Assembly (NCBI RefSeq): GCF_007000325.2
Contig: NZ_CP117267.1
Span: forward strand, 2,170,001-2,234,000
Direction: 5' to 3'
Length of the DNA stretch: 64,000 bases
DNA from: Rhizobium rhododendri
GTDB lineage: Bacteria > Pseudomonadota > Alphaproteobacteria > Rhizobiales > Rhizobiaceae
The notes under the pieces were generated by a model. The model did no database searches and was not told where the DNA came from. It was given only the letters and a program-made list of their open reading frames with translations. Made by a program: the position numbers and the translations under genes. Shown here one piece after another: positions 1 through 64,000 of this stretch; the first letter of the stretch is position 1; each line of letters begins with the position of its first letter.

Positions 1-15
1 AGGAATAGCAGCCCG

Positions 16-390
16 ATGAAAGCCTATGTCCGCCCAACCCTTCTGCTTATGTCCGGCATCTTCGGCTGCGCAGGCGTTGCCCTGGCCGCAGCATCCGCGC
101 ATGCCGGTGGCGATACGCACCTGCTGGCGTCGGCATCGGCCATGTGCCTCGCCCACGCGCCGGCCCTGCTGGCGCTCTACATCGGATATCGCAGCCTTCG
201 CACCGCGCCGCTTGGCGGCCTGATGATGGGGCTCGGCACCCTGCTGTTCACAGCCGATCTGCTGGCTCTTTACGCAAGGGGAACCGGGCTGTTTCCGATG
301 GCGGCCCCCATCGGCGGCTTCGCCATGATGGGCGGGTGGCTGGTCGTGGCAGCAGGCGCCTTCTTGCGGACAAGACCGACGCCCGATTGA
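16..390 (+). CDS. DUF423-type small membrane protein
   Basis: A 124-residue hydrophobic protein of unknown function. It begins with a membrane segment rich in Gly and Ala (about residues 8-28, with the GIFGCAGVALAA start typical of DUF423/YgdD proteins), followed by a second segment containing LAHAPALLALY and two more hydrophobic stretches ending at GGWLVVAAGAF. That gives about four membrane helices, the usual size and layout for the family, whose role is not established. The ATG follows an AGGA at the very edge of the window, so its upstream context cannot be seen. It is tail-to-tail with the haem monooxygenase gene and is probably unrelated to haem uptake. Confidence 0.7.
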   Translation: MKAYVRPTLLLMSGIFGCAGVALAAASAHAGGDTHLLASASAMCLAHAPALLALYIGYRSLRTAPLGGLMMGLGTLLFTADLLALYARGTGLFPMAAPIGGFAMMGGWLVVAAGAFLRTRPTPD

Positions 391-405
391 GATCAGCCAG
401 ACGGC

Positions 406-720
406 TCAGATGCCTAGGACCACGTTAAAACCCTCGAACACGGGATGGCCGATATAGACCGCCTTGTGATCGCCGGCATTGCGGTGGGACTTCCGAAAGC
501 TCTCGGATTTGGTCCAGTTGATGAAATCAGCCTCGTTGGCCCAGGTCGTGTGCGAGGAAAACAGGGTGTAGCCCTCTTCTTCGTTTGTCTTGCTGCGCAA
601 CAGCCGGAACTCGACGAAGCCCGGAACTTCCGGCAGGCTGGAATCGCGATTTCTCCAGATGGATTCGAATTCCGCCTCGGAGCCGACGGCTACCTTGAAG
701 CGGTTCATGGCGATATACAT
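406..720 (-). CDS. IsdG/HmuQ-like haem-degrading monooxygenase (ABM fold)
   Basis: A 104-residue antibiotic-biosynthesis-monooxygenase-fold protein. It carries the haem-degrading triad of the IsdG family at matching spacing: Asn6 (in MYIAMNRF), Trp69 (in FINWTKS) and His79 (in SFRKSH). In staphylococcal IsdG these are Asn7, Trp67 and His77. Family members open the haem ring with oxygen and reductant to release iron in the cytoplasm. In rhizobia the equivalent HmuQ/HmuD proteins are iron-regulated. It lies 29 bases downstream of the small gene at 750-1025 and close to tonB and hmuPSTUV, which supports a role in using imported haem. The exact product (biliverdin or a variant) cannot be told from sequence. 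Confidence 0.85.
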   Translation of the reverse strand: MYIAMNRFKVAVGSEAEFESIWRNRDSSLPEVPGFVEFRLLRSKTNEEEGYTLFSSHTTWANEADFINWTKSESFRKSHRNAGDHKAVYIGHPVFEGFNVVLGI

Positions 721-749
721 GGTAATCCCTTTCGAGCCCTACGGGCCTT

Positions 750-1025
750 TCAAGCCTTGGAAGAATATCGCCGATGTTTGCCCGATGCAGCGGCAAAGGC
801 AACCACATTTCTCCCCGTCGCGGCATCGCGTCCGAAGGCTGCGACTGGCACCTCGCCCGGCGGACGGGCGGCCTCACGTGGAAAGACAATGACATCAGGC
901 GCATGGGCCGCTGTACCCCGCCGCGCCATCAGCGCAGAAATCTCAGGCACTGCAGCGCCGCCCTCACCAGTCGGCGCCAGCCTGTGGAGGCCGATCATAT
1001 TCACGCTGTCGGAGCTATCGGTCAT
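750..1025 (-). CDS. Small hypothetical protein coupled to DUF2325 gene
   Basis: A 91-residue protein that I do not recognise. It is rich in Ala, Arg and Gly, has no membrane segment or signal peptide, and its middle (residues about 25-75) is low in complexity. Its ATG overlaps the last codon of the upstream DUF2325 gene in an ATGA arrangement, a typical translational-coupling overlap, and the haem monooxygenase gene follows 29 bases downstream. The coupling is the main reason to accept it as a gene. The composition would also fit a spurious frame in GC-rich DNA, so conservation in relatives should decide. Confidence 0.45.
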   Translation of the reverse strand: MTDSSDSVNMIGLHRLAPTGEGGAAVPEISALMARRGTAAHAPDVIVFPREAARPPGEVPVAAFGRDAATGRNVVAFAAASGKHRRYSSKA

Positions 1026-1444
1026 TGTGTCGTAACCCGGTCGTTCATGGTGTGAAGGGCGCGCTCGAGGCTGGATTTGCTGCCGTTGCGCAAGGGGATG
1101 AAGGTCTTGCCGTAGCGCTTGCAGCCGGTCTTGACCCTCAGGCAGGCATCGTGGCTGATACAGTCGATAGGGCAGAAGACGCAGTCTACCGACTGCAGCG
1201 CGGTGTCGATGCGCGAGACCGCTTCCCGCAGCCCGCCGTCATGGTGCAACAGTTCGGCGCCGAAATTGCTGGCGATCTGGCGAAGATGGGCAACCTGGCA
1301 ATCGCGTCCGCCGACATAGAGAAAGCTGCGGCCGTCCAATCGGGATTTACCCGTAGCCACTGGCGCAGCCTCGGTGATCGCCACCTCGCGGTTATCCCTT
1401 TTGCCCTTGCGCGCCATGCCATCACTCCGTTTTTCTGGTTTCAT
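1022..1444 (-). CDS. DUF2325 domain protein
   Basis: A 140-residue protein with a basic N-terminus followed by a DUF2325 domain (about residues 38-135). It shows the family's FLYVGGRDCQVAHLR start (a Rossmann-like GGR plus His), the LHHDGGL segment, and a cysteine set in VDCVFCPIDCISHDACLRVK with Cys again at TGCKRYGK. These Cys and His residues suggest metal or redox binding; the biochemical role is unknown. The first ATG at 1444 is used, but an ATG eight codons in (MARKGK) is an equally good start. An exact TGA-N9-TCA iron-control box lies upstream at 1512-1526, so iron-responsive expression, probably through RirA, is likely. It heads a three-gene unit ending in the haem monooxygenase gene. 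Confidence 0.8.
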   Translation of the reverse strand: MKPEKRSDGMARKGKRDNREVAITEAAPVATGKSRLDGRSFLYVGGRDCQVAHLRQIASNFGAELLHHDGGLREAVSRIDTALQSVDCVFCPIDCISHDACLRVKTGCKRYGKTFIPLRNGSKSSLERALHTMNDRVTTQ

Positions 1445-1511
1445 CCCGGCCCGATTTCGGTGGGCCTAGAGCGACCTTATTAAACTGGAGTATTCGAGTA
1501 AAGTATAAACT

Positions 1512-1526
1512 TGATTATTTTACTCA
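1512..1526 (-). promoter_or_regulatory. IRO-type iron box (TGA-N9-TCA) upstream of DUF2325 gene
   Basis: The sequence TGATTATTTTACTCA is an exact match to the palindromic iron-responsive operator TGA-N9-TCA bound by RirA in Rhizobium. It lies 68 bases upstream of the ATG at 1444, in an AT-rich island of a GC-rich region. A second dyad, GAGTAAA at 1496-1502 and TTTACTC at 1519-1525, overlaps it. A related but degenerate version occurs in the tonB-side/hmuP intergenic region at 3446-3467. Confidence 0.65.
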
Positions 1527-1541
1527 TCTTATTTGTCTCCC

Positions 1542-2894
1542 CTAATTGCCTGTGACCTGCACCTCCTGGGTGAAGGTCCAGCTGGGCTTTCCCCACTCCG
1601 GCGGCAGCGACGGAAACGGTGCGGCACGGCGAACGCCGTCGAGCACGGCGGCATCCAGATCGGGGACGCCGGAACTGCGTGCGAGCGACACGGCACTCAG
1701 TTCGCCGCTGGCGCCGACCGTCAGCCGGACGCGTACGGTCATCGCGGCGGTCATGCGCCGGTACTCGGAGGGCACGCGCACCGAGCGGCGGATGCGCGAC
1801 TGTACCTTGCCGGGATAGTTCGCCACGGCGGCGCTGCCCGATCCCTGGCGATTGCCGACTGCTGCCGAATTGCTGTCGGAGCGGGCTGTTTCGGTGCCTT
1901 CCGACGAGCCGCGCTTGGTATCCTGCTCGTTTTCCCCCTTCGAGCCAGACTTCATCTTCGCAGCTTTCGGCGGCGGCTTCTTCACCACGTCCTTCGGCTT
2001 CTGTACCTTCGGCGGTGGCGTCGGCTTCTCGATAGGCTTAACCGTCGCCTCCGGCGGAATGATCTCCGCTGGCGGCGCGGGCGGGACAGGAGCACTCGCC
2101 GCATCTGTCGGAGGTGCTGCCGGCGGTTTCGTTTCCTCGAGTGGGATCTCGGTCGCTTGCGGCTGGACGACGGTGGGTTCGGCCGGCACTTGCGCCGCCA
2201 GTACCTCCGGTTCGGGAGAAACGACGGTCTCCGGAGAGACCTGGCTCAACGCCTGCGTCGGCTGCACCGGATCAGGCTGAATAGCTTCCGGCACCGGTTC
2301 GGATGGCTGGACAGCGGGTGCGGGTTCGCTCGGCTGCGGCTCGACCGGAGTGACTTCGGCCGTTTCGGTCTTGCTCGGCTGGACGGCCTCGGCAACGATT
2401 TCGTCGGGCTTGGGAGGCTCCTTGTTCTCTTCGCCCGAGGCCTGTTGGTCTGCGTCGCCGTTTCCAAGCATGACGACACTGACACTGTCGCCGGCATCCT
2501 CGACAGGATCTTCCGGCAACGTCACGACGGCCGTCATCAGCGCCGAAAACACCGCTACGTGAAAAAGCAGCGAGCAAAGGCTTGCCGCAAGACCTGCCGT
2601 CCTCGTTCCCGCGCGGACCGTCCTTGGCGCGTCCGGCAGCAGGTCGATCGGCGGCGCTGCCGTGCCTGCTTCCGCCGCCGCGTCGGGATGCGCCGGATAG
2701 GACGCGATGCGGGTAAAGCGCGCATAGTGGACGACTGCCTCGGCAGCCGGGGGACGCGGGAATTCGTCAAGTCCCGACAGCTCGTGGGCCGGAAATATCG
2801 GCGGCGTGTTGTCGTTGACAACGGCTCCCATGCGCGGATCGATGCCGGCAAATGGTCTGGATCGGGACTTGGCTGGACTGGTCATGCGCTGCAT
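1542..2894 (-). CDS. tonB: TonB energy-transducing protein with long cytoplasmic N-terminus
   Basis: TonB (450 residues) couples the inner-membrane proton-motive force, through ExbB/ExbD, to TonB-dependent outer-membrane receptors. The single membrane anchor is at about residues 101-126 and contains the SxxxH motif (Ser108, His112) required in TonB anchors. It is followed by a long Pro/Glu/Val-rich periplasmic spacer (about 127-330) and a C-terminal TonB domain (about 360-450, with RIRRSVRVPSEYRR, a GELSAVSLARSSG strand and the final FTQEVQV). The roughly 100-residue cytoplasmic extension before the anchor is longer than in enteric TonB. A start at the fourth codon (ATG 2885) is possible. It is 53 bases downstream of the secreted-protein gene at 2948 and probably in its operon. 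No exbBD lies in the window. Confidence 0.92.
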   Translation of the reverse strand: MQRMTSPAKSRSRPFAGIDPRMGAVVNDNTPPIFPAHELSGLDEFPRPPAAEAVVHYARFTRIASYPAHPDAAAEAGTAAPPIDLLPDAPRTVRAGTRTAGLAASLCSLLFHVAVFSALMTAVVTLPEDPVEDAGDSVSVVMLGNGDADQQASGEENKEPPKPDEIVAEAVQPSKTETAEVTPVEPQPSEPAPAVQPSEPVPEAIQPDPVQPTQALSQVSPETVVSPEPEVLAAQVPAEPTVVQPQATEIPLEETKPPAAPPTDAASAPVPPAPPAEIIPPEATVKPIEKPTPPPKVQKPKDVVKKPPPKAAKMKSGSKGENEQDTKRGSSEGTETARSDSNSAAVGNRQGSGSAAVANYPGKVQSRIRRSVRVPSEYRRMTAAMTVRVRLTVGASGELSAVSLARSSGVPDLDAAVLDGVRRAAPFPSLPPEWGKPSWTFTQEVQVTGN

Positions 2895-2947
2895 CCGCCG
2901 CTCGGGGAATAGGCGGGCGGCCGGGATCTACCCCGACGCCCGGGATT

Positions 2948-3385
2948 TCAACCCTCGAAGGGGATTGGCGTCTGCGACCGGGTCGTCAGCGCCGCCTTGC
3001 ATTCTCCGGCGGCCGGCCCGTCGCAAACTGGCGTGTCGTTGACGATGACCCGGGTGACCGCCTCGCATTTGAGGTTCGGCATATCGAATTGCCGCACCCG
3101 CTTCTTGCCCACCGGCAAATCGCGGAAATCGAGCACGGTCACTTTGTCGACGGCGTTCTTTTCGTTGAAAAATGCCAGTTCGAAGGAGATCTTGGCAATC
3201 GGCGTCGCCATGTCGTTCTCGGCGACGAAGGTCATCATGCATCCCTTTGCCGATGGCGTAAGAGCATTGAGCTCGACATTCAGGCGAGCAGCAACCGGTG
3301 TCTGTTGCTGGGCCGAGGCGGATCCCCCCGCTGCCGCGACGACAACATTGCAGACAAATAAACAGACGATCGTCTTCAAGCGCAT
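2948..3385 (-). CDS. Secreted hypothetical protein upstream of tonB
   Basis: A 145-residue protein with a clear signal peptide (MRLKTIVCLF start, hydrophobic core, predicted cleavage after ASA, near residue 25). The mature part looks like a single beta-rich domain with three cysteines (KGCMM, LKCEA and PVCDGPAAGEC) that could form periplasmic disulfides. I do not recognise a characterised family. The ATG at 3385 has AGGAGAG seven bases upstream and is preferred over one five codons earlier. It is divergent from hmuP and directly upstream of tonB, so it is probably periplasmic and co-regulated with haem import. Related proteins beside rhizobial tonB genes are annotated only as hypothetical. 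Confidence 0.7.
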   Translation of the reverse strand: MRLKTIVCLFVCNVVVAAAGGSASAQQQTPVAARLNVELNALTPSAKGCMMTFVAENDMATPIAKISFELAFFNEKNAVDKVTVLDFRDLPVGKKRVRQFDMPNLKCEAVTRVIVNDTPVCDGPAAGECKAALTTRSQTPIPFEG

Positions 3386-3445
3386 AGGGCTCTCCTGCAC
3401 CGGTTCAGGGCGGCAACGACCATGAGATGCGTTGCCTGAAAATTT

Positions 3446-3467
3446 AAACTTGACTCAGTTAGTATCC
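3446..3467. promoter_or_regulatory. Degenerate iron-box-like site between tonB operon and hmuP
   Basis: The AT-rich block starting TAAACTTGACTCAGTTAG aligns with the block holding the exact iron box at 1512-1526: both read TAAACTTGA, then a pyrimidine, T, four variable bases and TTA. About 15 of 22 positions agree. Here the second half-site is TAT rather than TCA. It sits in the 102-base gap between the divergent secreted-protein/tonB and hmuPSTUV transcription units, so one operator could serve both. Confidence 0.35.
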
Positions 3468-3487
3468 TATTGCGTCTTTAGGAAACC

Positions 3488-3733
3488 ATGACTATGAGAG
3501 TCAAGATAAAACTCCGGGTAGACCGGCCCGATCCCATGATTTTGCAGGCAAAAACAAGCCAGATGATTGCTGATAAGACGCCAGCGACCCCACCGCCGCA
3601 TGCGGTGCAGACGGTCAGGACGATCGAGAGCGCCGAGATCTTTCGCGGTCAGAACGAGATCGTCATTCGGCACGAAGATTTCATCTACCGACTGAAAATC
3701 ACCCGACAGGGCAAACTGATACTCAACAAATAG
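3488..3733 (+). CDS. hmuP: HmuP/HemP haem-uptake accessory protein
   Basis: An 81-residue protein of the HemP/HmuP family. The diagnostic C-terminus is present: an SAEIFRG segment, then EIVIRHEDFIYRLKIT and the ending GKLILNK. In Bradyrhizobium and relatives HmuP is needed for expression of haem-uptake genes, acting as a co-activator at the receptor promoter. The N-terminal 35 residues are longer than in short HemP proteins; a start two codons later (ATG 3494) is possible. It opens the hmuPSTUV operon and is divergent from the secreted-protein/tonB unit. Confidence 0.88.
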   Translation: MTMRVKIKLRVDRPDPMILQAKTSQMIADKTPATPPPHAVQTVRTIESAEIFRGQNEIVIRHEDFIYRLKITRQGKLILNK

Positions 3734-3744
3734 GGCATTTGACG

Positions 3745-4803
3745 ATGACGACCCCAACCCGACCAAGCCCCGCCGAAATCCGCAACTTCCGCGCCGAAAA
3801 CCCGAAGATGCGCGAACGCGATATCGCAGCCCGTCTCGGCATCTCCGAGGCCGCCCTGGTGGCTGCCGAAGTAGGCCTCACGGCCATCCGTATCGACGCC
3901 AGCGCCAATCGCTTCCTGGAGCATGTGGAAAGTCTCGGCGAAGTGCTCGCCCTGTCGCGCAACGAAAGCGCCGTGCACGAAAAGATCGGCATCTACGAGA
4001 ACATCAAGTCTGGCAAGCATTCCGCCATCGTCCTCGGCGAAAACATCGACCTACGGATTTTCCCGTCACGCTGGGTGCACGGCTTTGCAGTCACCAAAAC
4101 CGACGGCGATGACGTCAAGCTGAGCCTGCAGTTCTTCGACAAGGCCGGCAGCGCCGTCCACAAGGTTCACCTGCGCCCCGCCTCCGATGTTGCCGCCTAT
4201 CATGCGATGGTGGCGGCACTGCGTATTGAGGACCAGTCTCAGGAATTCGTCGAGGACATGTCCGGCTATGACAAGGGCAGCGTCGACGGCGAGGTCAGCC
4301 GCGACGAATTGCGCGACCACTGGGGCCAGATGAGGGATACCCACGAGTTCATCGCCCTGCTGAAGAAGCTGAAGATCGGCCGCCAGTCGGCCCTCCGGAC
4401 AGTCGGCGACGATTACGCCTGGAAGCTCGACGGCGGCGCCGTCCAAACCATGCTGGAGGCTGCCGCCGCAGATGGCCTGCCCATCATGTGCTTCGTCGGC
4501 AATGACGGCATCATCCAGATCCATTCCGGTCCGATCGCCAGCATCAAGACGATGGGGCCGTGGATCAACGTGATGGACCCCACCTTCCATCTCCACCTGC
4601 GTCTCGACGACATCGCCGAGGCATGGGCGGTGCGCAAGCCGACCGCCGATGGCCATGTCAGCTCGCTCGAAGCCTATGGCGCCGATGGCGAGATGATCAT
4701 CCAGTTCTTCGGCAAGCGCAAGGAAGGCTCGGACGAGCGCCCTGAATGGCGGAAGATCATCGAGGCCTTGCCGAAAATGGCAGCCGAAAGCGTTGCAGCC
4801 TGA
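3745..4803 (+). CDS. hmuS: HmuS cytoplasmic haem carrier/degradation protein
   Basis: A 352-residue HemS/HmuS protein made of two tandem HemS/ChuX-like halves (about residues 20-170 and 200-345). Members accept haem from the HmuTUV importer in the cytoplasm and pass it on or break it down. Visible family features include the start PAEIRNFRAENPKMRERDIA, HAIVLGENIDLRIF in the first half and FVGNDGIIQIHSGPI plus NVMDPTFHLHLR in the second. ATG 3745 is chosen over an in-frame TTG two codons earlier because AGGG lies eight to nine bases upstream. It follows hmuP by 11 bases and precedes hmuT by 10. Confidence 0.93.
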   Translation: MTTPTRPSPAEIRNFRAENPKMRERDIAARLGISEAALVAAEVGLTAIRIDASANRFLEHVESLGEVLALSRNESAVHEKIGIYENIKSGKHSAIVLGENIDLRIFPSRWVHGFAVTKTDGDDVKLSLQFFDKAGSAVHKVHLRPASDVAAYHAMVAALRIEDQSQEFVEDMSGYDKGSVDGEVSRDELRDHWGQMRDTHEFIALLKKLKIGRQSALRTVGDDYAWKLDGGAVQTMLEAAAADGLPIMCFVGNDGIIQIHSGPIASIKTMGPWINVMDPTFHLHLRLDDIAEAWAVRKPTADGHVSSLEAYGADGEMIIQFFGKRKEGSDERPEWRKIIEALPKMAAESVAA

Positions 4804-4813
4804 GGATACGACG

Positions 4814-5740
4814 ATGAAGTCCATTCGGAATTTGCACCGGATCAAGGCATGGCAGGCAGCGCTCACCCTGAGCGTCATGCTGATGCCGACGATCCCCGGA
4901 GCGACGGCATTCTACCACGTCGCCGGTCAGGCCAGTGCCGAGGAGGCGCGCAAGCTGGACACATCGCGGCTCGTGTCGATCGGCGGCGACATCACCGAAA
5001 TCGTCTATGCGCTTGGCGAGGAACATCGGCTGATCGCCCGCGATTCGACCAGCGTCTATCCGGAAGCCGCCACGAAACTGCCGGATGTTGGCTACATGCG
5101 GGCGCTATCGCCGGAGGGCATACTGGCTGTCAATCCGACCGCCATTATCGCGGTGGAGGGATCCGGCCCGCCGGAAGCCGTCGCGGTGTTGCGCAATGCC
5201 AGCCTGCCGTTCGAAACCGTGCCGCAGGGCTACGACCGGGACGGTATCCTGAAGAAGATCGCCGCCGTCGGCACCCTTCTCGGCGTTCCCGACAAGGCCC
5301 GCGCGCTGGATGACAAGGTCGCCGCCGATCTCGACGCCGCCATCGCGGCATCAGACAAGCGGCCGCTCACGGAGCGCAAGCGCGTCTTGTTCATCCTCAA
5401 TGCGCAGGGCGGCAAGATCATGGCATCCGGCACCGGGACTGCCGCCGACGGCATCATCACGCTCGCCGGCGCCATCAACGCCGTCGGCGTTTTTCCCGGC
5501 TACAAACCGCTGACAGACGAGGCGATCATCGAAGCCAAGCCCGACGTCATCCTGATCATGAACGGCGGCGGCGGACACGCTTTGAGCGACGAGGACCTTC
5601 TGAAGCAGCCCGCACTCGCCCTGACCCCAGCAGCGGAACACAAGGCGATCGTCCACATGGACGGGCTGCACCTTCTCGGTTTCGGGCCGAGGACTGCCAG
5701 CGCGATCCGCGACCTCAACCGCGCAATTTACGGAGGCTGA
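4814..5740 (+). CDS. hmuT: HmuT periplasmic haem-binding protein
   Basis: The 308-residue periplasmic substrate-binding component of the haem ABC importer (TroA/BtuF-like fold). An N-terminal export signal (MKSIRNLHRIK, then a hydrophobic stretch) precedes RLVSIGGDITEIVYALGEE, the classic start of the fold. The conserved VYPEAATKLPDVGYMRALSPEGI block carries the Tyr that ligates haem in this family. The ATG at 4814 has GAGGA overlapping the hmuS stop. The gene is followed after three bases by hmuU. It receives haem in the periplasm and docks on HmuU. Confidence 0.93.
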   Translation: MKSIRNLHRIKAWQAALTLSVMLMPTIPGATAFYHVAGQASAEEARKLDTSRLVSIGGDITEIVYALGEEHRLIARDSTSVYPEAATKLPDVGYMRALSPEGILAVNPTAIIAVEGSGPPEAVAVLRNASLPFETVPQGYDRDGILKKIAAVGTLLGVPDKARALDDKVAADLDAAIAASDKRPLTERKRVLFILNAQGGKIMASGTGTAADGIITLAGAINAVGVFPGYKPLTDEAIIEAKPDVILIMNGGGGHALSDEDLLKQPALALTPAAEHKAIVHMDGLHLLGFGPRTASAIRDLNRAIYGG

Positions 5741-5743
5741 GCC

Positions 5744-6868
5744 ATGGCAATCAGCGATACCGCCGGACACTCCCTGGGGATCGCGGCCAGGAGCCGCGAT
5801 TGCCTCGCCCGTTATCGTGCCGGCGACCGGTCGCAGATCGCGGTCGTTGTGATCGCCACGCTGGCCGCCCTTGCTATGTTCGCCCTGCTGTTCTCGGTCA
5901 CGACGGGCGCATCTGATGCTTCCGCATTCGATGTGGTCCACGATCTCTTTCGCGGGACCGGAGCCGCCACCGCGCTCAGCATGCGCGACCACATCATCGT
6001 CTTTGATATACGCCTGCCCCGCGCCATCCTCGGCTTCCTGATCGGCGCCTCCCTCGCCGTCTCCGGCGCCATCATGCAGGGCCTGTTTCGCAATCCGCTG
6101 GCAGACCCGGGCCTTGTCGGCGTCTCCTCCGGCGCAAGCTTTGGCGCGGTGGTGATGATCGTCCTCGGCAGCACGCTGGCGGCACCGATCTACGCCGTGC
6201 TCGGCATCTATGCCCTGCCGCTCGCCGCCTTTGCCGGTGGCCTCGTGACAACCCTGCTTCTCTACCGCATCGCCACTCGGGACGGTCAGACATCCGTTGC
6301 AACCATGCTGCTCGCCGGCATCGCGCTTGGCGCGCTGGCGATGGCGGCCACCGGCGTCCTCGTCTACATGGCCGACGACAGGCAGTTGCGCGACCTCACC
6401 TTCTGGAGCATGGGCTCGCTCGCCGGCGCCACCTGGACGAAGATTGCTGCCGCCGGGCCGATCATCGTCCTCTCGCTCGTCGCCATCCCGGTGATCGCCA
6501 GGGGCCTCAATGCGATTACGCTGGGAGAAGCCGCAGCCTTCCACATGGGCGTGCCGGTGCAGCGGCTGAAGACGGTCGCCATCCTCGTCGTGGCTGCGGC
6601 AACCGGCGCATCCGTCGCCGTCAGCGGCGGCATCGGCTTCGTCGGCATCGTCGTCCCACATGCCCTGCGCATGGTGATCGGCCCCGACCACCGCTACCTG
6701 CTTCCAGCCTCGGCACTGCTCGGCGGAACCTTGCTGATTTTCGCCGACGTGCTCGCCCGCACCATCGTCTCGCCGGCAGAAATGCCGATCGGCATCATCA
6801 CCGCGGCCGTAGGCGGTCCTTTCTTCCTGTGGATCCTGCTGCGCAATCGCACCCGGCTCAGCCTCTAA
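5744..6868 (+). CDS. hmuU: HmuU haem ABC transporter permease
   Basis: A 374-residue FecCD-family permease with about ten membrane helices. Family blocks include RLPRAILGFLIGASLAVSGAIMQGLFRNPLADPGLVGVSSGA and the coupling-helix region around TLGEAAAFHMGVPVQRLK, with GGIGFVGIVVPHALRMVIGPDHR near the end. About 40 residues at the N-terminus precede the first helix. It forms the membrane channel for haem with HmuV as ATPase and HmuT as donor. Its start lies 3 bases after hmuT and its stop 9 bases before hmuV, so all are one operon. Confidence 0.95.
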   Translation: MAISDTAGHSLGIAARSRDCLARYRAGDRSQIAVVVIATLAALAMFALLFSVTTGASDASAFDVVHDLFRGTGAATALSMRDHIIVFDIRLPRAILGFLIGASLAVSGAIMQGLFRNPLADPGLVGVSSGASFGAVVMIVLGSTLAAPIYAVLGIYALPLAAFAGGLVTTLLLYRIATRDGQTSVATMLLAGIALGALAMAATGVLVYMADDRQLRDLTFWSMGSLAGATWTKIAAAGPIIVLSLVAIPVIARGLNAITLGEAAAFHMGVPVQRLKTVAILVVAAATGASVAVSGGIGFVGIVVPHALRMVIGPDHRYLLPASALLGGTLLIFADVLARTIVSPAEMPIGIITAAVGGPFFLWILLRNRTRLSL

Positions 6869-6877
6869 GGACAACAA

Positions 6878-7678
6878 GTGATCGACGTTTCCAACCTCTC
6901 CGTCCGGCTTGCGGGTAAATCCGTGGTCGATGGCGTGAGCTTTACCGCCCGCCCTGGCCAGCTGACGGCAATCTGTGGGCCGAACGGCTCCGGCAAGACG
7001 ACAGTAATTAAGGCGATCTCCGGCGAGCTTGCCTATGGCGGTTCGATCCGGCTTGGCAAGGACGAGGTCAGGACGATGAAGCCCTGGGCGCTCGCACTCT
7101 CACGGGGCGTCCTGCCGCAGGCGAGCACTCTCTCCTTCCCCTTCTCGGTGCGCGAAATCGTCCTGATGGGCGTCACCGCAGGCGCCAACAGCAAGCCGCA
7201 GCACGCGGAGAGGATCGCCATGGAGGCTCTCCGCGCCGTCGATCTCGCCGGTTTCGAGGGGAGGCTCTACGAGCAGCTGTCCGGCGGTGAGCAGCAGCGT
7301 GTGCAATTTGCTCGCGTGCTCTGCCAGATCCCACGGCCGGTCGTTGACGGCAAGCCCTGCTGGCTGCTGCTCGACGAACCTGTTTCCAGTCTCGATATCA
7401 GCCACCAGCTGGCGATCATGCAGCTGTCGCGCGCCTTCTGTGCGGCCGGCGGTGGCGTCATTGCGATTATGCACGATCTCAATCTTACGGCCCTCTTCGC
7501 CGACCAGATCGTGCTTCTGAAGTCAGGCCGGCTGGCCGCCAACGGCGCCGTTGCATCCGTTCTCAGCGACGAAAACCTGCATGCGGTGTTCGGCTGCGAG
7601 CTCCGCGTCAATCGGGTGCCCGACAAGGCGATCCCGTTTGTGCTGCCACACAGCGTGTTCGCCGAAGCAGGCGCCTGA
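6878..7678 (+). CDS. hmuV: HmuV haem ABC transporter ATPase
   Basis: A 266-residue ABC ATPase that powers haem import. It has Walker A GPNGSGKTT, the signature LSGGEQQRVQ, Walker B WLLLDEP and the switch His in IAIMHDLNLT. Length and motifs are normal for HmuV/FecE. The GTG at 6878 is supported by an AAGGA at the end of hmuU about eight bases upstream. It is the last gene of the hmuPSTUV operon; the next gene belongs to the stress locus and has its own promoter. Confidence 0.95.
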   Translation: MIDVSNLSVRLAGKSVVDGVSFTARPGQLTAICGPNGSGKTTVIKAISGELAYGGSIRLGKDEVRTMKPWALALSRGVLPQASTLSFPFSVREIVLMGVTAGANSKPQHAERIAMEALRAVDLAGFEGRLYEQLSGGEQQRVQFARVLCQIPRPVVDGKPCWLLLDEPVSSLDISHQLAIMQLSRAFCAAGGGVIAIMHDLNLTALFADQIVLLKSGRLAANGAVASVLSDENLHAVFGCELRVNRVPDKAIPFVLPHSVFAEAGA

Positions 7679-7681
7679 GAT

Positions 7682-7706
7682 GGAACTTTTCCACCATCGT
7701 CGCGTT
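7682..7706 (+). promoter_or_regulatory. EcfG-type promoter, GGAAC-N16-CGTT
   Basis: GGAAC at 7682-7686 and CGTT at 7703-7706 are separated by exactly 16 bases, a perfect match to the alphaproteobacterial EcfG/RpoE2 general stress promoter. It lies about 100 bases upstream of the DUF883 gene at 7810 and only four bases after the end of hmuV. It separates the stress-type envelope gene pair from the haem operon. Confidence 0.75.
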
Positions 7707-7809
7707 CAGCTGTCAACGACATAGGTCAATGCCGACGGCTTAGTTTTGACGTTGGTAGTGGCCTCCCACGAAGAGACGCATTGGCGCGTTGACAATAAGG
7801 AGAACAAAA

Positions 7810-8154
7810 ATGGCAAACTCCCTCCTCGATACCATCCGCAGCAAGCGCAATGGTGCTATCAGCGACATAGAAGACACCATCGAAGATCAGATGGACAACC
7901 TACGCGGCGAGATCGCTGCGCTTACCAAGCTCATCAGCAAGAACGGCGCCAGCCAGAGCAAGCGTATCCGCGCACAGGCCGAATCCGGCTATGAAGACCT
8001 GCTTGCCCGCAGCGAAGATCTGTTGCACCAGCTGCAGGACGGCTACGCTCGCAGCGCCAAGGAAGTCCGCGCCACTGTACGCGCGCATCCGACAGCCTCG
8101 ATCGGCGCAGTTGCAGCCATCGGCTTGCTGTTCGTCTTGCTCGCACGCCGCTAA
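7810..8154 (+). CDS. DUF883/ElaB-YqjD-like membrane-anchored stress protein
   Basis: A 114-residue protein with a charged, heptad-rich helical body (about residues 10-85) and a single C-terminal membrane helix ending in an Arg-Arg tail (GAVAAIGLLFVLLARR). This is the layout of the DUF883/ElaB/YqjD family, whose E. coli members are stationary-phase inner-membrane proteins that bind ribosomes. The ATG at 7810 has AAGGAG ten bases upstream, better than a TTG seven codons earlier. It is followed after nine bases by a three-helix membrane protein. The perfect EcfG promoter at 7682 puts the pair under the stress sigma factor encoded next door. Confidence 0.8.
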   Translation: MANSLLDTIRSKRNGAISDIEDTIEDQMDNLRGEIAALTKLISKNGASQSKRIRAQAESGYEDLLARSEDLLHQLQDGYARSAKEVRATVRAHPTASIGAVAAIGLLFVLLARR

Positions 8155-8163
8155 GGAACATCA

Positions 8164-8565
8164 ATGCTGGGTCCCATCCTTGGCTTGCTGCTATCGGGCT
8201 CCGTGAAGAACACCGTTGCGCGCACCAAGCGCAACGGTATTTTCATTGCTATCGCAGCGGTCTTCATCCTCACCACATATGTGTTCGGCCTGTCTGCCCT
8301 GGCGCTCTGGCTTGGCACGATCTACGGCCCGCTCCACGCGTCGTTGATCTTAGGTGGCGGCTGCCTGCTGATCGCAGTTGCCATCCTTATCGTTATGGCC
8401 AGCATCAACGCGCAGGAAGCGCGCCGTGCGCGCGAAAAGCGGCTGGCTGCGCAATCCATGGCCACGGTGGGCCTCGGACTGTTGCGCTCGCAGCCGATGC
8501 TTGCTGCAGCCGTTGCCGGCGCGTTTCTGCTCAGCACCGTGATGGGCTCGCGCGACGACGACTGA
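8164..8565 (+). CDS. Small integral membrane protein, holin/YqjE-like
   Basis: A 133-residue protein with two strongly hydrophobic helices (about residues 26-52 and 58-84), a basic cytoplasmic loop (EARRAREKR) and a third hydrophobic segment (about 109-127). It resembles the actinobacterial/proteobacterial holin-superfamily III or YqjE-type partners found after DUF883 genes; I would not claim pore formation. It is nine bases downstream of the DUF883 gene and ends just before a strong bidirectional terminator, so the two genes form a small stress operon. Confidence 0.65.
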   Translation: MLGPILGLLLSGSVKNTVARTKRNGIFIAIAAVFILTTYVFGLSALALWLGTIYGPLHASLILGGGCLLIAVAILIVMASINAQEARRAREKRLAAQSMATVGLGLLRSQPMLAAAVAGAFLLSTVMGSRDDD

Positions 8566-8601
8566 GCGATCTCGCTCAAGCAATCCCGCCAAGCCAATAA
8601 A

Positions 8602-8634
8602 AAACCCGCCGCACTCTCGAAGTGCGGCGGGTTT
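8602..8634. terminator. Bidirectional rho-independent terminator
   Basis: A perfect 14-bp stem (8602-8615 with 8621-8634) and a five-base loop. On the minus strand it is followed by a run of T (plus-strand AATAAA before the stem), and on the plus strand by ATTTTG. It lies between the convergent stress membrane gene (stop 8565) and ecfG (stop 8672) and should end both transcripts. Confidence 0.85.
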
Positions 8635-8671
8635 ATTTTGTGACAAATCAAAGCTGTAAACGATCAACGGA

Positions 8672-9226
8672 TTAAAACGCGAACGCCCTTGAGGTCAGCG
8701 GCGAAGAGGTCGCATCCGGGCCGAAGTCAGCCTCTCCGGTGATCTGCAGCAGTTCCTGCAAACGTTGGCGGGCACGGTTGACGCGGCTCTTGATCGTACC
8801 GACGGCACATTCGCAAATCTCCGCGGCTTCTTCGTATGAGAAGCCGGAAGCGCCGACCAGGATGATTGCTTCACGCTGGTCAGCAGGAAGCTGTTCCAGC
8901 GCCTTACGGAAGTCTTGAAGATCGAGGGCGCCGTATTGCGACGGATGGGTCGCCATCGATTCCGTGAACAGACCATCGCTGTCCTGGATTTCCCGACCGC
9001 TTTTGCGCATCTGGCTGTAAAGCTCGTTGCGCAGGATGGTGAAGAGCCAGGCCTTCATGTTGGTGCCCATCTCGAAGTGGTCCTGCTTGGCCCAAGCCTT
9101 CATGATGGTATCCTGCACGAGATCGTCGGCACGGTCGTGGCGACCGATGAGGGAGATCGCAAATGCACGCAGGCTCGGCAGCGCAGACAGCATCTCGCGT
9201 TTGAAACTTGGTTGGACTTTATCCAT
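8672..9226 (-). CDS. ecfG: EcfG/RpoE2 general stress response sigma factor
   Basis: A 184-residue extracytoplasmic-function sigma factor of the EcfG group. Region 2 is at about residues 15-85 (with DDLVQDTIMKAWAK) and region 4 at about 115-170 (LPADQREAIILV, then SYEEAAEICECAVGTIKSRVNRARQRL). It directs RNA polymerase to GGAAC promoters and is held by NepR until PhyR-P releases it. The ATG at 9226 lies four bases after the nepR stop. Both proteins are transcribed from the promoter at 9578-9602, giving positive feedback. Confidence 0.95.
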   Translation of the reverse strand: MDKVQPSFKREMLSALPSLRAFAISLIGRHDRADDLVQDTIMKAWAKQDHFEMGTNMKAWLFTILRNELYSQMRKSGREIQDSDGLFTESMATHPSQYGALDLQDFRKALEQLPADQREAIILVGASGFSYEEAAEICECAVGTIKSRVNRARQRLQELLQITGEADFGPDATSSPLTSRAFAF

Positions 9227-9230
9227 GAGC

Positions 9231-9440
9231 CTACTCCCGCTCGACCGACTTTGCGGACGCCATTTCGACCTGGTCGAGTTTCTCAAGCAAATCGAGGAAG
9301 CGGTTCGGGATGGCTTCGTCCTGTGCAGCGGCATACAGGCTGCGTAGACGGCTGCCGATCTGGCTGTTTGGATCGAGGAGGTCCGCAACTCTAACATCGG
9401 GCCTTGGCTGTTCCGTGTCTTCCTGATGGGACGCTGTCAT
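9231..9440 (-). CDS. nepR: NepR anti-sigma factor
   Basis: A 69-residue anti-sigma factor of the NepR family. The core NSQIGSRLRSLYAAAQDEAIPNRFLDLLEKLD matches the two-helix sigma-binding region (IG-LR-Y, then PERF/PNRF). It sequesters EcfG in unstressed cells and is captured by phosphorylated PhyR. The ATG at 9440, preceded by GAGAG, is preferred over a GTG 17 codons upstream that has no ribosome site. It is directly upstream of ecfG and divergent from phyR, the canonical arrangement. Confidence 0.93.
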   Translation of the reverse strand: MTASHQEDTEQPRPDVRVADLLDPNSQIGSRLRSLYAAAQDEAIPNRFLDLLEKLDQVEMASAKSVERE

Positions 9441-9577
9441 ATATATTTCACTCTCGGACGTGTTGGCGTTAGGCTTGTTTCCGGGCGACACCGGAAACGC
9501 GGATTAGGGTTGTCAGGGACCGCATTTACGTTGTCATCGAGGCTGGACATGCTAGACCCAATATCACGTGGACGCAT

Positions 9578-9602
9578 AATGCATGCAGCGAAAAAAAGTT
9601 CC
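9578..9602 (-). promoter_or_regulatory. EcfG-type promoter for nepR-ecfG
   Basis: On the minus strand GGAAC (9602-9598) is followed after 16 bases by CATT (9581-9578). This satisfies the GGAAC-N18-TT form of the rhizobial RpoE2 consensus, with one deviation from CGTT. It is 138 bases upstream of nepR. It faces the phyR promoter, the two GGAAC elements being only eight bases apart (9598-9602 and 9611-9615). Confidence 0.6.
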
Positions 9603-9610
9603 AGCACCTC

Positions 9611-9635
9611 GGAACATTTCTGGTTGCCGGCTGTT
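9611..9635 (+). promoter_or_regulatory. EcfG-type promoter for phyR
   Basis: GGAAC at 9611-9615 followed after 16 bases by TGTT at 9632-9635 fits the EcfG promoter with one deviation from CGTT. The ATG of phyR is at 9690, 55 bases from the -10 element. It is arranged back-to-back with the nepR-ecfG promoter. Confidence 0.65.
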
Positions 9636-9689
9636 ATAAACCTATTAAAGACGGTTAAACATGCCACGGCTACTGACGGGAGCTATTTT

Positions 9690-10484
9690 ATGACACTTTC
9701 CACTCGAATTGCTCCGCATCTCCCCTACTTGCGTCGCTATTCCCGGGCACTTACAGGCACTCAGACCTCCGGCGACGCCTATGTAGCAGCCGTTCTGGAA
9801 GCCATTATTGCCGATATCTCCATCTTTCCGGACACTTCGAACGATCGCGTCGCGCTCTACAAGCTTTTCACCACCCTGTTCGGTTCGAGCTCGGTCCAGG
9901 TTCCGGAACCGACTTCGCCTTACGCCTGGGAGAAGCGTGCCTCTGCAAACCTTTCGAAGGTTTCGCCGGTAGCCCGGCAGGCCTTCATCCTGGCATCCGT
10001 CGAGAATTTCCGCATGCCTGAGATCGCCGAAATTCTTGGCCTCGACGAAGCCGAAACGGCTCGCCTGCTTGACAGGGCGTCTACCGAGATCTCCCGTCAG
10101 GTAGCAACCGACATCATGATCATCGAGGATGAGCCGCTCATCGCCATGGACATCGAGCAGATGGTCGAGAGTCTCGGCCACCGCGTGACCGGCATCGCCC
10201 GTACCCACGCCGAAGCCGTTGCACTCTACAATGCGACAAAGCCGAGCATGGTTCTTGCCGACATCCAGTTAGCAGACGGCAGCTCTGGTATCGATGCGGT
10301 CAACGACATTCTGAAAAACGCCAGCGTGCCGGTCATTTTCATCACCGCCTTCCCGGAACGTCTGCTGACAGGCGAACGCCCCGAACCGACATTCCTGGTG
10401 ACGAAGCCGTTCAACCCGGACATGGTGAAGGCACTGATCAGCCAAGCGCTGTTCTTCAACGAATCGACGAAAGTCGCGGCCTGA
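9690..10484 (+). CDS. phyR: PhyR anti-anti-sigma response regulator
   Basis: A 264-residue PhyR. The N-terminal half (about residues 5-135) is a sigma-like domain mimicking EcfG (RIAPHLPYLRRYARAL-type start, region-4-like MPEIAEILGLDEAETARLL). The C-terminal half (about 141-260) is a receiver domain with acidic pair Glu146-Asp147, phosphoacceptor Asp191 (LADIQL) and the Lys of VTKPF. On phosphorylation the sigma-like part binds NepR and frees EcfG. ATG 9690 follows GGGAG; the long open frame upstream is not coding. The HWE kinase gene downstream is the obvious candidate phosphodonor. Confidence 0.95.
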   Translation: MTLSTRIAPHLPYLRRYSRALTGTQTSGDAYVAAVLEAIIADISIFPDTSNDRVALYKLFTTLFGSSSVQVPEPTSPYAWEKRASANLSKVSPVARQAFILASVENFRMPEIAEILGLDEAETARLLDRASTEISRQVATDIMIIEDEPLIAMDIEQMVESLGHRVTGIARTHAEAVALYNATKPSMVLADIQLADGSSGIDAVNDILKNASVPVIFITAFPERLLTGERPEPTFLVTKPFNPDMVKALISQALFFNESTKVAA

Positions 10485-10496
10485 CATTCGATCCAC

Positions 10497-10521
10497 GGAA
10501 CAATAGAAAAGTGAAAGCGTT
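10497..10521 (+). promoter_or_regulatory. EcfG-type promoter for the HWE kinase gene
   Basis: GGAAC at 10497-10501 and CGTT at 10518-10521 are spaced by 16 bases, a perfect EcfG promoter. It lies in the 144-base gap after phyR and 108 bases before the kinase start at 10629. It indicates that the sensor kinase is itself a member of the stress regulon. Confidence 0.75.
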
Positions 10522-10628
10522 CCGTCAGCCCGGAGCGCTTTTACAAAACGACTTGCGATTTGGCTGATGTGCCCGCCTAGTCGGACACCCCGGGTTTCAA
10601 TCCGGTTAGGCGAAGGAAAGGCATCTTG

Positions 10629-11639
10629 GTGAATAACGTTGATCCATCGTCCAGCTCACCGCTCGGGTTCGAGGGTAAGGCTGCTATGATGGAACGCGCA
10701 CTCGGAAGTGCGGGCGTTTCGATCATCTACCAGGACGCCTGTCTCCTGGTATCCTATTTCGAGAACCTTCCCGAACATCTGACCGGCATCGCAGCCCTCG
10801 GAATTGACGATATCGCGTTGTTTGGCGAGAAGGATGGAAATCACATCCTGGGCCTGAAGCGCGACGTGCTCAGCAGCGGCAAACAGGCCAAGGCGGAAAT
10901 CTCGATTCCCTCTGCAGAGGGCATAAAGATCTATGAAATCAAGATGGAACGGACCGATGGTGCCAGCCACGGCATCCTTTCCGTGATCTTCGAGGTGACT
11001 GAAAGCCGTCATCGCGAAAAGGTTCTAAAATCGCTTCTGCGCGAGCTGTCGCATCGCTCCAAGAACCTGCTTGCCATCATCCAGGGTATCGCAACCCAGA
11101 CCGCGCGCAACACCCTGTCGCTGGATAACTTCCTGATCAAGTTCCGGGGACGCCTGCAGTCGCTGTCGAACTCGCAGGACCTCATTACAGATTCGAGCTG
11201 GCGCGGCGCCTACCTCTTCGAACTCGCCCAGAAGCAGTTTGCCCCCTACTGGCCGGACGCGAGCATTCCTGTTCCGATCCACGGCATCAATGCTCACCTG
11301 ACGCCGAATGCCGCGGTGCATCTCGGACTGGCGCTGCATGAGCTCATCGTCAATTCCGCCACCCATGGCGCCATCGCCGCCGGCACGACCAGCATCACGC
11401 TAGACTGTCAGGCCGTCGAATGGGAAGGCAAGCAGGCCGTCGAAATCGTCTGGTCGGAAACGATCGTGACACCTGGCGCCGCCAATGATTTTGAAGACAA
11501 CAGTTTCAGCAAGACGGTGCTGGAGCGCGTCGTACCGACGTCGATGAACGGCCGCGCCAAGCTCGGCGTCAGCCCCGAGCATCTCGACTACCGCTTGACG
11601 ATTCCGGAAACGGAATACGAGATCCTGAAGCAATCCTGA
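10629..11639 (+). CDS. HWE-family sensor histidine kinase of the general stress response
   Basis: A 336-residue soluble kinase. The N-terminal part (about residues 10-125) looks like one PAS domain ending in the linker FEVTESRHREKVL. The dimerisation/phosphoacceptor region has His142 in ELSHRSKNLLAIIQ, and the ATPase domain has the N-box ALHELIVNSATHGA and the HWE-type Trp-x-Glu in VEIVWSET. It has no membrane helices. GTG 10629 is chosen because AAGGAAAGG lies seven bases upstream; a TTG one codon earlier is possible. Position after phyR and its EcfG promoter suggest a PhyK/RsiC-like role, phosphorylating PhyR; the signal is unknown. Confidence 0.85.
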   Translation: MNNVDPSSSSPLGFEGKAAMMERALGSAGVSIIYQDACLLVSYFENLPEHLTGIAALGIDDIALFGEKDGNHILGLKRDVLSSGKQAKAEISIPSAEGIKIYEIKMERTDGASHGILSVIFEVTESRHREKVLKSLLRELSHRSKNLLAIIQGIATQTARNTLSLDNFLIKFRGRLQSLSNSQDLITDSSWRGAYLFELAQKQFAPYWPDASIPVPIHGINAHLTPNAAVHLGLALHELIVNSATHGAIAAGTTSITLDCQAVEWEGKQAVEIVWSETIVTPGAANDFEDNSFSKTVLERVVPTSMNGRAKLGVSPEHLDYRLTIPETEYEILKQS

Positions 11640-11676
11640 TCTCACCCCCCAGAAATAATGCATTTGAAGACGCAGA

Positions 11677-11712
11677 AAATCAGCCGTTGCGAGGGCGCGC
11701 AACGGCTGATTT
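11677..11712. terminator. Strong stem-loop terminator after the HWE kinase gene
   Basis: A perfect 15-bp stem (11677-11691 with 11698-11712) and a six-base loop, flanked by A-rich sequence on the left and ending in ATTTATAA on the right. It lies 37 bases after the kinase stop and closes the stress locus. Confidence 0.8.
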
Positions 11713-12005
11713 ATAACTCACCGGGAGGGGGACCGTGAGTAGACGTCCGACGACGCTTTGAAGGGGCGCGCACCTGGGTGGGTGCATTCATCATCAGGAC
11801 ACACTGATAACTGTCCAGCGTACCGCTGGTTCCACCGTATTCGAAATAATTCTCTCTTCTGGGCAGGAACCAGCTCGGCGCGTCTGCCGTGCAGGACCCC
11901 ACAGCTGCATGCGGGGAATGGAAAGCGGAAAGCTCCCTAAACATAAGTCAATAAAAACAAATACCTAGAGACTAGGTTCCTCCCCTTGACCGGATTAAAA
12001 TCTCC
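11713..12005. other. Non-coding gap between stress locus and pyrimidine genes
   Basis: About 290 bases with no frame that I would call a gene on either strand. Its last 60 bases are AT-rich and hold a perfect short dyad, ACCTAG at 11963-11968 and CTAGGT at 11972-11977. The stretch probably carries the preT promoter; the likely operator is listed separately. Confidence 0.5.
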
Positions 12006-12031
12006 AAAAATTTACCGTTTGATAAATTTTT
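12006..12031. promoter_or_regulatory. Palindrome upstream of preT, possible RutR operator
   Basis: AAAAATTTA at 12006-12014 and TAAATTTTT at 12023-12031 form a perfect nine-base inverted repeat around an eight-base centre, 50 bases before preT. The core TTTACCGTTTGATAAA (12011-12026) keeps 10 of 14 defined bases of the E. coli RutR box TTGACCAnnTGGTCAA. The stronger candidate at 18948-18964 lies beside the rutR gene. Confidence 0.45.
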
Positions 12032-12081
12032 TTTCCTGAGTTAGCTTTTACGCACTGGCCGTTGATAAGAGGGAACTTAAA

Positions 12082-13443
12082 ATGGGACGACTGGAAGCTG
12101 GGATTAAAAGTGGCCGACTGACCGCGGCGGAATACGGTCGAAACTTTTCCGACCTGCATCCGCGGCTCGGCGACCACGAGGCGCTCGTCGAATCCGATCG
12201 CTGTTATTTCTGTTACGATGCACCGTGCATGACGGCCTGTCCTACCTCGATCGACATCCCGCTGTTCATCCGCCAGATCTCGACCGGGAACCCCATCGGC
12301 TCTGCAAAAACGATCTTCGATCAGAATATCCTGGGCGGCATGTGCGCCCGCGTCTGTCCCACCGAGCAGCTCTGCGAGGACGTCTGCGTCCGCAACACGG
12401 CCGAGGAACGACCAGTGGCGATCGGCCGCCTGCAGCGCTACGCGACGGATGCGGCGATGGCGGCTCAAAAACAGTTCTATACGCGCGCCGAGCCGACCGG
12501 CAAAACCATCGCCGTGGTCGGTGCCGGCCCCGCCGGTCTCGCCTGCGCCCATCGGCTTGCCGTCAATGGCCACGCCGTCGTCATCTTCGATGCCCGTGAA
12601 AAGGCTGGCGGCCTCAACGAATACGGCATCGCCACCTATAAGGCCGTCGATGATTTTGCCCAGCAGGAAGTCGATTACGTCCTGTCGATCGGCGGCATAG
12701 AAGTCCGCAACGGCCAGATGCTCGGCCGCGATTTCACGCTCGGCGAACTCAGCGCCAAATACGACGCCGTCTTCCTCGGCCTCGGCCTTACCGGCGTGAA
12801 TGCCTTGAGGGCTGAAGGCGAGGATCTCGAGGGCGTGGCGGACGCCATTTCCTATATCTCGGACCTCCGCCAGATCGCCGACAAAGCCGACATCGCCATC
12901 GGCCGCCGTGTCGTCGTCATCGGCGGCGGCATGACGGCAATCGATGTTGCCGTCCAGGCCAAGCTGCTCGGTGCCGAAGAGGTGACGATCTGCTACCGTC
13001 GGGGCAAGGAACACATGAACGCCTCCGAGTGGGAGCAGGACCTGGCCGCCTCTAAGGGCGTCATGATCCGCCATTGGCTGGCACCGAAGCGCATCATCGA
13101 AAAGGACGGCAAGGTAGCCGGCATCGAGGTCGAATATACCGAGCTTCGCGATGGCCGCCTCACCGGCACCGGCGATACCGGCGTCATCGCTGCCGACCAG
13201 ATTTTCAAGGCCATCGGCCAGACGCTCGTGGCGTCCGGCATCGAAACTCTGCAGATGGAGGCAGGCCGCATTGCCACCGACGCAGACGGAAAAACCTCGG
13301 TCGACGGCATATGGGCCGGCGGCGACTGCATTGTCGGAGGAGACGACCTGACGGTGTCAGCCGTGGCACAGGGCCGCGACGCTGCCGAATCCATCAACCG
13401 CACGCTGGCTGCCGTCGCGCACCCCGCCGCTGCCGTCGCCTAA
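12082..13443 (+). CDS. preT: Dihydropyrimidine dehydrogenase subunit PreT (NADH-flavin/Fe-S)
   Basis: A 453-residue electron-input subunit of dihydropyrimidine dehydrogenase. The N-terminus carries the cysteine-rich Fe-S domain (CYFCYDAPCMTACP at about residues 42-55, then MCARVCPTEQLCEDVCV). It is followed by FAD and NAD(P) Rossmann motifs (VVGAGPAGLACAHRL near 150, VVIGGGMTAIDVAV near 280) and a final FAD-binding GGDCIVGGDDLTVSAVAQGRDAA. With PreA it reduces uracil and thymine to the dihydro forms, the first step of reductive pyrimidine catabolism. ATG 12082 follows GAGGGAA. preA starts 14 bases downstream. Confidence 0.95.
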   Translation: MGRLEAGIKSGRLTAAEYGRNFSDLHPRLGDHEALVESDRCYFCYDAPCMTACPTSIDIPLFIRQISTGNPIGSAKTIFDQNILGGMCARVCPTEQLCEDVCVRNTAEERPVAIGRLQRYATDAAMAAQKQFYTRAEPTGKTIAVVGAGPAGLACAHRLAVNGHAVVIFDAREKAGGLNEYGIATYKAVDDFAQQEVDYVLSIGGIEVRNGQMLGRDFTLGELSAKYDAVFLGLGLTGVNALRAEGEDLEGVADAISYISDLRQIADKADIAIGRRVVVIGGGMTAIDVAVQAKLLGAEEVTICYRRGKEHMNASEWEQDLAASKGVMIRHWLAPKRIIEKDGKVAGIEVEYTELRDGRLTGTGDTGVIAADQIFKAIGQTLVASGIETLQMEAGRIATDADGKTSVDGIWAGGDCIVGGDDLTVSAVAQGRDAAESINRTLAAVAHPAAAVA

Positions 13444-13457
13444 GGGGAGAGTGAACA

Positions 13458-14771
13458 ATGGCTGATCTGCGCAATAATTTCGTCGGCATCAAATCCCCCA
13501 ACCCCTTCTGGCTGGCCTCGGCACCGCCGACGGACAAAGCCTACAACGTCAACCGCGCCTTCGAAGCCGGCTGGGGCGGCGTCGTCTGGAAGACGCTCGG
13601 CGAGGACGGGCCACCTGTGGTCAACGTCAACGGACCGCGCTATGGCGCCATCTGGGGCGCCGACCGCCGCCTGCTCGGGCTCAACAACATCGAACTCATC
13701 ACAGACCGCGACCTCCATACGAACCTGCGGGAGATGAAGGAGATCAAGATGAAATGGCCGGATCGGGCGCTGATCGCCTCGATCATGGTTCCCTGCGAGG
13801 AGCAGGCTTGGAAGGCGATATTGCCGCTGGTCGAGGAAACCGGCTCCGACGGCATTGAACTCAATTTCGGCTGTCCTCACGGCATGTCGGAGCGCGGTAT
13901 GGGTGCTGCGGTCGGACAGGTGCCGGAATATATCGAGATGGTCGTTCGCTGGTGCAAGCAATACACCCGCATGCCGGTCATCACCAAGCTGACACCAAAT
14001 ATCACCGACATCCGCAACCCCGCCCGCGCTGCCAAATCCGGGGGAACCGACGCGGTATCGCTGATCAACACCATCAACTCGATCGTCTCGGTGGATCTCG
14101 ACAATTTCGCCCCGAACCCGACTGTCGGCGGCAAGGGCAGCCACGGCGGCTATTGCGGCCCCGCCGTCAAACCGATCGCGCTCAACATGGTGGCTGAGAT
14201 CGCCCGCGATCCGCAGACCCACGGCCTGCCGATTTCCGGCATCGGCGGCATTACCACATGGCGCGACGCCGCAGAATTTCTGGCACTTGGCGCTGGCAAC
14301 GTCCAGGTCTGCACCGCCGTCATGACCTACGGCTTCAAGATCGTCCAGGAAATGATTACCGGCCTCTCCGACTGGATGGACGAAAAGGGTCACCGGACGC
14401 TCGACGATGTCATCGGCCGTGCCGTTCCGAATGTCTCCGACTGGCAGTATCTCAACCTCAACTACATCGCCAAGGCCAAGATCGATCAGGATGCCTGCAT
14501 CAAATGCGGCCGCTGCTACATCGCCTGCGAGGATACCTCGCACCAGGCGATCACCAACATGGTCGATGGCATCCGGCATTTCGAGGTGAAAAACGAGGAA
14601 TGCGTTGGCTGCAATCTCTGCGTCAGCGTCTGTCCGGTCGAAAACTGCATCACCATGGAGGAACTCCCGGCTGGCACGCTGGACACACGGACCGGCAAGA
14701 TTGTCGACCCGAACTACGCCAACTGGACGACGCATCCCAACAACCCCATGGCACGCCAGGCCGCCGAATAG
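13458..14771 (+). CDS. preA: Dihydropyrimidine dehydrogenase catalytic subunit PreA
   Basis: A 437-residue subunit with an FMN-binding dihydroorotate-dehydrogenase-like barrel (about residues 1-310) and a C-terminal ferredoxin module with two [4Fe-4S] motifs (CIKCGRCYIAC and CVGCNLCVSVCP). It reduces the pyrimidine 5,6-double bond with electrons from PreT. The active loop reads NFGCPHGMSERGMGAAVGQ. From memory, the mammalian enzyme has its catalytic Cys (ACGQ) where this protein has Val (AVGQ); see findings. GGGGAGAG precedes ATG 13458. It is the second gene of the preTA operon. Confidence 0.95.
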   Translation: MADLRNNFVGIKSPNPFWLASAPPTDKAYNVNRAFEAGWGGVVWKTLGEDGPPVVNVNGPRYGAIWGADRRLLGLNNIELITDRDLHTNLREMKEIKMKWPDRALIASIMVPCEEQAWKAILPLVEETGSDGIELNFGCPHGMSERGMGAAVGQVPEYIEMVVRWCKQYTRMPVITKLTPNITDIRNPARAAKSGGTDAVSLINTINSIVSVDLDNFAPNPTVGGKGSHGGYCGPAVKPIALNMVAEIARDPQTHGLPISGIGGITTWRDAAEFLALGAGNVQVCTAVMTYGFKIVQEMITGLSDWMDEKGHRTLDDVIGRAVPNVSDWQYLNLNYIAKAKIDQDACIKCGRCYIACEDTSHQAITNMVDGIRHFEVKNEECVGCNLCVSVCPVENCITMEELPAGTLDTRTGKIVDPNYANWTTHPNNPMARQAAE

Positions 14772-14808
14772 CCTTTCGTCCTCAGTCAGCCGTTATCGAT
14801 ATTGGAAC

Positions 14809-14845
14809 GGGGCCCGCCACATGTTTTTTGCTACGTGGCGGCCCC
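14809..14845. terminator. Possible terminator after preA
   Basis: GGGGCCCGCCAC (14809-14820) pairs with GTGGCGGCCCC (14835-14845) apart from one bulged C. A T-run lies in the loop rather than after the stem, so classic rho-independent termination on the plus strand is doubtful. The rest of the 264-base gap to bphO shows no gene. Confidence 0.4.
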
Positions 14846-15035
14846 CTGCTGTCGGATCGACCCGCACGGGAATGCCAGGCCGGCAATCGAAACCGGCAAC
14901 GTAGGCGTTATACAATTGGCGATTCCATGAAAAGTAACCGAAAACTCGGCTTTGACTGGATATAATCCAGCCCTCAGGTATACCGGGTTCTTGGTGCTCT
15001 CACTGGGCAGTAAATATGCTGTTCGGGCCGACTGA

Positions 15036-15575
15036 ATGACTTTTCGAAATGCCCTCCGTGCCGGCACTGCCGAGTACCATGATGTTGTCGACCATCTGTT
15101 TGGTCGCTTCGACATGACCGATCGCGTCCACTATACTGCATTTCTGACAGGCCACGCGCGCGCCCTTCCTGCAGCCGAGCAAGCTCTCGAGGCCGCCGGA
15201 ATTGCCCGCATCTTCCCGGATTGGCCGGAGCGTCGCCGTAGCCATCTGTTGCGGGCCGACATGGCGACGCTCGAGCTGGTCATGCCCCCGCCTGTCGCCT
15301 TGGCTGCCTTCTCCTCCGACGATGAAATCTGGGGCGCAGCCTATGTCATCGAAGGTTCGAAACTGGGCGGCGCGATGCTTGCAAAGCGCGTACCGGAACA
15401 TTTTCCCTCCGCATATCTCTCCTACCAGGGACCCAAAGGCGCCATGAAAGCGTTTATGGATAGGCTGGATGCGGCTGCACCCGTTGACAGGGAGCGCGCG
15501 ATAGCGGCGGCTAGGTCTGTATTTGCCGCTTTCAGGGCCGCCGCCGAACTCGAACTGGAGAAATCCGCCTTTTGA
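15036..15575 (+). CDS. bphO: Haem oxygenase making biliverdin for the phytochrome (BphO)
   Basis: A 179-residue bacterial haem oxygenase. Proximal haem ligand His15 is in GTAEYHDVVD, and the distal-helix/substrate region appears as GAAYVIEGSKLGGAML. It oxidises haem to biliverdin IX-alpha, CO and iron. It overlaps the downstream bacteriophytochrome gene by four bases (TTGA), so the chromophore is made with its apoprotein. It is a different fold from the IsdG-like monooxygenase at 406-720 and is presumably dedicated to photoreceptor assembly rather than iron supply. Confidence 0.92.
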   Translation: MTFRNALRAGTAEYHDVVDHLFGRFDMTDRVHYTAFLTGHARALPAAEQALEAAGIARIFPDWPERRRSHLLRADMATLELVMPPPVALAAFSSDDEIWGAAYVIEGSKLGGAMLAKRVPEHFPSAYLSYQGPKGAMKAFMDRLDAAAPVDRERAIAAARSVFAAFRAAAELELEKSAF

Positions 15576-18142
15576 CCGATGAATTGCAGCGTATCGACCT
15601 AACCAATTGCGATCGTGAGCCGATCCACCAGCTCGGCACGATACAGCCGTTCGGCTTTCTCCTGGCATTGTCGTCCGATTGGCTGATTGCACGGGCCTCT
15701 GTCAATCTCGGCGAATTCATCGGCGTGGAGCACGAGCAGATCCTGGGCCGGCCGCTGACGGAATTGTTTACCCCGGACGCTGTGCACACGCTGCGTAACC
15801 GGATGGCCGTGATCCGCGGGCAGGATACCGTCGAACGCCTGTTCGGCGTCGTGCTGCGTGAAGGTGGCGCACGCTTCGACATTGCGCTGCATATTTCGGA
15901 TAGACAGATAATCATCGAGGCGGAGCCGTCGCCTGCGGCCGACGAAAGTGGTGCGATATCGATTCGCAGCATGACCGCGCGCCTTGACCAGACGGACACA
16001 CAGCAGGCCTTCTTTCGCGAAGGCGCACGGCAGGCGCGCGCACTGACCGGCTTCGACCGCGTTATGATCTATCGTTTCGACGAGAGCGGCGCAGGTGAAG
16101 TCGTGGCGGAAGCGGCGCGATCGGGCATCGGCTCTTTTCTCGGATTGCACTATCCTGCCTCCGACATTCCAGTACAGGCGCGTGCACTCTATCTCCGCAA
16201 CCTGTTCAGGATCATCTCCGACGTCGATGCCGTTCCTGTGCCGATCGCACCGCAGCTTACCGAACATGGACAGCCACTCGATCTTTCCATGTCGGTTCTG
16301 CGATCGGTATCGCCGATCCATATCGAATATCTGAAGAACATGGGTGTGGAAGCATCGATGTCGATTTCGATCGTTGTCGAAGGTGCGCTGTGGGGCCTGT
16401 TTGCCTGCCATCACTACAGCCCTCGCCTGCCCTCGCTGGAACGACGCGCCAATGCCGAATTGCTCGGACAGATGTTCGCCTCGCGCCTGGAAAGCCGCGA
16501 ACGGCGGATAGCGCTTGAATACGAGCGCAAGGCTAAGCAGATCGGCGATCGCCTGCTGACATCGGTCGCCGGCAATACCAGCTTGCTCGATGACCCCGCC
16601 TGGCTGATCGACGCTCTCGCCGATGTCATTCCGGCAGACGGAGTGGGCGTCTGGATCGACGGGCGCATGGCTCTGAGCGGCGCCACCGTCTCCGAAGATC
16701 AGGTCGCCGAGCTGACGTCGCTTCTCAATCGAAATGCCGCAGGCAGGGTCTTTGCAACGGACAGCATTCGAAGCTGGTATCCGGACTGGGACGAGAGCAC
16801 CCATGTCTGCGGCCTTCTGGCTATCCCGATTTCCCGCTCTCCCCGTGACTATGTCATCCTTTTTCGCCAAGAGATCATCCGCTCCGTGCGCTGGGCAGGC
16901 GATCCTAACAAACCTGCCGAGTATGGTCCGGGCGGTCCACGCCTTTCGCCGCGCAAGAGCTTCGAGAGCTGGTCGGAAATGGTGCGCGGCCACTCCCTCG
17001 CCTTCACCGCCCCTCAACTGCGCGTCGCCGAGACGATCCGGGTGGCCCTGATCGAAGTGATCCTGCGCCTCTCCGAGGAAGCGAATGCGGAGCGGCGTGT
17101 TGCGAGCGAGCGTCAGGAACTGCTGATTGCCGAACTCAACCACCGCGTCCGAAATATCCTCAGCCTGATCGGAGGGTTGATTCGCCACTCGAAATCCGCA
17201 GATCTTTCTGTCGACGGCTACATCGAGCAGCTTCAGGGACGCGTGCAATCGCTCGGCCGCGCCCACGACCAGCTGACCCAGGACCAGTGGGCGCCGGCGT
17301 CGTTCAGGCAACTGCTGGAAGCGGAAAGTGCCGCGTATCTCGGCAAGACCTCCGGCCGACTGGATATCAACGGCCAGGAGGTGCTGCTGGACCCGAAAGC
17401 CTTTACGACATCGTCGCTGGTCTTCCACGAACTCGTTACCAACAGCGTCAAGTACGGCAGCCTTTCGGCTGCGGGCGTCGTTGCGATCGACTGGGATCGG
17501 GATGCCGAGGGCAATCTGCGCATCCAGTGGCGTGAAAGCGGCGGCCCTGCCGTGACCACACCCACGCGCGTCGGTTTCGGATCGACGATCATCCGACGCT
17601 CGTTCATCTACGATCTGGACGGCGAGACCAGCATCCGCTTTGCCGAAGGCGGCCTGGAAGCAGATTTTGTCATTCCGGCGAAATTCGTGACCTTTGTCAG
17701 CGCCGCCGTACTCACCGCTCCGCAGAAAGAAATGATCGACAGCCAGATTGCTTCCGCACCGCTCGGTCAACAACCGCTCGCCGGAATGTCGGTGTTGCTT
17801 GTGGAAGACAATCTGATCATTGCCATGAACGGTGAGGATATTCTGAAAAGCCTCGGCGCTGCCGAGGTCATCGCCGTTCCCAACGTGTCGCAGGCGCTCG
17901 CCGCCCTAGACCAGCAGCCGCTCCAGATGGCGCTGCTGGACGTTAATCTCGGCGTGGAGACGAGCTTTCCCATCGCCGACCGGCTGATAGGCATGAATAT
18001 CCCGTTCGGCTTCGTGACCGGCTACGGAGACAGCATCCCGCAGGGCGACACCTATGCGGACATCCCCGTCCTGCAGAAGCCCTACACCTGGGAGAGCATC
18101 GAGGCATTTCTGGCGGTCGTCCTCAGGCCGCGCGACGAGTGA
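15572..18142 (+). CDS. bphP: Bacteriophytochrome HWE histidine kinase with C-terminal receiver
   Basis: An 856-residue red/far-red photoreceptor. Order: PAS-2 (about 5-110, with Cys13 in NCDREPIHQLG, the biliverdin attachment site of bacterial phytochromes), GAF (about 140-310, with PASDIP at 195-200), PHY (about 320-505, tongue motif PRKSFESW), HWE kinase (His524 in LNHRVRN, N-box HELVTNSVKYG, WRE) and receiver (about 730-850, Asp790 in LLDVNLG). The layout is that of Agrobacterium Agp2/AtBphP2, a bathy-type phytochrome. The start is TTG 15572, overlapping the bphO stop, with GGAG upstream. No separate output regulator gene is adjacent. Confidence 0.94.
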   Translation: MTDELQRIDLTNCDREPIHQLGTIQPFGFLLALSSDWLIARASVNLGEFIGVEHEQILGRPLTELFTPDAVHTLRNRMAVIRGQDTVERLFGVVLREGGARFDIALHISDRQIIIEAEPSPAADESGAISIRSMTARLDQTDTQQAFFREGARQARALTGFDRVMIYRFDESGAGEVVAEAARSGIGSFLGLHYPASDIPVQARALYLRNLFRIISDVDAVPVPIAPQLTEHGQPLDLSMSVLRSVSPIHIEYLKNMGVEASMSISIVVEGALWGLFACHHYSPRLPSLERRANAELLGQMFASRLESRERRIALEYERKAKQIGDRLLTSVAGNTSLLDDPAWLIDALADVIPADGVGVWIDGRMALSGATVSEDQVAELTSLLNRNAAGRVFATDSIRSWYPDWDESTHVCGLLAIPISRSPRDYVILFRQEIIRSVRWAGDPNKPAEYGPGGPRLSPRKSFESWSEMVRGHSLAFTAPQLRVAETIRVALIEVILRLSEEANAERRVASERQELLIAELNHRVRNILSLIGGLIRHSKSADLSVDGYIEQLQGRVQSLGRAHDQLTQDQWAPASFRQLLEAESAAYLGKTSGRLDINGQEVLLDPKAFTTSSLVFHELVTNSVKYGSLSAAGVVAIDWDRDAEGNLRIQWRESGGPAVTTPTRVGFGSTIIRRSFIYDLDGETSIRFAEGGLEADFVIPAKFVTFVSAAVLTAPQKEMIDSQIASAPLGQQPLAGMSVLLVEDNLIIAMNGEDILKSLGAAEVIAVPNVSQALAALDQQPLQMALLDVNLGVETSFPIADRLIGMNIPFGFVTGYGDSIPQGDTYADIPVLQKPYTWESIEAFLAVVLRPRDE

Positions 18143-18152
18143 ATGCCGGTGA

Positions 18153-18803
18153 TTACGCCTTCTTCTGCGGGATCATCAGCCCGTTGACGAAAAGCTGCTC
18201 CAGATAACGGGCGGCATCCTCGAACCGGCCCTCGCCGGAGCTCCCCTGCCCGAGGACCGCGCGCACCTGGACGTCGAAGTCGGCATAGTGCTGCGTGGTC
18301 GACCATATCGAGAAAATCAAGTGATAAGGGTCGCATTTGGCAATCTTGCCGGCCTTCGCCCAGGCGCGGATGACAGCCGCCTTCTCGTCGACAAGGCTCT
18401 TCAGCGGCCCCTTCAGCTCGTCCTCGACATGCGGTGCACCCTGCAGCATCTCGTTGGCAAACAGCCGGCTTTCGCGCGGAAAATCCCGGGCCATTTCCAG
18501 CTTGCGACGGATATAGCTGCGGATCTCGCTCTCGGGATTTCCTTCCGGATTGAAGACGCGCAGCGGTTCGAGCCAGGTGTACAAAACGCGATCGATCAGG
18601 GCTCGGTGGATCGCCTCCTTGGTGCGGAAATAGTAGAGCAGATTGGGCTTCGACATGCCGGCAACCTCGGCAATCTGGTCGATGGTGGAACCGCGAAAAC
18701 CATGCATTGAAAAGACATCGAGGGCGGCCTCGAGAATAACCTCTTCCTTTACTTCCTGGATGCGGGTGCGGCGCTGCGTCTTCGCCGCTCTGGGGGTCGC
18801 CAT
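18153..18803 (-). CDS. rutR: RutR-type TetR regulator of pyrimidine catabolism
   Basis: A 216-residue TetR-family repressor. The N-terminal helix-turn-helix (about residues 20-70) includes GFRGSTIDQIAEVAGMSKPNLLYYFRTKEA. The C-terminal part closely follows E. coli RutR (ARDFPRESRLFANEMLQGAP, SLVDEKAAVI, HLIFSIWSTTQHYADF), a conserved ligand-pocket block. RutR senses uracil/thymine and controls pyrimidine degradation. ATG 18803 is preferred over a GTG 16 codons upstream without a ribosome site. It ends 10 bases from the convergent bphP and is divergent from the amidase gene, with a RutR-like box between them. Confidence 0.93.
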   Translation of the reverse strand: MATPRAAKTQRRTRIQEVKEEVILEAALDVFSMHGFRGSTIDQIAEVAGMSKPNLLYYFRTKEAIHRALIDRVLYTWLEPLRVFNPEGNPESEIRSYIRRKLEMARDFPRESRLFANEMLQGAPHVEDELKGPLKSLVDEKAAVIRAWAKAGKIAKCDPYHLIFSIWSTTQHYADFDVQVRAVLGQGSSGEGRFEDAARYLEQLFVNGLMIPQKKA

Positions 18804-18947
18804 GTCGATTTCGCTTCTCCTTGAAACCCGCGCAGTTGTCACTTCCGCCACGCGCCGGCGCCAAATCTGATCGTCCGGGTATCTGCCTGTATTTTGTCGC
18901 CGCTTTTCGCGATTTTCATCTTGAGCACCGGCGTGGAAGCTGTAATG

Positions 18948-18964
18948 TTTACCAATCGGTCAAA
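18948..18964. promoter_or_regulatory. RutR-like operator between rutR and the amidase gene
   Basis: TTTACCAATCGGTCAAA matches 12 of 14 defined positions of the E. coli RutR palindrome TTGACCAnnTGGTCAA. It lies between the divergent rutR (ATG 18803) and amidase (ATG 19102) genes, placed to control both. Confidence 0.7.
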
Positions 18965-19101
18965 TTATCGATGAGTTGCAATACAAAGGCAACCGTCGAT
19001 TTTCCGGAGCAAGAAAAACAAAAAACGCTCCGCAGCAAGACCAAGGGAACGACCGGTCATGCCGCTCGCATGGCCGCGACAAAACGGGCGAGGATTATCA
19101 T

Positions 19102-20355
19102 ATGGTGGCCGCACCAGGCGAAAACATGCGTATCAATGGCGACCGCCTTTGGGATGCGCTGATGGATATGGCGAAGGTCGGACCAGGCATTGCCGGCGGC
19201 AACAACCGCCAGACGCTCACCGATTCCGATGGCGAAGGACGCCATCTCTTCCAGCAATGGTGCGAAGCAGCCGGAATGACTGTCGGCGTCGACCGCATGG
19301 GCACGATGTTTGCCACCCGGCCCGGTACCGATCCCGACGCACTTCCGGTCTATGTCGGCTCGCATCTCGACACCCAGCCTACCGGCGGCAAATACGACGG
19401 CGTTCTCGGCGTGTTGGCCGGTCTCGAAGTCGTGCGCACCATGAACGATCTCGGTATCAAGACAAAGCATCCAATCGTCGTCACCAACTGGGCCAATGAA
19501 GAGGGCGCCCGCTTTGCTCCGGCGATGCTGGCCTCTGGCGTCTTTGCCGGCATTCACGATCTCGACTACGCCTACAGCCGCAAGGATCCGGACGGAAAGA
19601 CCTATGGCGACGAACTGAAGCGTATCGGCTGGCTCGGCGACGAGGAAGTCGGCGCCCGCAAGATGCACGCCTACTTCGAATACCATATCGAGCAAGGCCC
19701 CATCCTCGAAGCCGAAAACAAGGCGATCGGCGTCGTCACCCACTGTCAGGGCCTATGGTGGCTGGAGATCACGCTCACTGGCCGCGAAGCCCATACCGGC
19801 TCGACACCGATGGCGCTGCGCGTCAACGCGGGCCTTGCCATGTCAAGAATTATCGAGATGGTCCAGGCCGTGGCGATGGAAAACCAGCCGGGCGCTGTTG
19901 GCGGTGTCGGCCAGGTATTCTTCTCTCCCAACTCCCGCAATGTGCTGCCCGGCAAGGTCGTCTTCACAGTCGACATCCGGACGCCGGATCTGGCCAAACT
20001 CGACCGGATGCGCGAAAGGATCGAGACCGAGGCGGCAGGCATCGCCGAAGCCCTCGGCGTCGGCTGCTCGATCGAGGCCGTCGGCCATTTCGATCCGGTG
20101 ACCTTCGATCCGACATTGGTGTCAGCGGTCCGCAACGCCGCCGAAAAACTCGGCCTCAGCCACATGAACATCATCTCCGGCGCCGGCCACGACGCCTGCT
20201 GGGCCGCCAAGGTGGCCCCGGCCACGATGATCATGTGCCCCTGTGTCGGCGGCATCAGCCACAACGAGGCGGAAGATATTTCCAAGGAATGGGCATCAGC
20301 CGGCGCCGACGTACTGTTCCACGCGGTGGTGGAGACGGCGGGGATCGTGGAGTAG
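19102..20355 (+). CDS. Zn-dependent N-carbamoyl amidohydrolase (beta-ureidopropionase type)
   Basis: A 417-residue M20-family hydantoinase/carbamoylase-type amidase. Metal ligands are visible in GSHLDTQPTGGKYDG (His, Asp), NEEGARF (Glu), YHIEQGP (His) and the late GGISHNEAED (His). In this setting it would cleave N-carbamoyl-beta-alanine (or the methyl analogue from thymine) to beta-alanine, CO2 and ammonia, the third step after PreTA and dihydropyrimidinase. N-carbamoyl amino acids are the alternative substrate. ATG 19102 with GAGGAT upstream is chosen; the in-frame sequence from 18976 lacks a start signal. It is divergent from rutR with an operator between them. Confidence 0.9.
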   Translation: MVAAPGENMRINGDRLWDALMDMAKVGPGIAGGNNRQTLTDSDGEGRHLFQQWCEAAGMTVGVDRMGTMFATRPGTDPDALPVYVGSHLDTQPTGGKYDGVLGVLAGLEVVRTMNDLGIKTKHPIVVTNWANEEGARFAPAMLASGVFAGIHDLDYAYSRKDPDGKTYGDELKRIGWLGDEEVGARKMHAYFEYHIEQGPILEAENKAIGVVTHCQGLWWLEITLTGREAHTGSTPMALRVNAGLAMSRIIEMVQAVAMENQPGAVGGVGQVFFSPNSRNVLPGKVVFTVDIRTPDLAKLDRMRERIETEAAGIAEALGVGCSIEAVGHFDPVTFDPTLVSAVRNAAEKLGLSHMNIISGAGHDACWAAKVAPATMIMCPCVGGISHNEAEDISKEWASAGADVLFHAVVETAGIVE

Positions 20356-20406
20356 ACGATGCTAGTCACGTCGAGCGATAGCAAGGCTGCGGGGGCTGTG
20401 TCTTCT

Positions 20407-20456
20407 CCCTTCTCCCCTGCGGGGAGAAGGTGGCCCGAAGGGTCGGATGAGGGGCG
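20407..20456 (+). repeat. RIME-like palindromic repeat, left copy at DUF559 gene
   Basis: A 50-base unit of two hairpins: CTTCTCCCC/GGGGAGAAG (20409-20417 and 20421-20429), then GGCCCGAAGGGTC. It is nearly identical to 48968-49016 and is the inverse of 20901-20950. Five bases separate it from the DUF559 start. Confidence 0.8.
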
Positions 20457-20460
20457 CGAA

Positions 20461-20886
20461 ATGCACGAGGATGACATCACTAGACGACGTCCCGGTAAAA
20501 CCCAGCAGGCCCGGCGATTGCGCAAAAATGAGACTGAAGAGGAATACCGTCTTTGGAGCGATCTGAGAAATCGGCGCCTGAATGGTCACAAATTCGCACG
20601 CCAAATTCCATTAGGCCCTTACGTGGTGGATTTTCTCAGCCGCGAAACAGGCTTGATCGTTGAGGTCGATGGCGTCCAGCATGCAGAGATGCAATCGGAC
20701 ACCCGCCGTACCCGGTGGCTTAACCAGCACGGTTATTCGGTCATACGCTTTTGGAACCAGGAGGTTCTTCGTGAGCGGCGGGCAGTTCTGGACACGATCC
20801 TGGCAGCCCTTGAAGGGCAGCTTTCTGTCCGAGACGAGATACTACGCTTTTATCCTGCGATCGACACCGGAAAGAGGCCCGGATGA
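20461..20886 (+). CDS. DUF559 endonuclease-fold protein (Vsr-like)
   Basis: A 141-residue protein with a DUF559 domain. The restriction-endonuclease-like core is seen in RRLRKNETEEEYRLWSDLRN, then FARQIPLGPYVVDFLS (Asp), LIVEVDGVQH (Glu-x-Asp) and RTRWLNQHGYSVIRFWNQEVL. The D...ExD arrangement fits PD-(D/E)XK-type nucleases such as Vsr; activity and role of DUF559 proteins are unknown. ATG 20461 is used. The gene interrupts an otherwise continuous pyrimidine-degradation gene row and is bracketed by inverted copies of a RIME-like repeat, which suggests that it arrived as part of a repeat-bounded unit. Confidence 0.8.
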   Translation: MHEDDITRRRPGKTQQARRLRKNETEEEYRLWSDLRNRRLNGHKFARQIPLGPYVVDFLSRETGLIVEVDGVQHAEMQSDTRRTRWLNQHGYSVIRFWNQEVLRERRAVLDTILAALEGQLSVRDEILRFYPAIDTGKRPG

Positions 20887-20900
20887 CCAGATCCTGTAGG

Positions 20901-20950
20901 CCCCTCATCCGGCCCTTCGGGCCACCTTCTCCCCAACGGGGCGAAGGGGA
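20901..20950 (-). repeat. RIME-like palindromic repeat, right (inverted) copy at DUF559 gene
   Basis: The reverse complement of the unit at 20407-20456; about 33 contiguous bases starting CCCCTCATCCG agree except for one A/G difference. It begins 14 bases after the DUF559 stop. With the left copy it forms an inverted-repeat frame around the gene. Confidence 0.8.
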
Positions 20951-21034
20951 AGCATGCCGCAATCCCGGCGAGGGCGGATGGTCTCTGGCCAAGACGTTTG
21001 AACACCGAAAATTTCACAATCGGGAACGAAAGCC

Positions 21035-22489
21035 ATGAGCACAGTCATCAAGAACGGCACCGTTGTCACGGCCGACCTGACCTACAAGGCCGACGTCAAG
21101 ATCGAGGATGGGGTGATTGTCGAGATCGGGCCGAACCTTCTGGGAAATGAAGTGCTCGACGCCACCGGCTGTTATGTCATGCCGGGCGGCATCGATCCGC
21201 ATGTGCATCTCGAGATGCCGTTCATGGGCACCTACTCGGCCGACAATTTCGAAAGCGGCACGCGCGCAGCGCTTGCAGGGGGCACGACGATGGTCGTCGA
21301 TTTCTGCCTGCCGGAGCCCGGCCAGTCGCTGCTCGATGCGCTAAACCGCTGGGACAACAAGTCCGCCAGCGCCAATTGCGACTATGCCTTCCACATGGCG
21401 GTGACCTGGTGGGGCGAGCAGGTCTTCAACGAGATGGAGACCGTCGTCAAGGACAGGGGCATCAACTCCTTCAAGCACTTCATGGCCTACAAGGGTGCCC
21501 TGATGGTCGACGACGACGAGATGTTCCACTCGTTCTCGCGCTGCGCCGAGCTTGGCGCCTTGCCGATGGTGCATGCCGAGAACGGCGATATCGTCGCCCA
21601 GATGCAGGCAAAGCTGATGGCGGCGGGTAACAATGGTCCCGAGGCCCACGCCTATTCCCGGCCTGCCGCTGTCGAGGGCGAAGCGACCAACCGCGCTATC
21701 ATCATCGCCGATATGGCCGGCGCGCCGCTCTATGTCGTCCACACCTCCTGCGAGCAAGCACACGAGGCCATCCGGCGCGCCCGCCAGAATGGCATGCGCG
21801 TCTATGGCGAGCCGCTGATCCAGCACCTGACGCTCGACGAAACCGAGTATTTCGACAAGGATTGGGACCACGCCGCCCGTCGCGTCATGTCGCCACCGTT
21901 CCGCTCGAAGCTGCATCAGGACAGCCTGTGGGCGGGTCTGCAGTCAGGCTCGCTGCAATGCGTCGCGACCGACCATTGCGCCTTCACCACCGAGCAGAAG
22001 CGCTTCGGCGTCGGCGACTTCACCAAGATCCCCAACGGCACGGGCGGCCTCGAAGACCGTCTGCCGATGCTGTGGACCCATGGCGTCGCCACTGGCCGCC
22101 TGACGATGAACGAGTTCGTCGCGGTCACCTCCACCAACATTGCCAAGATCCTGAACATGTATCCGAAGAAGGGCGCGATCCTGGTCGGTGCGGACGCCGA
22201 TATCGTCGTCTGGGACCCCACTCGTGCCAAGACGATCTCGGCTGGAAACCAGCAGTCGGCCATCGACTACAACGTCTTCGAGGGCAAGCAGGTCGTCGGA
22301 CTGCCGCGCTATACGCTGACCCGCGGTGTCGTTGCCATCGAGGAGACGACGGTGAAAACCCAGGAAGGCCACGGCAAGTTTGTGAAGCGCGAACCCTTCG
22401 CCGCCGTCAACAAGGCCCTGTCCACCTGGAAAGACGTCGTCGCGCCCCGCAAGGTCCAGCGCACCGGCATCCCGGCAAGCGGGGTGTAA
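21035..22489 (+). CDS. hydA: Dihydropyrimidinase (D-hydantoinase)
   Basis: A 484-residue cyclic amidohydrolase. The binuclear metal site is complete: HxH in GGIDPHVHLEMPF, the carboxylated Lys in SFKHFMAYKGA, His in VHAENGD and VVHTSC, and Asp in ATDHCAF. It opens dihydrouracil/dihydrothymine to N-carbamoyl-beta-amino acids, the second step between PreTA and the amidase; many also hydrolyse hydantoins. GGGAACGAAAG precedes ATG 21035. Only two bases separate its stop from the next gene, and the ABC importer follows, so all are likely one transcript. Confidence 0.95.
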   Translation: MSTVIKNGTVVTADLTYKADVKIEDGVIVEIGPNLLGNEVLDATGCYVMPGGIDPHVHLEMPFMGTYSADNFESGTRAALAGGTTMVVDFCLPEPGQSLLDALNRWDNKSASANCDYAFHMAVTWWGEQVFNEMETVVKDRGINSFKHFMAYKGALMVDDDEMFHSFSRCAELGALPMVHAENGDIVAQMQAKLMAAGNNGPEAHAYSRPAAVEGEATNRAIIIADMAGAPLYVVHTSCEQAHEAIRRARQNGMRVYGEPLIQHLTLDETEYFDKDWDHAARRVMSPPFRSKLHQDSLWAGLQSGSLQCVATDHCAFTTEQKRFGVGDFTKIPNGTGGLEDRLPMLWTHGVATGRLTMNEFVAVTSTNIAKILNMYPKKGAILVGADADIVVWDPTRAKTISAGNQQSAIDYNVFEGKQVVGLPRYTLTRGVVAIEETTVKTQEGHGKFVKREPFAAVNKALSTWKDVVAPRKVQRTGIPASGV

Positions 22490-22491
22490 CT

Positions 22492-22859
22492 GTGCGCGCC
22501 CGCCACCTTCTGGTTACCGCCATTCTGCTCGTACCGACCTATGCAAACGCCGATGGCCTGGGACTGGCCATCGACGGCAATTATGGCAGCAAGGAAGGAT
22601 GCATCTATGCAAAGACCGGAGAATCGAGCGGTGCCGATACATTCCTGCTGCTGACGCCTGATGCCGTGACGACGTCCGTTTCCAGCTGCGAGTTCAAGAA
22701 GATCGTCAAGACCAGCAACGACAGGTTCACCGTCACGGCCGCCTGCCAGGCAGAAGGTGAAGACAGCGCTGGCGAAGAGAGAGTTGATATCATCCGTGTA
22801 GACAAGAGCAGTTACCGCATCCTTTTCGAGGACGGGACAAAATTGGGACCCGTGAAGAA

Positions 22860-22869
<10 letters not shown>
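22492..22869 (+). CDS. Secreted hypothetical protein in the pyrimidine/ABC operon
   Basis: A 125-residue protein that I do not recognise. A signal peptide is clear (VRARHLLVTAILLVPTYANA, cleavage near residue 20). The mature domain of about 105 residues has four cysteines (GCIYAK, SSCEFKK, AACQAEG and the C-terminal KKCR) and alternating strands, suggesting a small disulfide-bonded periplasmic fold. The GTG start is two bases after hydA and the end overlaps the ABC ATPase gene by ten bases. The tight packing makes it a real gene of this operon, though its role in pyrimidine uptake or breakdown is unknown. Confidence 0.7.
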
Positions 22870-23675
<806 letters not shown>

Positions 23676-23678
23676 GCC

Positions 23679-24014
23679 ATGAACGGCACCTTCCTCCTCT
23701 GGCTCGGCGGCGCCATGCTGATCTTCCTCGGCGGCGCCACCGCATCGCGGGCCTATATCGCCACCAGCAATGTCCTGATCCTCGTGCTGTCCCTCGGGCT
23801 TTACTGCGTCGGAAACCTGATGATGGTGCGGTTGATGCGCGAGGGCGGCCTTGGCCTTGCCATCTCCGCCTCGGCCATCGTGCAATTGGTCGCCATCAAC
23901 ATCATCGCCTTTGTCGTCTTCGGCGAGCGCCTCAGCTTGGCGCAGATGGCAGGTGTCGGGCTCGGCGTCGTATCTATGGCGTTGATGCTGCTTCCCTTGC
24001 AGGGAAAGGCGTGA
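23679..24014 (+). CDS. Small four-helix membrane protein, EamA/SMR-like
   Basis: A 111-residue protein with about four membrane helices and the SMR/EamA-like ending INIIAFVVFGERLSLAQMAGVGLGVVSMALMLLPL. The Glu in FGERLS is typical of EmrE/EamA half-units. It lies three bases after the ATPase gene and overlaps the GTG codon just before the next permease. An accessory role in this importer, or an independent small exporter, are both possible; SMR-type proteins are not a usual part of such ABC systems. Confidence 0.7.
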   Translation: MNGTFLLWLGGAMLIFLGGATASRAYIATSNVLILVLSLGLYCVGNLMMVRLMREGGLGLAISASAIVQLVAINIIAFVVFGERLSLAQMAGVGLGVVSMALMLLPLQGKA

Positions 24015-24016
24015 GC

Positions 24017-24904
24017 ATGGAGAACGAACAGTTTTTCCGGCACAAGTTCATTCCCGTGACGACCGTTCTCCTCGCCATCCTGGCGATCTGGTATGTCGCC
24101 ACCGTTATCATGAACGCCCCTTTCCAGATCGACCTCGACAGCCGCGCCGGCGTGTCCACAGGCCCACTGGAGTTCATTGGCAGGACGATGGCGCAGCCGA
24201 AGCCGACGCTTCCGGCGCCGCACCAGGTGGCGATTGCGGTTTTTGACAACACCTTCCTGCGCGCCATCGATAGCAACCGCAGCCTCGTCTACAACGCCTG
24301 GATCACGCTGACATCCACAGCCGTCGGCTTCGTCTTCGGCACGCTTCTCGGTATCCTCATCGCCATCGGCATCGTCCATGTCGTCACGCTCGACCGCAGC
24401 CTGATGCCTTGGATCATCGCCTCCCAGACCGTGCCGGTGCTCGCCATCGCGCCGATGGTCATCGTCGTGCTCGCCGCGGTCGACATCAACGGGCTGATCC
24501 CCAAGGCACTGATTTCGACCTACTTGTCGTTTTTTCCGGTGACGGTCGGCATGGTCAAGGGTCTTCGCTCACCCGAAGCCATGCACCTGGACCTCATGCG
24601 CACCTACAAGGCCACAGCCACCCAGACATTCTGGAAGCTGCGTCTGCCCGCCTCCGTGCCTTACCTGTTCACCTCGATGAAGGTCGGTATTGCGGCGAGC
24701 CTGGTCGGCGCCATCGTCGCTGAATTGCCGACCGGAGCTGTCGCCGGCATCGGCGCAAAACTCCTCGCCGGCTCCTATTACAGCCAGACGATCGACATCT
24801 GGGCCGCGCTCGTCGCGGGCTCGGTACTAGCGGCCCTGCTCGTCGGCATCGTCAGCATTGCCGCCCGCATCGTCGACCGTGCGATGGGGAGGCGCCCATC
24901 ATGA
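24017..24904 (+). CDS. ABC transporter permease 1 (SsuC-like)
   Basis: A 295-residue inner-membrane permease of the BPD-type superfamily. It has an N-terminal helix (FIPVTTVLLAILAIWYVATVI), a long periplasmic loop and the usual five-helix core. The coupling loop for the ATPase is EAMHLDLMRTYKATATQTFWKLRLPASVPYLFTSMK (EAA motif). The ATG at 24017 has AGGGAAAGG seven bases upstream and is better placed than the GTG at 24011. It overlaps the second permease by four bases (ATGA), and the two probably form a heterodimer. Confidence 0.88.
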   Translation: MENEQFFRHKFIPVTTVLLAILAIWYVATVIMNAPFQIDLDSRAGVSTGPLEFIGRTMAQPKPTLPAPHQVAIAVFDNTFLRAIDSNRSLVYNAWITLTSTAVGFVFGTLLGILIAIGIVHVVTLDRSLMPWIIASQTVPVLAIAPMVIVVLAAVDINGLIPKALISTYLSFFPVTVGMVKGLRSPEAMHLDLMRTYKATATQTFWKLRLPASVPYLFTSMKVGIAASLVGAIVAELPTGAVAGIGAKLLAGSYYSQTIDIWAALVAGSVLAALLVGIVSIAARIVDRAMGRRPS

Positions 24905-26028
24905 AGAACCTCCAGTATTCCTGGCAAAGCCTCGTGGCGATCCTTCTTTGCATCGGCGCCGCCCTCACCTTTCCGCTGATCGAACCCGGCAGCGGCGATC
25001 CCATCCTGCCCGGTATCAGCGCCCTGATCTTCTTCATGATCATCATCTCATGCTTTCTGTCGCAGTTGACACTGCCGCCGGCGATCAGTGCTGCCATCCT
25101 GTTTCTGGCAGCCCATGAAGTCGCTTGGCTGCTGTTGACCGCAATCACCGGCAATGAGGGCGCCGCCAGACTGTCATTCTTCCTTTTGCTGGCGTCCGCA
25201 TGGCTGCTCGCGTGGCGCTGCGTCAGCATTCTTTCGGATATCCGCCCGCACTCGCGCTTTTCCGGTACGGTCCTGAGGCTGCTAATTCCGGCGATCTTCG
25301 GTGCCTGGATCCTGATCATCTGGGAGGCCGCTACGCGTGGCGCCGGCATCCCGTTCATCATCCTGCCGCCGCCGAGTGCCATTGCCGTCCGAATTGCCAG
25401 TTCCTTGCCGATCCTTGCCGCCGACGTTCGCCAGACGATCTTCAAGGCGGTGATCGCCGGCTACGCCATCGGCTGCATCAGCGGATTTCTGGTGGCGATC
25501 CTCGCCGACCGCTTCGCTTTCCTGAGGCGCGGCCTGATGCCGATTGCCAACCTCGCCTCCGCCCTGCCAATCATCGGCGTCGCCCCGATCATGGTCATGT
25601 GGTTCGGCTTCGACTGGCAATCGAAGGCGGCCGTGGTTACCATCATGACTTTTTTTCCGATGCTGGTGAACACCGTGGCAGGCCTTGCGGCATCGGGAGC
25701 GATAGAACGTGACCTGATGCGCACCTACGCCTCGAGTTACACCCAGACCCTGTTCAAGCTCCGGCTTCCAGCCGCAGCACCCTTCATCTTCAACGCATTG
25801 AAGATCAACTCGACGCTGGCTCTGATCGGTGCCATCGTCGCGGAATTCTTCGGCACCCCCATCGTCGGCATGGGCTTTCGCATCTCGACCGAAATCGGCC
25901 GGATGAACGTCGACATGGTGTGGGCGGAAATCACGGTGGCGGCGATTGCCGGCTCCGTTTTCTATGGCGTCGTGGCCTTGGTGGAAAGGGCAACGACTTT
26001 CTGGCATCCGTCGAGCCGTGGTGGCTAG
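24901..26028 (+). CDS. ABC transporter permease 2 with extra N-terminal helices
   Basis: A 375-residue permease. The C-terminal 240 residues are a BPD-type core with its EAA loop (ERDLMRTYASSYTQTLFKLRLPAAAPFIFNALK). The N-terminal 130 residues add about four hydrophobic helices not found in the shorter SsuC/ThiX permeases. The start overlaps the stop of permease 1 (ATGA). It would pair with the 24017 product in the inner membrane. The extended form and heterodimer match the importers annotated beside rhizobial pyrimidine genes. Confidence 0.88.
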   Translation: MKNLQYSWQSLVAILLCIGAALTFPLIEPGSGDPILPGISALIFFMIIISCFLSQLTLPPAISAAILFLAAHEVAWLLLTAITGNEGAARLSFFLLLASAWLLAWRCVSILSDIRPHSRFSGTVLRLLIPAIFGAWILIIWEAATRGAGIPFIILPPPSAIAVRIASSLPILAADVRQTIFKAVIAGYAIGCISGFLVAILADRFAFLRRGLMPIANLASALPIIGVAPIMVMWFGFDWQSKAAVVTIMTFFPMLVNTVAGLAASGAIERDLMRTYASSYTQTLFKLRLPAAAPFIFNALKINSTLALIGAIVAEFFGTPIVGMGFRISTEIGRMNVDMVWAEITVAAIAGSVFYGVVALVERATTFWHPSSRGG

Positions 26029-26087
26029 ACGGCCTGCTATCCTGGCCAGGGATCGCAGGCATAACTTCAGAGGGAAAAGGGAAGAAA

Positions 26088-27056
26088 ATGAAAAAAATAG
26101 TCATGACATTGATGGCCGGCACCATGGCCGTTGCCGCAGCCCAGTCAGCACTTGCTGCCGACAAGGTGACGCTGCAGCTGAAATGGGTCGCCCAAGCCCA
26201 GTTCGGCGGCTACTACGTCGCCAAGGACAAGGGCTTCTACAAGGCGGAAGGCCTGGACGTCGACATCAAGCCGGGCGGCCCTGATGTCGCTCCTGAGCAG
26301 ATCATCGCCGGCGGCGGCGCTGACGTGATCGTCGACTGGATGGGCGGTGCCCTGGTTGCCCGCGAAAAGGGCGTGCCGCTGATCAACATCGCCCAGCCCT
26401 TCGAGAAGTCAGGCCTTGAAATGGTCTGCCGCAAGGACGGCCCGGTCAAGACCGAAGCCGACTTCAAAGGCCACACGCTCGGCGTCTGGTTCTACGGCAA
26501 CGAATATCCGTTCTTCGCCTGGATGAACAAGCTGAAGATCCCGACATCGGGCGGCACGGACGGTGTCACGGTCCTGAAGCAGAGCTTCGACGTCCAGCCG
26601 CTGATCCAGAAGCAGGCCGACTGCATCTCGGTGATGACCTACAACGAATATGGCCAGGTCCTCGACGCCGGCTTCAAACCTGAGGACCTCACCGTCTTCA
26701 ACTATACCAAGCTCGGCGTGAACCTGCTCGAAGACGGCCTCTACGCCAACGAAACGAAGCTCAAGGACCCGGCCTTCAAGGAAAAGATGGTCAAGTTCGT
26801 TCGCGCCTCCATGAAGGGCTGGAAATACGCCGTCGAGCATCCCGATGAAGCCGCCGAAATCGTCGTCGATAACGGCGGTCAGGACGAAGCCCACCAGAAG
26901 TTCATGGCCGGCGAAGTCGCCAAGCTGATCGGCTCCGGCAAGCTCGACAAGGCGCTCTACGAACGCACCGAAACAGCCCTGCTGGACCAGAAGATCATCA
27001 CCAAGGAGCCCAAGGACGCCTGGACGCACGCCATCACCGATGCCGCGCTGAAGTAG
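26088..27056 (+). CDS. NMT1/THI5-type periplasmic substrate-binding protein
   Basis: A 322-residue binding protein with a signal peptide (MKKIVMTLMAGTMAVAAA..., cleavage after ALA near residue 24). It shows the NMT1/THI5-like start VTLQLKWVAQAQFGGYYVAKDKGFYKAEGLDVDI and GGADVIVDWMGGALVAREKG. Family relatives bind pyrimidines such as formylaminopyrimidine or HMP (ThiY), or riboflavin. With the operon context, a pyrimidine base or dihydropyrimidine is a reasonable ligand guess. The ATG has an AGGGAAAAGGGAAG ribosome site. A 59-base gap separates it from permease 2. Confidence 0.88.
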   Translation: MKKIVMTLMAGTMAVAAAQSALAADKVTLQLKWVAQAQFGGYYVAKDKGFYKAEGLDVDIKPGGPDVAPEQIIAGGGADVIVDWMGGALVAREKGVPLINIAQPFEKSGLEMVCRKDGPVKTEADFKGHTLGVWFYGNEYPFFAWMNKLKIPTSGGTDGVTVLKQSFDVQPLIQKQADCISVMTYNEYGQVLDAGFKPEDLTVFNYTKLGVNLLEDGLYANETKLKDPAFKEKMVKFVRASMKGWKYAVEHPDEAAEIVVDNGGQDEAHQKFMAGEVAKLIGSGKLDKALYERTETALLDQKIITKEPKDAWTHAITDAALK

Positions 27057-27078
27057 TCTTAACGCTCTAACAGTCCTG

Positions 27079-27108
27079 AAACGCGCGGGCTCTCATGCCT
27101 GCGCGTTT
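27079..27108 (+). terminator. Terminator after the ABC importer operon
   Basis: AAACGCGCGGGC (27079-27090) pairs with GCCTGCGCGTTT (27097-27108) with one G-T wobble and a six-base loop, 23 bases after the binding-protein stop. The stem ends in TTT then CTG, a short U tract. Confidence 0.65.
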
Positions 27109-27168
27109 CTGCGTTGAGGGGCGGTGAAATTGCCGCGTCAGATCGGGATCCCGAGGCAAAATAGGCTC

Positions 27169-27193
27169 GGAACCGATTGGTTCATCACCACTT
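27169..27193 (+). promoter_or_regulatory. Possible EcfG-type promoter, GGAAC-N18-TT
   Basis: GGAAC at 27169-27173 is followed by TT at 27192-27193 after 18 bases, satisfying the loose RpoE2 consensus but lacking CG before the TT. It lies about 200 bases upstream of the gene at 27395, in a 338-base gap with no other gene. Confidence 0.35.
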
Positions 27194-27394
27194 TCGCCCG
27201 AACCTGCCGAGATAAAGGCGCACGTGCTGTAAACTGATTGTCACCCGCAGCGGCTATCCTAGCGATATCTGGGTCCTTCGACCTGCAGATTTTCAGCCTG
27301 CGGTGGAGCATCCGCCCGCTAGCGGACTGCGTGTTGCCAGCCGCGCCATTTCCAGCGACACTCGCTTTGATCGCAGCCGAACGAGGAGACCGAC

Positions 27395-27811
27395 ATGAAC
27401 AACATCTCCAGTGAAAACGACCCGGATTTCCGCCCGGCGTCCGCCTGCACGCTCTCGGCGATCTTCGACAGCAGGAGCGAAGCAGCGTCCGCAGTCGCCC
27501 GCCTGCAAGACGCCGGCATTCCGTCGGAAGCAGTCCATTTCCTCCCCAATATCGCCAGCGAAGGCGACGAGCCGGCAACTGCAGCGGAGCCGGTCGACTT
27601 CTGGCACAAGCTCGAAAACTGGTTCTTCGCCGACCACGAGCGAGCCGCCTATTCCGAAGGCCTGCGACGCGGCGGTTTTCTGGTATCGGTGATCGACGTC
27701 GACAAGGCGCAGTACGACATCGCCCGCAATATCCTCGACGACGAAGGCTCCATCGACATCGACGAGCGTGCGGACCAGTGGCGTCGGGAAGGCTGGAGCG
27801 GCAAGCCTTAA
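27395..27811 (+). CDS. General-stress-like (YflT/YsnF-type N-domain) protein
   Basis: A 138-residue soluble acidic protein. The segment TLSAIFDSRSEAASAVARLQDAGIPSEAVHFLP followed by FFADHERAAYSEGLRRGGFLVSVIDVDKAQYDIARNILDDEG fits a ferredoxin-like general stress domain (YflT/heat-induced-stress type, or DUF1269-like), in which a residue-pair repeat permits volume-sensing folds. Function is unknown. AACGAGGAGACCGACATG gives it a strong ribosome site. It stands alone, 42 bases upstream of the CYTH-CHAD gene, and a loose EcfG promoter lies upstream. Confidence 0.65.
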   Translation: MNNISSENDPDFRPASACTLSAIFDSRSEAASAVARLQDAGIPSEAVHFLPNIASEGDEPATAAEPVDFWHKLENWFFADHERAAYSEGLRRGGFLVSVIDVDKAQYDIARNILDDEGSIDIDERADQWRREGWSGKP

Positions 27812-27852
27812 CACTTGAGGGCTATGGCGTGTTGCAACCTGGAGAATGACAT

Positions 27853-29316
27853 TTGACACGCGAAATCGAACTGAAGCTCGAATTGTCGCAGGAAGCCAAG
27901 TACAGGCTTCTGAACTCGCCACTACTGGGCGAGCCATTGGCGGTCTTCGAGCAGCGCGCGCTCTACTTCGACACCCCTGACCAGACGTTGCGCAACGCAG
28001 GCTTTTCGCTTCGCATCCGGCAGGCAGGCGATGTCCGCACCCAGACGATCAAGGCAACGCACCAGAGCACTGCCGGCCTGTTTGCAAGGCCCGAATGGGA
28101 ATCGATCGTCGAGACGGACGTCCCTGTTCTCGATCACACCGCACCCATTTCCACAGACCTATGGCCCGATCTCGATGCCGATCAACTCGTGGTCCAGTTC
28201 ATCGTGCAGGTGCAGCGAAAGAAATGGCTGCACAGGGAGGACGGCTCCGAAATCGAGATCGTCGTCGACGAGGGCATCGTCATCGCCGGGGACCGCCGCA
28301 GCCCGGTGTGCGAGGTCGAACTGGAATTGAAGGACGGCAACACGCTCGATCTCTTTCGCGCCGCGCGCAAGATCCAGGATATCGACGGCCTGCGCCTCGG
28401 GGTGCTTTCGAAATCCGAACGCGGTTACGCCCTGGTCGCGCCGTTGCAGAATTTCTATAAAGCCGAGCCCGTGCAACTCGACCGAACGGCCAACGCCGTG
28501 ACGGCCTTCCAGACCATTGGCCAATCCTGCTTCCGGCAATTTCGCCTGAACGAGACGGTGCTGGCCGATCGACGAAACCCGGAAGCGCTGCATCAGGCCC
28601 GCGTCTCCCTGCGCCGGCTCCGTTCGGCCCTGTCGATCTTCAAGCCTATTCTGGTCGATCCCGAGGCAGGCCGAATTGCCGCCGAACTGAAATGGCTGGC
28701 CTCGATCATGGGCGACGCTCGCAACTTCGACATTCTCGTATCGACTGCAGACAACGGCGAGCTTCGCGACCGCCTGAAGGTTCTGCGCACCGAAAAATAC
28801 GATCTCGCCATAGAGGCGATGGCATCTCCGCGCGCACGGCGGGTGGCCATGGATTTCATCGAGTGGTTATGGTGCGGCGCCTATCTGGAGATGGAGGAAA
28901 CCCGGGAAGCGCGCCACGCGCCGGCCTCGGAGTTCGCCTCCCATGCCCTCGACCGCCTGCGCAAGACCATCAGGCGAAACGCTAAACTTCTGGCAGATGG
29001 AACCGACACGGAGCGCCACGAGGTTAGAAAGGATGCGAAGAAACTTCGCTACGCCGCCGAGTTTTTCGCCTCCTTGTTCAGCGACAAGCAAGGACGAAGG
29101 CGCCACAGGGAGTTCGTGAAAGCTCTTGAGAAACTCCAGGAACATCTGGGCGGCGTCAACGATCTCGCCACGGCGCCGGCAGTCCTTCGTGATCACGGCC
29201 TGGAAGACCACCCGGATGCCGGCAGGCTATCCCCGACAGGAAGGAAGACCAAGCTACTCCAAGCATCCGCGGATGCGCTGGACGATCTGCTCGATGTCAA
29301 AAGGTTCTGGCGATGA
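27853..29316 (+). CDS. CYTH-CHAD protein (inorganic triphosphatase type)
   Basis: A 487-residue two-domain protein. The CYTH domain (about residues 1-205) has the ExExK motif Glu4-Glu6-Lys8 (REIELKLEL), with KATHQS and EIVVDEG downstream, and acts on inorganic triphosphate in YgiF-like enzymes. The CHAD domain (about 225-480) is a His/Lys/Arg-rich helical bundle (HQARVSLRRLRSALS, HEVRKDAKKLRYAAEFF, KALEKLQEHLGGVNDL) that binds polyphosphate. The start is TTG 27853 with GGAGAA upstream. It precedes a Nudix hydrolase by 48 bases, suggesting a polyphosphate-handling pair. Confidence 0.9.
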   Translation: MTREIELKLELSQEAKYRLLNSPLLGEPLAVFEQRALYFDTPDQTLRNAGFSLRIRQAGDVRTQTIKATHQSTAGLFARPEWESIVETDVPVLDHTAPISTDLWPDLDADQLVVQFIVQVQRKKWLHREDGSEIEIVVDEGIVIAGDRRSPVCEVELELKDGNTLDLFRAARKIQDIDGLRLGVLSKSERGYALVAPLQNFYKAEPVQLDRTANAVTAFQTIGQSCFRQFRLNETVLADRRNPEALHQARVSLRRLRSALSIFKPILVDPEAGRIAAELKWLASIMGDARNFDILVSTADNGELRDRLKVLRTEKYDLAIEAMASPRARRVAMDFIEWLWCGAYLEMEETREARHAPASEFASHALDRLRKTIRRNAKLLADGTDTERHEVRKDAKKLRYAAEFFASLFSDKQGRRRHREFVKALEKLQEHLGGVNDLATAPAVLRDHGLEDHPDAGRLSPTGRKTKLLQASADALDDLLDVKRFWR

Positions 29317-29364
29317 CGTCATCATCGGTATGGGTCCCATTGAAGGCTCCAGGGGTGCGCTGCC

Positions 29365-29838
29365 ATGGATGAGCCGACGGTGAAGCTGCAGACGGGGGCG
29401 CCTGCCCTGAAGCAGACTGCACAGCCGCTGTTCGAGCAGGCGGGTGCAATCTGCTATCGCCGGATTTCCCGCGAGGTGCTGCTGATCACCAGTCGTCGGA
29501 GCGGGCGATGGGGCATCCCCAAAGGCAATGTCGAAGCTGGCGAAACCTCCGCACAGGCGGCGGAGCGCGAAGCTTTCGAGGAGGCCGGCATACGCGGCAC
29601 GTGCGCGCCCGAGATCCTTGGAGCATTTGCCTACCGCAAGGAGGGCACCAACGCATCCTACCGTGTTTCAGTCCACCTTCTCGACGTCCGCCTTGCCGTT
29701 ACGGAGTTTCCGGAGAAGGGTCAACGCATCATGAGATGGGTACCCTTTCCGGAGGCGATTGAAGCCGTGCACCAGCCCGGATTGAGAATGCTGCTCGGTG
29801 TCCTTGGAAAGAGCAGTCTTTTCGGCGAAAATTCGTAA
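29365..29838 (+). CDS. Nudix hydrolase (diphosphoinositol/diadenosine polyphosphate type)
   Basis: A 157-residue Nudix hydrolase. The complete Nudix box starts at Gly in KGNVEAGETS and ends at FEEAGI (G-x5-E-x7-REUxEExGU), about residues 53-75. The preceding ITSRRSGRWGIPKGN resembles DIPP/Ap4A-type enzymes, which also act on polyphosphate and inositol pyrophosphates. The ATG at 29365 follows a weak site. Adjacent to the CYTH-CHAD gene, it may help clear condensed phosphates. The substrate cannot be fixed from sequence. Confidence 0.88.
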   Translation: MDEPTVKLQTGAPALKQTAQPLFEQAGAICYRRISREVLLITSRRSGRWGIPKGNVEAGETSAQAAEREAFEEAGIRGTCAPEILGAFAYRKEGTNASYRVSVHLLDVRLAVTEFPEKGQRIMRWVPFPEAIEAVHQPGLRMLLGVLGKSSLFGENS

Positions 29839-30124
29839 AGCCGGAATAGCATCCCGACGCCTTGTGGAAGTCCAACGGAGTGTCGCCACCTCCAATCTGG
29901 AGGGCGCTCTCAGGAACTTTTAAACAAGGCGCTTTCAAAACTTATTTTTGCTAGTATTGAACTTCATGATCCGAAGTTTGGAACGGGTCGTAACCTTGTC
30001 AAAAGGGGTCTACGGGGCGTTTTCACAGGTAAGAGCGCTATTGCAGATGGCGAGTAAACCGAGCATCGAGAACTGCCGCATTTCCAAACGCCCGACGATC
30101 GACCGCAACATTCGAAAGAACAGC

Positions 30125-31315
30125 ATGTTCCGCACGCCGCTCAAAGCCCAGACCGCCGCATTCCTGCTCTTGAGTCTGCTGCCCGCCTTTGCCGCAAGCG
30201 CGGAGGAAACTGCTGTTGCGGCCCCCAAGCAGAACCTTCCGGCCATCGTCGTGACGCAGGCCGTGAAGCGCAACATGGTCGAGAAAATCGTCGCCACCGG
30301 AACGGTCAAGGCAGTCGAGGAAGTCTACATCCAGCCGCTCGTCGATGGCCTGCCGATCAAGACGTTGCATGCCGACGTTGGCGACAAGGTAACGGCCGGC
30401 AGCACGCTGGCGACGCTGAGCGACGATGCGCTGGTGCTCCAGAAGGCCGAGACGCAGGCAACGCGCGCGAAGGGTCAGGCGACGCTTGCCCAGTTGCACG
30501 CCCAGCTGATCGAGGCGCAAGCCAACGACGCCCAGACCGAATTGCAGCGCGCACGCTCCGTTGCCATGGGTGAAAAGGGTACCGTCTCGGTTTCGACCGT
30601 CGAGCAGGCAACGGCGTCGGCAGCAGCCAACAAGGCAAGGGTGACATCGGCCGAACAAGCCATCGCCGTCCAGGAAGCCGATCTCAAGGTGGTCGACAGC
30701 CAGATCGCCGACATCGACCTGAAGCTTGCCCGCACCGGCGTCAAGACGCCCGTAAGCGGCACGGTCGCGTCGCGCAACGCGCGCGTTGGCGCCATTGCCA
30801 ACGGCTCAGGCGATCCGCTGTTTACCATCATCCGGGACAGCGCCCTCGAGCTAGTCACCGACGTCTCAGAGAGCGATATAACCAAGATCCAGGCGGGGCA
30901 GAAGGCCACCGTCTCGCTCTCCGGCAGCCGTGAAAAGCTGACCGGCTCGGTGCGTCTCGTCTCCCCGACAGTCGATGCCGTCACCCGGCTCGGCGCGGTC
31001 CACATTTATATCGACGATGGCAGCAAGGCACGCGCCGGCATGTACGGCAGCACAGAGATCGTCATAAACCAGACGGACGGCATCGCCTTGCCGCTGACTG
31101 CTGTCAACAACGAGCCACAGGGATCGTCCGCCCGCAGGGTCGAAAACGGGATCGTCAAGTTCGTCAGCGTTGAAACCGGTATCCAGGACGGCGCCTATAT
31201 CCAGATCGTCAAGGGTCTGAATGCCGGCGACGAGGTGGTGGCCAAGGCGGGTGCCTACGTGCGCGACGGCGACCACATTACGCCGGTGCACGATATGCCC
31301 GCTGCAACCAACTGA
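30125..31315 (+). CDS. RND efflux periplasmic adaptor (membrane fusion protein)
   Basis: A 396-residue membrane-fusion protein. A signal peptide (MFRTPLKAQTAAFLLLSLLPAFAASA) is followed by the first half of the barrel-sandwich/lipoyl domain (ATGTVKAVEEVYIQPLVDGLPIKTLHADVGDKV), an alpha-helical coiled-coil hairpin (about 100-185), the second half (KTPVSGTVASRNARVG) and beta-barrel/membrane-proximal domains. It bridges the RND pump at 31327 to an outer-membrane channel that is not encoded here. ATG 30125 is chosen for the signal peptide; in-frame ATGs from 29948 lack one. Eleven bases separate it from the pump gene. Confidence 0.9.
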   Translation: MFRTPLKAQTAAFLLLSLLPAFAASAEETAVAAPKQNLPAIVVTQAVKRNMVEKIVATGTVKAVEEVYIQPLVDGLPIKTLHADVGDKVTAGSTLATLSDDALVLQKAETQATRAKGQATLAQLHAQLIEAQANDAQTELQRARSVAMGEKGTVSVSTVEQATASAAANKARVTSAEQAIAVQEADLKVVDSQIADIDLKLARTGVKTPVSGTVASRNARVGAIANGSGDPLFTIIRDSALELVTDVSESDITKIQAGQKATVSLSGSREKLTGSVRLVSPTVDAVTRLGAVHIYIDDGSKARAGMYGSTEIVINQTDGIALPLTAVNNEPQGSSARRVENGIVKFVSVETGIQDGAYIQIVKGLNAGDEVVAKAGAYVRDGDHITPVHDMPAATN

Positions 31316-31326
31316 ACGGGGCTCAG

Positions 31327-34300
31327 ATGAATTTCTCCGCCTGGTCCATCCGCAATCCCGTCGCACCGCTGCTGGCTTTTGTGCTGCTGCTGTTTGTCGG
31401 CGTGCAAGCTTTCAACAAGCTGCCGATCACCCGTTTTCCGAACATCGACGTTCCCGTCGTCAACATCACCGTAACCCAGAACGGCGCCTCTCCGGCGGAA
31501 CTGGAAATGCAGGTGACCAAGGAGATCGAGGACGCCGTCGCCAGCATCAACGGCATCGACGAAATCCAGTCGACGATCAATGACGGCGTATCGCAGACTG
31601 TGGTGGTCTTCCGCCTTGAAGTGCCGACGCAGCAGGCCGTCCAGGACACCAAGGACGCCGTCGACCGTATCCGCGGCAACCTGCCGGGCAACGTGGACGA
31701 ACCGATCGTATCCAAGGTCGATGTCGAAGGCCAGGCGATCCAGACCTTTGCGGTCTCCTCTCCCAATATGACGCTCGAGGAACTCTCGTGGTTCGTCGAC
31801 GACACCGTCAAGCGTTCGCTTCAGGGCCAGAAGGGCATCGGCCGCGTCGACCGGTACGGCGGTGCGAACCGCGAGGTGCGCATCGAGCTCGATCCCGACA
31901 AGCTGAACGCCCATGGCATCACCGCGCTCAGCGTCAACCAGCAACTGCGCGGCACCAACATCGATCTCGGCTCAGGCCGTGGCCAGGTGGCCGGCAGCGA
32001 GCAGGCAATCCGCGTGCTCGGCGATGCCCGCGACGTGGCCCAGCTTGCCGACACCACGATTGCGCTGTCCAACGGGCGCTTCGTGAAGCTTTCCGATCTC
32101 GGCGCGATCAAGGATACCTATGAGGAGCCGAAATCCTTCTCGCGCTTCAACAACAATCCGGTGGTCACCTTCGGCGTCTTCCGCGCCAAGGGCGCCAGCG
32201 AAGTCAGCGTCGCAAAGACTGTGTCCGAAAGCCTCGCGAAGGTCAGGACGGAAAACCCGAACGTCAGCATCGAACTGATCGACGATTCGGTCTACTTCAC
32301 CTATGGCAACTACGAGGCGGCCATCGACACACTGATGGAAGGCGCGCTGCTCGCCGTCATTGTCGTGTTCCTGTTCCTGAAGAACTGGCGCGCCACGCTG
32401 ATCTCGGCCATCGCCCTCCCCCTGTCGGCCATTCCCACCTTCTGGATCATGGACCTGATGGGCTTCTCGCTCAATCTGGTGAGCTTCCTCGCCCTGACGC
32501 TGGCGACCGGCATCCTCGTCGACGACGCCATCGTAGAGATCGAAAATATCGCCCGCCACATCAAGATGGGCAAGACGCCGTACCGCGCGGCCATCGAGGC
32601 TGCGGATGAAATCGGCTTGGCGGTCATCGCCACCACCTTCACCATCATCGCCGTGTTCGTGCCCGTCTCCTTCATGCCGGGCATACCCGGCCAGTATTTC
32701 ATCCAGTTCGGCCTCACCGTCGCCTTCTCGGTGTTCTTCTCGCTACTGGTCGCCCGGCTCATCACGCCGATGATGGCAGCCTACCTGATGAGTGCCGAAG
32801 ACGGCATGGACGATCATCACGACAATGACGGGCGCATGATGCGCGGCTACACGCGGATGATCCGGGTTACCACGCGCTGGCGTTACACGACGCTGCTGGC
32901 GGCCATCGCCTTCCTGATCGGGTCCGTCTATTTTCTCTTCCAGGTGCCGGGCAGCTTCCTGCCGCCTGACGATGCTTCGCGGATCGTGCTCTCCGTCGAA
33001 CTGCCGCCAAATGCCCGCCTCGACGACACCGACAAAGCGACCGACGCCGTCTACAAGCGGGTCAAGGACATCGCCGGCGTCGAAAGCGTCTTCGTGCTCG
33101 GAGGAGCGTCTCCGAAGGGCGACCTGGAATTGCGCCGCGCGACCGTGACCCTCGGGCTTTTCAAGCGCGACCAATCGCTCGTAACGAGGCTCGTCAACGA
33201 CGTCCTCGGCTCCATCCCCATCGTCGGCCCGCATTTGCCGAAGGTAACCCCGAAGGGTCGCATTCGGCCGCAATGGGATATCGAGAAGGAAGTCTTCGCC
33301 AAGTTGCGCGATATCCCCGATGTCCGGATCACCAAGCTGAACGACCGCGGCGAGCGCGACCTGTCGTTCAACTTCCTGTCGCGTAGCTCAACCGATCTCA
33401 ACGGCGCCATCGCGACGCTGGAATCGAAGCTGCGAGCCGATCCGCTGCTGGCAAATGTCAGCCCGGATGGCGCCTTGCCGCGTCCGGAACTGCAGATCCA
33501 TCCGCGCAAGGACGAGGCTGCCCGGCTCGGCATCACGCCGCAGGCGATATCCGACACCTTGCGGGTGGCTACCATCGGCGACAGCGATTCGTTGCTTGCG
33601 AAGATCTCGCTCGACGACCGCCAGATCCCGATCCGCGTTCAGGCATCTCTCGACATGCGGCGCGATCTCGCCGCCATCCGCGCACTCAGGATCCAGACGG
33701 CAACCGGCGGCACGGTGCCGCTATCGACGGTGGCCGACATCGACTATTCCGAAGGCCTGAGCTCGATCAAGCGCAACAACCGTTACCGCGTCGTCTCCAT
33801 CGGCGCCGACCTGCCGCAGGGAGTCGCGCTGAACAGTGCATCCGACCGTTTCCGCCAGATCGTCGCCGGGGCGAATATTCCGGCAAGCGTCCACCTGGCT
33901 GAAAGCGGCGACGCCAAGGTACAGAACGAAATGCAGCAGGGCTTCATCAATGCCATGCTGCTAGGGCTGCTGCTGGTGCTGTCGGTGCTGATCCTGCTGT
34001 TCAAGGATGTCATCCAGCCCTTTACCATCCTGTTCTCGCTGCCGCTTGCCATCGGCGGCGTCGCAGCAGCGCTAATCGTCACCCACAACCCGCTGTCCAT
34101 GCCGGTGCTGATCGGCATCCTCATGCTGATGGGCATCGTGACCAAGAACGCCATCCTGCTAGTCGATTTCGCCATCGAGATGATGCACAAGGGCATGCCG
34201 CGCGTCGAAGCCATGGTAGAAGCCGGACGCAAGCGCGCGCGGCCGATCATCATGACTTCGATTGCCATGTCGGCCGGTATGCTGCCCTCCGCATTGGGCG

Positions 34301-34641
34301 TCGGCGAAGGCGGCTCGTTCCGCGCGCCGATGGCAATTGCCGTCATCGGCGGCATCATCGTCTCAACCGTGCTGAGCCTGATTGTCGTGCCGTCCTTCTT
34401 CCTCATCATGGACGACTTGTCGCGTCTGCTCGGCTGGCTCTTCGGACGTCTGGTCGGGCGCAGGGATGCCGACGACGTCGTCGTTACCCAGGAAAGCCTC
34501 GCAGCTGCGATGGCGGCGAACCGGGCGGAACTCACGGATCTGGAGCGGCGCTTCGAGCGGCTGGAGCAGAAGGATCCTTCCCACCGGGCGGGCGACGATA
34601 AACGGAATATCCTCAACTTGCCGCCTCACGCCGCTGAATAA
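31327..34641 (+). CDS. RND-family efflux pump (HAE1/AcrB-like)
   Basis: A 1104-residue inner-membrane proton/drug antiporter with twelve expected helices and two large periplasmic loops. TM4 carries the proton-relay pair in GILVDDAIVEIENIARH and TM10 the Lys in GIVTKNAILLVDFAIEMMHKG. The N-terminus NFSAWSIRNPVAPLLAFVLLLFVG is typical. The C-terminus has an added charged coiled-coil-like tail (about 1060-1104, RAELTDLERRFERLEQK) beyond the last helix. Substrates are unknown; the single-adaptor arrangement resembles rhizobial multidrug/flavonoid-type exporters. The FNR-boxed regulator downstream may or may not control it. Confidence 0.94.
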   Translation: MNFSAWSIRNPVAPLLAFVLLLFVGVQAFNKLPITRFPNIDVPVVNITVTQNGASPAELEMQVTKEIEDAVASINGIDEIQSTINDGVSQTVVVFRLEVPTQQAVQDTKDAVDRIRGNLPGNVDEPIVSKVDVEGQAIQTFAVSSPNMTLEELSWFVDDTVKRSLQGQKGIGRVDRYGGANREVRIELDPDKLNAHGITALSVNQQLRGTNIDLGSGRGQVAGSEQAIRVLGDARDVAQLADTTIALSNGRFVKLSDLGAIKDTYEEPKSFSRFNNNPVVTFGVFRAKGASEVSVAKTVSESLAKVRTENPNVSIELIDDSVYFTYGNYEAAIDTLMEGALLAVIVVFLFLKNWRATLISAIALPLSAIPTFWIMDLMGFSLNLVSFLALTLATGILVDDAIVEIENIARHIKMGKTPYRAAIEAADEIGLAVIATTFTIIAVFVPVSFMPGIPGQYFIQFGLTVAFSVFFSLLVARLITPMMAAYLMSAEDGMDDHHDNDGRMMRGYTRMIRVTTRWRYTTLLAAIAFLIGSVYFLFQVPGSFLPPDDASRIVLSVELPPNARLDDTDKATDAVYKRVKDIAGVESVFVLGGASPKGDLELRRATVTLGLFKRDQSLVTRLVNDVLGSIPIVGPHLPKVTPKGRIRPQWDIEKEVFAKLRDIPDVRITKLNDRGERDLSFNFLSRSSTDLNGAIATLESKLRADPLLANVSPDGALPRPELQIHPRKDEAARLGITPQAISDTLRVATIGDSDSLLAKISLDDRQIPIRVQASLDMRRDLAAIRALRIQTATGGTVPLSTVADIDYSEGLSSIKRNNRYRVVSIGADLPQGVALNSASDRFRQIVAGANIPASVHLAESGDAKVQNEMQQGFINAMLLGLLLVLSVLILLFKDVIQPFTILFSLPLAIGGVAAALIVTHNPLSMPVLIGILMLMGIVTKNAILLVDFAIEMMHKGMPRVEAMVEAGRKRARPIIMTSIAMSAGMLPSALGVGEGGSFRAPMAIAVIGGIIVSTVLSLIVVPSFFLIMDDLSRLLGWLFGRLVGRRDADDVVVTQESLAAAMAANRAELTDLERRFERLEQKDPSHRAGDDKRNILNLPPHAAE

Positions 34642-34700
34642 TGTGCGATAGTGACAGGCGGGTACGAAAGCGCTGCGATGGCTGGCCGACGGGGGCATCC

Positions 34701-34714
34701 TTGATCCAGGTCAA
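34701..34714 (+). promoter_or_regulatory. FNR/FixK-type box upstream of the Crp/Fnr gene
   Basis: TTGATCCAGGTCAA is a near-match to the TTGAT-N4-ATCAA anaerobox, with one base changed in the second half-site. Its centre is about 64 bases upstream of the regulator's ATG. Autoregulation or control by a global FNR/FixK protein is implied. Confidence 0.6.
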
Positions 34715-34771
34715 GTTGGTGAAAGCCTCGGGTGGCTATGATGAACATTATATTTTTGGAGGGCTTCGTGC

Positions 34772-35455
34772 ATGAGCAGTCTGCTGCCGATGGGCGAGCG
34801 TGAGAAGTCGCTTCTCCGGACAATGCCGTTTATCAGTTCGCTGATCGGAGAAGCCTCTGACAAGCTGGTCGAGAGCGCCTCCGCCGTCCACTGCGAAGCG
34901 CGCGATATTATCTTCCGCCAAAATGAGCCGTCGGAATTCTTCTACTGCGTGCTGAGCGGCTATGTTCGCCTCTACCGCCTGAACAGGGACGGCAGGGAAG
35001 CGGATATCCGCCTTTGCGGCCCCGGAGACACCTTTGCAGAGTGCGTACTCTATGCAGAGGGCGGATACCGCTACAATGCCCAGGCGACGGACACGACGCT
35101 CCTCTGCCGGTTCGAGACGCACTCCGTGCGGCGTCTTGCGGAGCGTTATTGCGCGATCGACAAGGCGATGGTGAGCGTCATATCGAGCCACTTTCTAGAC
35201 AGCATAGATTGCATCGCCAATGACCGGCTGCAGACGGCCCCGCAGAGGGTCGCCAACTATTTGCTGAATGCCTGCGCCGGCAGCGGCGAAGCCGCCCAGC
35301 TCCGCCTACCCTTCCCCAAAAGCCTGCTGGCAGGAAAACTGGGCCTGGCGCCGGAAGCCCTGTCGCGGGCGTTCTCGACCCTTAGGAGCTCCGGCGTCAC
35401 AGTCCACGGCCGCCTGATCGAGATCAAGGACCCGGAAGCGCTTAGAAACGTCTGA
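34772..35455 (+). CDS. DNR-type Crp/Fnr-family transcription regulator
   Basis: A 227-residue regulator with an N-terminal cyclic-nucleotide-like sensor domain (about residues 15-130, with FRQNEPSEFFYCVLSGYVRLYRL), a dimerisation helix and a C-terminal winged helix (about 155-225). The recognition region PEALSRAFSTLRSSGVTVHG contains the E-x2-SR pattern that reads TTGAT half-sites. It lacks the N-terminal cysteine cluster of oxygen-sensing FNR/FnrN, so it is more like DNR/NnrR proteins that sense NO through haem. GGAGGG precedes the ATG. It is convergent with ureG, three bases away. Confidence 0.85.
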   Translation: MSSLLPMGEREKSLLRTMPFISSLIGEASDKLVESASAVHCEARDIIFRQNEPSEFFYCVLSGYVRLYRLNRDGREADIRLCGPGDTFAECVLYAEGGYRYNAQATDTTLLCRFETHSVRRLAERYCAIDKAMVSVISSHFLDSIDCIANDRLQTAPQRVANYLLNACAGSGEAAQLRLPFPKSLLAGKLGLAPEALSRAFSTLRSSGVTVHGRLIEIKDPEALRNV

Positions 35456-35458
35456 GCT

Positions 35459-36070
35459 TCAAAGCCCGCCGTGGAGCTTGAGGAAATCGACGATCGTGCC
35501 AACGCCGTCGCCGCGCTTCATGTCGGAGAACACGAAGGGCAGATCGGCCCGCATGCGGGTTGCGTCACGGTCCATGACCTCGAGATCGGCACCGACATGC
35601 GGCGCAAGGTCCTTCTTGTTGATGACCAGCATGTCCGATTTCGTGATGCCGGGCCCGCCCTTGCGCGGGATTTCCTCGCCCTGGCAGACCGAGATCACAT
35701 AGATGGTGATGTCGGCAAGATCCGGAGAGAACGTTGCGGCGAGGTTATCGCCACCGGATTCGATGAAGACGATATCGAGATCCGGAATCCGCGCATTCAG
35801 CCCGGCTATCGCCTGCAGGTTGATGGTTGCATCCTCGCGGATGGCGGTGTGCGGACAACCGCCGGTCTCCACGCCGACGATACGATAGGACGGCAACGCC
35901 TGCATCCGTACCAGTGCCTCGGCATCTTCAGTCGTGTAGATGTCGTTGGTGACGACGGCGACGGAATACTCGTCGCGCAATGCCTTGCACAGCTTCTCCG
36001 TCAGCGCCGTCTTGCCGGAGCCAACAGGACCGCCGATACCGACGCGCAGGGGACCGTTTCTGGATTTCAT
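35459..36070 (-). CDS. ureG: Urease accessory GTPase UreG
   Basis: A 203-residue SIMIBI GTPase that delivers Ni and drives urease activation with UreE, UreF and UreD. It has P-loop [11 protein letters not shown], the Ni-binding CPH of [26 protein letters not shown] and the base-specificity NKKD. ATG 36070 starts the conserved region; upstream in-frame sequence is not UreG-like. It lies 109 bases after ureF and ends the ure gene row. Confidence 0.96.
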
Positions 36071-36179
36071 GGTTCGAACTCCGATAAAACATAAGGATAG
36101 TGAAACGCGACAGCGGCGGATAGAGGCAAATGACGTATCCGCACCCCGCCCCACCGGGATGAGAGTGGCAGAGCGGCGA

Positions 36180-36848
36180 TCACGAGCGGAACAGCCTCAC
36201 CCGTTGCGTCTCGTGCCTGAGAGCCACGATGTCGGCCTGGACAGCGGCCGAACCCAGATCGTCCAGGGTGGAAGACGCTGCTTTGGCGGCGGTAGTCGAA
36301 ACCAGGGTTTCAAGCCCGGCAAGCACCCCGACGCCGTCCCTCTGGCCACATACACTGAGCCGAATGGACGCCGAGACGCCCTGCGACACGAAGGCATGCA
36401 GGTAAGCCGCGATAGCGTCGCGTGCCCCGACCCCATGGGCTGCGGCAACCGCGCCGACGGCAACGGGATAGGCAAGCTTTTCAGGAACAGACACCGGCAT
36501 CTGCGGCCATGCGCCGGCAGCCGCCAGGAAAGCGTCCCCCAGTAGCATTGTTTCCTGATGCCGCTCCCGCGAACCGGCCAAAGCTTCTGCGAGTTCGGCG
36601 CAGGCAGCAAGCGGCTGGGGATCAGATGCCGAAGTATGCGCCTCGGCCATCAACACCGCATCGTTCCAGACAGCGCCATGGGTAAGGACCGAGGACAACC
36701 ATGAATCGAGATCCCGGGCATTGGTCACCAGCCCGTCATGCACCGCTCTTTCGAGGCCTTGCGAATAGGCAAACGAACCAATCGGGAAGGCCGGCGACAG
36801 CCAGGCCATCAGACGCAGCAGGGCAGTTGTTTGACTGACGTCACCCAT
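36180..36848 (-). CDS. ureF: Urease accessory protein UreF
   Basis: A 222-residue all-helical UreF. Typical blocks are [27 protein letters not shown] near the N-terminus, [16 protein letters not shown] in the middle, and [32 protein letters not shown]. It dimerises and recruits UreG to the UreD-urease complex, acting as the activation checkpoint. Its ATG lies five bases after the ureE stop. Confidence 0.95.
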
Positions 36849-36853
36849 GACGG

Positions 36854-37318
36854 TCAGTCGTGTGTTGGATGGCCGTGGTCGTGACCATGCGAATGGTAGG
36901 CGCCTCGCGCCGGCTGAAAAGGCTCGGTGACGTCGGCCACATCGGCACCCAGGCCTTCGAGCATCGATCGAATGACGTGATCGCGCAGGATGAGGATACG
37001 ATCTTCCTCGATTTGTGCCGGTAGATGCCTGTTGCCGAGGTGCCAGGCGAGCTCGATCAGATGCAACCGGTTGCGCGGCTTGATCTCGAACAGCTTCTCC
37101 GGCGCAGCGACGATCTCGATGAGTTCACCGTCCTCGCGCACCAGAAGATCGCCGTGGGCCAGCAGAACCGCTTCCTTGAGGTCGAGCATGACCATGTCGC
37201 CGTTCTCCAGATGCAGAAGCTTGCGGCGAAGATGGCGAAGATCATGCGGCAGGACGACCTTTTCGATCGGATGGGAAGATGGGGTGCCAGCCGGAAGATA
37301 GGAGGTGATGCGTTGCAT
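36854..37318 (-). CDS. ureE: Urease accessory nickel chaperone UreE
   Basis: A 154-residue UreE. The N-terminal peptide-binding domain (about 1-70) is followed by the metal-binding domain (about 75-140, with [30 protein letters not shown]). The His-rich tail [13 protein letters not shown] is suited to store Ni. It supplies Ni to the UreG complex. The gene is separated from ureC by about 3 kb of other genes and from the GGDEF gene by 47 bases. Confidence 0.96.
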
Positions 37319-37365
37319 GGAAGGTTCCGTTTCTGTGAAGCGTGACCATGCAAAATAGTCATCGT

Positions 37366-38256
37366 CTATGCAACAGGAATGCGAACGCGACGTTTGGTTT
37401 CCCAGGCGCCAAACCCGGGCCGAGGCATTGCGGTCATATATGTCATGTCGGGATCGAGCAAACTGGAACAGTGCGCGACGGTGTGGGGCCTTTCGTTTTC
37501 ATGTACAACCCGGTTTCGGCCCAGCGCCTTCGCGAGATAAAGCGCGTTGTCAGCAGCCGCATAGACAGCCTCCGGACTGCGCACCGGGGTGAAGTCGGCA
37601 ATACCCGCCGAGATCGTGACGGAGATCGCGCCACAATCGATCAAAATACTGGTGTTGCAGACTGTGACCTTCGCAGCTTCGATCCGCGCAATACGATCTT
37701 CGGCACTGCCTCCGGATAGCAGAACACCGAACTCCTCGCCCCCGAGACGACCGACCACGGCCTGCTCGCTGAAAATTTTCGACAACACTCCGGAGATCGC
37801 AACGATAACGGCATCACCGGCGGCGTGACCATAGCGGTCGTTGACCGACTTGAAGCGGTCCACATCGAAGATGACCAGCGATGCATCTTTATCCGCGCCC
37901 GCCATGGATTCGGCAAAGGCGCGACGGTTGAATAGTCCAGAAAGCGTGTCGGTGCGGCTCAAACGTTCGAACTCGGCACGCGAAACCGAAATTTCGTGGA
38001 TGGAGTAGCCTGTCAGGACCGCGAGAATGGCGGACACCGTTCCCCCGATCAGCCAGGAGAGCATGATGCCAAGCCGGATGCAGTCCGCTAGCGGCAGCCG
38101 CAAAATGCCGAGCCACGACATCACCGGCAAGGCCGTCACGACCACCATGAGCGAGAGGAGAACCGATAGAAAACTCGCCTTTAAGGCGAAGATATAGATC
38201 GTCCGGCGTTGATGAAAGTTACCGAGCTCGACCTGTAGCGGTATCCATCTAGACAT
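37366..38256 (-). CDS. Membrane-bound diguanylate cyclase (GGDEF)
   Basis: A 296-residue protein with two N-terminal membrane helices (about residues 22-52 and 60-85, around [19 protein letters not shown]) and a GGDEF domain (about 105-270). The catalytic signature is GGEEF (in [12 protein letters not shown]), with [15 protein letters not shown] before it, so synthesis of c-di-GMP is expected. No RxxD inhibitory site is obvious five residues before GGEEF. The ATG at 38256 has GGGAGGGCGG upstream. It lies between the ureC-side genes and ureE in the same direction, an unusual passenger. Confidence 0.88.
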
Positions 38257-38540
38257 GCAAACCGCCCTCCCCACTCCCGCAACACCCGCATTTGGGATAG
38301 CCGCCCTTCTCATTACAGAGTGTTAAGGAAATCGATAGAATGCGGCCTACCGGTAAGTTGTGAACGCTCAGCGAACAAACCATAAGCATTTGATTATAAT
38401 GTTCTAATTTAGACAGAAACGCAATAATTGCCAAAGGTTGCGTGCCGCCAAATCCATGCCGGAATAATGTCTCGCTACGGCACGCAATCGCCTCAAAACC
38501 ACGCAAAGTATTTACCGCTACAATATCCCTGGTAAACGAA

Positions 38541-38564
38541 TTGAGCCCCGAAGTCGGGGCTCAA
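38541..38564 (-). terminator. Terminator after peroxiredoxin gene
   Basis: TTGAGCCCCGA (38541-38551) pairs perfectly with TCGGGGCTCAA (38554-38564) around a tight centre, 20 bases downstream of the peroxiredoxin stop. The 38257-38584 gap otherwise shows only AT-rich sequence upstream of the GGDEF gene, and no coding frame. Confidence 0.7.
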
Positions 38565-38584
38565 TCAAGACAGGATATTTTTTG

Positions 38585-39127
38585 TTAGGCAGCAACCTGA
38601 AGCGACTTGAGGTTCTCCAGGATGTTCTGCGGCGAAGAAATGCCATAGGGATCGTTCTCGGCGTTATCCGAGTAGCCCTCTTCTTCAAACCACTGCTCGA
38701 CGACGCCGTCATTGATAACGGCAGCGTAGCGCCAGGAGCGCATGCCGAAGCCGACATTGTCCTTGCAGACGAGCATGCCCATCTTGCGGGTAAACTCGCC
38801 GGAACCGTCCGGAATGAGCTTGATGTTGACGAGGTTCTGCGACTTGCCCCAGGCATTCATGACGAAAGCGTCGTTGACCGAGATGCAGTAGATATCGTCG
38901 ATGCCCGCGGCCTTGAACTCGCCGTACAGCTTTTCGAAATCAGGAAGCTGGAAGGTCGAGCAGGTCGGCGTGAATGCGCCCGGCAGGGAAAACACGATGA
39001 CGCGCTTGCCGGCGAAATAGTCGGCAGATGTCACGTCCTGCCACCGGAAGGGGTTCGAGCCACCGACAGATTCATCGCGAACGCGGGTGCGGAAGGTGAC
39101 GGAGGGTACTTTTTTCCCGATCATCAT
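38585..39127 (-). CDS. Prx5-type peroxiredoxin
   Basis: A 180-residue peroxiredoxin of the Prx5/AhpE-like group. The peroxidatic Cys is in PGAFTPTCSTFQLP, followed by INDA-type ISVNDAFVMNAWGKSQ and VCKDNVGFGMRSWRYAAVINDGVVEQWFEEEG. It reduces hydroperoxides in the cytoplasm with thioredoxin or glutaredoxin. The ATG at 39127 has GGAG eight bases upstream; neighbouring ATGs at 39133 and 39124 are also in frame. It ends at a strong hairpin and seems to be a single-gene unit placed within the divided urease cluster. Confidence 0.93.
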   Translation of the reverse strand: MMIGKKVPSVTFRTRVRDESVGGSNPFRWQDVTSADYFAGKRVIVFSLPGAFTPTCSTFQLPDFEKLYGEFKAAGIDDIYCISVNDAFVMNAWGKSQNLVNIKLIPDGSGEFTRKMGMLVCKDNVGFGMRSWRYAAVINDGVVEQWFEEEGYSDNAENDPYGISSPQNILENLKSLQVAA

Positions 39128-39313
39128 AATCATCTCTCCTTCGAAGGATGGGTCAGCAGCAAGTCTTGGGAGAAAATCTGCCGGCCCGATTGAATACCCC
39201 TCCGTAGCGAAGAAATTGCGGCAGTGCAGCATAAAAATGGGCATCCACAGGCTCGCATGACAGTCATGCGGGAAGCGCATGGCGTCCTTGTCAATGGACA
39301 GGCTGTGACGGCA

Positions 39314-39598
39314 TCAGGAGGTCTGGAGAGACTGCCATTCCCTCAGATCGTCCGTCTGGATCCAGATCGTGTCCTCGTCGCCGGCGCGACCATGCTCCAG
39401 CTTGAAGGCTGCGACCTCGAGAAACAGTGAATGATATTCGAGCAGCCTCAAAAGGGACGCATCCGCTGGCTCGGCGACATCCTCGAGCGCCTCGCGGGTG
39501 ACGATTACCAGCCAGTTCTGACTCTCGTCGCAGGCCGAGATATGGCCGTTTTCATCGGACAGAAAGGGCGGGAATCCGTCCCTCATCGACAGCGTCAT
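39314..39598 (-). CDS. DUF1488 family protein
   Basis: A 94-residue acidic protein of the DUF1488 type. It has DGFPPFLSDENGHISACDESQNWLVIVTREALED at the start and ends in DTIWIQTDDL. The family is small, cytoplasmic and of unknown function. AGAGGCG precedes ATG 39598; an ATG four codons in is also possible. It follows the small secreted protein gene by 33 bases and may share its EcfG-type promoter. Confidence 0.75.
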   Translation of the reverse strand: MTLSMRDGFPPFLSDENGHISACDESQNWLVIVTREALEDVAEPADASLLRLLEYHSLFLEVAAFKLEHGRAGDEDTIWIQTDDLREWQSLQTS

Positions 39599-39631
39599 GA
39601 CTTCGCCTCTCTTGGCCGGCAGTTCCGGGTA

Positions 39632-39886
39632 CTATTGTCGGCGATTGGATTTGCCGCCCGCGCCGTGCAGCTTGATATCGCCATTATCGGGGAAGAACTG
39701 CGGACCGACGATACGCACCACCCTGCCAGGACGGTCTTCTTTGCCGGAAACGCTAGTGTCGGCCTGAACTGTCTTAGGCCGCTCCAGCGCAACGCTACCG
39801 CCGGCGGAGGCCCCGTATACGCCAACGGTGGTTACAGCCGCCAGAAGCCCCAGGATGATGACGGTCGTTTTCGGAAAAGTTTTCAT
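39632..39886 (-). CDS. Small exported hypothetical protein
   Basis: An 84-residue protein with a signal peptide or N-terminal anchor (MKTFPKTTVIILGLLAAVTTVGVYGASAGG) and a short polar, basic mature part (VVRIVGPQFFPDNGDIKLHGAGGKSNRRQ). I do not recognise a family. An EcfG-type promoter ends 35 bases upstream of the ATG, so stress-controlled expression is likely. It precedes the DUF1488 gene. Confidence 0.6.
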   Translation of the reverse strand: MKTFPKTTVIILGLLAAVTTVGVYGASAGGSVALERPKTVQADTSVSGKEDRPGRVVRIVGPQFFPDNGDIKLHGAGGKSNRRQ

Positions 39887-39920
39887 GGTGAACTCGCCAG
39901 GGTTGGTGTGTTGCTGGCGA

Positions 39921-39945
39921 AATGGTTGAACGCCCCATAAGTTCC
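39921..39945 (-). promoter_or_regulatory. EcfG-type promoter upstream of small exported protein
   Basis: On the minus strand GGAAC (39945-39941) is followed after 16 bases by CATT (39924-39921), the same form as the nepR promoter. The distance from CATT to the ATG at 39886 is 34 bases, a natural transcript leader. Confidence 0.6.
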
Positions 39946-40345
39946 CGCAAGGGGCGACTTAAGCGACAGACAGCCAGGAGCATGCGGAAATACTTAACGA
40001 AGCAGGCGCAATTCGCGTCGTTATTGCGCTGTTCACCCGGACCCGCTGAGGTTTGCAATCGTCAACCCACGCATTTTGCATGGCTGCAGTGAAATATGAA
40101 GGTATTGTGACAACGCTCCGCGCGGCGTACACGCGGCCTCCTCGGAATAAAAGTACACGCAAATCACATGCTCAATATCAAAACTCTTTTAAGCGCCAAG
40201 ATAGTCAGGCGCGCAATCTGTCGTGCGAACGTCGTTGGCAGACGCCGTCGACGTGCCGAACTGCTGGCGAAGAACGCCGTGCATCCATCTATGTTCGGAG
40301 ACAGCCTCGGCTGATAGCCGGTATACGCTTTCGTTGAAAGACATG
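39946..40345. other. Non-coding gap between ureC and the stress gene pair
   Basis: About 400 bases without a convincing gene on either strand. Short open frames here have poor composition and no ribosome site. The stretch is less GC-rich than its neighbours and separates ureC from the unrelated genes on its downstream side. I see no repeat or further operator. Confidence 0.5.
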
Positions 40346-40378
40346 GCCCGCCAGCATCCATTTGCGATGCTGGCGGGC
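40346..40378. terminator. Terminator downstream of ureC
   Basis: A perfect 13-bp stem (40346-40358 with 40366-40378) and a seven-base loop, 15 bases after the ureC stop. It indicates that the upstream ure transcript normally ends here and that ureEFG need another promoter or readthrough. Confidence 0.75.
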
Positions 40379-40393
40379 ATATTTATATCTAGC

Positions 40394-42106
40394 CTAGAAC
40401 AGGAAGTAGCGCTGCGCCATCGGCAAAACTGTTGCCGGCTCGCAGGTGAGAAGCTCGCCGTCCGCCCGCACCTCGTAGGTTTCCGGATCGACCTCGATAT
40501 GCGGCGTCAGGTCGTTATGGACCATCGACGCCTTGGAGATGCCGCCGCGTGTGTTGCGCACCGCGACCAGTTGCTTCGCCACGCCTAGCCTGTTCTGCAG
40601 TCCTGCATCGAGCGACGCCTGCGACACGAAGGTGACGGAAGAATTGGTCAGGCTCTTGCCGAAGGCGCCGAACATCGGCCGGTAGTGCACCGGCTGCGGC
40701 GTCGGGATGGAGGCGTTCGGATCGCCCATCGGGGCTGCCGCGATCGTGCCGCCGATGATGACCATGTCCGGCTTGACGCCAAAAAACGCCGGGCGCCACA
40801 TGACGAGGTCGGCGCGCTTGCCGACTTCGATGGAACCGATCTCATGGCTCAACCCCTGCGCAATCGCCGGATTGATGGTGTATTTGGCAATGTAGCGCTT
40901 GACGCGGAAATTGTCGTTTTCGCCGATTTCCTGCGCAAGCCTGCCGCGCTGGCGCTTCATCTTGTCGGCCGTCTGCCACGTGCGGATTGCTACCTCGCCG
41001 ACGCGGCCCATGGCCTGGCTGTCGGACGAGATGATCGAGAAGGCACCGATATCGTGGAGAATATCTTCAGCCGCAATGGTTTCCTTGCGGATACGGCTCT
41101 CGGCAAAGGCGATATCTTCCGGGATTGACGACGAGAGATGATGGCAGACCATCAGCATGTCGAGATGCTCGGCAATCGTGTTGACGGTGTAGGGCCGCGT
41201 CGGGTTCGTCGACGACGGAATGACGTTCGGCTGGCCGCAGATCTTGATGATGTCAGGCGCATGCCCGCCGCCCGCACCCTCGGTGTGGAAGGCGTGGATC
41301 GTCCGGCCCTTGATCGATCCGATGGTATCCTCGACAAAGCCGCTTTCGTTCAGCGTGTCCGTGTGGATCATCACCTGCACGTCGTATTCGTCTGCAACCG
41401 TCAGGCAGCAGTCGATGGCCGCGGGCGTCGTGCCCCAGTCTTCGTGCAGCTTCAGCGCACAGGCGCCGCCCAGCACCATTTCCTCGAGCGCGCCAGGCAG
41501 CGAGGCATTGCCCTTGCCGACAAAGGCAAGGTTCATCGGAAACGCGTCGGCAGCCTCGATCATCCGCGCGATGTGCCAAGGACCGGGCGTGCAGGTCGTG
41601 GCAAGCGTGCCGTGCGCCGGGCCGGTGCCGCCGCCAAGCATGCAGGTGATGCCGGACATCAACGCTTCCTCGATCTGCTGCGGCGCGATGAAGTGGATGT
41701 GGCTGTCCATGCCGCCGGCGGTGATGATCTTGCCTTCGGCGGCAATCGCCTCCGTGCCCGGCCCGACGATGATATTGACGCCAGGCTGCATATCTGGATT
41801 ACCAGCCTTGCCGATGGCCACGATGCGTCCATCCTTGAGGCCGATATCGGCCTTGACGATGCCCCAGGTGTCGATGATCAGCGCGTTGGTGATGACCGTA
41901 TCGACGGCACCGTCGGCGCGCGTCACCTGGCTCTGCCCCATGCCGTCGCGGATGACCTTGCCACCGCCGAACTTCACCTCTTCGCCATAGGTGGTGAAAT
42001 CCTTTTCGACCTCGATGAACAGTTCGGTGTCGGCAAGCCGCACTTTGTCGCCGGTGGTCGGCCCGAACATGTTGGCATAGGCGGCGCGGGAGATCTTGTA
42101 GGCCAT
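40394..42106 (-). CDS. ureC: Urease alpha (catalytic) subunit UreC
   Basis: The 570-residue catalytic subunit that hydrolyses urea to ammonia and carbamate. The Ni-binding site is complete: HxH in [12 protein letters not shown], the carbamylated Lys in [10 protein letters not shown], His in MIHTDTLNE and [14 protein letters not shown], the flap [16 protein letters not shown] with catalytic His, and Asp in [27 protein letters not shown] precedes the ATG. The length is normal for bacterial three-subunit ureases. It is the last gene of the ureDABC group. Confidence 0.98.
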
Positions 42107-42239
42107 CGTCTTTTTACCTCTGGAGCTCGGATAGTTGCGTGTCTCTGGCTTATGCCCTGTCTAGGTCGTCGCTGTCGGTCGATGTGTTACCGTGCCATCC
42201 GGAGACACCAGCGGGGCCGGCGGCATCGTTCGATGAAGC

Positions 42240-42656
42240 TCAATTTCCCGAGCCTTCCGCCATTTCCTTCAGTTCCTTTGTCCGCAGCCGGGTCATCGTC
42301 GCCTTGCAACTTGATACGAGCATTGGCTCCATCGATCCGCCGCGCGCCTGGAAGCCCTCCGCCTCGCATTGACCGTCCCGGTAGGCGATCCAGCCGCGCT
42401 GTCCGGCAAGCAGTGCCTTCTCAGCGCCCTTCATCTCTCCTTCGAGATCGGCATCGACTGCCTGCAGGGACGCCCGGGTCTTCTTGTATTGCGTGTTCAG
42501 ATCGGCATCCGCCGAATCGAAATCCTGTTCCGCGCAGATGTTCATATCCATTTGCGTCTCGGCCTTGCTGCAGTCGGGCGTTTCGTCAGCCAAGGCTAGA
42601 CCGTGCACCGCCGCCATCATCATGCCTGCCGCAGCCATCATCAGGTTCAAACGCAT
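42240..42656 (-). CDS. LprI-like (DUF1311) secreted protein in the urease operon
   Basis: A 138-residue exported protein with a signal peptide (MRLNLMMAAAGMMMAAVHGLALA) and an LprI/DUF1311 domain containing the expected cysteines (DCSKAETQMDMNICAEQDFDSADADLNTQYKK, then GQRGWIAYRDGQCEAEG and SSCKATM). Some family members inhibit lysozyme; for most the role is unknown. It sits between ureB and ureC with short gaps (23 and 133 bases), so it is co-transcribed with urease, but no urease function is known for such proteins. Confidence 0.85.
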   Translation of the reverse strand: MRLNLMMAAAGMMMAAVHGLALADETPDCSKAETQMDMNICAEQDFDSADADLNTQYKKTRASLQAVDADLEGEMKGAEKALLAGQRGWIAYRDGQCEAEGFQARGGSMEPMLVSSCKATMTRLRTKELKEMAEGSGN

Positions 42657-42679
42657 CGGCTGTCCTCAGTGGTGCGGGA

Positions 42680-42985
42680 TCAGAGCTTGCCCATGACCAG
42701 CTGGCGAAAACCGTAGACCTCGCGCTTGCCGGAAAGGGGAATGAGCGTCACAGAGCGGGTCTGGCCTGGCTCGAACCTAACGGCGGTGCCGGCCGGGATG
42801 TCGAGGCGCATGCCCCTCGCCTGCTCGCGGTCGAAGGCGAGCCCGCCGTTTGTCTCGGCGAAATGATAGTGGCTGCCGACCTGCACCGGCCGGTCGCCGG
42901 TATTGGACACGTCGATGGAGATCGTCGGGGCGCCGGCGTTCAATTCGATATCGCCGCTGGCGGCAATGATTTCACCGGGGATCAT
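42680..42985 (-). CDS. ureB: Urease beta subunit UreB
   Basis: A 101-residue UreB. The start [18 protein letters not shown] and the conserved [28 protein letters not shown] and [11 protein letters not shown] ending are typical. It is a structural subunit of the (ABC)3 urease trimer. Here UreA, UreB and UreC are separate, as in most bacteria. A DUF1272 gene lies between it and ureA. Confidence 0.97.
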
Positions 42986-42998
42986 CGGATGTTCCTCT

Positions 42999-43253
42999 TC
43001 ATGCGGCCTCGGCGGGCGGGCAGCCCCCGGCCTTCAATATACGTTTCGTCGAGGCCGGATTGGCCGCAAGTTTTGCTGCCGGTCGTACCGGACGACGGAC
43101 CAGCTCACCACCGCAGTTCGGGCATATGCCGGAAAGCGTGCCGGAGGCGCAATCGGCACAATAGGTGCATTCGAAGCTGCACATCATCGCCTCGCGGCTA
43201 TCCGCCGGCAGGTCGCGATCGCAGCATTCGCAATTGGGCCTGAGCTCGAGCAT
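42999..43253 (-). CDS. DUF1272 cysteine-rich protein
   Basis: An 84-residue protein whose first 55 residues are a DUF1272 zinc-ribbon-like module: [15 protein letters not shown], then [16 protein letters not shown] and [14 protein letters not shown]. Nine cysteines suit two metal sites. The remainder is an Ala/Pro-rich tail. Function is unknown. It is placed 6 bases after ureA and 13 before ureB, embedded in the structural gene row, as in other rhizobia. Confidence 0.85.
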
Positions 43254-43259
43254 GACAGG

Positions 43260-43562
43260 CTACCGGATAGGTTCGTGGACGGTGACAAGCTTGGTGCCGT
43301 CGGGGAAGGTCGCCTCGACCTGCACGTCGTGGATCATCTCGGCAATGCCTTCCATCACCTGGTCGCGGCTGATGACATTTGCACCGGCCGACATCAGGTC
43401 GGCAACGGACCGGCCGTCGCGTGCGCCCTCGACGACGAAGTCGCTGATCAGCGCGATAGCCTCGGGATAGTTGAGCTTGACGCCGCGCTCAAGCCGCCGG
43501 CGCGCCACCATCGCCGCCATGGAAATCAACAGCTTGTCTTTTTCTCTCGGAGTGAGGTTCAT
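43260..43562 (-). CDS. ureA: Urease gamma subunit UreA
   Basis: A 100-residue UreA, the smallest structural subunit. [39 protein letters not shown] and [18 protein letters not shown] are diagnostic. ATG 43562 begins the conserved sequence; the frame runs open further upstream without homology. It is 19 bases downstream of ureD. Confidence 0.97.
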
Positions 43563-43581
43563 CGTCTGCCTATCGCTTGAA

Positions 43582-44403
43582 CTAGAGATTCCAGACTTTC
43601 GGCACTGGCGCGCCATTGCGCAAGGCCGAAATGATCGGGATGAGGATTTTTCTGAGCGCAAAGCCATCTGCCGCCGCAAGCCGGATCACCAGCTTGCCGT
43701 TCCAATGGCTGACGCCGCCGTTGCGCCCCTCCAGCATCGGCCGAACGGTCGAGAGATAGCGCTCCGCCGAAGGGCCTGCGTAGAGAACCGTGACGAAGGC
43801 AACCTGCCCGCCCAGCACCGCCCGCTCGGCAGTCAGGGCCGCGACATCGCCGTCGAACCGCAAGTCCTCGGCATGGATCAGCTTGCCGTTGCGGCGAATG
43901 CGCCAGCGGTCGCGGAAAAGTCCGGTCAGCATCGCCTCGCCCATCGCCTTGCGGCCCAGCAATACGGCTTCGACAGCGAGGAATTCCGCCGTCCCGTCGA
44001 GGTCGACATCGAGCGTGCGCGACAGCGCAGCGCGGTCGAACAGGATCGTCTCCTGCGGCAACCAGTCGACCCGCGCTCGGGCGCCGACCTCGATCCGCGT
44101 CCTGATTTCGGCAATACCGGCGGATGCCTTGTAGATCTTCTCGCAGGCCTGCGTCGTCACGTCGATGCGTGTCTGCGCCGCCGCCGTGACGCTCCAGTCC
44201 ATGCGATCGCCACCGGTCAGCCCGCCCGCCGTGTTGATGATGACGGCTTCCATCGAGCTGTCGAAGGTGTCTGGCAGCCGTATCTTGGCAGCGCCTTCCT
44301 GGAAGAATTCGGCAAGCCGGGTACGTCCGTCGAGCCACTTCGCCGCCAGGTGGCCGCGTCCCTCGGCCCTTTGCGGCCTGGTGCTCGCTGCCATCATCGT
44401 CAT
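43582..44403 (-). CDS. ureD: Urease accessory protein UreD
   Basis: A 273-residue UreD (UreH) that binds apo-urease and forms the scaffold for UreF and UreG. Visible family blocks are [49 protein letters not shown] and GRKAMGE. The start at 44403 is the first of two close ATGs. It heads the ure gene group, 103 bases after urtE, in the same direction. Confidence 0.95.
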
Positions 44404-44506
44404 TATGCGATCCTTGCGGTAAACTTACACAATAGCCGCCATTCAACCTCGCAAGCGTCTGAATGCAAGCTCTTTTTCGTTTCGCCGTATTTCTGAGAAG
44501 CTTCCA

Positions 44507-45202
44507 TCAGACCGTCAGGTGGCGTCGGGCTTCCGGCTTATCCAGCGTTTCGGCCAACCCTTCATGAACGATCTCGCCGCGGTCCATGATGTAGACATAG
44601 TCGGCAAGCTCCCGGCAGAAATCGAGATATTGCTCGACCAGCAGGATCGCCATCCCAGTTGAATCCCGCAGATACTGGATGGCACGGCCGATGTCCTTGA
44701 TGATCGAAGGCTGGATACCTTCCGTTGGCTCGTCAAGCACGAGGATCTTCGGCCGCGTCACCAGCGCCCGGCCGATGGCCAACTGCTGCTGCTGCCCGCC
44801 CGAGAGATCGCCGCCCCGCCGCGACAACATGGATTTCAGTACCGGAAACAGTTGGAAGATGTCGTCCGGCACGGTCCGGTCGCGGCGCGCCAGCGGCGCA
44901 AAGCCGGTCTCAAGATTTTCCTTCACCGTCAGCAGCGGGAATATCTCGCGCCCTTGCGGCACATAGCCGATACCCTGCTTGGCCCGCGCATAGGGCGCCA
45001 GGCCGTCGAGCTTATGATCGTTGAAGCTGATGCTGCCGGCACTCAGCGCATGCTGGCCGGTGACAGCCCGCAGCAGCGAACTCTTGCCGACGCCGTTGCG
45101 CCCAAGCACGCAGGTGATCTTGCCCATCTCCGCCTTGATCGAAATGCCGCGGAGTGCCTGGGCGGCGCCGTAATGGAGATTTGCGTTTTCGACGGTCAGC
45201 AT
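44507..45202 (-). CDS. urtE: Urea ABC transporter ATPase UrtE
   Basis: A 231-residue LivF-like ABC ATPase. Walker A is GRNGVGKSS, the signature LSGGQQQQLAIGRAL and Walker B ILVLDEPTEGIQPS, with the UrtE-like YVPQGREIFPLLTV. It powers urea import together with UrtD. ATG 45202 is chosen since upstream in-frame sequence runs into a palindromic repeat. It is the last urt gene. Confidence 0.95.
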   Translation of the reverse strand: MLTVENANLHYGAAQALRGISIKAEMGKITCVLGRNGVGKSSLLRAVTGQHALSAGSISFNDHKLDGLAPYARAKQGIGYVPQGREIFPLLTVKENLETGFAPLARRDRTVPDDIFQLFPVLKSMLSRRGGDLSGGQQQQLAIGRALVTRPKILVLDEPTEGIQPSIIKDIGRAIQYLRDSTGMAILLVEQYLDFCRELADYVYIMDRGEIVHEGLAETLDKPEARRHLTV

Positions 45203-45233
45203 GGTGCGGATTCCTTTGTTTTCCGGGCGAGCA

Positions 45234-45361
45234 CCCCCCTCTGTCCCTCCGGGACATCTCCCCCACAAGGGGGGAGATCAGCCGAGACTTCTGGGCCCGA
45301 AAGGGAAAAGAACGATCTCCCCCCTTGTGGGGGAGATGTCAGCGGAGCTGACAGAGGGGGG
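45234..45361. repeat. 128-base palindromic element between urtD and urtE
   Basis: Perfect 12-base ends (CCCCCCTCTGTC at 45234-45245, GACAGAGGGGGG at 45350-45361) and a perfect internal 25-base inverted repeat (45254-45278 with 45315-45339). The two arms give one large cruciform or two hairpins. It belongs to a different family from the 20.4 kb and 49 kb repeats. It lies inside the urt operon and would be transcribed. Confidence 0.85.
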
Positions 45362-45395
45362 TAAGCCCACCCCAGACTGTGGATCATGCCGTTCA

Positions 45396-46151
45396 TCACC
45401 GCCCCAGATAATTCTCGATCACCTTCGGATCGCTGCTGACGAAATCGATTGAGCCTTCCGCGAGCACGGAGCCTTCAGCGAGACACGTCACCTTGACGCC
45501 GAGATCGCGGATGAAGCCCATGTCGTGCTCGACCACCACCACCGAGCGGGTCTTGGCGATTTCCTTCAGCAGGATTGCCGTCTCGGCGGTTTCCGCGTCC
45601 GTCATCCCGGCCACCGGCTCGTCGACCAGCAGCAGCTTCGGCTCCTGCGCCAGCAGCATGCCGATTTCCAACCACTGCTTCTGGCCATGGCTGAGGTTGG
45701 CCGCCAGCTCGTCGCGCCGATGGTGCAGCCGGACGGTATCGAGGATCTCGTCGATGCGGGCGCGGTCGGTCGGGGTCATCCTGTAGAACAGCGTCGCGAA
45801 CACGCCGCGACTGCGGTTCAGTGCCAGTTCCAGATTGTCCCAGACCGTATGGCTCTCGAACACCGTCGGCTTCTGGAATTTCCGGCCGATACCGAGCAAT
45901 GCGATGTCGGCCTCGTCCTTCTTGGTGAGATCGACGGCGCCGTTGAAGAACACCTCGCCTGAGTCTGGCTTGGTCTTGCCGGTGATGATGTCCATCATCG
46001 TCGTCTTGCCGGCACCGTTCGGGCCGATGATCGCCCTGAGTTCGCCGGGCTCGATGACCATCGACAGCGAATTCAGCGCCTTGAACCCGTCGAAGGAGAC
46101 AGACACGTTGTTGAGGTAGAGCATGCTTGTGGGTTTGCCGTCCGTGATCAT
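45396..46151 (-). CDS. urtD: Urea ABC transporter ATPase UrtD
   Basis: A 251-residue LivG-like ATPase. Walker A is GPNGAGKTT, the signature LSHGQKQWLEIGMLL and Walker B LLLVDEPVAGMTDAE, a signature form typical of UrtD. ATG 46151 has GGAG ten bases upstream at the end of urtC, four bases after its stop. It pairs with UrtE to drive the UrtBC channel. Confidence 0.95.
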   Translation of the reverse strand: MITDGKPTSMLYLNNVSVSFDGFKALNSLSMVIEPGELRAIIGPNGAGKTTMMDIITGKTKPDSGEVFFNGAVDLTKKDEADIALLGIGRKFQKPTVFESHTVWDNLELALNRSRGVFATLFYRMTPTDRARIDEILDTVRLHHRRDELAANLSHGQKQWLEIGMLLAQEPKLLLVDEPVAGMTDAETAETAILLKEIAKTRSVVVVEHDMGFIRDLGVKVTCLAEGSVLAEGSIDFVSSDPKVIENYLGR

Positions 46152-46155
46152 GCTC

Positions 46156-47316
46156 TTACTCCGCCGCCTGAATGGGTTCGTCGCTCTCGCCTTTTTCCGC
46201 CGCCGCGGACGCCCGCCGCGACCTGCCGCCGCCGGTGCCGTAATGGGCAATCGTGCCAATGACGCCACGTGGCAGGAACAGCGTCACGGCGACGAATAGC
46301 CCGCCGAGCGCAAACAACCACACCTCAGGAAATAGTCCGGTAAAGATCGTCTTGCCGCCGTTGACGAGGATCGCCCCGATGATCGGACCGATCAGCGTGC
46401 CGCGCCCGCCGACCGCCGTCCAGATGACCACTTCGATGGAGTTGGCCGGTGCGAATTCGCCGGGGTTGATGATGCCGACCTGCGGCACGTAGAGTGCACC
46501 GGCAATGCCAGCCATCATCGCCGAGACAACGAAGGTGAACAGCTTGATGTTCTCGACTCGGTAGCCGAGGAAACGGGTCCGGCTTTCGGCATCGCGCACA
46601 CCGACCAGCACCTTGCCGAACTTGGAGCGCACGATACCCGACGCGATCAGCAGGGCCAGCGCCAGAAACAGCGCGGTCAGCGCGAACAGCGCCGCACGGG
46701 TGCCGTCGGCCTGAATGTTGTAGCCGAGGATCTCCTTGAAGTCGGTGAGGCCGTTGTTGCCGCCGAAACCCATGTCGTTGCGGAAGAAGGCCAACAGCAG
46801 CGCATAGGTCATCGCCTGCGTGATGATCGAGAGATAGACGCCGTTGACGCGCGAGCGGAAGGCAAACCAGCCGAATACATAGGCGAGCAGCCCCGGCACC
46901 AGCAGCACCATCAGTGCTGCAAACCAGAAATGGTCGAACCCGTACCAGAACCACGGCAGCGCCTTGTAGTTCAGGAACACCATGAAATCGGGCAGGATCG
47001 CGTTGCCGTAGGAGCCGCGGGCACCGATCTGGCGCATCAGGTACATGCCCATGGCATAGCCGCCGAGCGCGAAGAAGGCGCCGTGGCCGAGCGACAGGAT
47101 GCCGCAAAAACCCCAGACGAGATCGAGCGCCAGCGCCAGTAGCGCGTAGGTCAGGTATTTGCCGAACAGCGACATGATGTAGGTCGGCACATGCAATGCG
47201 CTCTGCGGGCTCGTCAGGAGGTTGGACGCCGGGACGAGAATTGCCACTGCAATCAGCAGCAGGATTGCAATGATGATCTTGCGGTCGAGAGACCGGAGCA
47301 GGAAGGCCGTTATCAT
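46156..47316 (-). CDS. urtC: Urea ABC transporter permease UrtC
   Basis: A 386-residue LivM-like permease with about ten helices. Characteristic blocks are DLVWGFCGILSLGHGAFFALGGYAMGMYLMR and VVIWTAVGGRGTLIGPIIGAI. The C-terminus is a charged cytoplasmic tail. It overlaps the urtB stop by four bases, so the two permease subunits are translationally coupled. Confidence 0.95.
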   Translation of the reverse strand: MITAFLLRSLDRKIIIAILLLIAVAILVPASNLLTSPQSALHVPTYIMSLFGKYLTYALLALALDLVWGFCGILSLGHGAFFALGGYAMGMYLMRQIGARGSYGNAILPDFMVFLNYKALPWFWYGFDHFWFAALMVLLVPGLLAYVFGWFAFRSRVNGVYLSIITQAMTYALLLAFFRNDMGFGGNNGLTDFKEILGYNIQADGTRAALFALTALFLALALLIASGIVRSKFGKVLVGVRDAESRTRFLGYRVENIKLFTFVVSAMMAGIAGALYVPQVGIINPGEFAPANSIEVVIWTAVGGRGTLIGPIIGAILVNGGKTIFTGLFPEVWLFALGGLFVAVTLFLPRGVIGTIAHYGTGGGRSRRASAAAEKGESDEPIQAAE

Positions 47317-48929
47317 GCTTCCACCGCCCTTCCTTTGAGTGCGAAGAGCCCACGCGGTCGCTTCTGGATGAACAGGATGATGAGGACGAGCACCAGGATC
47401 TTGCCGAGCACGGCGCCGGCATAGGGCTCGAGGAACTTGTTGAGGATGCCGAGCGACATGGCGCCGACCAGTGTTCCCCAGAGACTGCCGACACCGCCGA
47501 AGACGACGACCATGAAGCTGTCGATAATGTAGGCCTGGCCGAGGTTCGGCGAGACATTATCGATCTGACTGAGCGCCACACCAGCCATGCCTGCAACGCC
47601 TGAGCCAAGCGCGAAGGTGAAGGCATCGACCCAGGCGGTGCGGATACCCATCGAGGACGCCATGCGCCGGTTCTGGGTTACCGCCCGCATCTGCAGCCCG
47701 AACGACGAGCGCTTCAGCAGCAGCAGCAGGGCAACAAAGACGACCAGCGCAAAGGCGATGATCCAGAGCCGGTTCCAGGTGATATCGAGGCCGCCGAGGT
47801 CGAACGAGCCGGACATCCAGTTGGGATTGCGGACTTCCCGGTTGGTCGGGCCGAAGATCGATCGCACCGTCTGCTGCAGGATGAGCGATATCCCCCAGGT
47901 GGCGAGCAATGTTTCCAGCGGCCGCTTGTAGAGGAAGCGGATGACGGTGCGCTCGATCAGGAAGCCAACGGCGCCGGTGAACAGGAAGGCTGCGGGCACG
48001 GCAAAGGCCAGGGAATACTCCGCAAGTCCCGGCGCATATCGGGTGATGGCCTCCTGCACGACATAGGTCGTGTAGGCACCGAGCATGACCATTTCACCAT
48101 GCGCCATGTTGACGACGCCCATTACGCCGAAAGTGATCGAGAGGCCGATGGCAGCCAGCATCAGAACCGAGCTCAGCGACAGGCCGTACCAGATGTTCTG
48201 CGCGACATCCCAGAGCGCCAGGGTATCCTTGATCGCATCCATATCCTTTTGGATGGCAGGCTGCAGGTCGGCCGATGCCGTCTGCATCGCTGCCGTCAGG
48301 ATGGTCAGCGCATCGCGGTCCCCGCGGGCCGCGATCATGTCGATGGCAGCCTTCTTGTCGGCCGGGCTGGCGTCGGTCTTCAAAAGCACGACAGCGCGCG
48401 CCGCTTCCATGGTCTTCTTGACCTGAGGATCTTTTTCCTCGGCCAGCGCGGAATTGAGCAGATCGATATTGCTGGGGTCGGCGTCCTTCAGCATGCCCTC
48501 GGCAGCCGCGAGGCGTGCGTCGCGATCCGGGCTTAGCAGCGTCAGCTGGCCAATCGAGGCGCTGATGACGCCGCGCAGAGAATTGTTGACCTTGACCTTG
48601 ACCATCGTGTCCGGATCGACGTCGGCCACAGCCTCGCCGGTGAGCGGATCGACAAAGGTTGGCGCATCGTCGGTGCCACCCTGCAAAAGTACCGGGCCGC
48701 CATCCTGGTTGACGAACAGCAGGCCGTCGCTCAGTTCCTTGAGGATCTTGCCGACATGCGGGTCCTTGGAAGCAACCAGCGCCTTGATCGCCGCTTCGCG
48801 TTCCGGAAAGTCGCCGACACCGAGCGCGTCGACCAGCGGATGGACCGCATCTTCCGCCTTCAGCACGGTGGCGAAGGCCGGCAGGGCGAGGCATAGGGTC
48901 AATAGGAAAATCTTGATGGCGCGATACAT
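47313..48929 (-). CDS. urtB: Urea ABC transporter permease UrtB with N-terminal periplasmic domain
   Basis: A 538-residue permease. A signal-like helix (MYRAIKIFLLTLCLALPAFATVL) and a soluble, helical-repeat-like region (about 25-235; segments such as EREAAIKALVASKDPHVGKIL and DRDARLAAAEGMLKD look like HEAT repeats) precede the LivH-like membrane core (about 240-535; NMAHGEMVMLGAY, VVFGGVGSLWGT). The extension is a known variant in UrtB proteins and may contact UrtA. ATG 48929 is chosen; the frame upstream reads through a RIME repeat. Confidence 0.94.
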   Translation of the reverse strand: MYRAIKIFLLTLCLALPAFATVLKAEDAVHPLVDALGVGDFPEREAAIKALVASKDPHVGKILKELSDGLLFVNQDGGPVLLQGGTDDAPTFVDPLTGEAVADVDPDTMVKVKVNNSLRGVISASIGQLTLLSPDRDARLAAAEGMLKDADPSNIDLLNSALAEEKDPQVKKTMEAARAVVLLKTDASPADKKAAIDMIAARGDRDALTILTAAMQTASADLQPAIQKDMDAIKDTLALWDVAQNIWYGLSLSSVLMLAAIGLSITFGVMGVVNMAHGEMVMLGAYTTYVVQEAITRYAPGLAEYSLAFAVPAAFLFTGAVGFLIERTVIRFLYKRPLETLLATWGISLILQQTVRSIFGPTNREVRNPNWMSGSFDLGGLDITWNRLWIIAFALVVFVALLLLLKRSSFGLQMRAVTQNRRMASSMGIRTAWVDAFTFALGSGVAGMAGVALSQIDNVSPNLGQAYIIDSFMVVVFGGVGSLWGTLVGAMSLGILNKFLEPYAGAVLGKILVLVLIILFIQKRPRGLFALKGRAVEA

Positions 48930-48967
48930 CGGCTCTTTTGCCTCGGTTATCGTAAAGCTGGGCTTTC

Positions 48968-49079
48968 CCTTCTCCCCCTCGGGGAGAAGGTGGCCCGAAG
49001 GGTCGGATGAGGGGGCACGGCAGAGAAGCCCCCTCATCGTCTCGCATTCGCTCGACACTTCTCCCCGACGGGGAGAAGG
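48968..49079. repeat. Pair of inverted RIME-like repeats between urtA and urtB
   Basis: The left unit 48968-49016 is almost identical to the repeat at 20407-20456. The right unit 49029-49079 is the inverse type, diverged in the middle, with CTTCTCCCC and GGGGAGAAG. Only 12 bases separate them. It is the same head-to-head frame as around the DUF559 gene, but empty. It may lower expression of urtBCDE relative to urtA. Confidence 0.8.
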
Positions 49080-49111
49080 GGGAGAGATCCCCCTTACGTG
49101 CCTTGTCCAAA

Positions 49112-50407
49112 TTACATGCCCTTGCCACCGCACTTGCCGGTAGCGACGTTGAAGTTGCCGCAGGACATTGGCTTGCGCCAATCGGAGATCAGGTCCTTGG
49201 AGTCGGGCAGGTAGTCCGACCATTCGTCGCCAACAACAGCAGGCGTCTGCTGGACGATGTCGAACTGGCCGTTGCCCTGGATTTCACCGATCAATACTGG
49301 CTTGGTGATGTGGTGGTTCGGCATGACGGTGGCATAGCCGCCCGACAGGTTCGGAACGGTCGTGCCGATGATCGTGTCGAGCACCTTGTCGGTGTCGGTG
49401 GAGCCGGCAGCCTGGACAGCCTTAACCCAGGCGTTGAAGCCGATATAGGCGGCTTCCATCGGGTCGTTGGTAACGCGCTTGTCATTCTTGGTGTAGGCGT
49501 GCCACTGCTTGATGAAAGCCTTGTTGGCAGGCGTTTCAACGGATTCGAAGTAGTTCCAGGCGGCGAGATGGCCGACCAGCGGCTTGGTGTCGAGACCGGC
49601 CAGTTCTTCTTCGCCGACCGAGAAGGCGATGACCGGGATGTCGGTGGCCTTGATGCCCTTGTTGCCGAGTTCCTTGTAGAACGGCACGTTGGCGTCGCCG
49701 TTGATCGTCGAGACGACGGCGGTCTTCTTGCCGCCCGAACCGAAATCCTTGATCTTGGAGACTTCAGTCTGCCAATCGGAGAAGCCGAACGGCGTGTAGT
49801 TGGTCATGATGTCTTCTTTCGGAATACCCTTGGAAATCAGGTAAGCCTCGAGAATCTTGTTGGTGGTGCGCGGATAAACATAGTCGGTGCCTTCGAGAAC
49901 GAAGCGCTTTACGCCTTCCTTCTGCATCAGGTAGTCGACGGCCGGGATCGCCTGCTGGTTAGGCGCGGCGCCTGTGTAGATGATGTTGCGCGAGGATTCT
50001 TCGCCTTCATACTGGACCGGGTAGAACAGCAGCGAGTTCAGTTCCTCGAATACAGGCAGAACCGACTTGCGGGACGAGGATGTCCAGCAACCGAATACGG
50101 CTGAAACCTTGTCCTTCTGGATCAGCTCGCGGGCCTTTTCGGCAAACAGCGGCCAATCGGAGGCGGGATCGACGACGACGGCTTCGAGCTTCTTGCCGAG
50201 AAGGCCACCCTTCTTGTTCTGCTCGTCGATGAGCATCAGCATGGCATCCTTGAGAGTGGTCTCGGAGATGGCCATGGTGCCGGAAAGCGAATGAAGAATG
50301 CCGACCTTGATCGTGTCGTCCGCAGCATAGGCGGCGCCGTTGAACAAAGCCGACGTCGACAGGACGGTACCGATAACGGCACCCGTGACGTAGTTCTTGA
50401 AATTCAT
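49112..50407 (-). CDS. urtA: Urea ABC transporter substrate-binding protein UrtA
   Basis: A 431-residue periplasmic binding protein with a signal peptide (MNFKNYVTGAVIGTVLSTSALFNGAAYA). The mature part starts DDTIKVGILHSLSGTMAISETTLKDA, the classic UrtA/AmiC-like segment, with VFGCWTSSSRKSVLPVFEELNSLLFYPVQYEGEE forming the pocket region. The final DWRKPMSCGNFNVATGKCGGKGM has two Cys. It captures urea (or short amides) for UrtBCDE. It is the first urt gene and is divergent from the permease-kinase gene, across a 214-base gap. Confidence 0.95.
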   Translation of the reverse strand: MNFKNYVTGAVIGTVLSTSALFNGAAYAADDTIKVGILHSLSGTMAISETTLKDAMLMLIDEQNKKGGLLGKKLEAVVVDPASDWPLFAEKARELIQKDKVSAVFGCWTSSSRKSVLPVFEELNSLLFYPVQYEGEESSRNIIYTGAAPNQQAIPAVDYLMQKEGVKRFVLEGTDYVYPRTTNKILEAYLISKGIPKEDIMTNYTPFGFSDWQTEVSKIKDFGSGGKKTAVVSTINGDANVPFYKELGNKGIKATDIPVIAFSVGEEELAGLDTKPLVGHLAAWNYFESVETPANKAFIKQWHAYTKNDKRVTNDPMEAAYIGFNAWVKAVQAAGSTDTDKVLDTIIGTTVPNLSGGYATVMPNHHITKPVLIGEIQGNGQFDIVQQTPAVVGDEWSDYLPDSKDLISDWRKPMSCGNFNVATGKCGGKGM

Positions 50408-50621
50408 TGTTTTATCCCCTCTTCGAATTCGACAACACCGGCGAAAACCCGCCGTTAACTGTTGCTTGAGGGACTATGGTTTGGCGCGGGAGAAAACCGT
50501 ATACGCAATTTGACGTAGGCGGTGGGCGAAACGTGCATCCTTTGCGTCGCGCCGCTTTAAGGCCGAGGATGAACCGTGTTAGCTATCCTCACAGCAAATC
50601 GCAGAGGACGTCGACAAAGGC

Positions 50622-53600
50622 ATGGCCGCACGCCAACGCATCATCCCCGTCAGGCGCGAATATAATCGCTGGGTCGCCAACCAGACGCTGGAAGACTACG
50701 CCCTGCGCTTTACCGCCAAGAGCGCCCGGCAATTCTCCTCGGCGCGGATTTCGCAGACGGCTATCGGCGCCATCTCGTTCCTGGCGCTGGAGGCAATCGG
50801 CGGCGCCATCACGCTCTCCTACGGCACGACCAACGCCTTCTACGCCATCATCGTCGCCAGCCTCGTCATGCTCGGCATCGGCCTGCCGATCAGCCGTTAC
50901 GCCATCCGCCACGGCGTCGACATCGACCTTCTCACCCGCGGTGCCAGTTTTGGCTATATCGGCTCGACCGTCACCTCGCTGATCTATGCCAGCTTCACCT
51001 TCATGCTGTTTGCCATCGAGGCATCGATCATGTCCGGTGCGCTTGAACTGACGCTCGGGATCCCGCTGTGGATCGGTTATATCATCAGCGCCTGCATGGT
51101 GATCCCGTTGGTCACTCACGGGGTCCGCCTTATCAGCCGCTTCCAGCTTCTGACCCAGCCCTTCTGGATCGTCCTGAATGTCCTGCCCTTCGTGTTCATC
51201 GCCTTTTCCGACTGGGAAAAGTTCGATATCTGGCGGGCCTTTGCCGGCCTCGACCGGCCATCCTCTTCCGGCACCCTTGCGCCCTTCAACCTGATCGATT
51301 TCGGCGCTGCCTCGGCTGTCATCCTCGCGCTGATTTCGCAGATCGGCGAACAGGCGGATTTTCTGCGCTTCCTGCCGCCGGAAGGCCATCGCAAGCTTCG
51401 CCACCGGCTGGCGATCTTTCTTGCCGGTCCCGGCTGGGTGATCATCGGCGCGCCGAAGCTGCTGGCCGGCTCGTTCCTTGTCGTGCTGACGCTGAGCGCC
51501 GGCGTGCCGCCCGACCGTGCCGCCGACCCGGCCCAGATGTATCTCACAGCATTTGGCTACATGATCCCCTGGCACAATGCAGCGTTGCTGCTGATGGTCG
51601 CCTTCGTGATGGTCTCGCAGCTGAAGATCAACGTCATGAACGCCTATGCCGGCTCGCTGGCCTGGTCGAATTTCTTCTCGCGCCTGACCCATAGCCATCC
51701 CGGCCGCGTCATCTGGCTGGTGTTCAACGTCGCCATCGCGCTGCTACTGATGGAGCTTGGCATTTACCGGCTGCTGGAAGAGACGCTCGGCATCTTCTCG
51801 ATCATCTCCATGGCCTGGCTCTGCACGATTTCGGCGGACCTGTTCATCAACAAGCCGCTCGGCCTCGCCCCAGAAGGCATCGAGTTCAAGCGCGCCCATC
51901 TCTACGACATCAACCCAGTCGGCCTTGGCGCCATGACCCTGTCGGCCGGCATCGCATTGACGGCGCATTTCGGCCTGTTCGGCGCAGTCGCCGCATCGCT
52001 TGCTCCCTACATCACCCTGATCGTAGCGCTGGTCGCCTCGCCTGCCATCGCCTGGGCCACCAAGGGCAAGTTCTACCTCGCGCGCAAACCGCGCCAGAGC
52101 TGGAAGAACCTCACCGATATCACCTGCTCGATCTGCGAGCACCCGTTCGAGCCGGAGGACATGGCCTGGTGCCCCGCCTACGCGGCGCCGATCTGTTCGC
52201 TTTGCTGCTCGCTCGACAGCCGCTGTCACGACATGTGCAAGCCGAACGCCAATCTCAACGCCCAGATCGGCACCGTCGCCCGCGCAGTGCTGCCGGCGAC
52301 GGTCATCGCCAAGCTGACAACGAGGCTAGGGCGCTATGGCATCGCCGTCGTGCTGGCGCTCGGTGCCGTCGGCGTCATCCTCGCCCTCATCGCCCACCAG
52401 GTATCCTCCGCATCGCCGGAGACGGCCGAAGTGGTCAACCGCACCATCCTGATCGTCTTCTTCGTCTTCGCCGTCATCGCTGGCATCGTCTGCTGGTTCT
52501 ACGTGCTGGCCCATGACAGCCGCGTCGTTGCCGAAGAGGAATCATCGCGACAGAACACGCTGCTGCTGAAGGAAATCGCCGCCCACAAGAAGACCGACGC
52601 GGCGCTACAGACCGCCAAGGAAACAGCTGAAAGCGCCAACCGTGCCAAGAGCCGCTATGTCGTAGGCCTCAGCCACGAATTGCGCACCCCGCTCAACGCC
52701 GTGCTCGGCTACGCCCAGATCCTCGAGCGCGACGAAACGATACCGGCGCCGCGCCAATCCTCGATCCGCGTGATACGGCGCAGCGCCGAGCACCTGTCGG
52801 GGCTGATCGACGGACTGCTCGATATTTCGAAAATCGAGGCCGGTCGCCTGCAGGTCTATTCGAACGAGATCAACATCCGCGATTTCCTCGACCAGATCAT
52901 CGACATGTTTCGGCCGCAGGCACAGGCAAAAGGCCTCACCTTCATCCATGAGCGCGCCGCCTCCCTGCCGGATTACGTCCGCACCGACGAGAAGCGGCTG
53001 CGGCAGATCCTCGTCAACCTGCTGTCCAACGCCATAAAATTCACAGACCGGGGAACGGTGCGCTTCGACGTCGGCTATCGTAGCCAGGTGGCCACATTCT
53101 CGCTTTCCGACACAGGACGCGGCATCGCCGAGAAGGACCTCGGACGCATCTACGAGCCGTTCCAGCGTGGCGAGGCAGAAACCGTCCGGCCGATGCCGGG
53201 CCTCGGCCTCGGCCTGACCATCACCCAGCTCCTCACCAACACCCTGGGCGGCGAGATTTCGGTGACCAGCGAAAAGGATGTCGGCTCGACCTTCAAGGTG
53301 CGGCTGATGCTGTCCGCCGTGCAGCGGCAGATGAAGCCCGTGCCGCAGGAGCGCAAGATCGTCGGCTATGACGGCTCGAGGCGGACGATCGTTGTCGTCG
53401 ATGACAACGAGGATCATCGGGAGATGATGCGCGAGATTTTGGTGCCGCTCGATTTCGTTGTCCTGACCGCCGTCAGCGGCCCGGATTGCCTGACACTGAT
53501 CGAAGGCATCAAGCCCGATCTTTTCCTTGTCGACATCTCGATGCCCGGCATGAACGGCTGGCAACTGGTGGCAAGGCTGCGCGAAAGCGGACAGGCGGGA

Positions 53601-54008
53601 CCGATCCTTATGCTCTCGGCCAATATAGGCGATGGAACCGCTGGTCGAGAAAACAGCAGCGGCCACGACGACGCCATCAGCAAGCCGGTCGATATCCGGC
53701 AATTGCGCGACCGGCTGGCGCTACATCTCGGCCTCAAATGGATCTATGCCGACACCGTTGCAGCCCCTGCAATTAAGGCACCGCTGCCAATGAAGAGCCC
53801 CGGCCTCGATCATATCGGAGAGTTGATAAGCCTTGCCGAAATCGGCTATATCAGGGGCATTGAGGCAAAGCTTGCAGATATCGCCAGGCTGCCCGAGAAC
53901 CAGCCTTTCATCGATGCTCTCCGGGTTTATGTCCAGGCCTTCGATCTGACCGGCTTTCTGGCATTCCTGCGTGAATTCGACATCGAAAAGGTAGAACCGA
54001 TTGGCTGA
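50622..54008 (+). CDS. NCS1 permease-like/hybrid histidine kinase fusion, Cys-rich linker
   Basis: An 1128-residue membrane sensor. Residues about 1-490 resemble an NCS1 (cytosine/purine/allantoin) permease with around twelve helices. A Cys cluster follows at 502-539 (Cys 502, 505, 517, 525, 528, 529, 535, 539), then two more helices (about 565-640), a coiled linker, the kinase core (His685 in LSHELRTPLNAVLG; NLLSNAIKFTD; DTGRGI; GLGLGLT), a receiver (about 925-1045, Asp971) and a helical tail. A transported or bound nitrogen compound is the likely signal. It is divergent from urtA and overlaps the response regulator gene by eight bases. Whether it still transports is unknown. Confidence 0.9.
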   Translation: MAARQRIIPVRREYNRWVANQTLEDYALRFTAKSARQFSSARISQTAIGAISFLALEAIGGAITLSYGTTNAFYAIIVASLVMLGIGLPISRYAIRHGVDIDLLTRGASFGYIGSTVTSLIYASFTFMLFAIEASIMSGALELTLGIPLWIGYIISACMVIPLVTHGVRLISRFQLLTQPFWIVLNVLPFVFIAFSDWEKFDIWRAFAGLDRPSSSGTLAPFNLIDFGAASAVILALISQIGEQADFLRFLPPEGHRKLRHRLAIFLAGPGWVIIGAPKLLAGSFLVVLTLSAGVPPDRAADPAQMYLTAFGYMIPWHNAALLLMVAFVMVSQLKINVMNAYAGSLAWSNFFSRLTHSHPGRVIWLVFNVAIALLLMELGIYRLLEETLGIFSIISMAWLCTISADLFINKPLGLAPEGIEFKRAHLYDINPVGLGAMTLSAGIALTAHFGLFGAVAASLAPYITLIVALVASPAIAWATKGKFYLARKPRQSWKNLTDITCSICEHPFEPEDMAWCPAYAAPICSLCCSLDSRCHDMCKPNANLNAQIGTVARAVLPATVIAKLTTRLGRYGIAVVLALGAVGVILALIAHQVSSASPETAEVVNRTILIVFFVFAVIAGIVCWFYVLAHDSRVVAEEESSRQNTLLLKEIAAHKKTDAALQTAKETAESANRAKSRYVVGLSHELRTPLNAVLGYAQILERDETIPAPRQSSIRVIRRSAEHLSGLIDGLLDISKIEAGRLQVYSNEINIRDFLDQIIDMFRPQAQAKGLTFIHERAASLPDYVRTDEKRLRQILVNLLSNAIKFTDRGTVRFDVGYRSQVATFSLSDTGRGIAEKDLGRIYEPFQRGEAETVRPMPGLGLGLTITQLLTNTLGGEISVTSEKDVGSTFKVRLMLSAVQRQMKPVPQERKIVGYDGSRRTIVVVDDNEDHREMMREILVPLDFVVLTAVSGPDCLTLIEGIKPDLFLVDISMPGMNGWQLVARLRESGQAGPILMLSANIGDGTAGRENSSGHDDAISKPVDIRQLRDRLALHLGLKWIYADTVAAPAIKAPLPMKSPGLDHIGELISLAEIGYIRGIEAKLADIARLPENQPFIDALRVYVQAFDLTGFLAFLREFDIEKVEPIG

Positions 54009-54924
54009 ACCCGCCCTGCCCCGCGACATCGTTCTGCTCGTGGATGACTCGCCGGAAGCCCTCGGATTTCTGACCGAAGCGCTCGAACAATCGGGCTTTT
54101 CCGTTCTGATCGCCACTTCCGGTCCGGCGGCGCTCGCCATCGTCGAGCGTATCACGCCCGACCTTATCCTGCTCGATGCCGTTATGCCCGATATGGACGG
54201 TTTCGAAACTTGCCGCCGGCTAAAGGCGAATTCCGGCATTTCGCAGGTGCCGGTGATCTTCATGACGGGGCTGACCGAGACCGAGCACGTCGTCCACGCG
54301 CTGGAATCCGGTGGCGTCGATTATCTTACCAAGCCGATCAATATCGACGAGTTGCGCGCCCGCATCCGCGTTCATCTGCGCAATGCCCGCTCGGCGCAAA
54401 GTGCAAGGGTGGCGCTCGATGCCGCCGGCCGCCACCTGCTCGCCGTCAGAGGCGATGGCAGCATCCACTGGTCGACGCCGCAGGCAACGCGATTGGTCAA
54501 TGCCGCCACCGGCAGCGACGATGGCCTGGAGCTTGTCGTGGCTGAAATCAGCGGCTTCATGCGAAAAGGCGGGCGCACCCTTCCCACTCGCGACAACGTT
54601 CTGTCCATCAGCCCCAACGGCCATGCAGCGCTGCAACTGGCTTTTCTCGGCACGATTGGTCCTGACGAGCACCTGTTCCGGCTGACCGCTGCACGGCAAC
54701 ATGCCGACGACAGCGTGCTGCGCCAGCATTTTTCCCTCACCCAGCGCGAATCCGAAGTGCTGCTGTGGATCGCCAAGGGCAAGGCCAACCGCGACATCGG
54801 CGAAATCCTCGGCCTTTCCGCCCGCACGGTAAACAAGCATCTGGAGCAGATCTACGTCAAGCTCGGCGTCGAGAACCGCGCCTCGGCAGCCGTCAAGGCG
54901 GCCCATGTGCTGCGCGAGATGTAG
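54001..54924 (+). CDS. LuxR-type response regulator paired with the permease-kinase
   Basis: A 307-residue regulator. The receiver (about 8-125) has acidic pair Asp15-Asp16, phosphoacceptor Asp59 (LILLDAVMPDMDG) and Lys in YLTKPI. A middle region (about 130-240) of unknown type follows (GDGSIHWSTPQATRLVNAAT). The C-terminal LuxR/GerE helix-turn-helix (about 240-305) reads LTQRESEVLLWIAKGKANRDIGEILGLSARTVNKHLEQIYVKLGVENR. The start is TTG 54001, overlapping the end of the kinase gene. It is presumed to control transcription in response to the fusion kinase, with urt/ure as first candidate targets. Confidence 0.9.
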   Translation: MAEPALPRDIVLLVDDSPEALGFLTEALEQSGFSVLIATSGPAALAIVERITPDLILLDAVMPDMDGFETCRRLKANSGISQVPVIFMTGLTETEHVVHALESGGVDYLTKPINIDELRARIRVHLRNARSAQSARVALDAAGRHLLAVRGDGSIHWSTPQATRLVNAATGSDDGLELVVAEISGFMRKGGRTLPTRDNVLSISPNGHAALQLAFLGTIGPDEHLFRLTAARQHADDSVLRQHFSLTQRESEVLLWIAKGKANRDIGEILGLSARTVNKHLEQIYVKLGVENRASAAVKAAHVLREM

Positions 54925-54966
54925 CGACGCAATCGATCCTCCATTTTGCAAGCAAGGACCAGCACG

Positions 54967-55575
54967 ATGAACTACCGTGTCGTTCTCTCCGGCTGCTCAG
55001 GCGGCGGCAAATCAACCCTACTCGCCGAACTGCAGCGTCTCGGCCACAGTGTTATTGAGGAGCCAGGCCGGAAGATCGTCGCCGAGGAGCGACAGGGCGA
55101 GGGCAAAGCCCTGCCCTGGGTCGATCTCGCAGCATTTGCGCGGCGCGCCATGGTGATGGCCAAGAGCGACTGGAACACTGCCAGCCAACTTGAAGGCTGG
55201 GTGTTCTTCGACCGTGGTCTTGTGGATGCCGCCGCAGCGCTGGCATACGCGACTGACGAAAAAACGCTTTTGCCACTCATCGACGGCTGGCGCTACCACC
55301 ATCAGGTTTTCCTGACGCCTCCGTGGCAAGAAATCTTTCAGACCGATACTGACCGCCGCCATGCGTTTGACGATGCCGTGCGGGAATACGAGCGCCTTCT
55401 GATCGCTTATTCGAGGCTCGGATATGAAGCCGTCGTCCTGCCGAGATTGTCTGTGACAGAGCGTGTCCGCTTCGTGTTGGAAACGCTGTCGCCATTCGGC
55501 GACACGACGTCTCCGGTCGAAAACGGAAAAGGCCCGGACGAGCCGGGCCTTCCCAAAATCAGCGACAGAAAATGA
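54967..55575 (+). CDS. P-loop ATPase/kinase-like protein (AAA_28)
   Basis: A 202-residue P-loop protein of the AAA_28 type. Walker A is GCSGGGKSTLL; then come VIEEPGRKIVAEE, the Walker-B-like WVFFDRGLVDAAAAL and a C-terminal lid region with EREY/REYERLL (DAVREYERLLIAYSRLGYEAVVLPRL). Such proteins resemble small nucleotide or NadR-like kinases, but the function is unknown. ATG 54967 follows AAGGA. It lies 42 bases after the response regulator gene. The last 16 or so codons run through a transcription-terminator hairpin, so the C-terminal GKGPDEPGLPK is terminator-derived. Confidence 0.75.
   Translation: MNYRVVLSGCSGGGKSTLLAELQRLGHSVIEEPGRKIVAEERQGEGKALPWVDLAAFARRAMVMAKSDWNTASQLEGWVFFDRGLVDAAAALAYATDEKTLLPLIDGWRYHHQVFLTPPWQEIFQTDTDRRHAFDDAVREYERLLIAYSRLGYEAVVLPRLSVTERVRFVLETLSPFGDTTSPVENGKGPDEPGLPKISDRK
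55529..55551. terminator. Bidirectional terminator overlapping the AAA_28 C-terminus
   Basis: AAGGCCCGG (55529-55537) pairs with CCGGGCCTT (55543-55551) around a five-base loop. On the minus strand the stem is followed by TTTTCCGTTTTC, a good U tract for livK (stop 55577). On the plus strand it lies inside the last codons of the ATPase gene. Confidence 0.8.
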
Positions 55576-55576
55576 G

Positions 55577-56701
55577 TTACTTCACGTCCTGCGGGAAGTA
55601 GCTGATCTTGCCGTCGGGGCCCTTCTTCCATTCGTACATGATGTAGCCTGGGATCTTCGGGTCGCCCTTGGCGTCGAACGAGATATCGCCGAGAACGGTT
55701 GAGAACGGACCCTTTTCGTGCATGGCCTTGGCAACGGTTTCAGCGTCAACCGAAGCAGCAGCCTTGGCAGCGGCAGCGATCGTCTGAACGGCAGCATACG
55801 AGTAGAGCGTGTATGCTTCCGGGTTGAAGCCGGCAGCCTTGAACTTCGCAACGAGGTCCTTGTTGGCCGGGTTCAATGTCGGATCTGGACCGAAGGTGTT
55901 CAGCGTGCCGATGACGGCGTCGCCAGCGATCGAAGCCAGTTCGTTCGAAACGATACCGTCGCCCGAAACGAGTGTGGCCTTGACGCCCTGGTCGGCAGCC
56001 TGGCGGATGATCAGGCCGGCTTCCGTGTGCAGGCCACCCCAATAGATGATCGAGACGCCGGCTTCCTTCATCTTGGCGATGAGGGCCGAGAAGTCCTTGT
56101 CGCCGACGTTGATGCCTTCGTACATGACTTCCGTCATGCCGGCGGTGTTCAACGCCTTCTTGGTTTCATCGGCGAGACCCTGACCGTATGGGGTCTTGTC
56201 GTGAATGATGGCGATCTTCTTGTCCTTGAAATGGGCAGCGAGATAGGCGCCGGCAACGCCGCCCTGCTGGTCGTCGCGACCGCAGGTACGGAATGTGTTC
56301 CACAGGCCGCGTTCCGTGAAGGTCGGGTTGGTCGCGGCAGGCGTGATTTCGAGAATGCCGTTTTCGGCATAGACTTCCGATGCCGGGATGGAAACGCCCG
56401 AGTTGAAGTGACCAACGACGTACTTGACGCCATCGGCAACGAACTTGTTGGCAACCGAGATGCCCTGCTTCGGATCGGAAACGTCGTCGCCGAGTTCGAT
56501 CTTGATCTTTTCGCCATTGATGCCGCCGGCAGCATTGATGTCTGCTGCGGCCTGTTCGGCACCCTTCTGGAGCTGTGCACCGAAGGCTGCGTTCGGACCG
56601 GTCAGGGGACCACCGACGCCAATGATGATATCGGCCCATGCAGTACCGCTGAAAGCGACGAGCGCCGTCAGAGCCACTGCCGAAAGAAGAGATTTCTTCA
56701 T
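55577..56701 (-). CDS. livK: Branched-chain amino acid binding protein LivK
   Basis: A 374-residue type I periplasmic binding protein. A signal peptide ([23 protein letters not shown]) precedes [38 protein letters not shown], the standard LIV start. [26 protein letters not shown] and [20 protein letters not shown] mark the ligand cleft. It binds leucine-type amino acids for the LivHMGF channel. GGGAG precedes ATG 56701. It is downstream of livF and a small membrane gene, with a 118-base gap that may hold its own promoter. Confidence 0.94.
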
Positions 56702-56819
56702 ATTATTACTCCCAATTTTTGGGCGGGGACCGGTCAAGAACCCAACGCATTACCCACCATTGTCCGCGTCGGGGAAGCTGTTCCACTCCAGGCAATTCAT
56801 GCCCAGTTTCAACGGGCTG

Positions 56820-57173
56820 TCAATGTTTGTCCTTCCACGAAAACGCGGAAGTCCGTTCGTACAGCCAGTAATAGTTGTTGACCATCTGATTGGTGCGGCG
56901 ATAGCGGAAACCGGCCATCGAAACGATCAGGAGGACAACGAAATCGATGCCGAAATACAAGGCGCTTAGCATGGGCCCATCGAAGAGCGCATGGTGCAGA
57001 AACTGCATCACCCAGGCCAGGAGAAACGTATAGGCGATGACCAGGCCGTAGCCATCCCAGTTCTCGGCAACAGCCCTGCCGGCCCGCGACGCGGTCCACA
57101 GGCCGAGCAGCAAGACGAGGCCCCGTATGATCATCCGCACGCCGGTGTCGGGCTCGAAGAAAAGTCCCTGCAT
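56820..57173 (-). CDS. Small membrane protein of the liv cluster (DUF6867-like)
   Basis: A 117-residue protein with three or four hydrophobic helices (about 14-33, 40-62 and 68-88) and a polar C-terminus (RTNQMVNNYYWLYERTSAFSWKDKH). It resembles the DUF6867 proteins found between livF and livK in rhizobia; function is unknown. It lies 23 bases after livF in the same direction. No transport motif is visible. Confidence 0.7.
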   Translation of the reverse strand: MQGLFFEPDTGVRMIIRGLVLLLGLWTASRAGRAVAENWDGYGLVIAYTFLLAWVMQFLHHALFDGPMLSALYFGIDFVVLLIVSMAGFRYRRTNQMVNNYYWLYERTSAFSWKDKH

Positions 57174-57196
57174 AGTAAAGCTCCCCTTCTGTCGGC

Positions 57197-57925
57197 TTAA
57201 TGCCGGCCGCCTTCGAGATAGGCCGCGCGGACTTCCGGATTGGCAAGCAGTTCCCTGCCGGAGCCGCTCATCGTCACCTTGCCGTTGACCATCACATAGG
57301 CCCGATGCGAAAGTTTCAGGGCTGCGAATGCGTTCTGTTCGACGAGGAAAACCGTCAGGCCTTCCTTCTCGTTCAGCTGCTTGATCGTCTCGAAGATGCC
57401 CTTGACGATCAGCGGTGCGAGACCGAGCGACGGTTCGTCCAGCAACAGCAGCTTCGGGCGGGCCATCAGCGCGCGGCCGATAGACAACATCTGCTGCTCG
57501 CCACCCGACAGTGTCCCGCCGCGCTGCGCATGGCGCTCCTTGAGGCGTGGGAACATCGTGAAGATCTTCTCGACGTCTTCCTTAAAGTATTTGAGATCGT
57601 CCAGGCCTGCGCCCATCTGGAGGTTTTCCATGACTGTCATGCGCGGAAAGATGCGACGACCTTCCGGTGACTGGGCGATGCGCAGCCGGGCGATCTCGTG
57701 CATCGGCAGCTTCGTGATGTCGCGGCCTTCGTAGATGATCGAGCCGGAGCGCGCCTGCGGACTGCCGCAGATGGTCATCATCAGCGTCGATTTGCCGGCA
57801 CCGTTGGCACCGATCAGGCTGACGATTTCGCCGCTGTTGACGTAAACATCGACGCCGGCGAGCGCGCGGATATTGCCATAGTAGGTTTCGACGTTCTGGA
57901 CGTGAAGCAAGGGTTGGGTTGTCAT
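57197..57925 (-). CDS. livF: Branched-chain amino acid ABC ATPase LivF
   Basis: A 242-residue ABC ATPase. Walker A is GANGAGKST, the signature LSGGEQQMLSIGRAL and Walker B LLLLDEPSLGLAP, with the LivF feature SPEGRRIFPRMTVMENL. It works with LivG on the LivHM channel. Its start is one base after the livG stop. Confidence 0.95.
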   Translation of the reverse strand: MTTQPLLHVQNVETYYGNIRALAGVDVYVNSGEIVSLIGANGAGKSTLMMTICGSPQARSGSIIYEGRDITKLPMHEIARLRIAQSPEGRRIFPRMTVMENLQMGAGLDDLKYFKEDVEKIFTMFPRLKERHAQRGGTLSGGEQQMLSIGRALMARPKLLLLDEPSLGLAPLIVKGIFETIKQLNEKEGLTVFLVEQNAFAALKLSHRAYVMVNGKVTMSGSGRELLANPEVRAAYLEGGRH

Positions 57926-57926
57926 G

Positions 57927-58790
57927 TTACTGGGCGCCCCCTTCGAGGTGCTCGACTTCGGCGATCACGTCTTCCACTTCGTCGTCCTCGACGCCGAGAT
58001 AGGCGGCAATCACCCTCGGGTCGTTCTTGACGTGGTCAGGCGTGCCGTCGGAAATCTTCTGGCCATATTCGAGAACGATGACGTGGTCGGAGATCTCCAT
58101 CACCACGGACATGTCATGCTCGATCAGCAGGATCGACGTCCCGGTTTCGGCGCGGATGGCACGCAGCAATGCGTTCAGCACCGCCGATTCCCGCGGGTTC
58201 AAGCCTGCTGCCGGTTCATCGAGGCAAAGCAGCTCCGGCTCTGTGCACATAGCACGGGCGATTTCCAGACGACGCTGGGCGCCATAGGGCAGATCGCCGG
58301 CAGGATCGTCGGCGCGTTCGATCAGATCGGCCTTCTCCAGCCAGAAGCGGGCCAGTTCGATCGCCTTCTTGGCTTCCCGGCTGTATCCGCCGATGCCGAG
58401 CAGGCCGAGGATCGTGTAGCCGGAAGCCTTCATCAGCTTGTTGTGCTGCGCCACCAGCAGGTTTTCCAGCACGGTCAGGCCGGAAAACAACCTGATATTC
58501 TGGAATGTGCGGGCGACCTTGGCTTCGCGGGTGATGCGGAAATCCGGCAACCGCTCGAGCTGGAAGGTCTTCCCGCTCTTCTGGTTCATGGTGATCATCC
58601 CCATCGTCGGCTTGTAGAAACCGGTGATGCAGTTGAACACGGTGGTCTTGCCGGCACCGTTGGGGCCGATCAGTGCTGTGATATTGCCGCGCTTGGCCTC
58701 GAAGGAGAAGTCGTTGATGGCCATCAGGCCGCCGAACTTCATCGACAGGTGCTCGACCTTGAGAAGCGTTTCGCTGGACAGGGTGTTCAT
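57927..58790 (-). CDS. livG: Branched-chain amino acid ABC ATPase LivG
   Basis: A 287-residue ABC ATPase with Walker A GPNGAGKTT, the signature LPYGAQRRLEIARAM and Walker B LLCLDEPAAGLNP. FQNIRLFSGLTVLENLLVAQHNKLM is a LivG hallmark. A charged acidic C-terminal tail (VEDDEVEDVIAEVEHLEGG) extends past the usual end. It overlaps livM by one base. Confidence 0.95.
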   Translation of the reverse strand: MNTLSSETLLKVEHLSMKFGGLMAINDFSFEAKRGNITALIGPNGAGKTTVFNCITGFYKPTMGMITMNQKSGKTFQLERLPDFRITREAKVARTFQNIRLFSGLTVLENLLVAQHNKLMKASGYTILGLLGIGGYSREAKKAIELARFWLEKADLIERADDPAGDLPYGAQRRLEIARAMCTEPELLCLDEPAAGLNPRESAVLNALLRAIRAETGTSILLIEHDMSVVMEISDHVIVLEYGQKISDGTPDHVKNDPRVIAAYLGVEDDEVEDVIAEVEHLEGGAQ

Positions 58791-60181
58791 CAGCCGTGTC
58801 CCTCCTTGGTAAAGCTGCCGGAAACTGACTTGCTTTCTTTCAGGAAGGCCGTCGGCGAGCGAGACCCGACAAAGCCGCGTGGCTTGAAGAGCATCACGAT
58901 CACCATGGCCAGCCCGAACAGCAGCATGCGGTAAAGTTCAGGGGTGAAATCGGGACCGAAGATCGCTTTCAGGAAGTCGAGTTCGCGCAGGATTTCCGTG
59001 CCGCCGACCATGACGACGGCAGCGATGGCAATCCCGGTCAGCGATCCCATGCCGCCGAGGACGACGATGGCAAGGATGACGGCCGATTCCAGGAACACGA
59101 AGGACTCCGGCGAGACGAAGCCTTGGCGGGCGGCGAAGAACGATCCGGCGAAGCCACCGAACATCGCGCCTGTTGCAAACGCCGTCAGCTTGGTCGTCAC
59201 CGTGTTGATACCGAGCGAACGGCAGGCGATTTCGTCTTCGCGCAAGGCTTCCCAGGCACGGCCGATCGGCATGCGACGCAAGCGGATGGTGACATAGGCG
59301 GTCAGCATGCAGAGCGCCAGGATCAGGTAGAACAGGAAGATCTTGTAATAGGCGGACGAAATCGGCAGGTCGAACATCTTGGCAAAACCGGTCGACGTTG
59401 CGTCGAACTTGATGCCGAACAGCGTCGCCTTCGGGATACCGGAGATACCGAACGTGCCCTTGGTAACCTCGGTCCAGTTGATCAGCACCAGGCGGATGAT
59501 TTCACCGAAGGCAAGCGTGACGATCGCGAGGTAGTCGCCGCGCAAGCGCAGCACCGGAAAGCCGAGGATGACGCCCCACAAGGCAGCGAAGATACCAGAC
59601 AGCGGCAGCAGCAGCCAGAATGACAGGCCGAAATGTGTCGAGAGAAGCGCGTAGGAATAGGCGCCAACGGCGTAGAAAGCCACGTAGCCAAGGTCGAGAA
59701 GTCCGGCAAGGCCGACAACGATGTTGAGACCCCAGGCTAGCATGACGTAGATAAGGATCTGGATACCGAAGTTATCGACGTAGAGTAGCGAGCCCTGCGC
59801 GCCCACGAGGCCGACGACGATCATCGGATAGAGGATCATCAGAACCAGTGCGGCCTTGAGAAAGTGCTTTTGAAGAAAGGTCTTTTCCGTCGATATTGCG
59901 AGTTCGCCGGCGCGCGCCTTGCTGAGCTTGCGCTCGTCGAGGTGCGGGCGGAGGAAGACGATGACGGCAAAGCGGCCAACGGCGGCGATGGCGACGAATA
60001 TCGCCAGCAAGCCCCAACGCTGGACGATGATCAACTCGTTGTGGATGTTCTGGTCGGTTTTGAGGCCGATGTAGAGAACGAACATGCCGAACGAGATGAG
60101 GGCGGCAAAAAAGGCTTCGATGAGGCCTCTCCGGATCAGGCCCGAGGAGGTCTTGCCGGTATCGGTGGTCGCATTTGCCAT
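58790..60181 (-). CDS. livM: Branched-chain amino acid permease LivM
   Basis: A 463-residue permease. The N-terminal 120 residues add about two to three helices and a basic loop, the usual long LivM extension. The core contains LLDLGYVAFYAVGAYSYALL, FPVLRLRGDYLAIVTLAFGEIIRLVLINW and VVLGGMGSLTGIAIAAVVMVGGTE. It forms the channel with LivH. It starts four bases after livH and touches livG. Confidence 0.94.
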   Translation of the reverse strand: MANATTDTGKTSSGLIRRGLIEAFFAALISFGMFVLYIGLKTDQNIHNELIIVQRWGLLAIFVAIAAVGRFAVIVFLRPHLDERKLSKARAGELAISTEKTFLQKHFLKAALVLMILYPMIVVGLVGAQGSLLYVDNFGIQILIYVMLAWGLNIVVGLAGLLDLGYVAFYAVGAYSYALLSTHFGLSFWLLLPLSGIFAALWGVILGFPVLRLRGDYLAIVTLAFGEIIRLVLINWTEVTKGTFGISGIPKATLFGIKFDATSTGFAKMFDLPISSAYYKIFLFYLILALCMLTAYVTIRLRRMPIGRAWEALREDEIACRSLGINTVTTKLTAFATGAMFGGFAGSFFAARQGFVSPESFVFLESAVILAIVVLGGMGSLTGIAIAAVVMVGGTEILRELDFLKAIFGPDFTPELYRMLLFGLAMVIVMLFKPRGFVGSRSPTAFLKESKSVSGSFTKEGHG

Positions 60182-60185
60182 GTTA

Positions 60186-61088
60186 TTAAACCTTCTCGAC
60201 TTCAGGCCGTCCGAGGATACCAGTCGGCTTGAAGATCAGCACGAAGGCCAGGATCGCAAAGGTTGCGACGTCTTTGTATGCGATGGTGAAATAGGCAGAC
60301 CATAGCGACTCGATGAGGCCGATGAGCACCCCGCCAAGCACAGCCCCCGGGAGGGAACCGATCCCGCCGAGAACCGCCGCGGTGAAAGCCTTGACGCCGG
60401 GGGTGAAGCCATCGGTGAACGAGGCCACACCGTAATACATGAGGTACATGGTACCCGCGACGGCAGCGAGCGCTGCGCCCATGATGAAGGTGATGGAAAT
60501 CGTCTGATCGACGTTGATGCCAAGCAGCGCGGCCATCTTGCGGTCTTGTTCGGTGGCGCGCTGGGCACGACCGAGCGCTGTGAACTTGACGATGTACCAG
60601 AACACAGCCAGCAGCACTGCTGTGATGATCAGGATGATGATCTGCTTCAGCGATACGGAGATGCCTGCAATGGTATAGACGTCACGCACAAGCGCGGGGA
60701 TAGGCTTGTTGCGCGGGCCCTGGGCAACCTGGATGAAGTTCGACAGGGTGATGGACATGCCGATCGCGGTGATCAGCGGCGCCAGGCGGAACGATCCGCG
60801 CAATGGCCTGTAGGCAACGCGCTCGATGACCCAGTTCCAGAGGCTGACGACCAGCATGGCGACGACCATCATTATCAGCAGGATAACGGCGACCGGCAAC
60901 CCGATGAAGATCGATGTCAGCACCAGATAGACGATGAGAGCAGCAAACCCGCCCAGCATGAAGACGTCACCGTGGGCAAAATTGATCATGCCGACAATGC
61001 CGTAAACCATCGTATAGCCAATGGCGATGAGGCCATAGATGGACCCAAGAGTCAGCCCGTTAAGGAGCTGCTGGATAAAGTACTCCAT
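60186..61088 (-). CDS. livH: Branched-chain amino acid permease LivH
   Basis: A 300-residue permease. The N-terminus MEYFIQQLLNGLTLGSIYGLIAIGYTMVYGIVGMINFAHGDVFMLGGF is diagnostic, with AFTAAVLGGIGSLPGAVLGGVLIGLIES later. It is the first gene of livHMGF. GGGGAAAGAG precedes the ATG. The promoter must lie in the 307-base gap toward 61395. Confidence 0.95.
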   Translation of the reverse strand: MEYFIQQLLNGLTLGSIYGLIAIGYTMVYGIVGMINFAHGDVFMLGGFAALIVYLVLTSIFIGLPVAVILLIMMVVAMLVVSLWNWVIERVAYRPLRGSFRLAPLITAIGMSITLSNFIQVAQGPRNKPIPALVRDVYTIAGISVSLKQIIILIITAVLLAVFWYIVKFTALGRAQRATEQDRKMAALLGINVDQTISITFIMGAALAAVAGTMYLMYYGVASFTDGFTPGVKAFTAAVLGGIGSLPGAVLGGVLIGLIESLWSAYFTIAYKDVATFAILAFVLIFKPTGILGRPEVEKV

Positions 61089-61351
61089 ATATCTCTTTCC
61101 CCTGGACGCGAATTTTTTTCGCGTCTCTTATTGGTTAACGTTTGCCTGCAAAAGAGGCATCCATTCCTCAAAATCCATAGCGCTTTCGGCGCGAATGTGA
61201 AGACAAAAATACAGTACGTTGATAAATTCTTTTCAGAAAATGAGGGATTGGCGCATTTTAATCCACAGGATGGTCAAAAAAAGCACGCTCCGGCTGAAAA
61301 ATAACCACTGGTGCGCGTAAAAGCATTTTAGGCTGAAAATATTCAAACAGA
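61089..61351. other. Non-coding leader region of the liv operon
   Basis: About 260 bases without a convincing gene, AT-richer than its neighbours, upstream of livH. A dyad reading GACGCG-AATTTTTTTCGCGTC (61104-61121 region) lies 15-35 bases before the livH start and could be an operator or a leader hairpin. I cannot assign a regulator. Confidence 0.45.
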
Positions 61352-61373
61352 AACGGGCCCCGCGAGGCCCGTT
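61352..61373 (-). terminator. Terminator of the dehydrogenase gene
   Basis: AACGGGCC (61352-61359) pairs with GGCCCGTT (61366-61373) with a six-base loop, 23 bases after the stop at 61396 in the minus direction. The stem is followed on the minus strand by T-rich sequence (CTGTTTGAATATTTT). Confidence 0.75.
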
Positions 61374-61395
61374 CGACAGCAAAGCTCAGTGACAA

Positions 61396-63822
61396 TCAGG
61401 ACCGCATGCGCGAGCCGTCGGCGTCGAACAGCGGCGCAGACTGAAGGCTCGCCGGCAGCAATTCGCTGAGCAATTCGATCGACCAACCCTCTGTCTCATC
61501 CGCGATTTCCTTCGAAACGTAGCCGAGCGCCACCGAGACACCGGAGCCATGGGCAAACCCGCCAGATGTCACCCAGCCCTTCACCTCTCCCTGGTAATAG
61601 ATCGGCTCGTCGCCGATGACGTCAGCATCCCTAGCCGAAAGGATGAAGGTTTTCAGCCGCATAGAGCCGCCTTCCGCCTTTTCCCTGGCCGCCGCCTGCT
61701 TGCCAACGAAATCGGCGCCCTTCGACAGAGCCACGAATCGACCGAGGCCTGCCTCGTAAGGACCGTAAAGTGGCCGGTATTCGCGCGACCAGCTGCCATA
61801 GGATTTTTCGAGACGCAACGCATTGAGGGCGCGAAGTCCAAACAACCCGATGCCGTACTCTTTCCCCGCCTCCATGATGAGATCGAAAAGATAGTTCTGG
61901 TACTCCGGCTTCATCCACAGCTCATAGCCGAGATCGCCGGTATAGGAGACGCGACCGACGATGGCCGGCGCCATGCCGATATCCATTCGCCTGATTTCCA
62001 TGAACGGGAACGCGGCGTCGGAGATGTCCTGATGAGTAAGCTTTTCCAGCAGCTTTCTGGCATTGGGTCCGGCAATCGACAGGCCGAGCAGCGACAGGCC
62101 GAGCGCTTTGAGTTCGACTGAGCCGTCGTTCGGCAGACGATCCTCGAACCAGCGCATGTGGTAGGATTCGGCGACGCCGGAGCCGATGAGCAGAAAATCT
62201 CCCTCTCCGAGCTTGGCCAGCGTGAAATCGCCGATCAGCTTGCCGTCGTCCTTCAGCATCGGCGCCAGCGTCATGCGGCCGATGGCGGGCATGCGGCAGG
62301 TGAGCAGGCCGTCCAGCCAGCCTTCGGCGCCGGCTCCAGTGACCGTATACTTGGCAAAGCCGGATGTCTCCATCATGCCGACGCTCTCGCGCACCGCCTT
62401 GGCTTCGGCGCCGACCACGTCGAAATCGTTCGAACGCCGCCATGAGAACGCATCCTCCTCGCCTGCAGGCGCAAACCACAGGGCCTGCTCCAGTCCGTAG
62501 TAAGCGCCGAACACGCCGCCGGCAGCTTTCAGCTTGTCGTAGATCGGCGTCGTCAGCAGCGGCCGGCCGGCCGGCAATTCCTCATTCGGATAGCGGATGG
62601 AGAAGCGGCGCTGGTAGTTTTCGCGCACCTTGGCATTGGTATAGGCAAGCGTCGCATAATCGCCGTAGCGAGAGACATCCATGGCGAAGACGTCAAAACC
62701 CGGGTCGCCGTAGATCATCCAGTTGGCAAGCGCCAGACCGACGCCGCCACCCTGGCTGAAGCCGGCCATGACAGCGCAGGCCGACCAGTAATTGGTCATG
62801 CCGCGCACCGGACCGACCAGCGGGTTTCCATCCGGCGAGAAGGTGAAGGGACCGTTGATGATCTTCTTGATGCCGGCATTGTTGAAAGCCGGGAAATGCC
62901 GGAAGCCGACTTCGAGCTCGGGCGTGATCCGCTCGATGTCCTCGGCAAGCAACTCGTGGCCGAAATCCCAGGGCGTATTCAGCGGCGACCAAGGCCGACA
63001 GGCCTTTTCATAGGTGCCCATCAGCATGCCCTGCCGCTCCTGGCGGAGATAGATCTCGCCATCGAAATCGACGCAGTGCATCAGTTCCTTGCCGGTCGCG
63101 GCATTGAAGTCGGTGACTTCCTTCATGTCCTCGGTGATGAGGTACATGTGCTCCATGGCAAGAACCGGCAGCTCGATGCCGACCATGCGGCCGACTTCAC
63201 GAGCCCAGAGGCCACCGCAGTTGACGACATGCTCGGCGATGATCTCGCCCTGGTTCGTGATCACCCGCCAGCAGCCGTCCTCGCGCTGAACGAGATCCTC
63301 GACCTTGGTGTGGAGGTAGATGTCTGCGCCGTTCTTCTTGGCGGACTTGGCATAGGCATGCGTCGTGCCGTAGGGGTCGAGATGACCTTCGACAGGATCG
63401 TAGAGCGCACCGACGAACTGGTCGGGATCGAGAAGCGGCATCATCTCGTGCGCCTCTTTCGGCGACAGCAGCGTCGCCTCGAGCCCGTTGTAGCGACCCT
63501 TGGCAAGGATGGACTTCAGCCAGTCGAACCGCTGCGGCGTTGCCGCCAGCATCAGGCCGGAGGTCATGTGCAAGCCGATATCCTGGCCGGAATACTCCTG
63601 GATTTCCTTGTAGAGTTCGACCGTGTATTTCTGCAACTTGGCGACATTCGGATCGCCGTTGATCGTGTGCATGCCGCCAGCCGCATGCCAGGTCGAGCCG
63701 GATGTCAGCTCCGAGCGCTCCAGCAGAACCACGTCGGTCCAGCCGAATTTCGTCAGATGGTAGAGGACCGAACATCCGACGACACCGCCGCCGATGACGA
63801 CGACCTTCGTATGGCTTTTCAT
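61396..63822 (-). CDS. Dimethylglycine/sarcosine dehydrogenase-like flavoprotein with GcvT domain
   Basis: An 808-residue two-part enzyme. The FAD domain (about 1-400) starts with VVVIGGGVVGCSVLYHLTKFGWTDVVLLERSELTSGSTWHAAGG. The His in TWHAAG corresponds to the residue that carries covalent FAD in DMGDH/SARDH. The C-terminal half (about 430-800) is a GcvT-like, folate-binding aminomethyltransferase domain (SGFAKYTVTGAGAEGWLDGLL, GRVSYTGDLGYELWM, GLRALNALRLEKSYGSWSREY). It should oxidatively demethylate dimethylglycine or sarcosine, passing one-carbon units to tetrahydrofolate. GGAGAT precedes ATG 63822. It is a single-gene unit. Confidence 0.88.
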   Translation of the reverse strand: MKSHTKVVVIGGGVVGCSVLYHLTKFGWTDVVLLERSELTSGSTWHAAGGMHTINGDPNVAKLQKYTVELYKEIQEYSGQDIGLHMTSGLMLAATPQRFDWLKSILAKGRYNGLEATLLSPKEAHEMMPLLDPDQFVGALYDPVEGHLDPYGTTHAYAKSAKKNGADIYLHTKVEDLVQREDGCWRVITNQGEIIAEHVVNCGGLWAREVGRMVGIELPVLAMEHMYLITEDMKEVTDFNAATGKELMHCVDFDGEIYLRQERQGMLMGTYEKACRPWSPLNTPWDFGHELLAEDIERITPELEVGFRHFPAFNNAGIKKIINGPFTFSPDGNPLVGPVRGMTNYWSACAVMAGFSQGGGVGLALANWMIYGDPGFDVFAMDVSRYGDYATLAYTNAKVRENYQRRFSIRYPNEELPAGRPLLTTPIYDKLKAAGGVFGAYYGLEQALWFAPAGEEDAFSWRRSNDFDVVGAEAKAVRESVGMMETSGFAKYTVTGAGAEGWLDGLLTCRMPAIGRMTLAPMLKDDGKLIGDFTLAKLGEGDFLLIGSGVAESYHMRWFEDRLPNDGSVELKALGLSLLGLSIAGPNARKLLEKLTHQDISDAAFPFMEIRRMDIGMAPAIVGRVSYTGDLGYELWMKPEYQNYLFDLIMEAGKEYGIGLFGLRALNALRLEKSYGSWSREYRPLYGPYEAGLGRFVALSKGADFVGKQAAAREKAEGGSMRLKTFILSARDADVIGDEPIYYQGEVKGWVTSGGFAHGSGVSVALGYVSKEIADETEGWSIELLSELLPASLQSAPLFDADGSRMRS

Positions 63823-64000
63823 GGATAATCTCCGGTTGCATGCGCGAGATGGTAGCGCAATCGAAACAGTCTGGAATGGGTTGGCGTGCGATGCCGGCGA
63901 AAGGATGTTCGGCAAGGCAATCCCCGCCGAAAAACTCCCTTCGATCCGTCGAATTGAGGATCAGCCTAGAGGCAAAATTTCAGGCCACATAGCCCGAACT

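Follow-up and report, generated by a model that had tools for sequence, protein, structure and literature searches.

The window (the whole 64,000-nucleotide stretch of Rhizobium rhododendri DNA analyzed here) encodes a transporter-fused histidine kinase that faces a urea uptake and urease operon. The kinase belongs to a new variant of transporter-fused kinases that is tied to urea or formamide use. Together with the response regulator encoded behind it, it probably forms a two-component system for small amides, urea in this organism, that controls both their uptake and their breakdown.

Architecture of the kinase and its response regulator

The kinase is encoded by a single open reading frame (ORF; 50622 to 54008, plus strand; 1128 amino acids), in which ATG 50622 is the earliest in-frame start after a stop at 50580. 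From the N terminus, the protein consists of an NCS1-type (LeuT-fold) membrane domain (residues 1 to 490; 50622 to 52091, plus strand), an eight-cysteine module (residues 502 to 539; 52125 to 52238, plus strand), two additional predicted transmembrane helices (residues 568 to 633; 52323 to 52520, plus strand), and a hybrid histidine kinase. The last of these was recognized by Pfam on the plus strand as HisKA (residues 676 to 741; 52647 to 52844), HATPase_c (residues 788 to 897; 52983 to 53312), and a fused receiver (Response_reg; residues 923 to 1032; 53388 to 53717), with His685 (52674 to 52676) and Asp971 (53532 to 53534) both intact. There was no Pfam match over the cut-off in the first 640 residues, and the sole Pfam trace between the membrane domain and the kinase part was DUF6526 (E 0.016, below the cut-off).

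The stop codon of the kinase (54006 to 54008) overlaps the TTG start, at 54001, of a LuxR/NarL-type response regulator (54001 to 54924, plus strand), for which Pfam gave a REC domain at residues 11 to 123 and a GerE domain at residues 245 to 300. Asp59 of the regulator was found in every ungapped row of an alignment of 77. On its other side, the kinase is divergent from urtA across a gap of 214 bases (50408 to 50621). The original prediction had described the single frame with His685, Asp971, and a cysteine cluster at residues 502 to 539, as well as the overlap with the regulator and the divergence from urtA; the ORF, the Pfam matches, and the alignment agree with it on each of these points.

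The eight cysteines (502, 505, 517, 525, 528, 529, 535, and 539) were invariant in 29/29 aligned sequences. The pattern was present in all 75 intact kinase loci of the survey described below as well as in the window, and it was absent from the transporter L270; the module is as constant as the kinase part. Folded in isolation, it gave a modest model (pLDDT, 68.4) with weak matches, mostly to RING, PHD, FYVE, and ZZ zinc fingers, and the cysteine pattern is possibly that of a two-metal cross-brace. We read the module as a putative metal-holding coupler between transporter and kinase, although an iron-sulfur site is also possible.

The urea operon and the rest of the window

The operon facing the kinase lies on the minus strand. 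It begins with urtA, encoding the urea ABC transporter binding protein (49112 to 50407; TIGR03407, 553.9 bits against a cut-off of 492.75), and profile matches also identified urtB (ORF 47313 to 49223, true start probably internal; TIGR03409, 434.1 bits), urtE (44507 to 45268; TIGR03410, 338.4 bits), and ureC, the gene for the urease alpha subunit (40394 to 42106; TIGR01792, 986.5 bits). From their position and sequence, we take other ORFs on this strand to be urtC (46156 to 47316), urtD (45396 to 46268, start probably internal), ureD (43582 to 44403, with no NCBIfam match), ureA (43260 to 43568), ureB (42680 to 42985), and, between 35459 and 37318, ureE (36854 to 37318), ureF (36180 to 36848, with no NCBIfam match), and ureG (35459 to 36154). 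The pyrimidine catabolic pathway had also been predicted in the window, and the one member checked, a dihydropyrimidinase gene 28 kb from the kinase, was present (21035 to 22489; TIGR02033, 604.5 bits). The host genome comprises 5.96 Mb in 4 contigs; its closest named relative among the matches listed was Rhizobium sp. L51/94, whose chromosome 1 matched at 100% over the top-scoring segment.

Urea or formamide genes as partners of the kinase

We searched for the sensor domain in a class sample of 385 genomes and a phylum sample of 398, with some genomes in both. It was matched in 28 of the class genomes (26 strong matches and 2 weak) and in 61 of the phylum genomes (E below 1e-100 in 52/398). 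Apart from the window, surroundings were taken for 76 strong matches (25 class, 51 phylum) and for one transporter, with G583 omitted; omission of the frame-broken L053 left 75 intact kinases, or 76 with the window. To type the neighbors, we used the proteins of urt, ure, and fmd genes as tblastn queries on stretches of up to 19.5 kb.

The nearest partner was a set of urea genes for 25 of the 76 intact kinases and a set of formamide genes for 46, together 71/76. Three of the five without a partner belong to one genus (L039, L040, and L042); the other two are L230, which lies at the end of a contig, and L050. The formamide cluster consists of a urt-like ABC operon followed by genes for the formamidase FmdA and the zinc-ribbon protein FmdB, and its binding protein is ∼40% identical to the UrtA of the window. 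The formamidase was identified with NF045496 in the one locus scanned (730.8 bits; cut-off, 500) and elsewhere by similarity to that FmdA. A regulator homologue lay directly downstream on the same strand in 73/75 intact kinase loci; at the short kinases L263 and L265, the regulator match was weak and on the opposite strand.

The proposed link to urea genes came out stronger: besides the 71/76 kinases with a urea or formamide partner, all 80 loci examined in close named relatives (the best 80 of 543) had a divergent urtA and the regulator. In the wider family, the formamide cluster is the commoner partner. UrtA was over the cut-off in 88/385 class genomes, many of them without the kinase, so the kinase is not needed for urea use.

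All four genomes with two full-length kinases had one urea-linked and one formamide-linked copy (L241/L259, L254/L257, L253/L267, and L260/L256). In the class sample, FmdA was over the cut-off in 20/385 genomes, and the kinase was present in 16 of these 20 versus 10/365 others (Fisher P = 2.9e-18, with genomes treated as unrelated). The 16 comprised 13 genomes with a linked formamide operon and three of an orphan genus in which the kinase carries Phe129 and the fmd operon is unlinked; the FmdA proteins of the 4/20 genomes without the kinase were 65 to 66% identical. No FmdA over the cut-off was found in the 8 genomes whose urea-type kinase is linked to its operon (that of the window included), in G051 (orphan kinase), or in G326 (broken kinase). 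The orphan kinase of G051 groups with a urea-type clade, and its urtA is ∼61 kb away. Because kinase types were named from their neighbors, the association of formamide-type kinases with FmdA follows largely from the definition, and independent information comes solely from the orphans and the absences.

On a sensor-domain tree built by a quick method with SH-aLRT as the sole support measure, and in which some long branches meet, the partner label changed 6 times on the best tree, while supported branches forced at least 3 changes (4 when the two short kinases are left out). With shuffled labels, ∼21 changes were needed. The Rhizobiaceae group that includes the window was joined to a formamide group.

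A conserved dyad in the divergent promoters

Between urtA and the kinase lies the dyad TACGCAATTTGACGTA (50502 to 50517, no strand assigned), of the form TACG-N8-CGTA, which motif conservation and position suggest as the predicted operator of the response regulator. This form occurs once in the window and in 20 places genome-wide; by eye, two of the 20 have the fuller form TACGYM-N4-KRCGTA, and the other of the two is within a coding region. At spacing 8, the dyad was found in 37 of 54 divergent gaps (shuffled mean, 0.3), which were bounded by tblastn matches and hence take in the initial codons of some genes; each other spacing, from 2 to 7 and 9 to 15, gave 0 or 1 gap. It was also present between urtA and the kinase in 80/80 close-relative loci (Rhizobium, Agrobacterium, and others; best 80 of 543), which counts as conservation, not as 80 events.

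In the 75 loci, 61 of 68 dyads lay upstream of a match to the kinase, urtA, fmdD, or fmdA at a distance of at most 350 bp, compared with 4.3% of random positions. Such a dyad was present in 52/75 loci (formamide-type, 38/46; urea-type, 10/24; others, 4/5). Where kinase and operon are separated, the dyad mostly remains beside the target operon. It keeps 88 to 111 bases from the urtA match in L220 to L223, which have an insert between kinase and urtA; it precedes fmdA in L233, L239, and L240; and it precedes urtA in L257 and L268, while the kinase faces ureA. In the three orphan genomes of one genus, it stands both before the kinase and ∼270 to 290 bases before the distant fmdD match. The DNA-binding helix of the regulator, presumably its recognition helix, is almost constant across urea and formamide types.

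The exact dyad was missing near the listed genes in 23/75 loci, 14 of them urea-type, and urea-type groups outside the lineage of the window mostly lack it. This is a real weakness of the view that one operator serves the whole family. Neither of two stretches from the orphan urea-type genome G051 contained the dyad. It was also absent from the stretches of the four genomes that have FmdA but no kinase, which are a weak control because dyads are rare, ABC genes are partly missing (two stretches have none), and the clusters are more distant.

Overall, it is very likely that the kinase-regulator pair regulates the urea and formamide operons.

Ancestry and putative ligand of the membrane domain

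The membrane domain was originally labeled as NCS1 permease-like. The corresponding Pfam model did not bear out this label: PF02133 (Transp_cyt_pur) had no match at E ≤ 1 in the kinase protein and none in 29 sensor N-termini, that of the window included. Profile-profile comparison and the predicted structure did. Comparison with an NCS1 profile of 30 rows, one of which (L027) was itself retrieved with the query, gave a probability of 99.2 and an E value of 3.2e-19 over 416 columns. The reversed control had a probability of 0.7 and the SSS control one of 0.4 (E 0.15 versus 3e-19 for NCS1); SSS against NCS1 gave 91.4. There was no Pfam match to an SSF (SLC5) domain in the kinase, and the hhalign probability for it was 0.4. 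The predicted fold of the sensor domain was closest to those of CodB and Mhp1. Profile-profile comparison and predicted fold thus support an NCS1 ancestry, and the domain is a diverged NCS1-type domain.

Conservation of substrate-binding residues had been put forward as a check on this label. With residues paired by eye from the alignment, most of the Mhp1 residues that we take to be ligand- or Na+-binding are replaced in the sensor, but Asn318 is kept as Asn340. The replacements are Gln42 to Phe53, Trp117 to Leu129, Gln121 to Glu133, Trp220 to Leu237, and Ser312/Thr313, presumably the Na+ site, to Lys335/Ile336 (Lys335 pairing with Ser312 or Thr313). Leu129 to Glu133 are encoded at 51006 to 51020 and Lys335 to Asn340 at 51624 to 51641, both on the plus strand.

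Glu57, Glu133, Glu243, Gln244, Asp246, Lys335, Asn337, and Asn340 were identical in 76/76 sensors. Residue 129 is Phe in 44/44 full-length formamide-type sensors and Leu in 13/25 urea-type sensors, these 13 being spread over three lineages; the remaining urea-type lineages vary at 55, 339, or 401 instead. In the alignment of 76, no residue separated every urea-type from every formamide-type sensor. From these sequences, we infer that the ligand may be small and polar and may be bound without Na+ coupling. It is likely that the NCS1 domain is what reads the amide.

Proposed signaling and alternative explanations

We propose that the NCS1-derived domain, a sensor and perhaps still a transporter, would bind a small extracellular amide, which would be urea in Rhizobiaceae and a number of further lineages and formamide in the remainder. 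Binding would alter the inward/outward state of the domain, and the cysteine module, together with the two additional helices, would relay this state to the kinase. The kinase would autophosphorylate on His685 and hand the phosphate to Asp59 of the LuxR-type regulator, with Asp971 of the fused receiver as a relay or a sink. The phosphorylated regulator would then bind TACG-N8-CGTA between the divergent units and turn on urtABCDE, and urease either directly or by read-through; in formamide-type relatives, it would turn on the urt-like ABC genes and fmdA.

One variant, compatible with this mechanism, is that the NCS1 domain is a true transceptor that imports urea or formamide and signals by transport, as has been proposed for CbrA and histidine. 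The transporter core is conserved and Lys335 sits at the Na+-site position; an excerpt of the CbrA study places Lys196 of CbrA in the Na2 site and describes transport as proton-driven (PMC13022988). We nevertheless regard transport by the sensor as rather unlikely: in 64/75 loci, the stretch taken also encodes a dedicated ABC importer of the urt or fmd kind, so uptake by the sensor would be redundant.

The neighborhood speaks more directly for regulation than for the ligand, and the signal could be nitrogen status. The pair would then control the operons while the kinase reads the overall nitrogen status or a signal from the cytoplasm (ammonia, or a metal or redox state via the cysteine module), with the NCS1 domain as a passive anchor. 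Urea genes are frequently under nitrogen control, and no part of the protein is more invariant than the cysteine module. The available part of one report describes induction of urtABC in acid minimal medium in Rhizobium leguminosarum TA1 (PMC11547076), which would fit such a signal. This reading is nonetheless improbable, as one general signal needs no separate copy per substrate, such as all the two-copy genomes have, and many positions of the supposed anchor are invariant.

The original prediction offered allantoin or a nucleobase as ligands besides urea, in which case urea genes would lie downstream in the same catabolism. Allantoin, hydantoin, and nucleobases are known NCS1 substrates, and the dihydropyrimidinase gene lies in the window. 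However, when unassigned ORFs were grouped over 25 loci, the recurrent neighbors were formamide genes and a porin, and formamide, the commoner partner, is to our knowledge not a product of these pathways. A stacked-ring ligand is also hard to fit where Trp117 and Trp220 of Mhp1 have given way to Leu or Phe129 and Leu237, and we consider such ligands very improbable. A chance or ancestral neighborhood without regulation is scarcely credible: the 80 named loci are indeed close relatives and represent few events, but partners have changed several times, always between urea and formamide, and dyads are concentrated at these promoters and accompany the operon where the genes lie apart.

Relation to known systems

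The systems compared here are described as far as excerpts of the cited papers go. CbrA/CbrB of Pseudomonas (PMC13022988, PMC7096432) similarly joins a LeuT-fold transporter domain to a histidine kinase, and it shares a linker module in between, a Na+-site lysine, and nutrient control (PMC13022988). CbrA differs in having an SLC5 domain, a STAC four-helix bundle, and a PAS domain where the present kinase has an NCS1 domain, an eight-cysteine module, and two transmembrane helices; its ligand is histidine, and CbrB is a sigma54-dependent regulator (PMC13022988). In CrbS/R and RpuS/R (PMC5715377, PMC9100948), a transporter-type sensor likewise governs genes that use its substrate, but these are SLC5/STAC kinases for acetate and pyruvate. 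In Ks-Amt5 (PMC5764959), a fusion of an ammonium transporter with a histidine kinase, an uptake module likewise serves as the sensor of a nitrogen compound; it differs in its Amt domain, its ammonium ligand, and, as described there, the lack of a PAS, HAMP, or STAC linker. Mhp1 and CodB (2jln, 2x79, 4d1a, 7qoa) are free-standing transporters with several ligand and Na+ residues unlike those of the sensor.

The formamide-type partner operon resembles the urtABCDE-fmdA-fmdB-amiE cluster of Pseudomonas veronii Yu15, which uses formamide as a nitrogen source. In the portion of that report available, amiC and amiR were not found and the cluster is described without a kinase (PMC13209695; compared by description). 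A urea sensor with a transporter-type input was not found among the open-access papers searched, which leave out most subscription papers.

We tentatively suggest that these kinases may form a small-amide transceptor family, defined by the NCS1 domain, the eight-cysteine metal module, the hybrid kinase, the LuxR-type regulator, and a TACG-N8-CGTA operator, that would have swapped formamide and urea repeatedly through pocket changes (Phe129 to Leu, or changes at 55, 339, and 401), with the cysteine module as a new coupling element and counterpart of STAC. If the proposal holds, a widespread proteobacterial system could be assigned a function, a class of ligands, and an operator, and its ligand switches would offer a natural series in which to test how a transporter becomes a receptor.

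Gene neighborhood of the sensor and regulator

The regulator gene is followed immediately on its 3' side by an AAA_28 NTPase gene (54946 to 55575, forward strand), which was present in 9 of the 80 close relatives' loci (best 80 of 543). Next after this gene lies a liv-like ABC operon of the branched-chain amino acid type, as read from the sequence (55577 to 61088, reverse strand); livK was present in 68 of the same best 80 of 543 loci.

Within the urease cluster, an LprI-type small protein gene (PF07007; 42240 to 42656, reverse strand) is placed between ureB and ureC, and ureC and ureE are separated by a GGDEF diguanylate cyclase gene and a gene read from the sequence as peroxiredoxin-like (37366 to 39280, reverse strand). 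The window also encodes a bacteriophytochrome-like kinase (15572 to 18142, forward strand), whose top NCBIfam match, NF041576, scored 323.9 bits, under the model cut-off of 1040.

Sensor-related loci in other genomes

One ORF group was found near several of the sensor-linked operons (loci L046, at 9336 to 10514, L033, L036, L048, and L049), with the predicted operator dyad ∼100 bases upstream of the ORF in L046, L048, and L049. The one scanned member of this group is porin-like, with a PF07396 match; an ExtI match fell under the cut-off. In genome G326, the kinase frame is broken (L053, 9667 to 12039), despite which a regulator match is retained.

The closest transporter relative of the sensor among those found in this analysis is a free-standing NCS1 permease, encoded consecutively with a carbon-nitrogen hydrolase and a Peripla_BP_5 protein (L270, 7949 to 12373). 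Loci L263 and L265 encode short NCS1 kinases (∼880 amino acids; sensor 52% identical) that, judged by length, probably lack the fused receiver. A different FmdA/FmdB pair lies 2.2 to 2.3 kb from these kinases, which possibly represent a third branch with a different amide.
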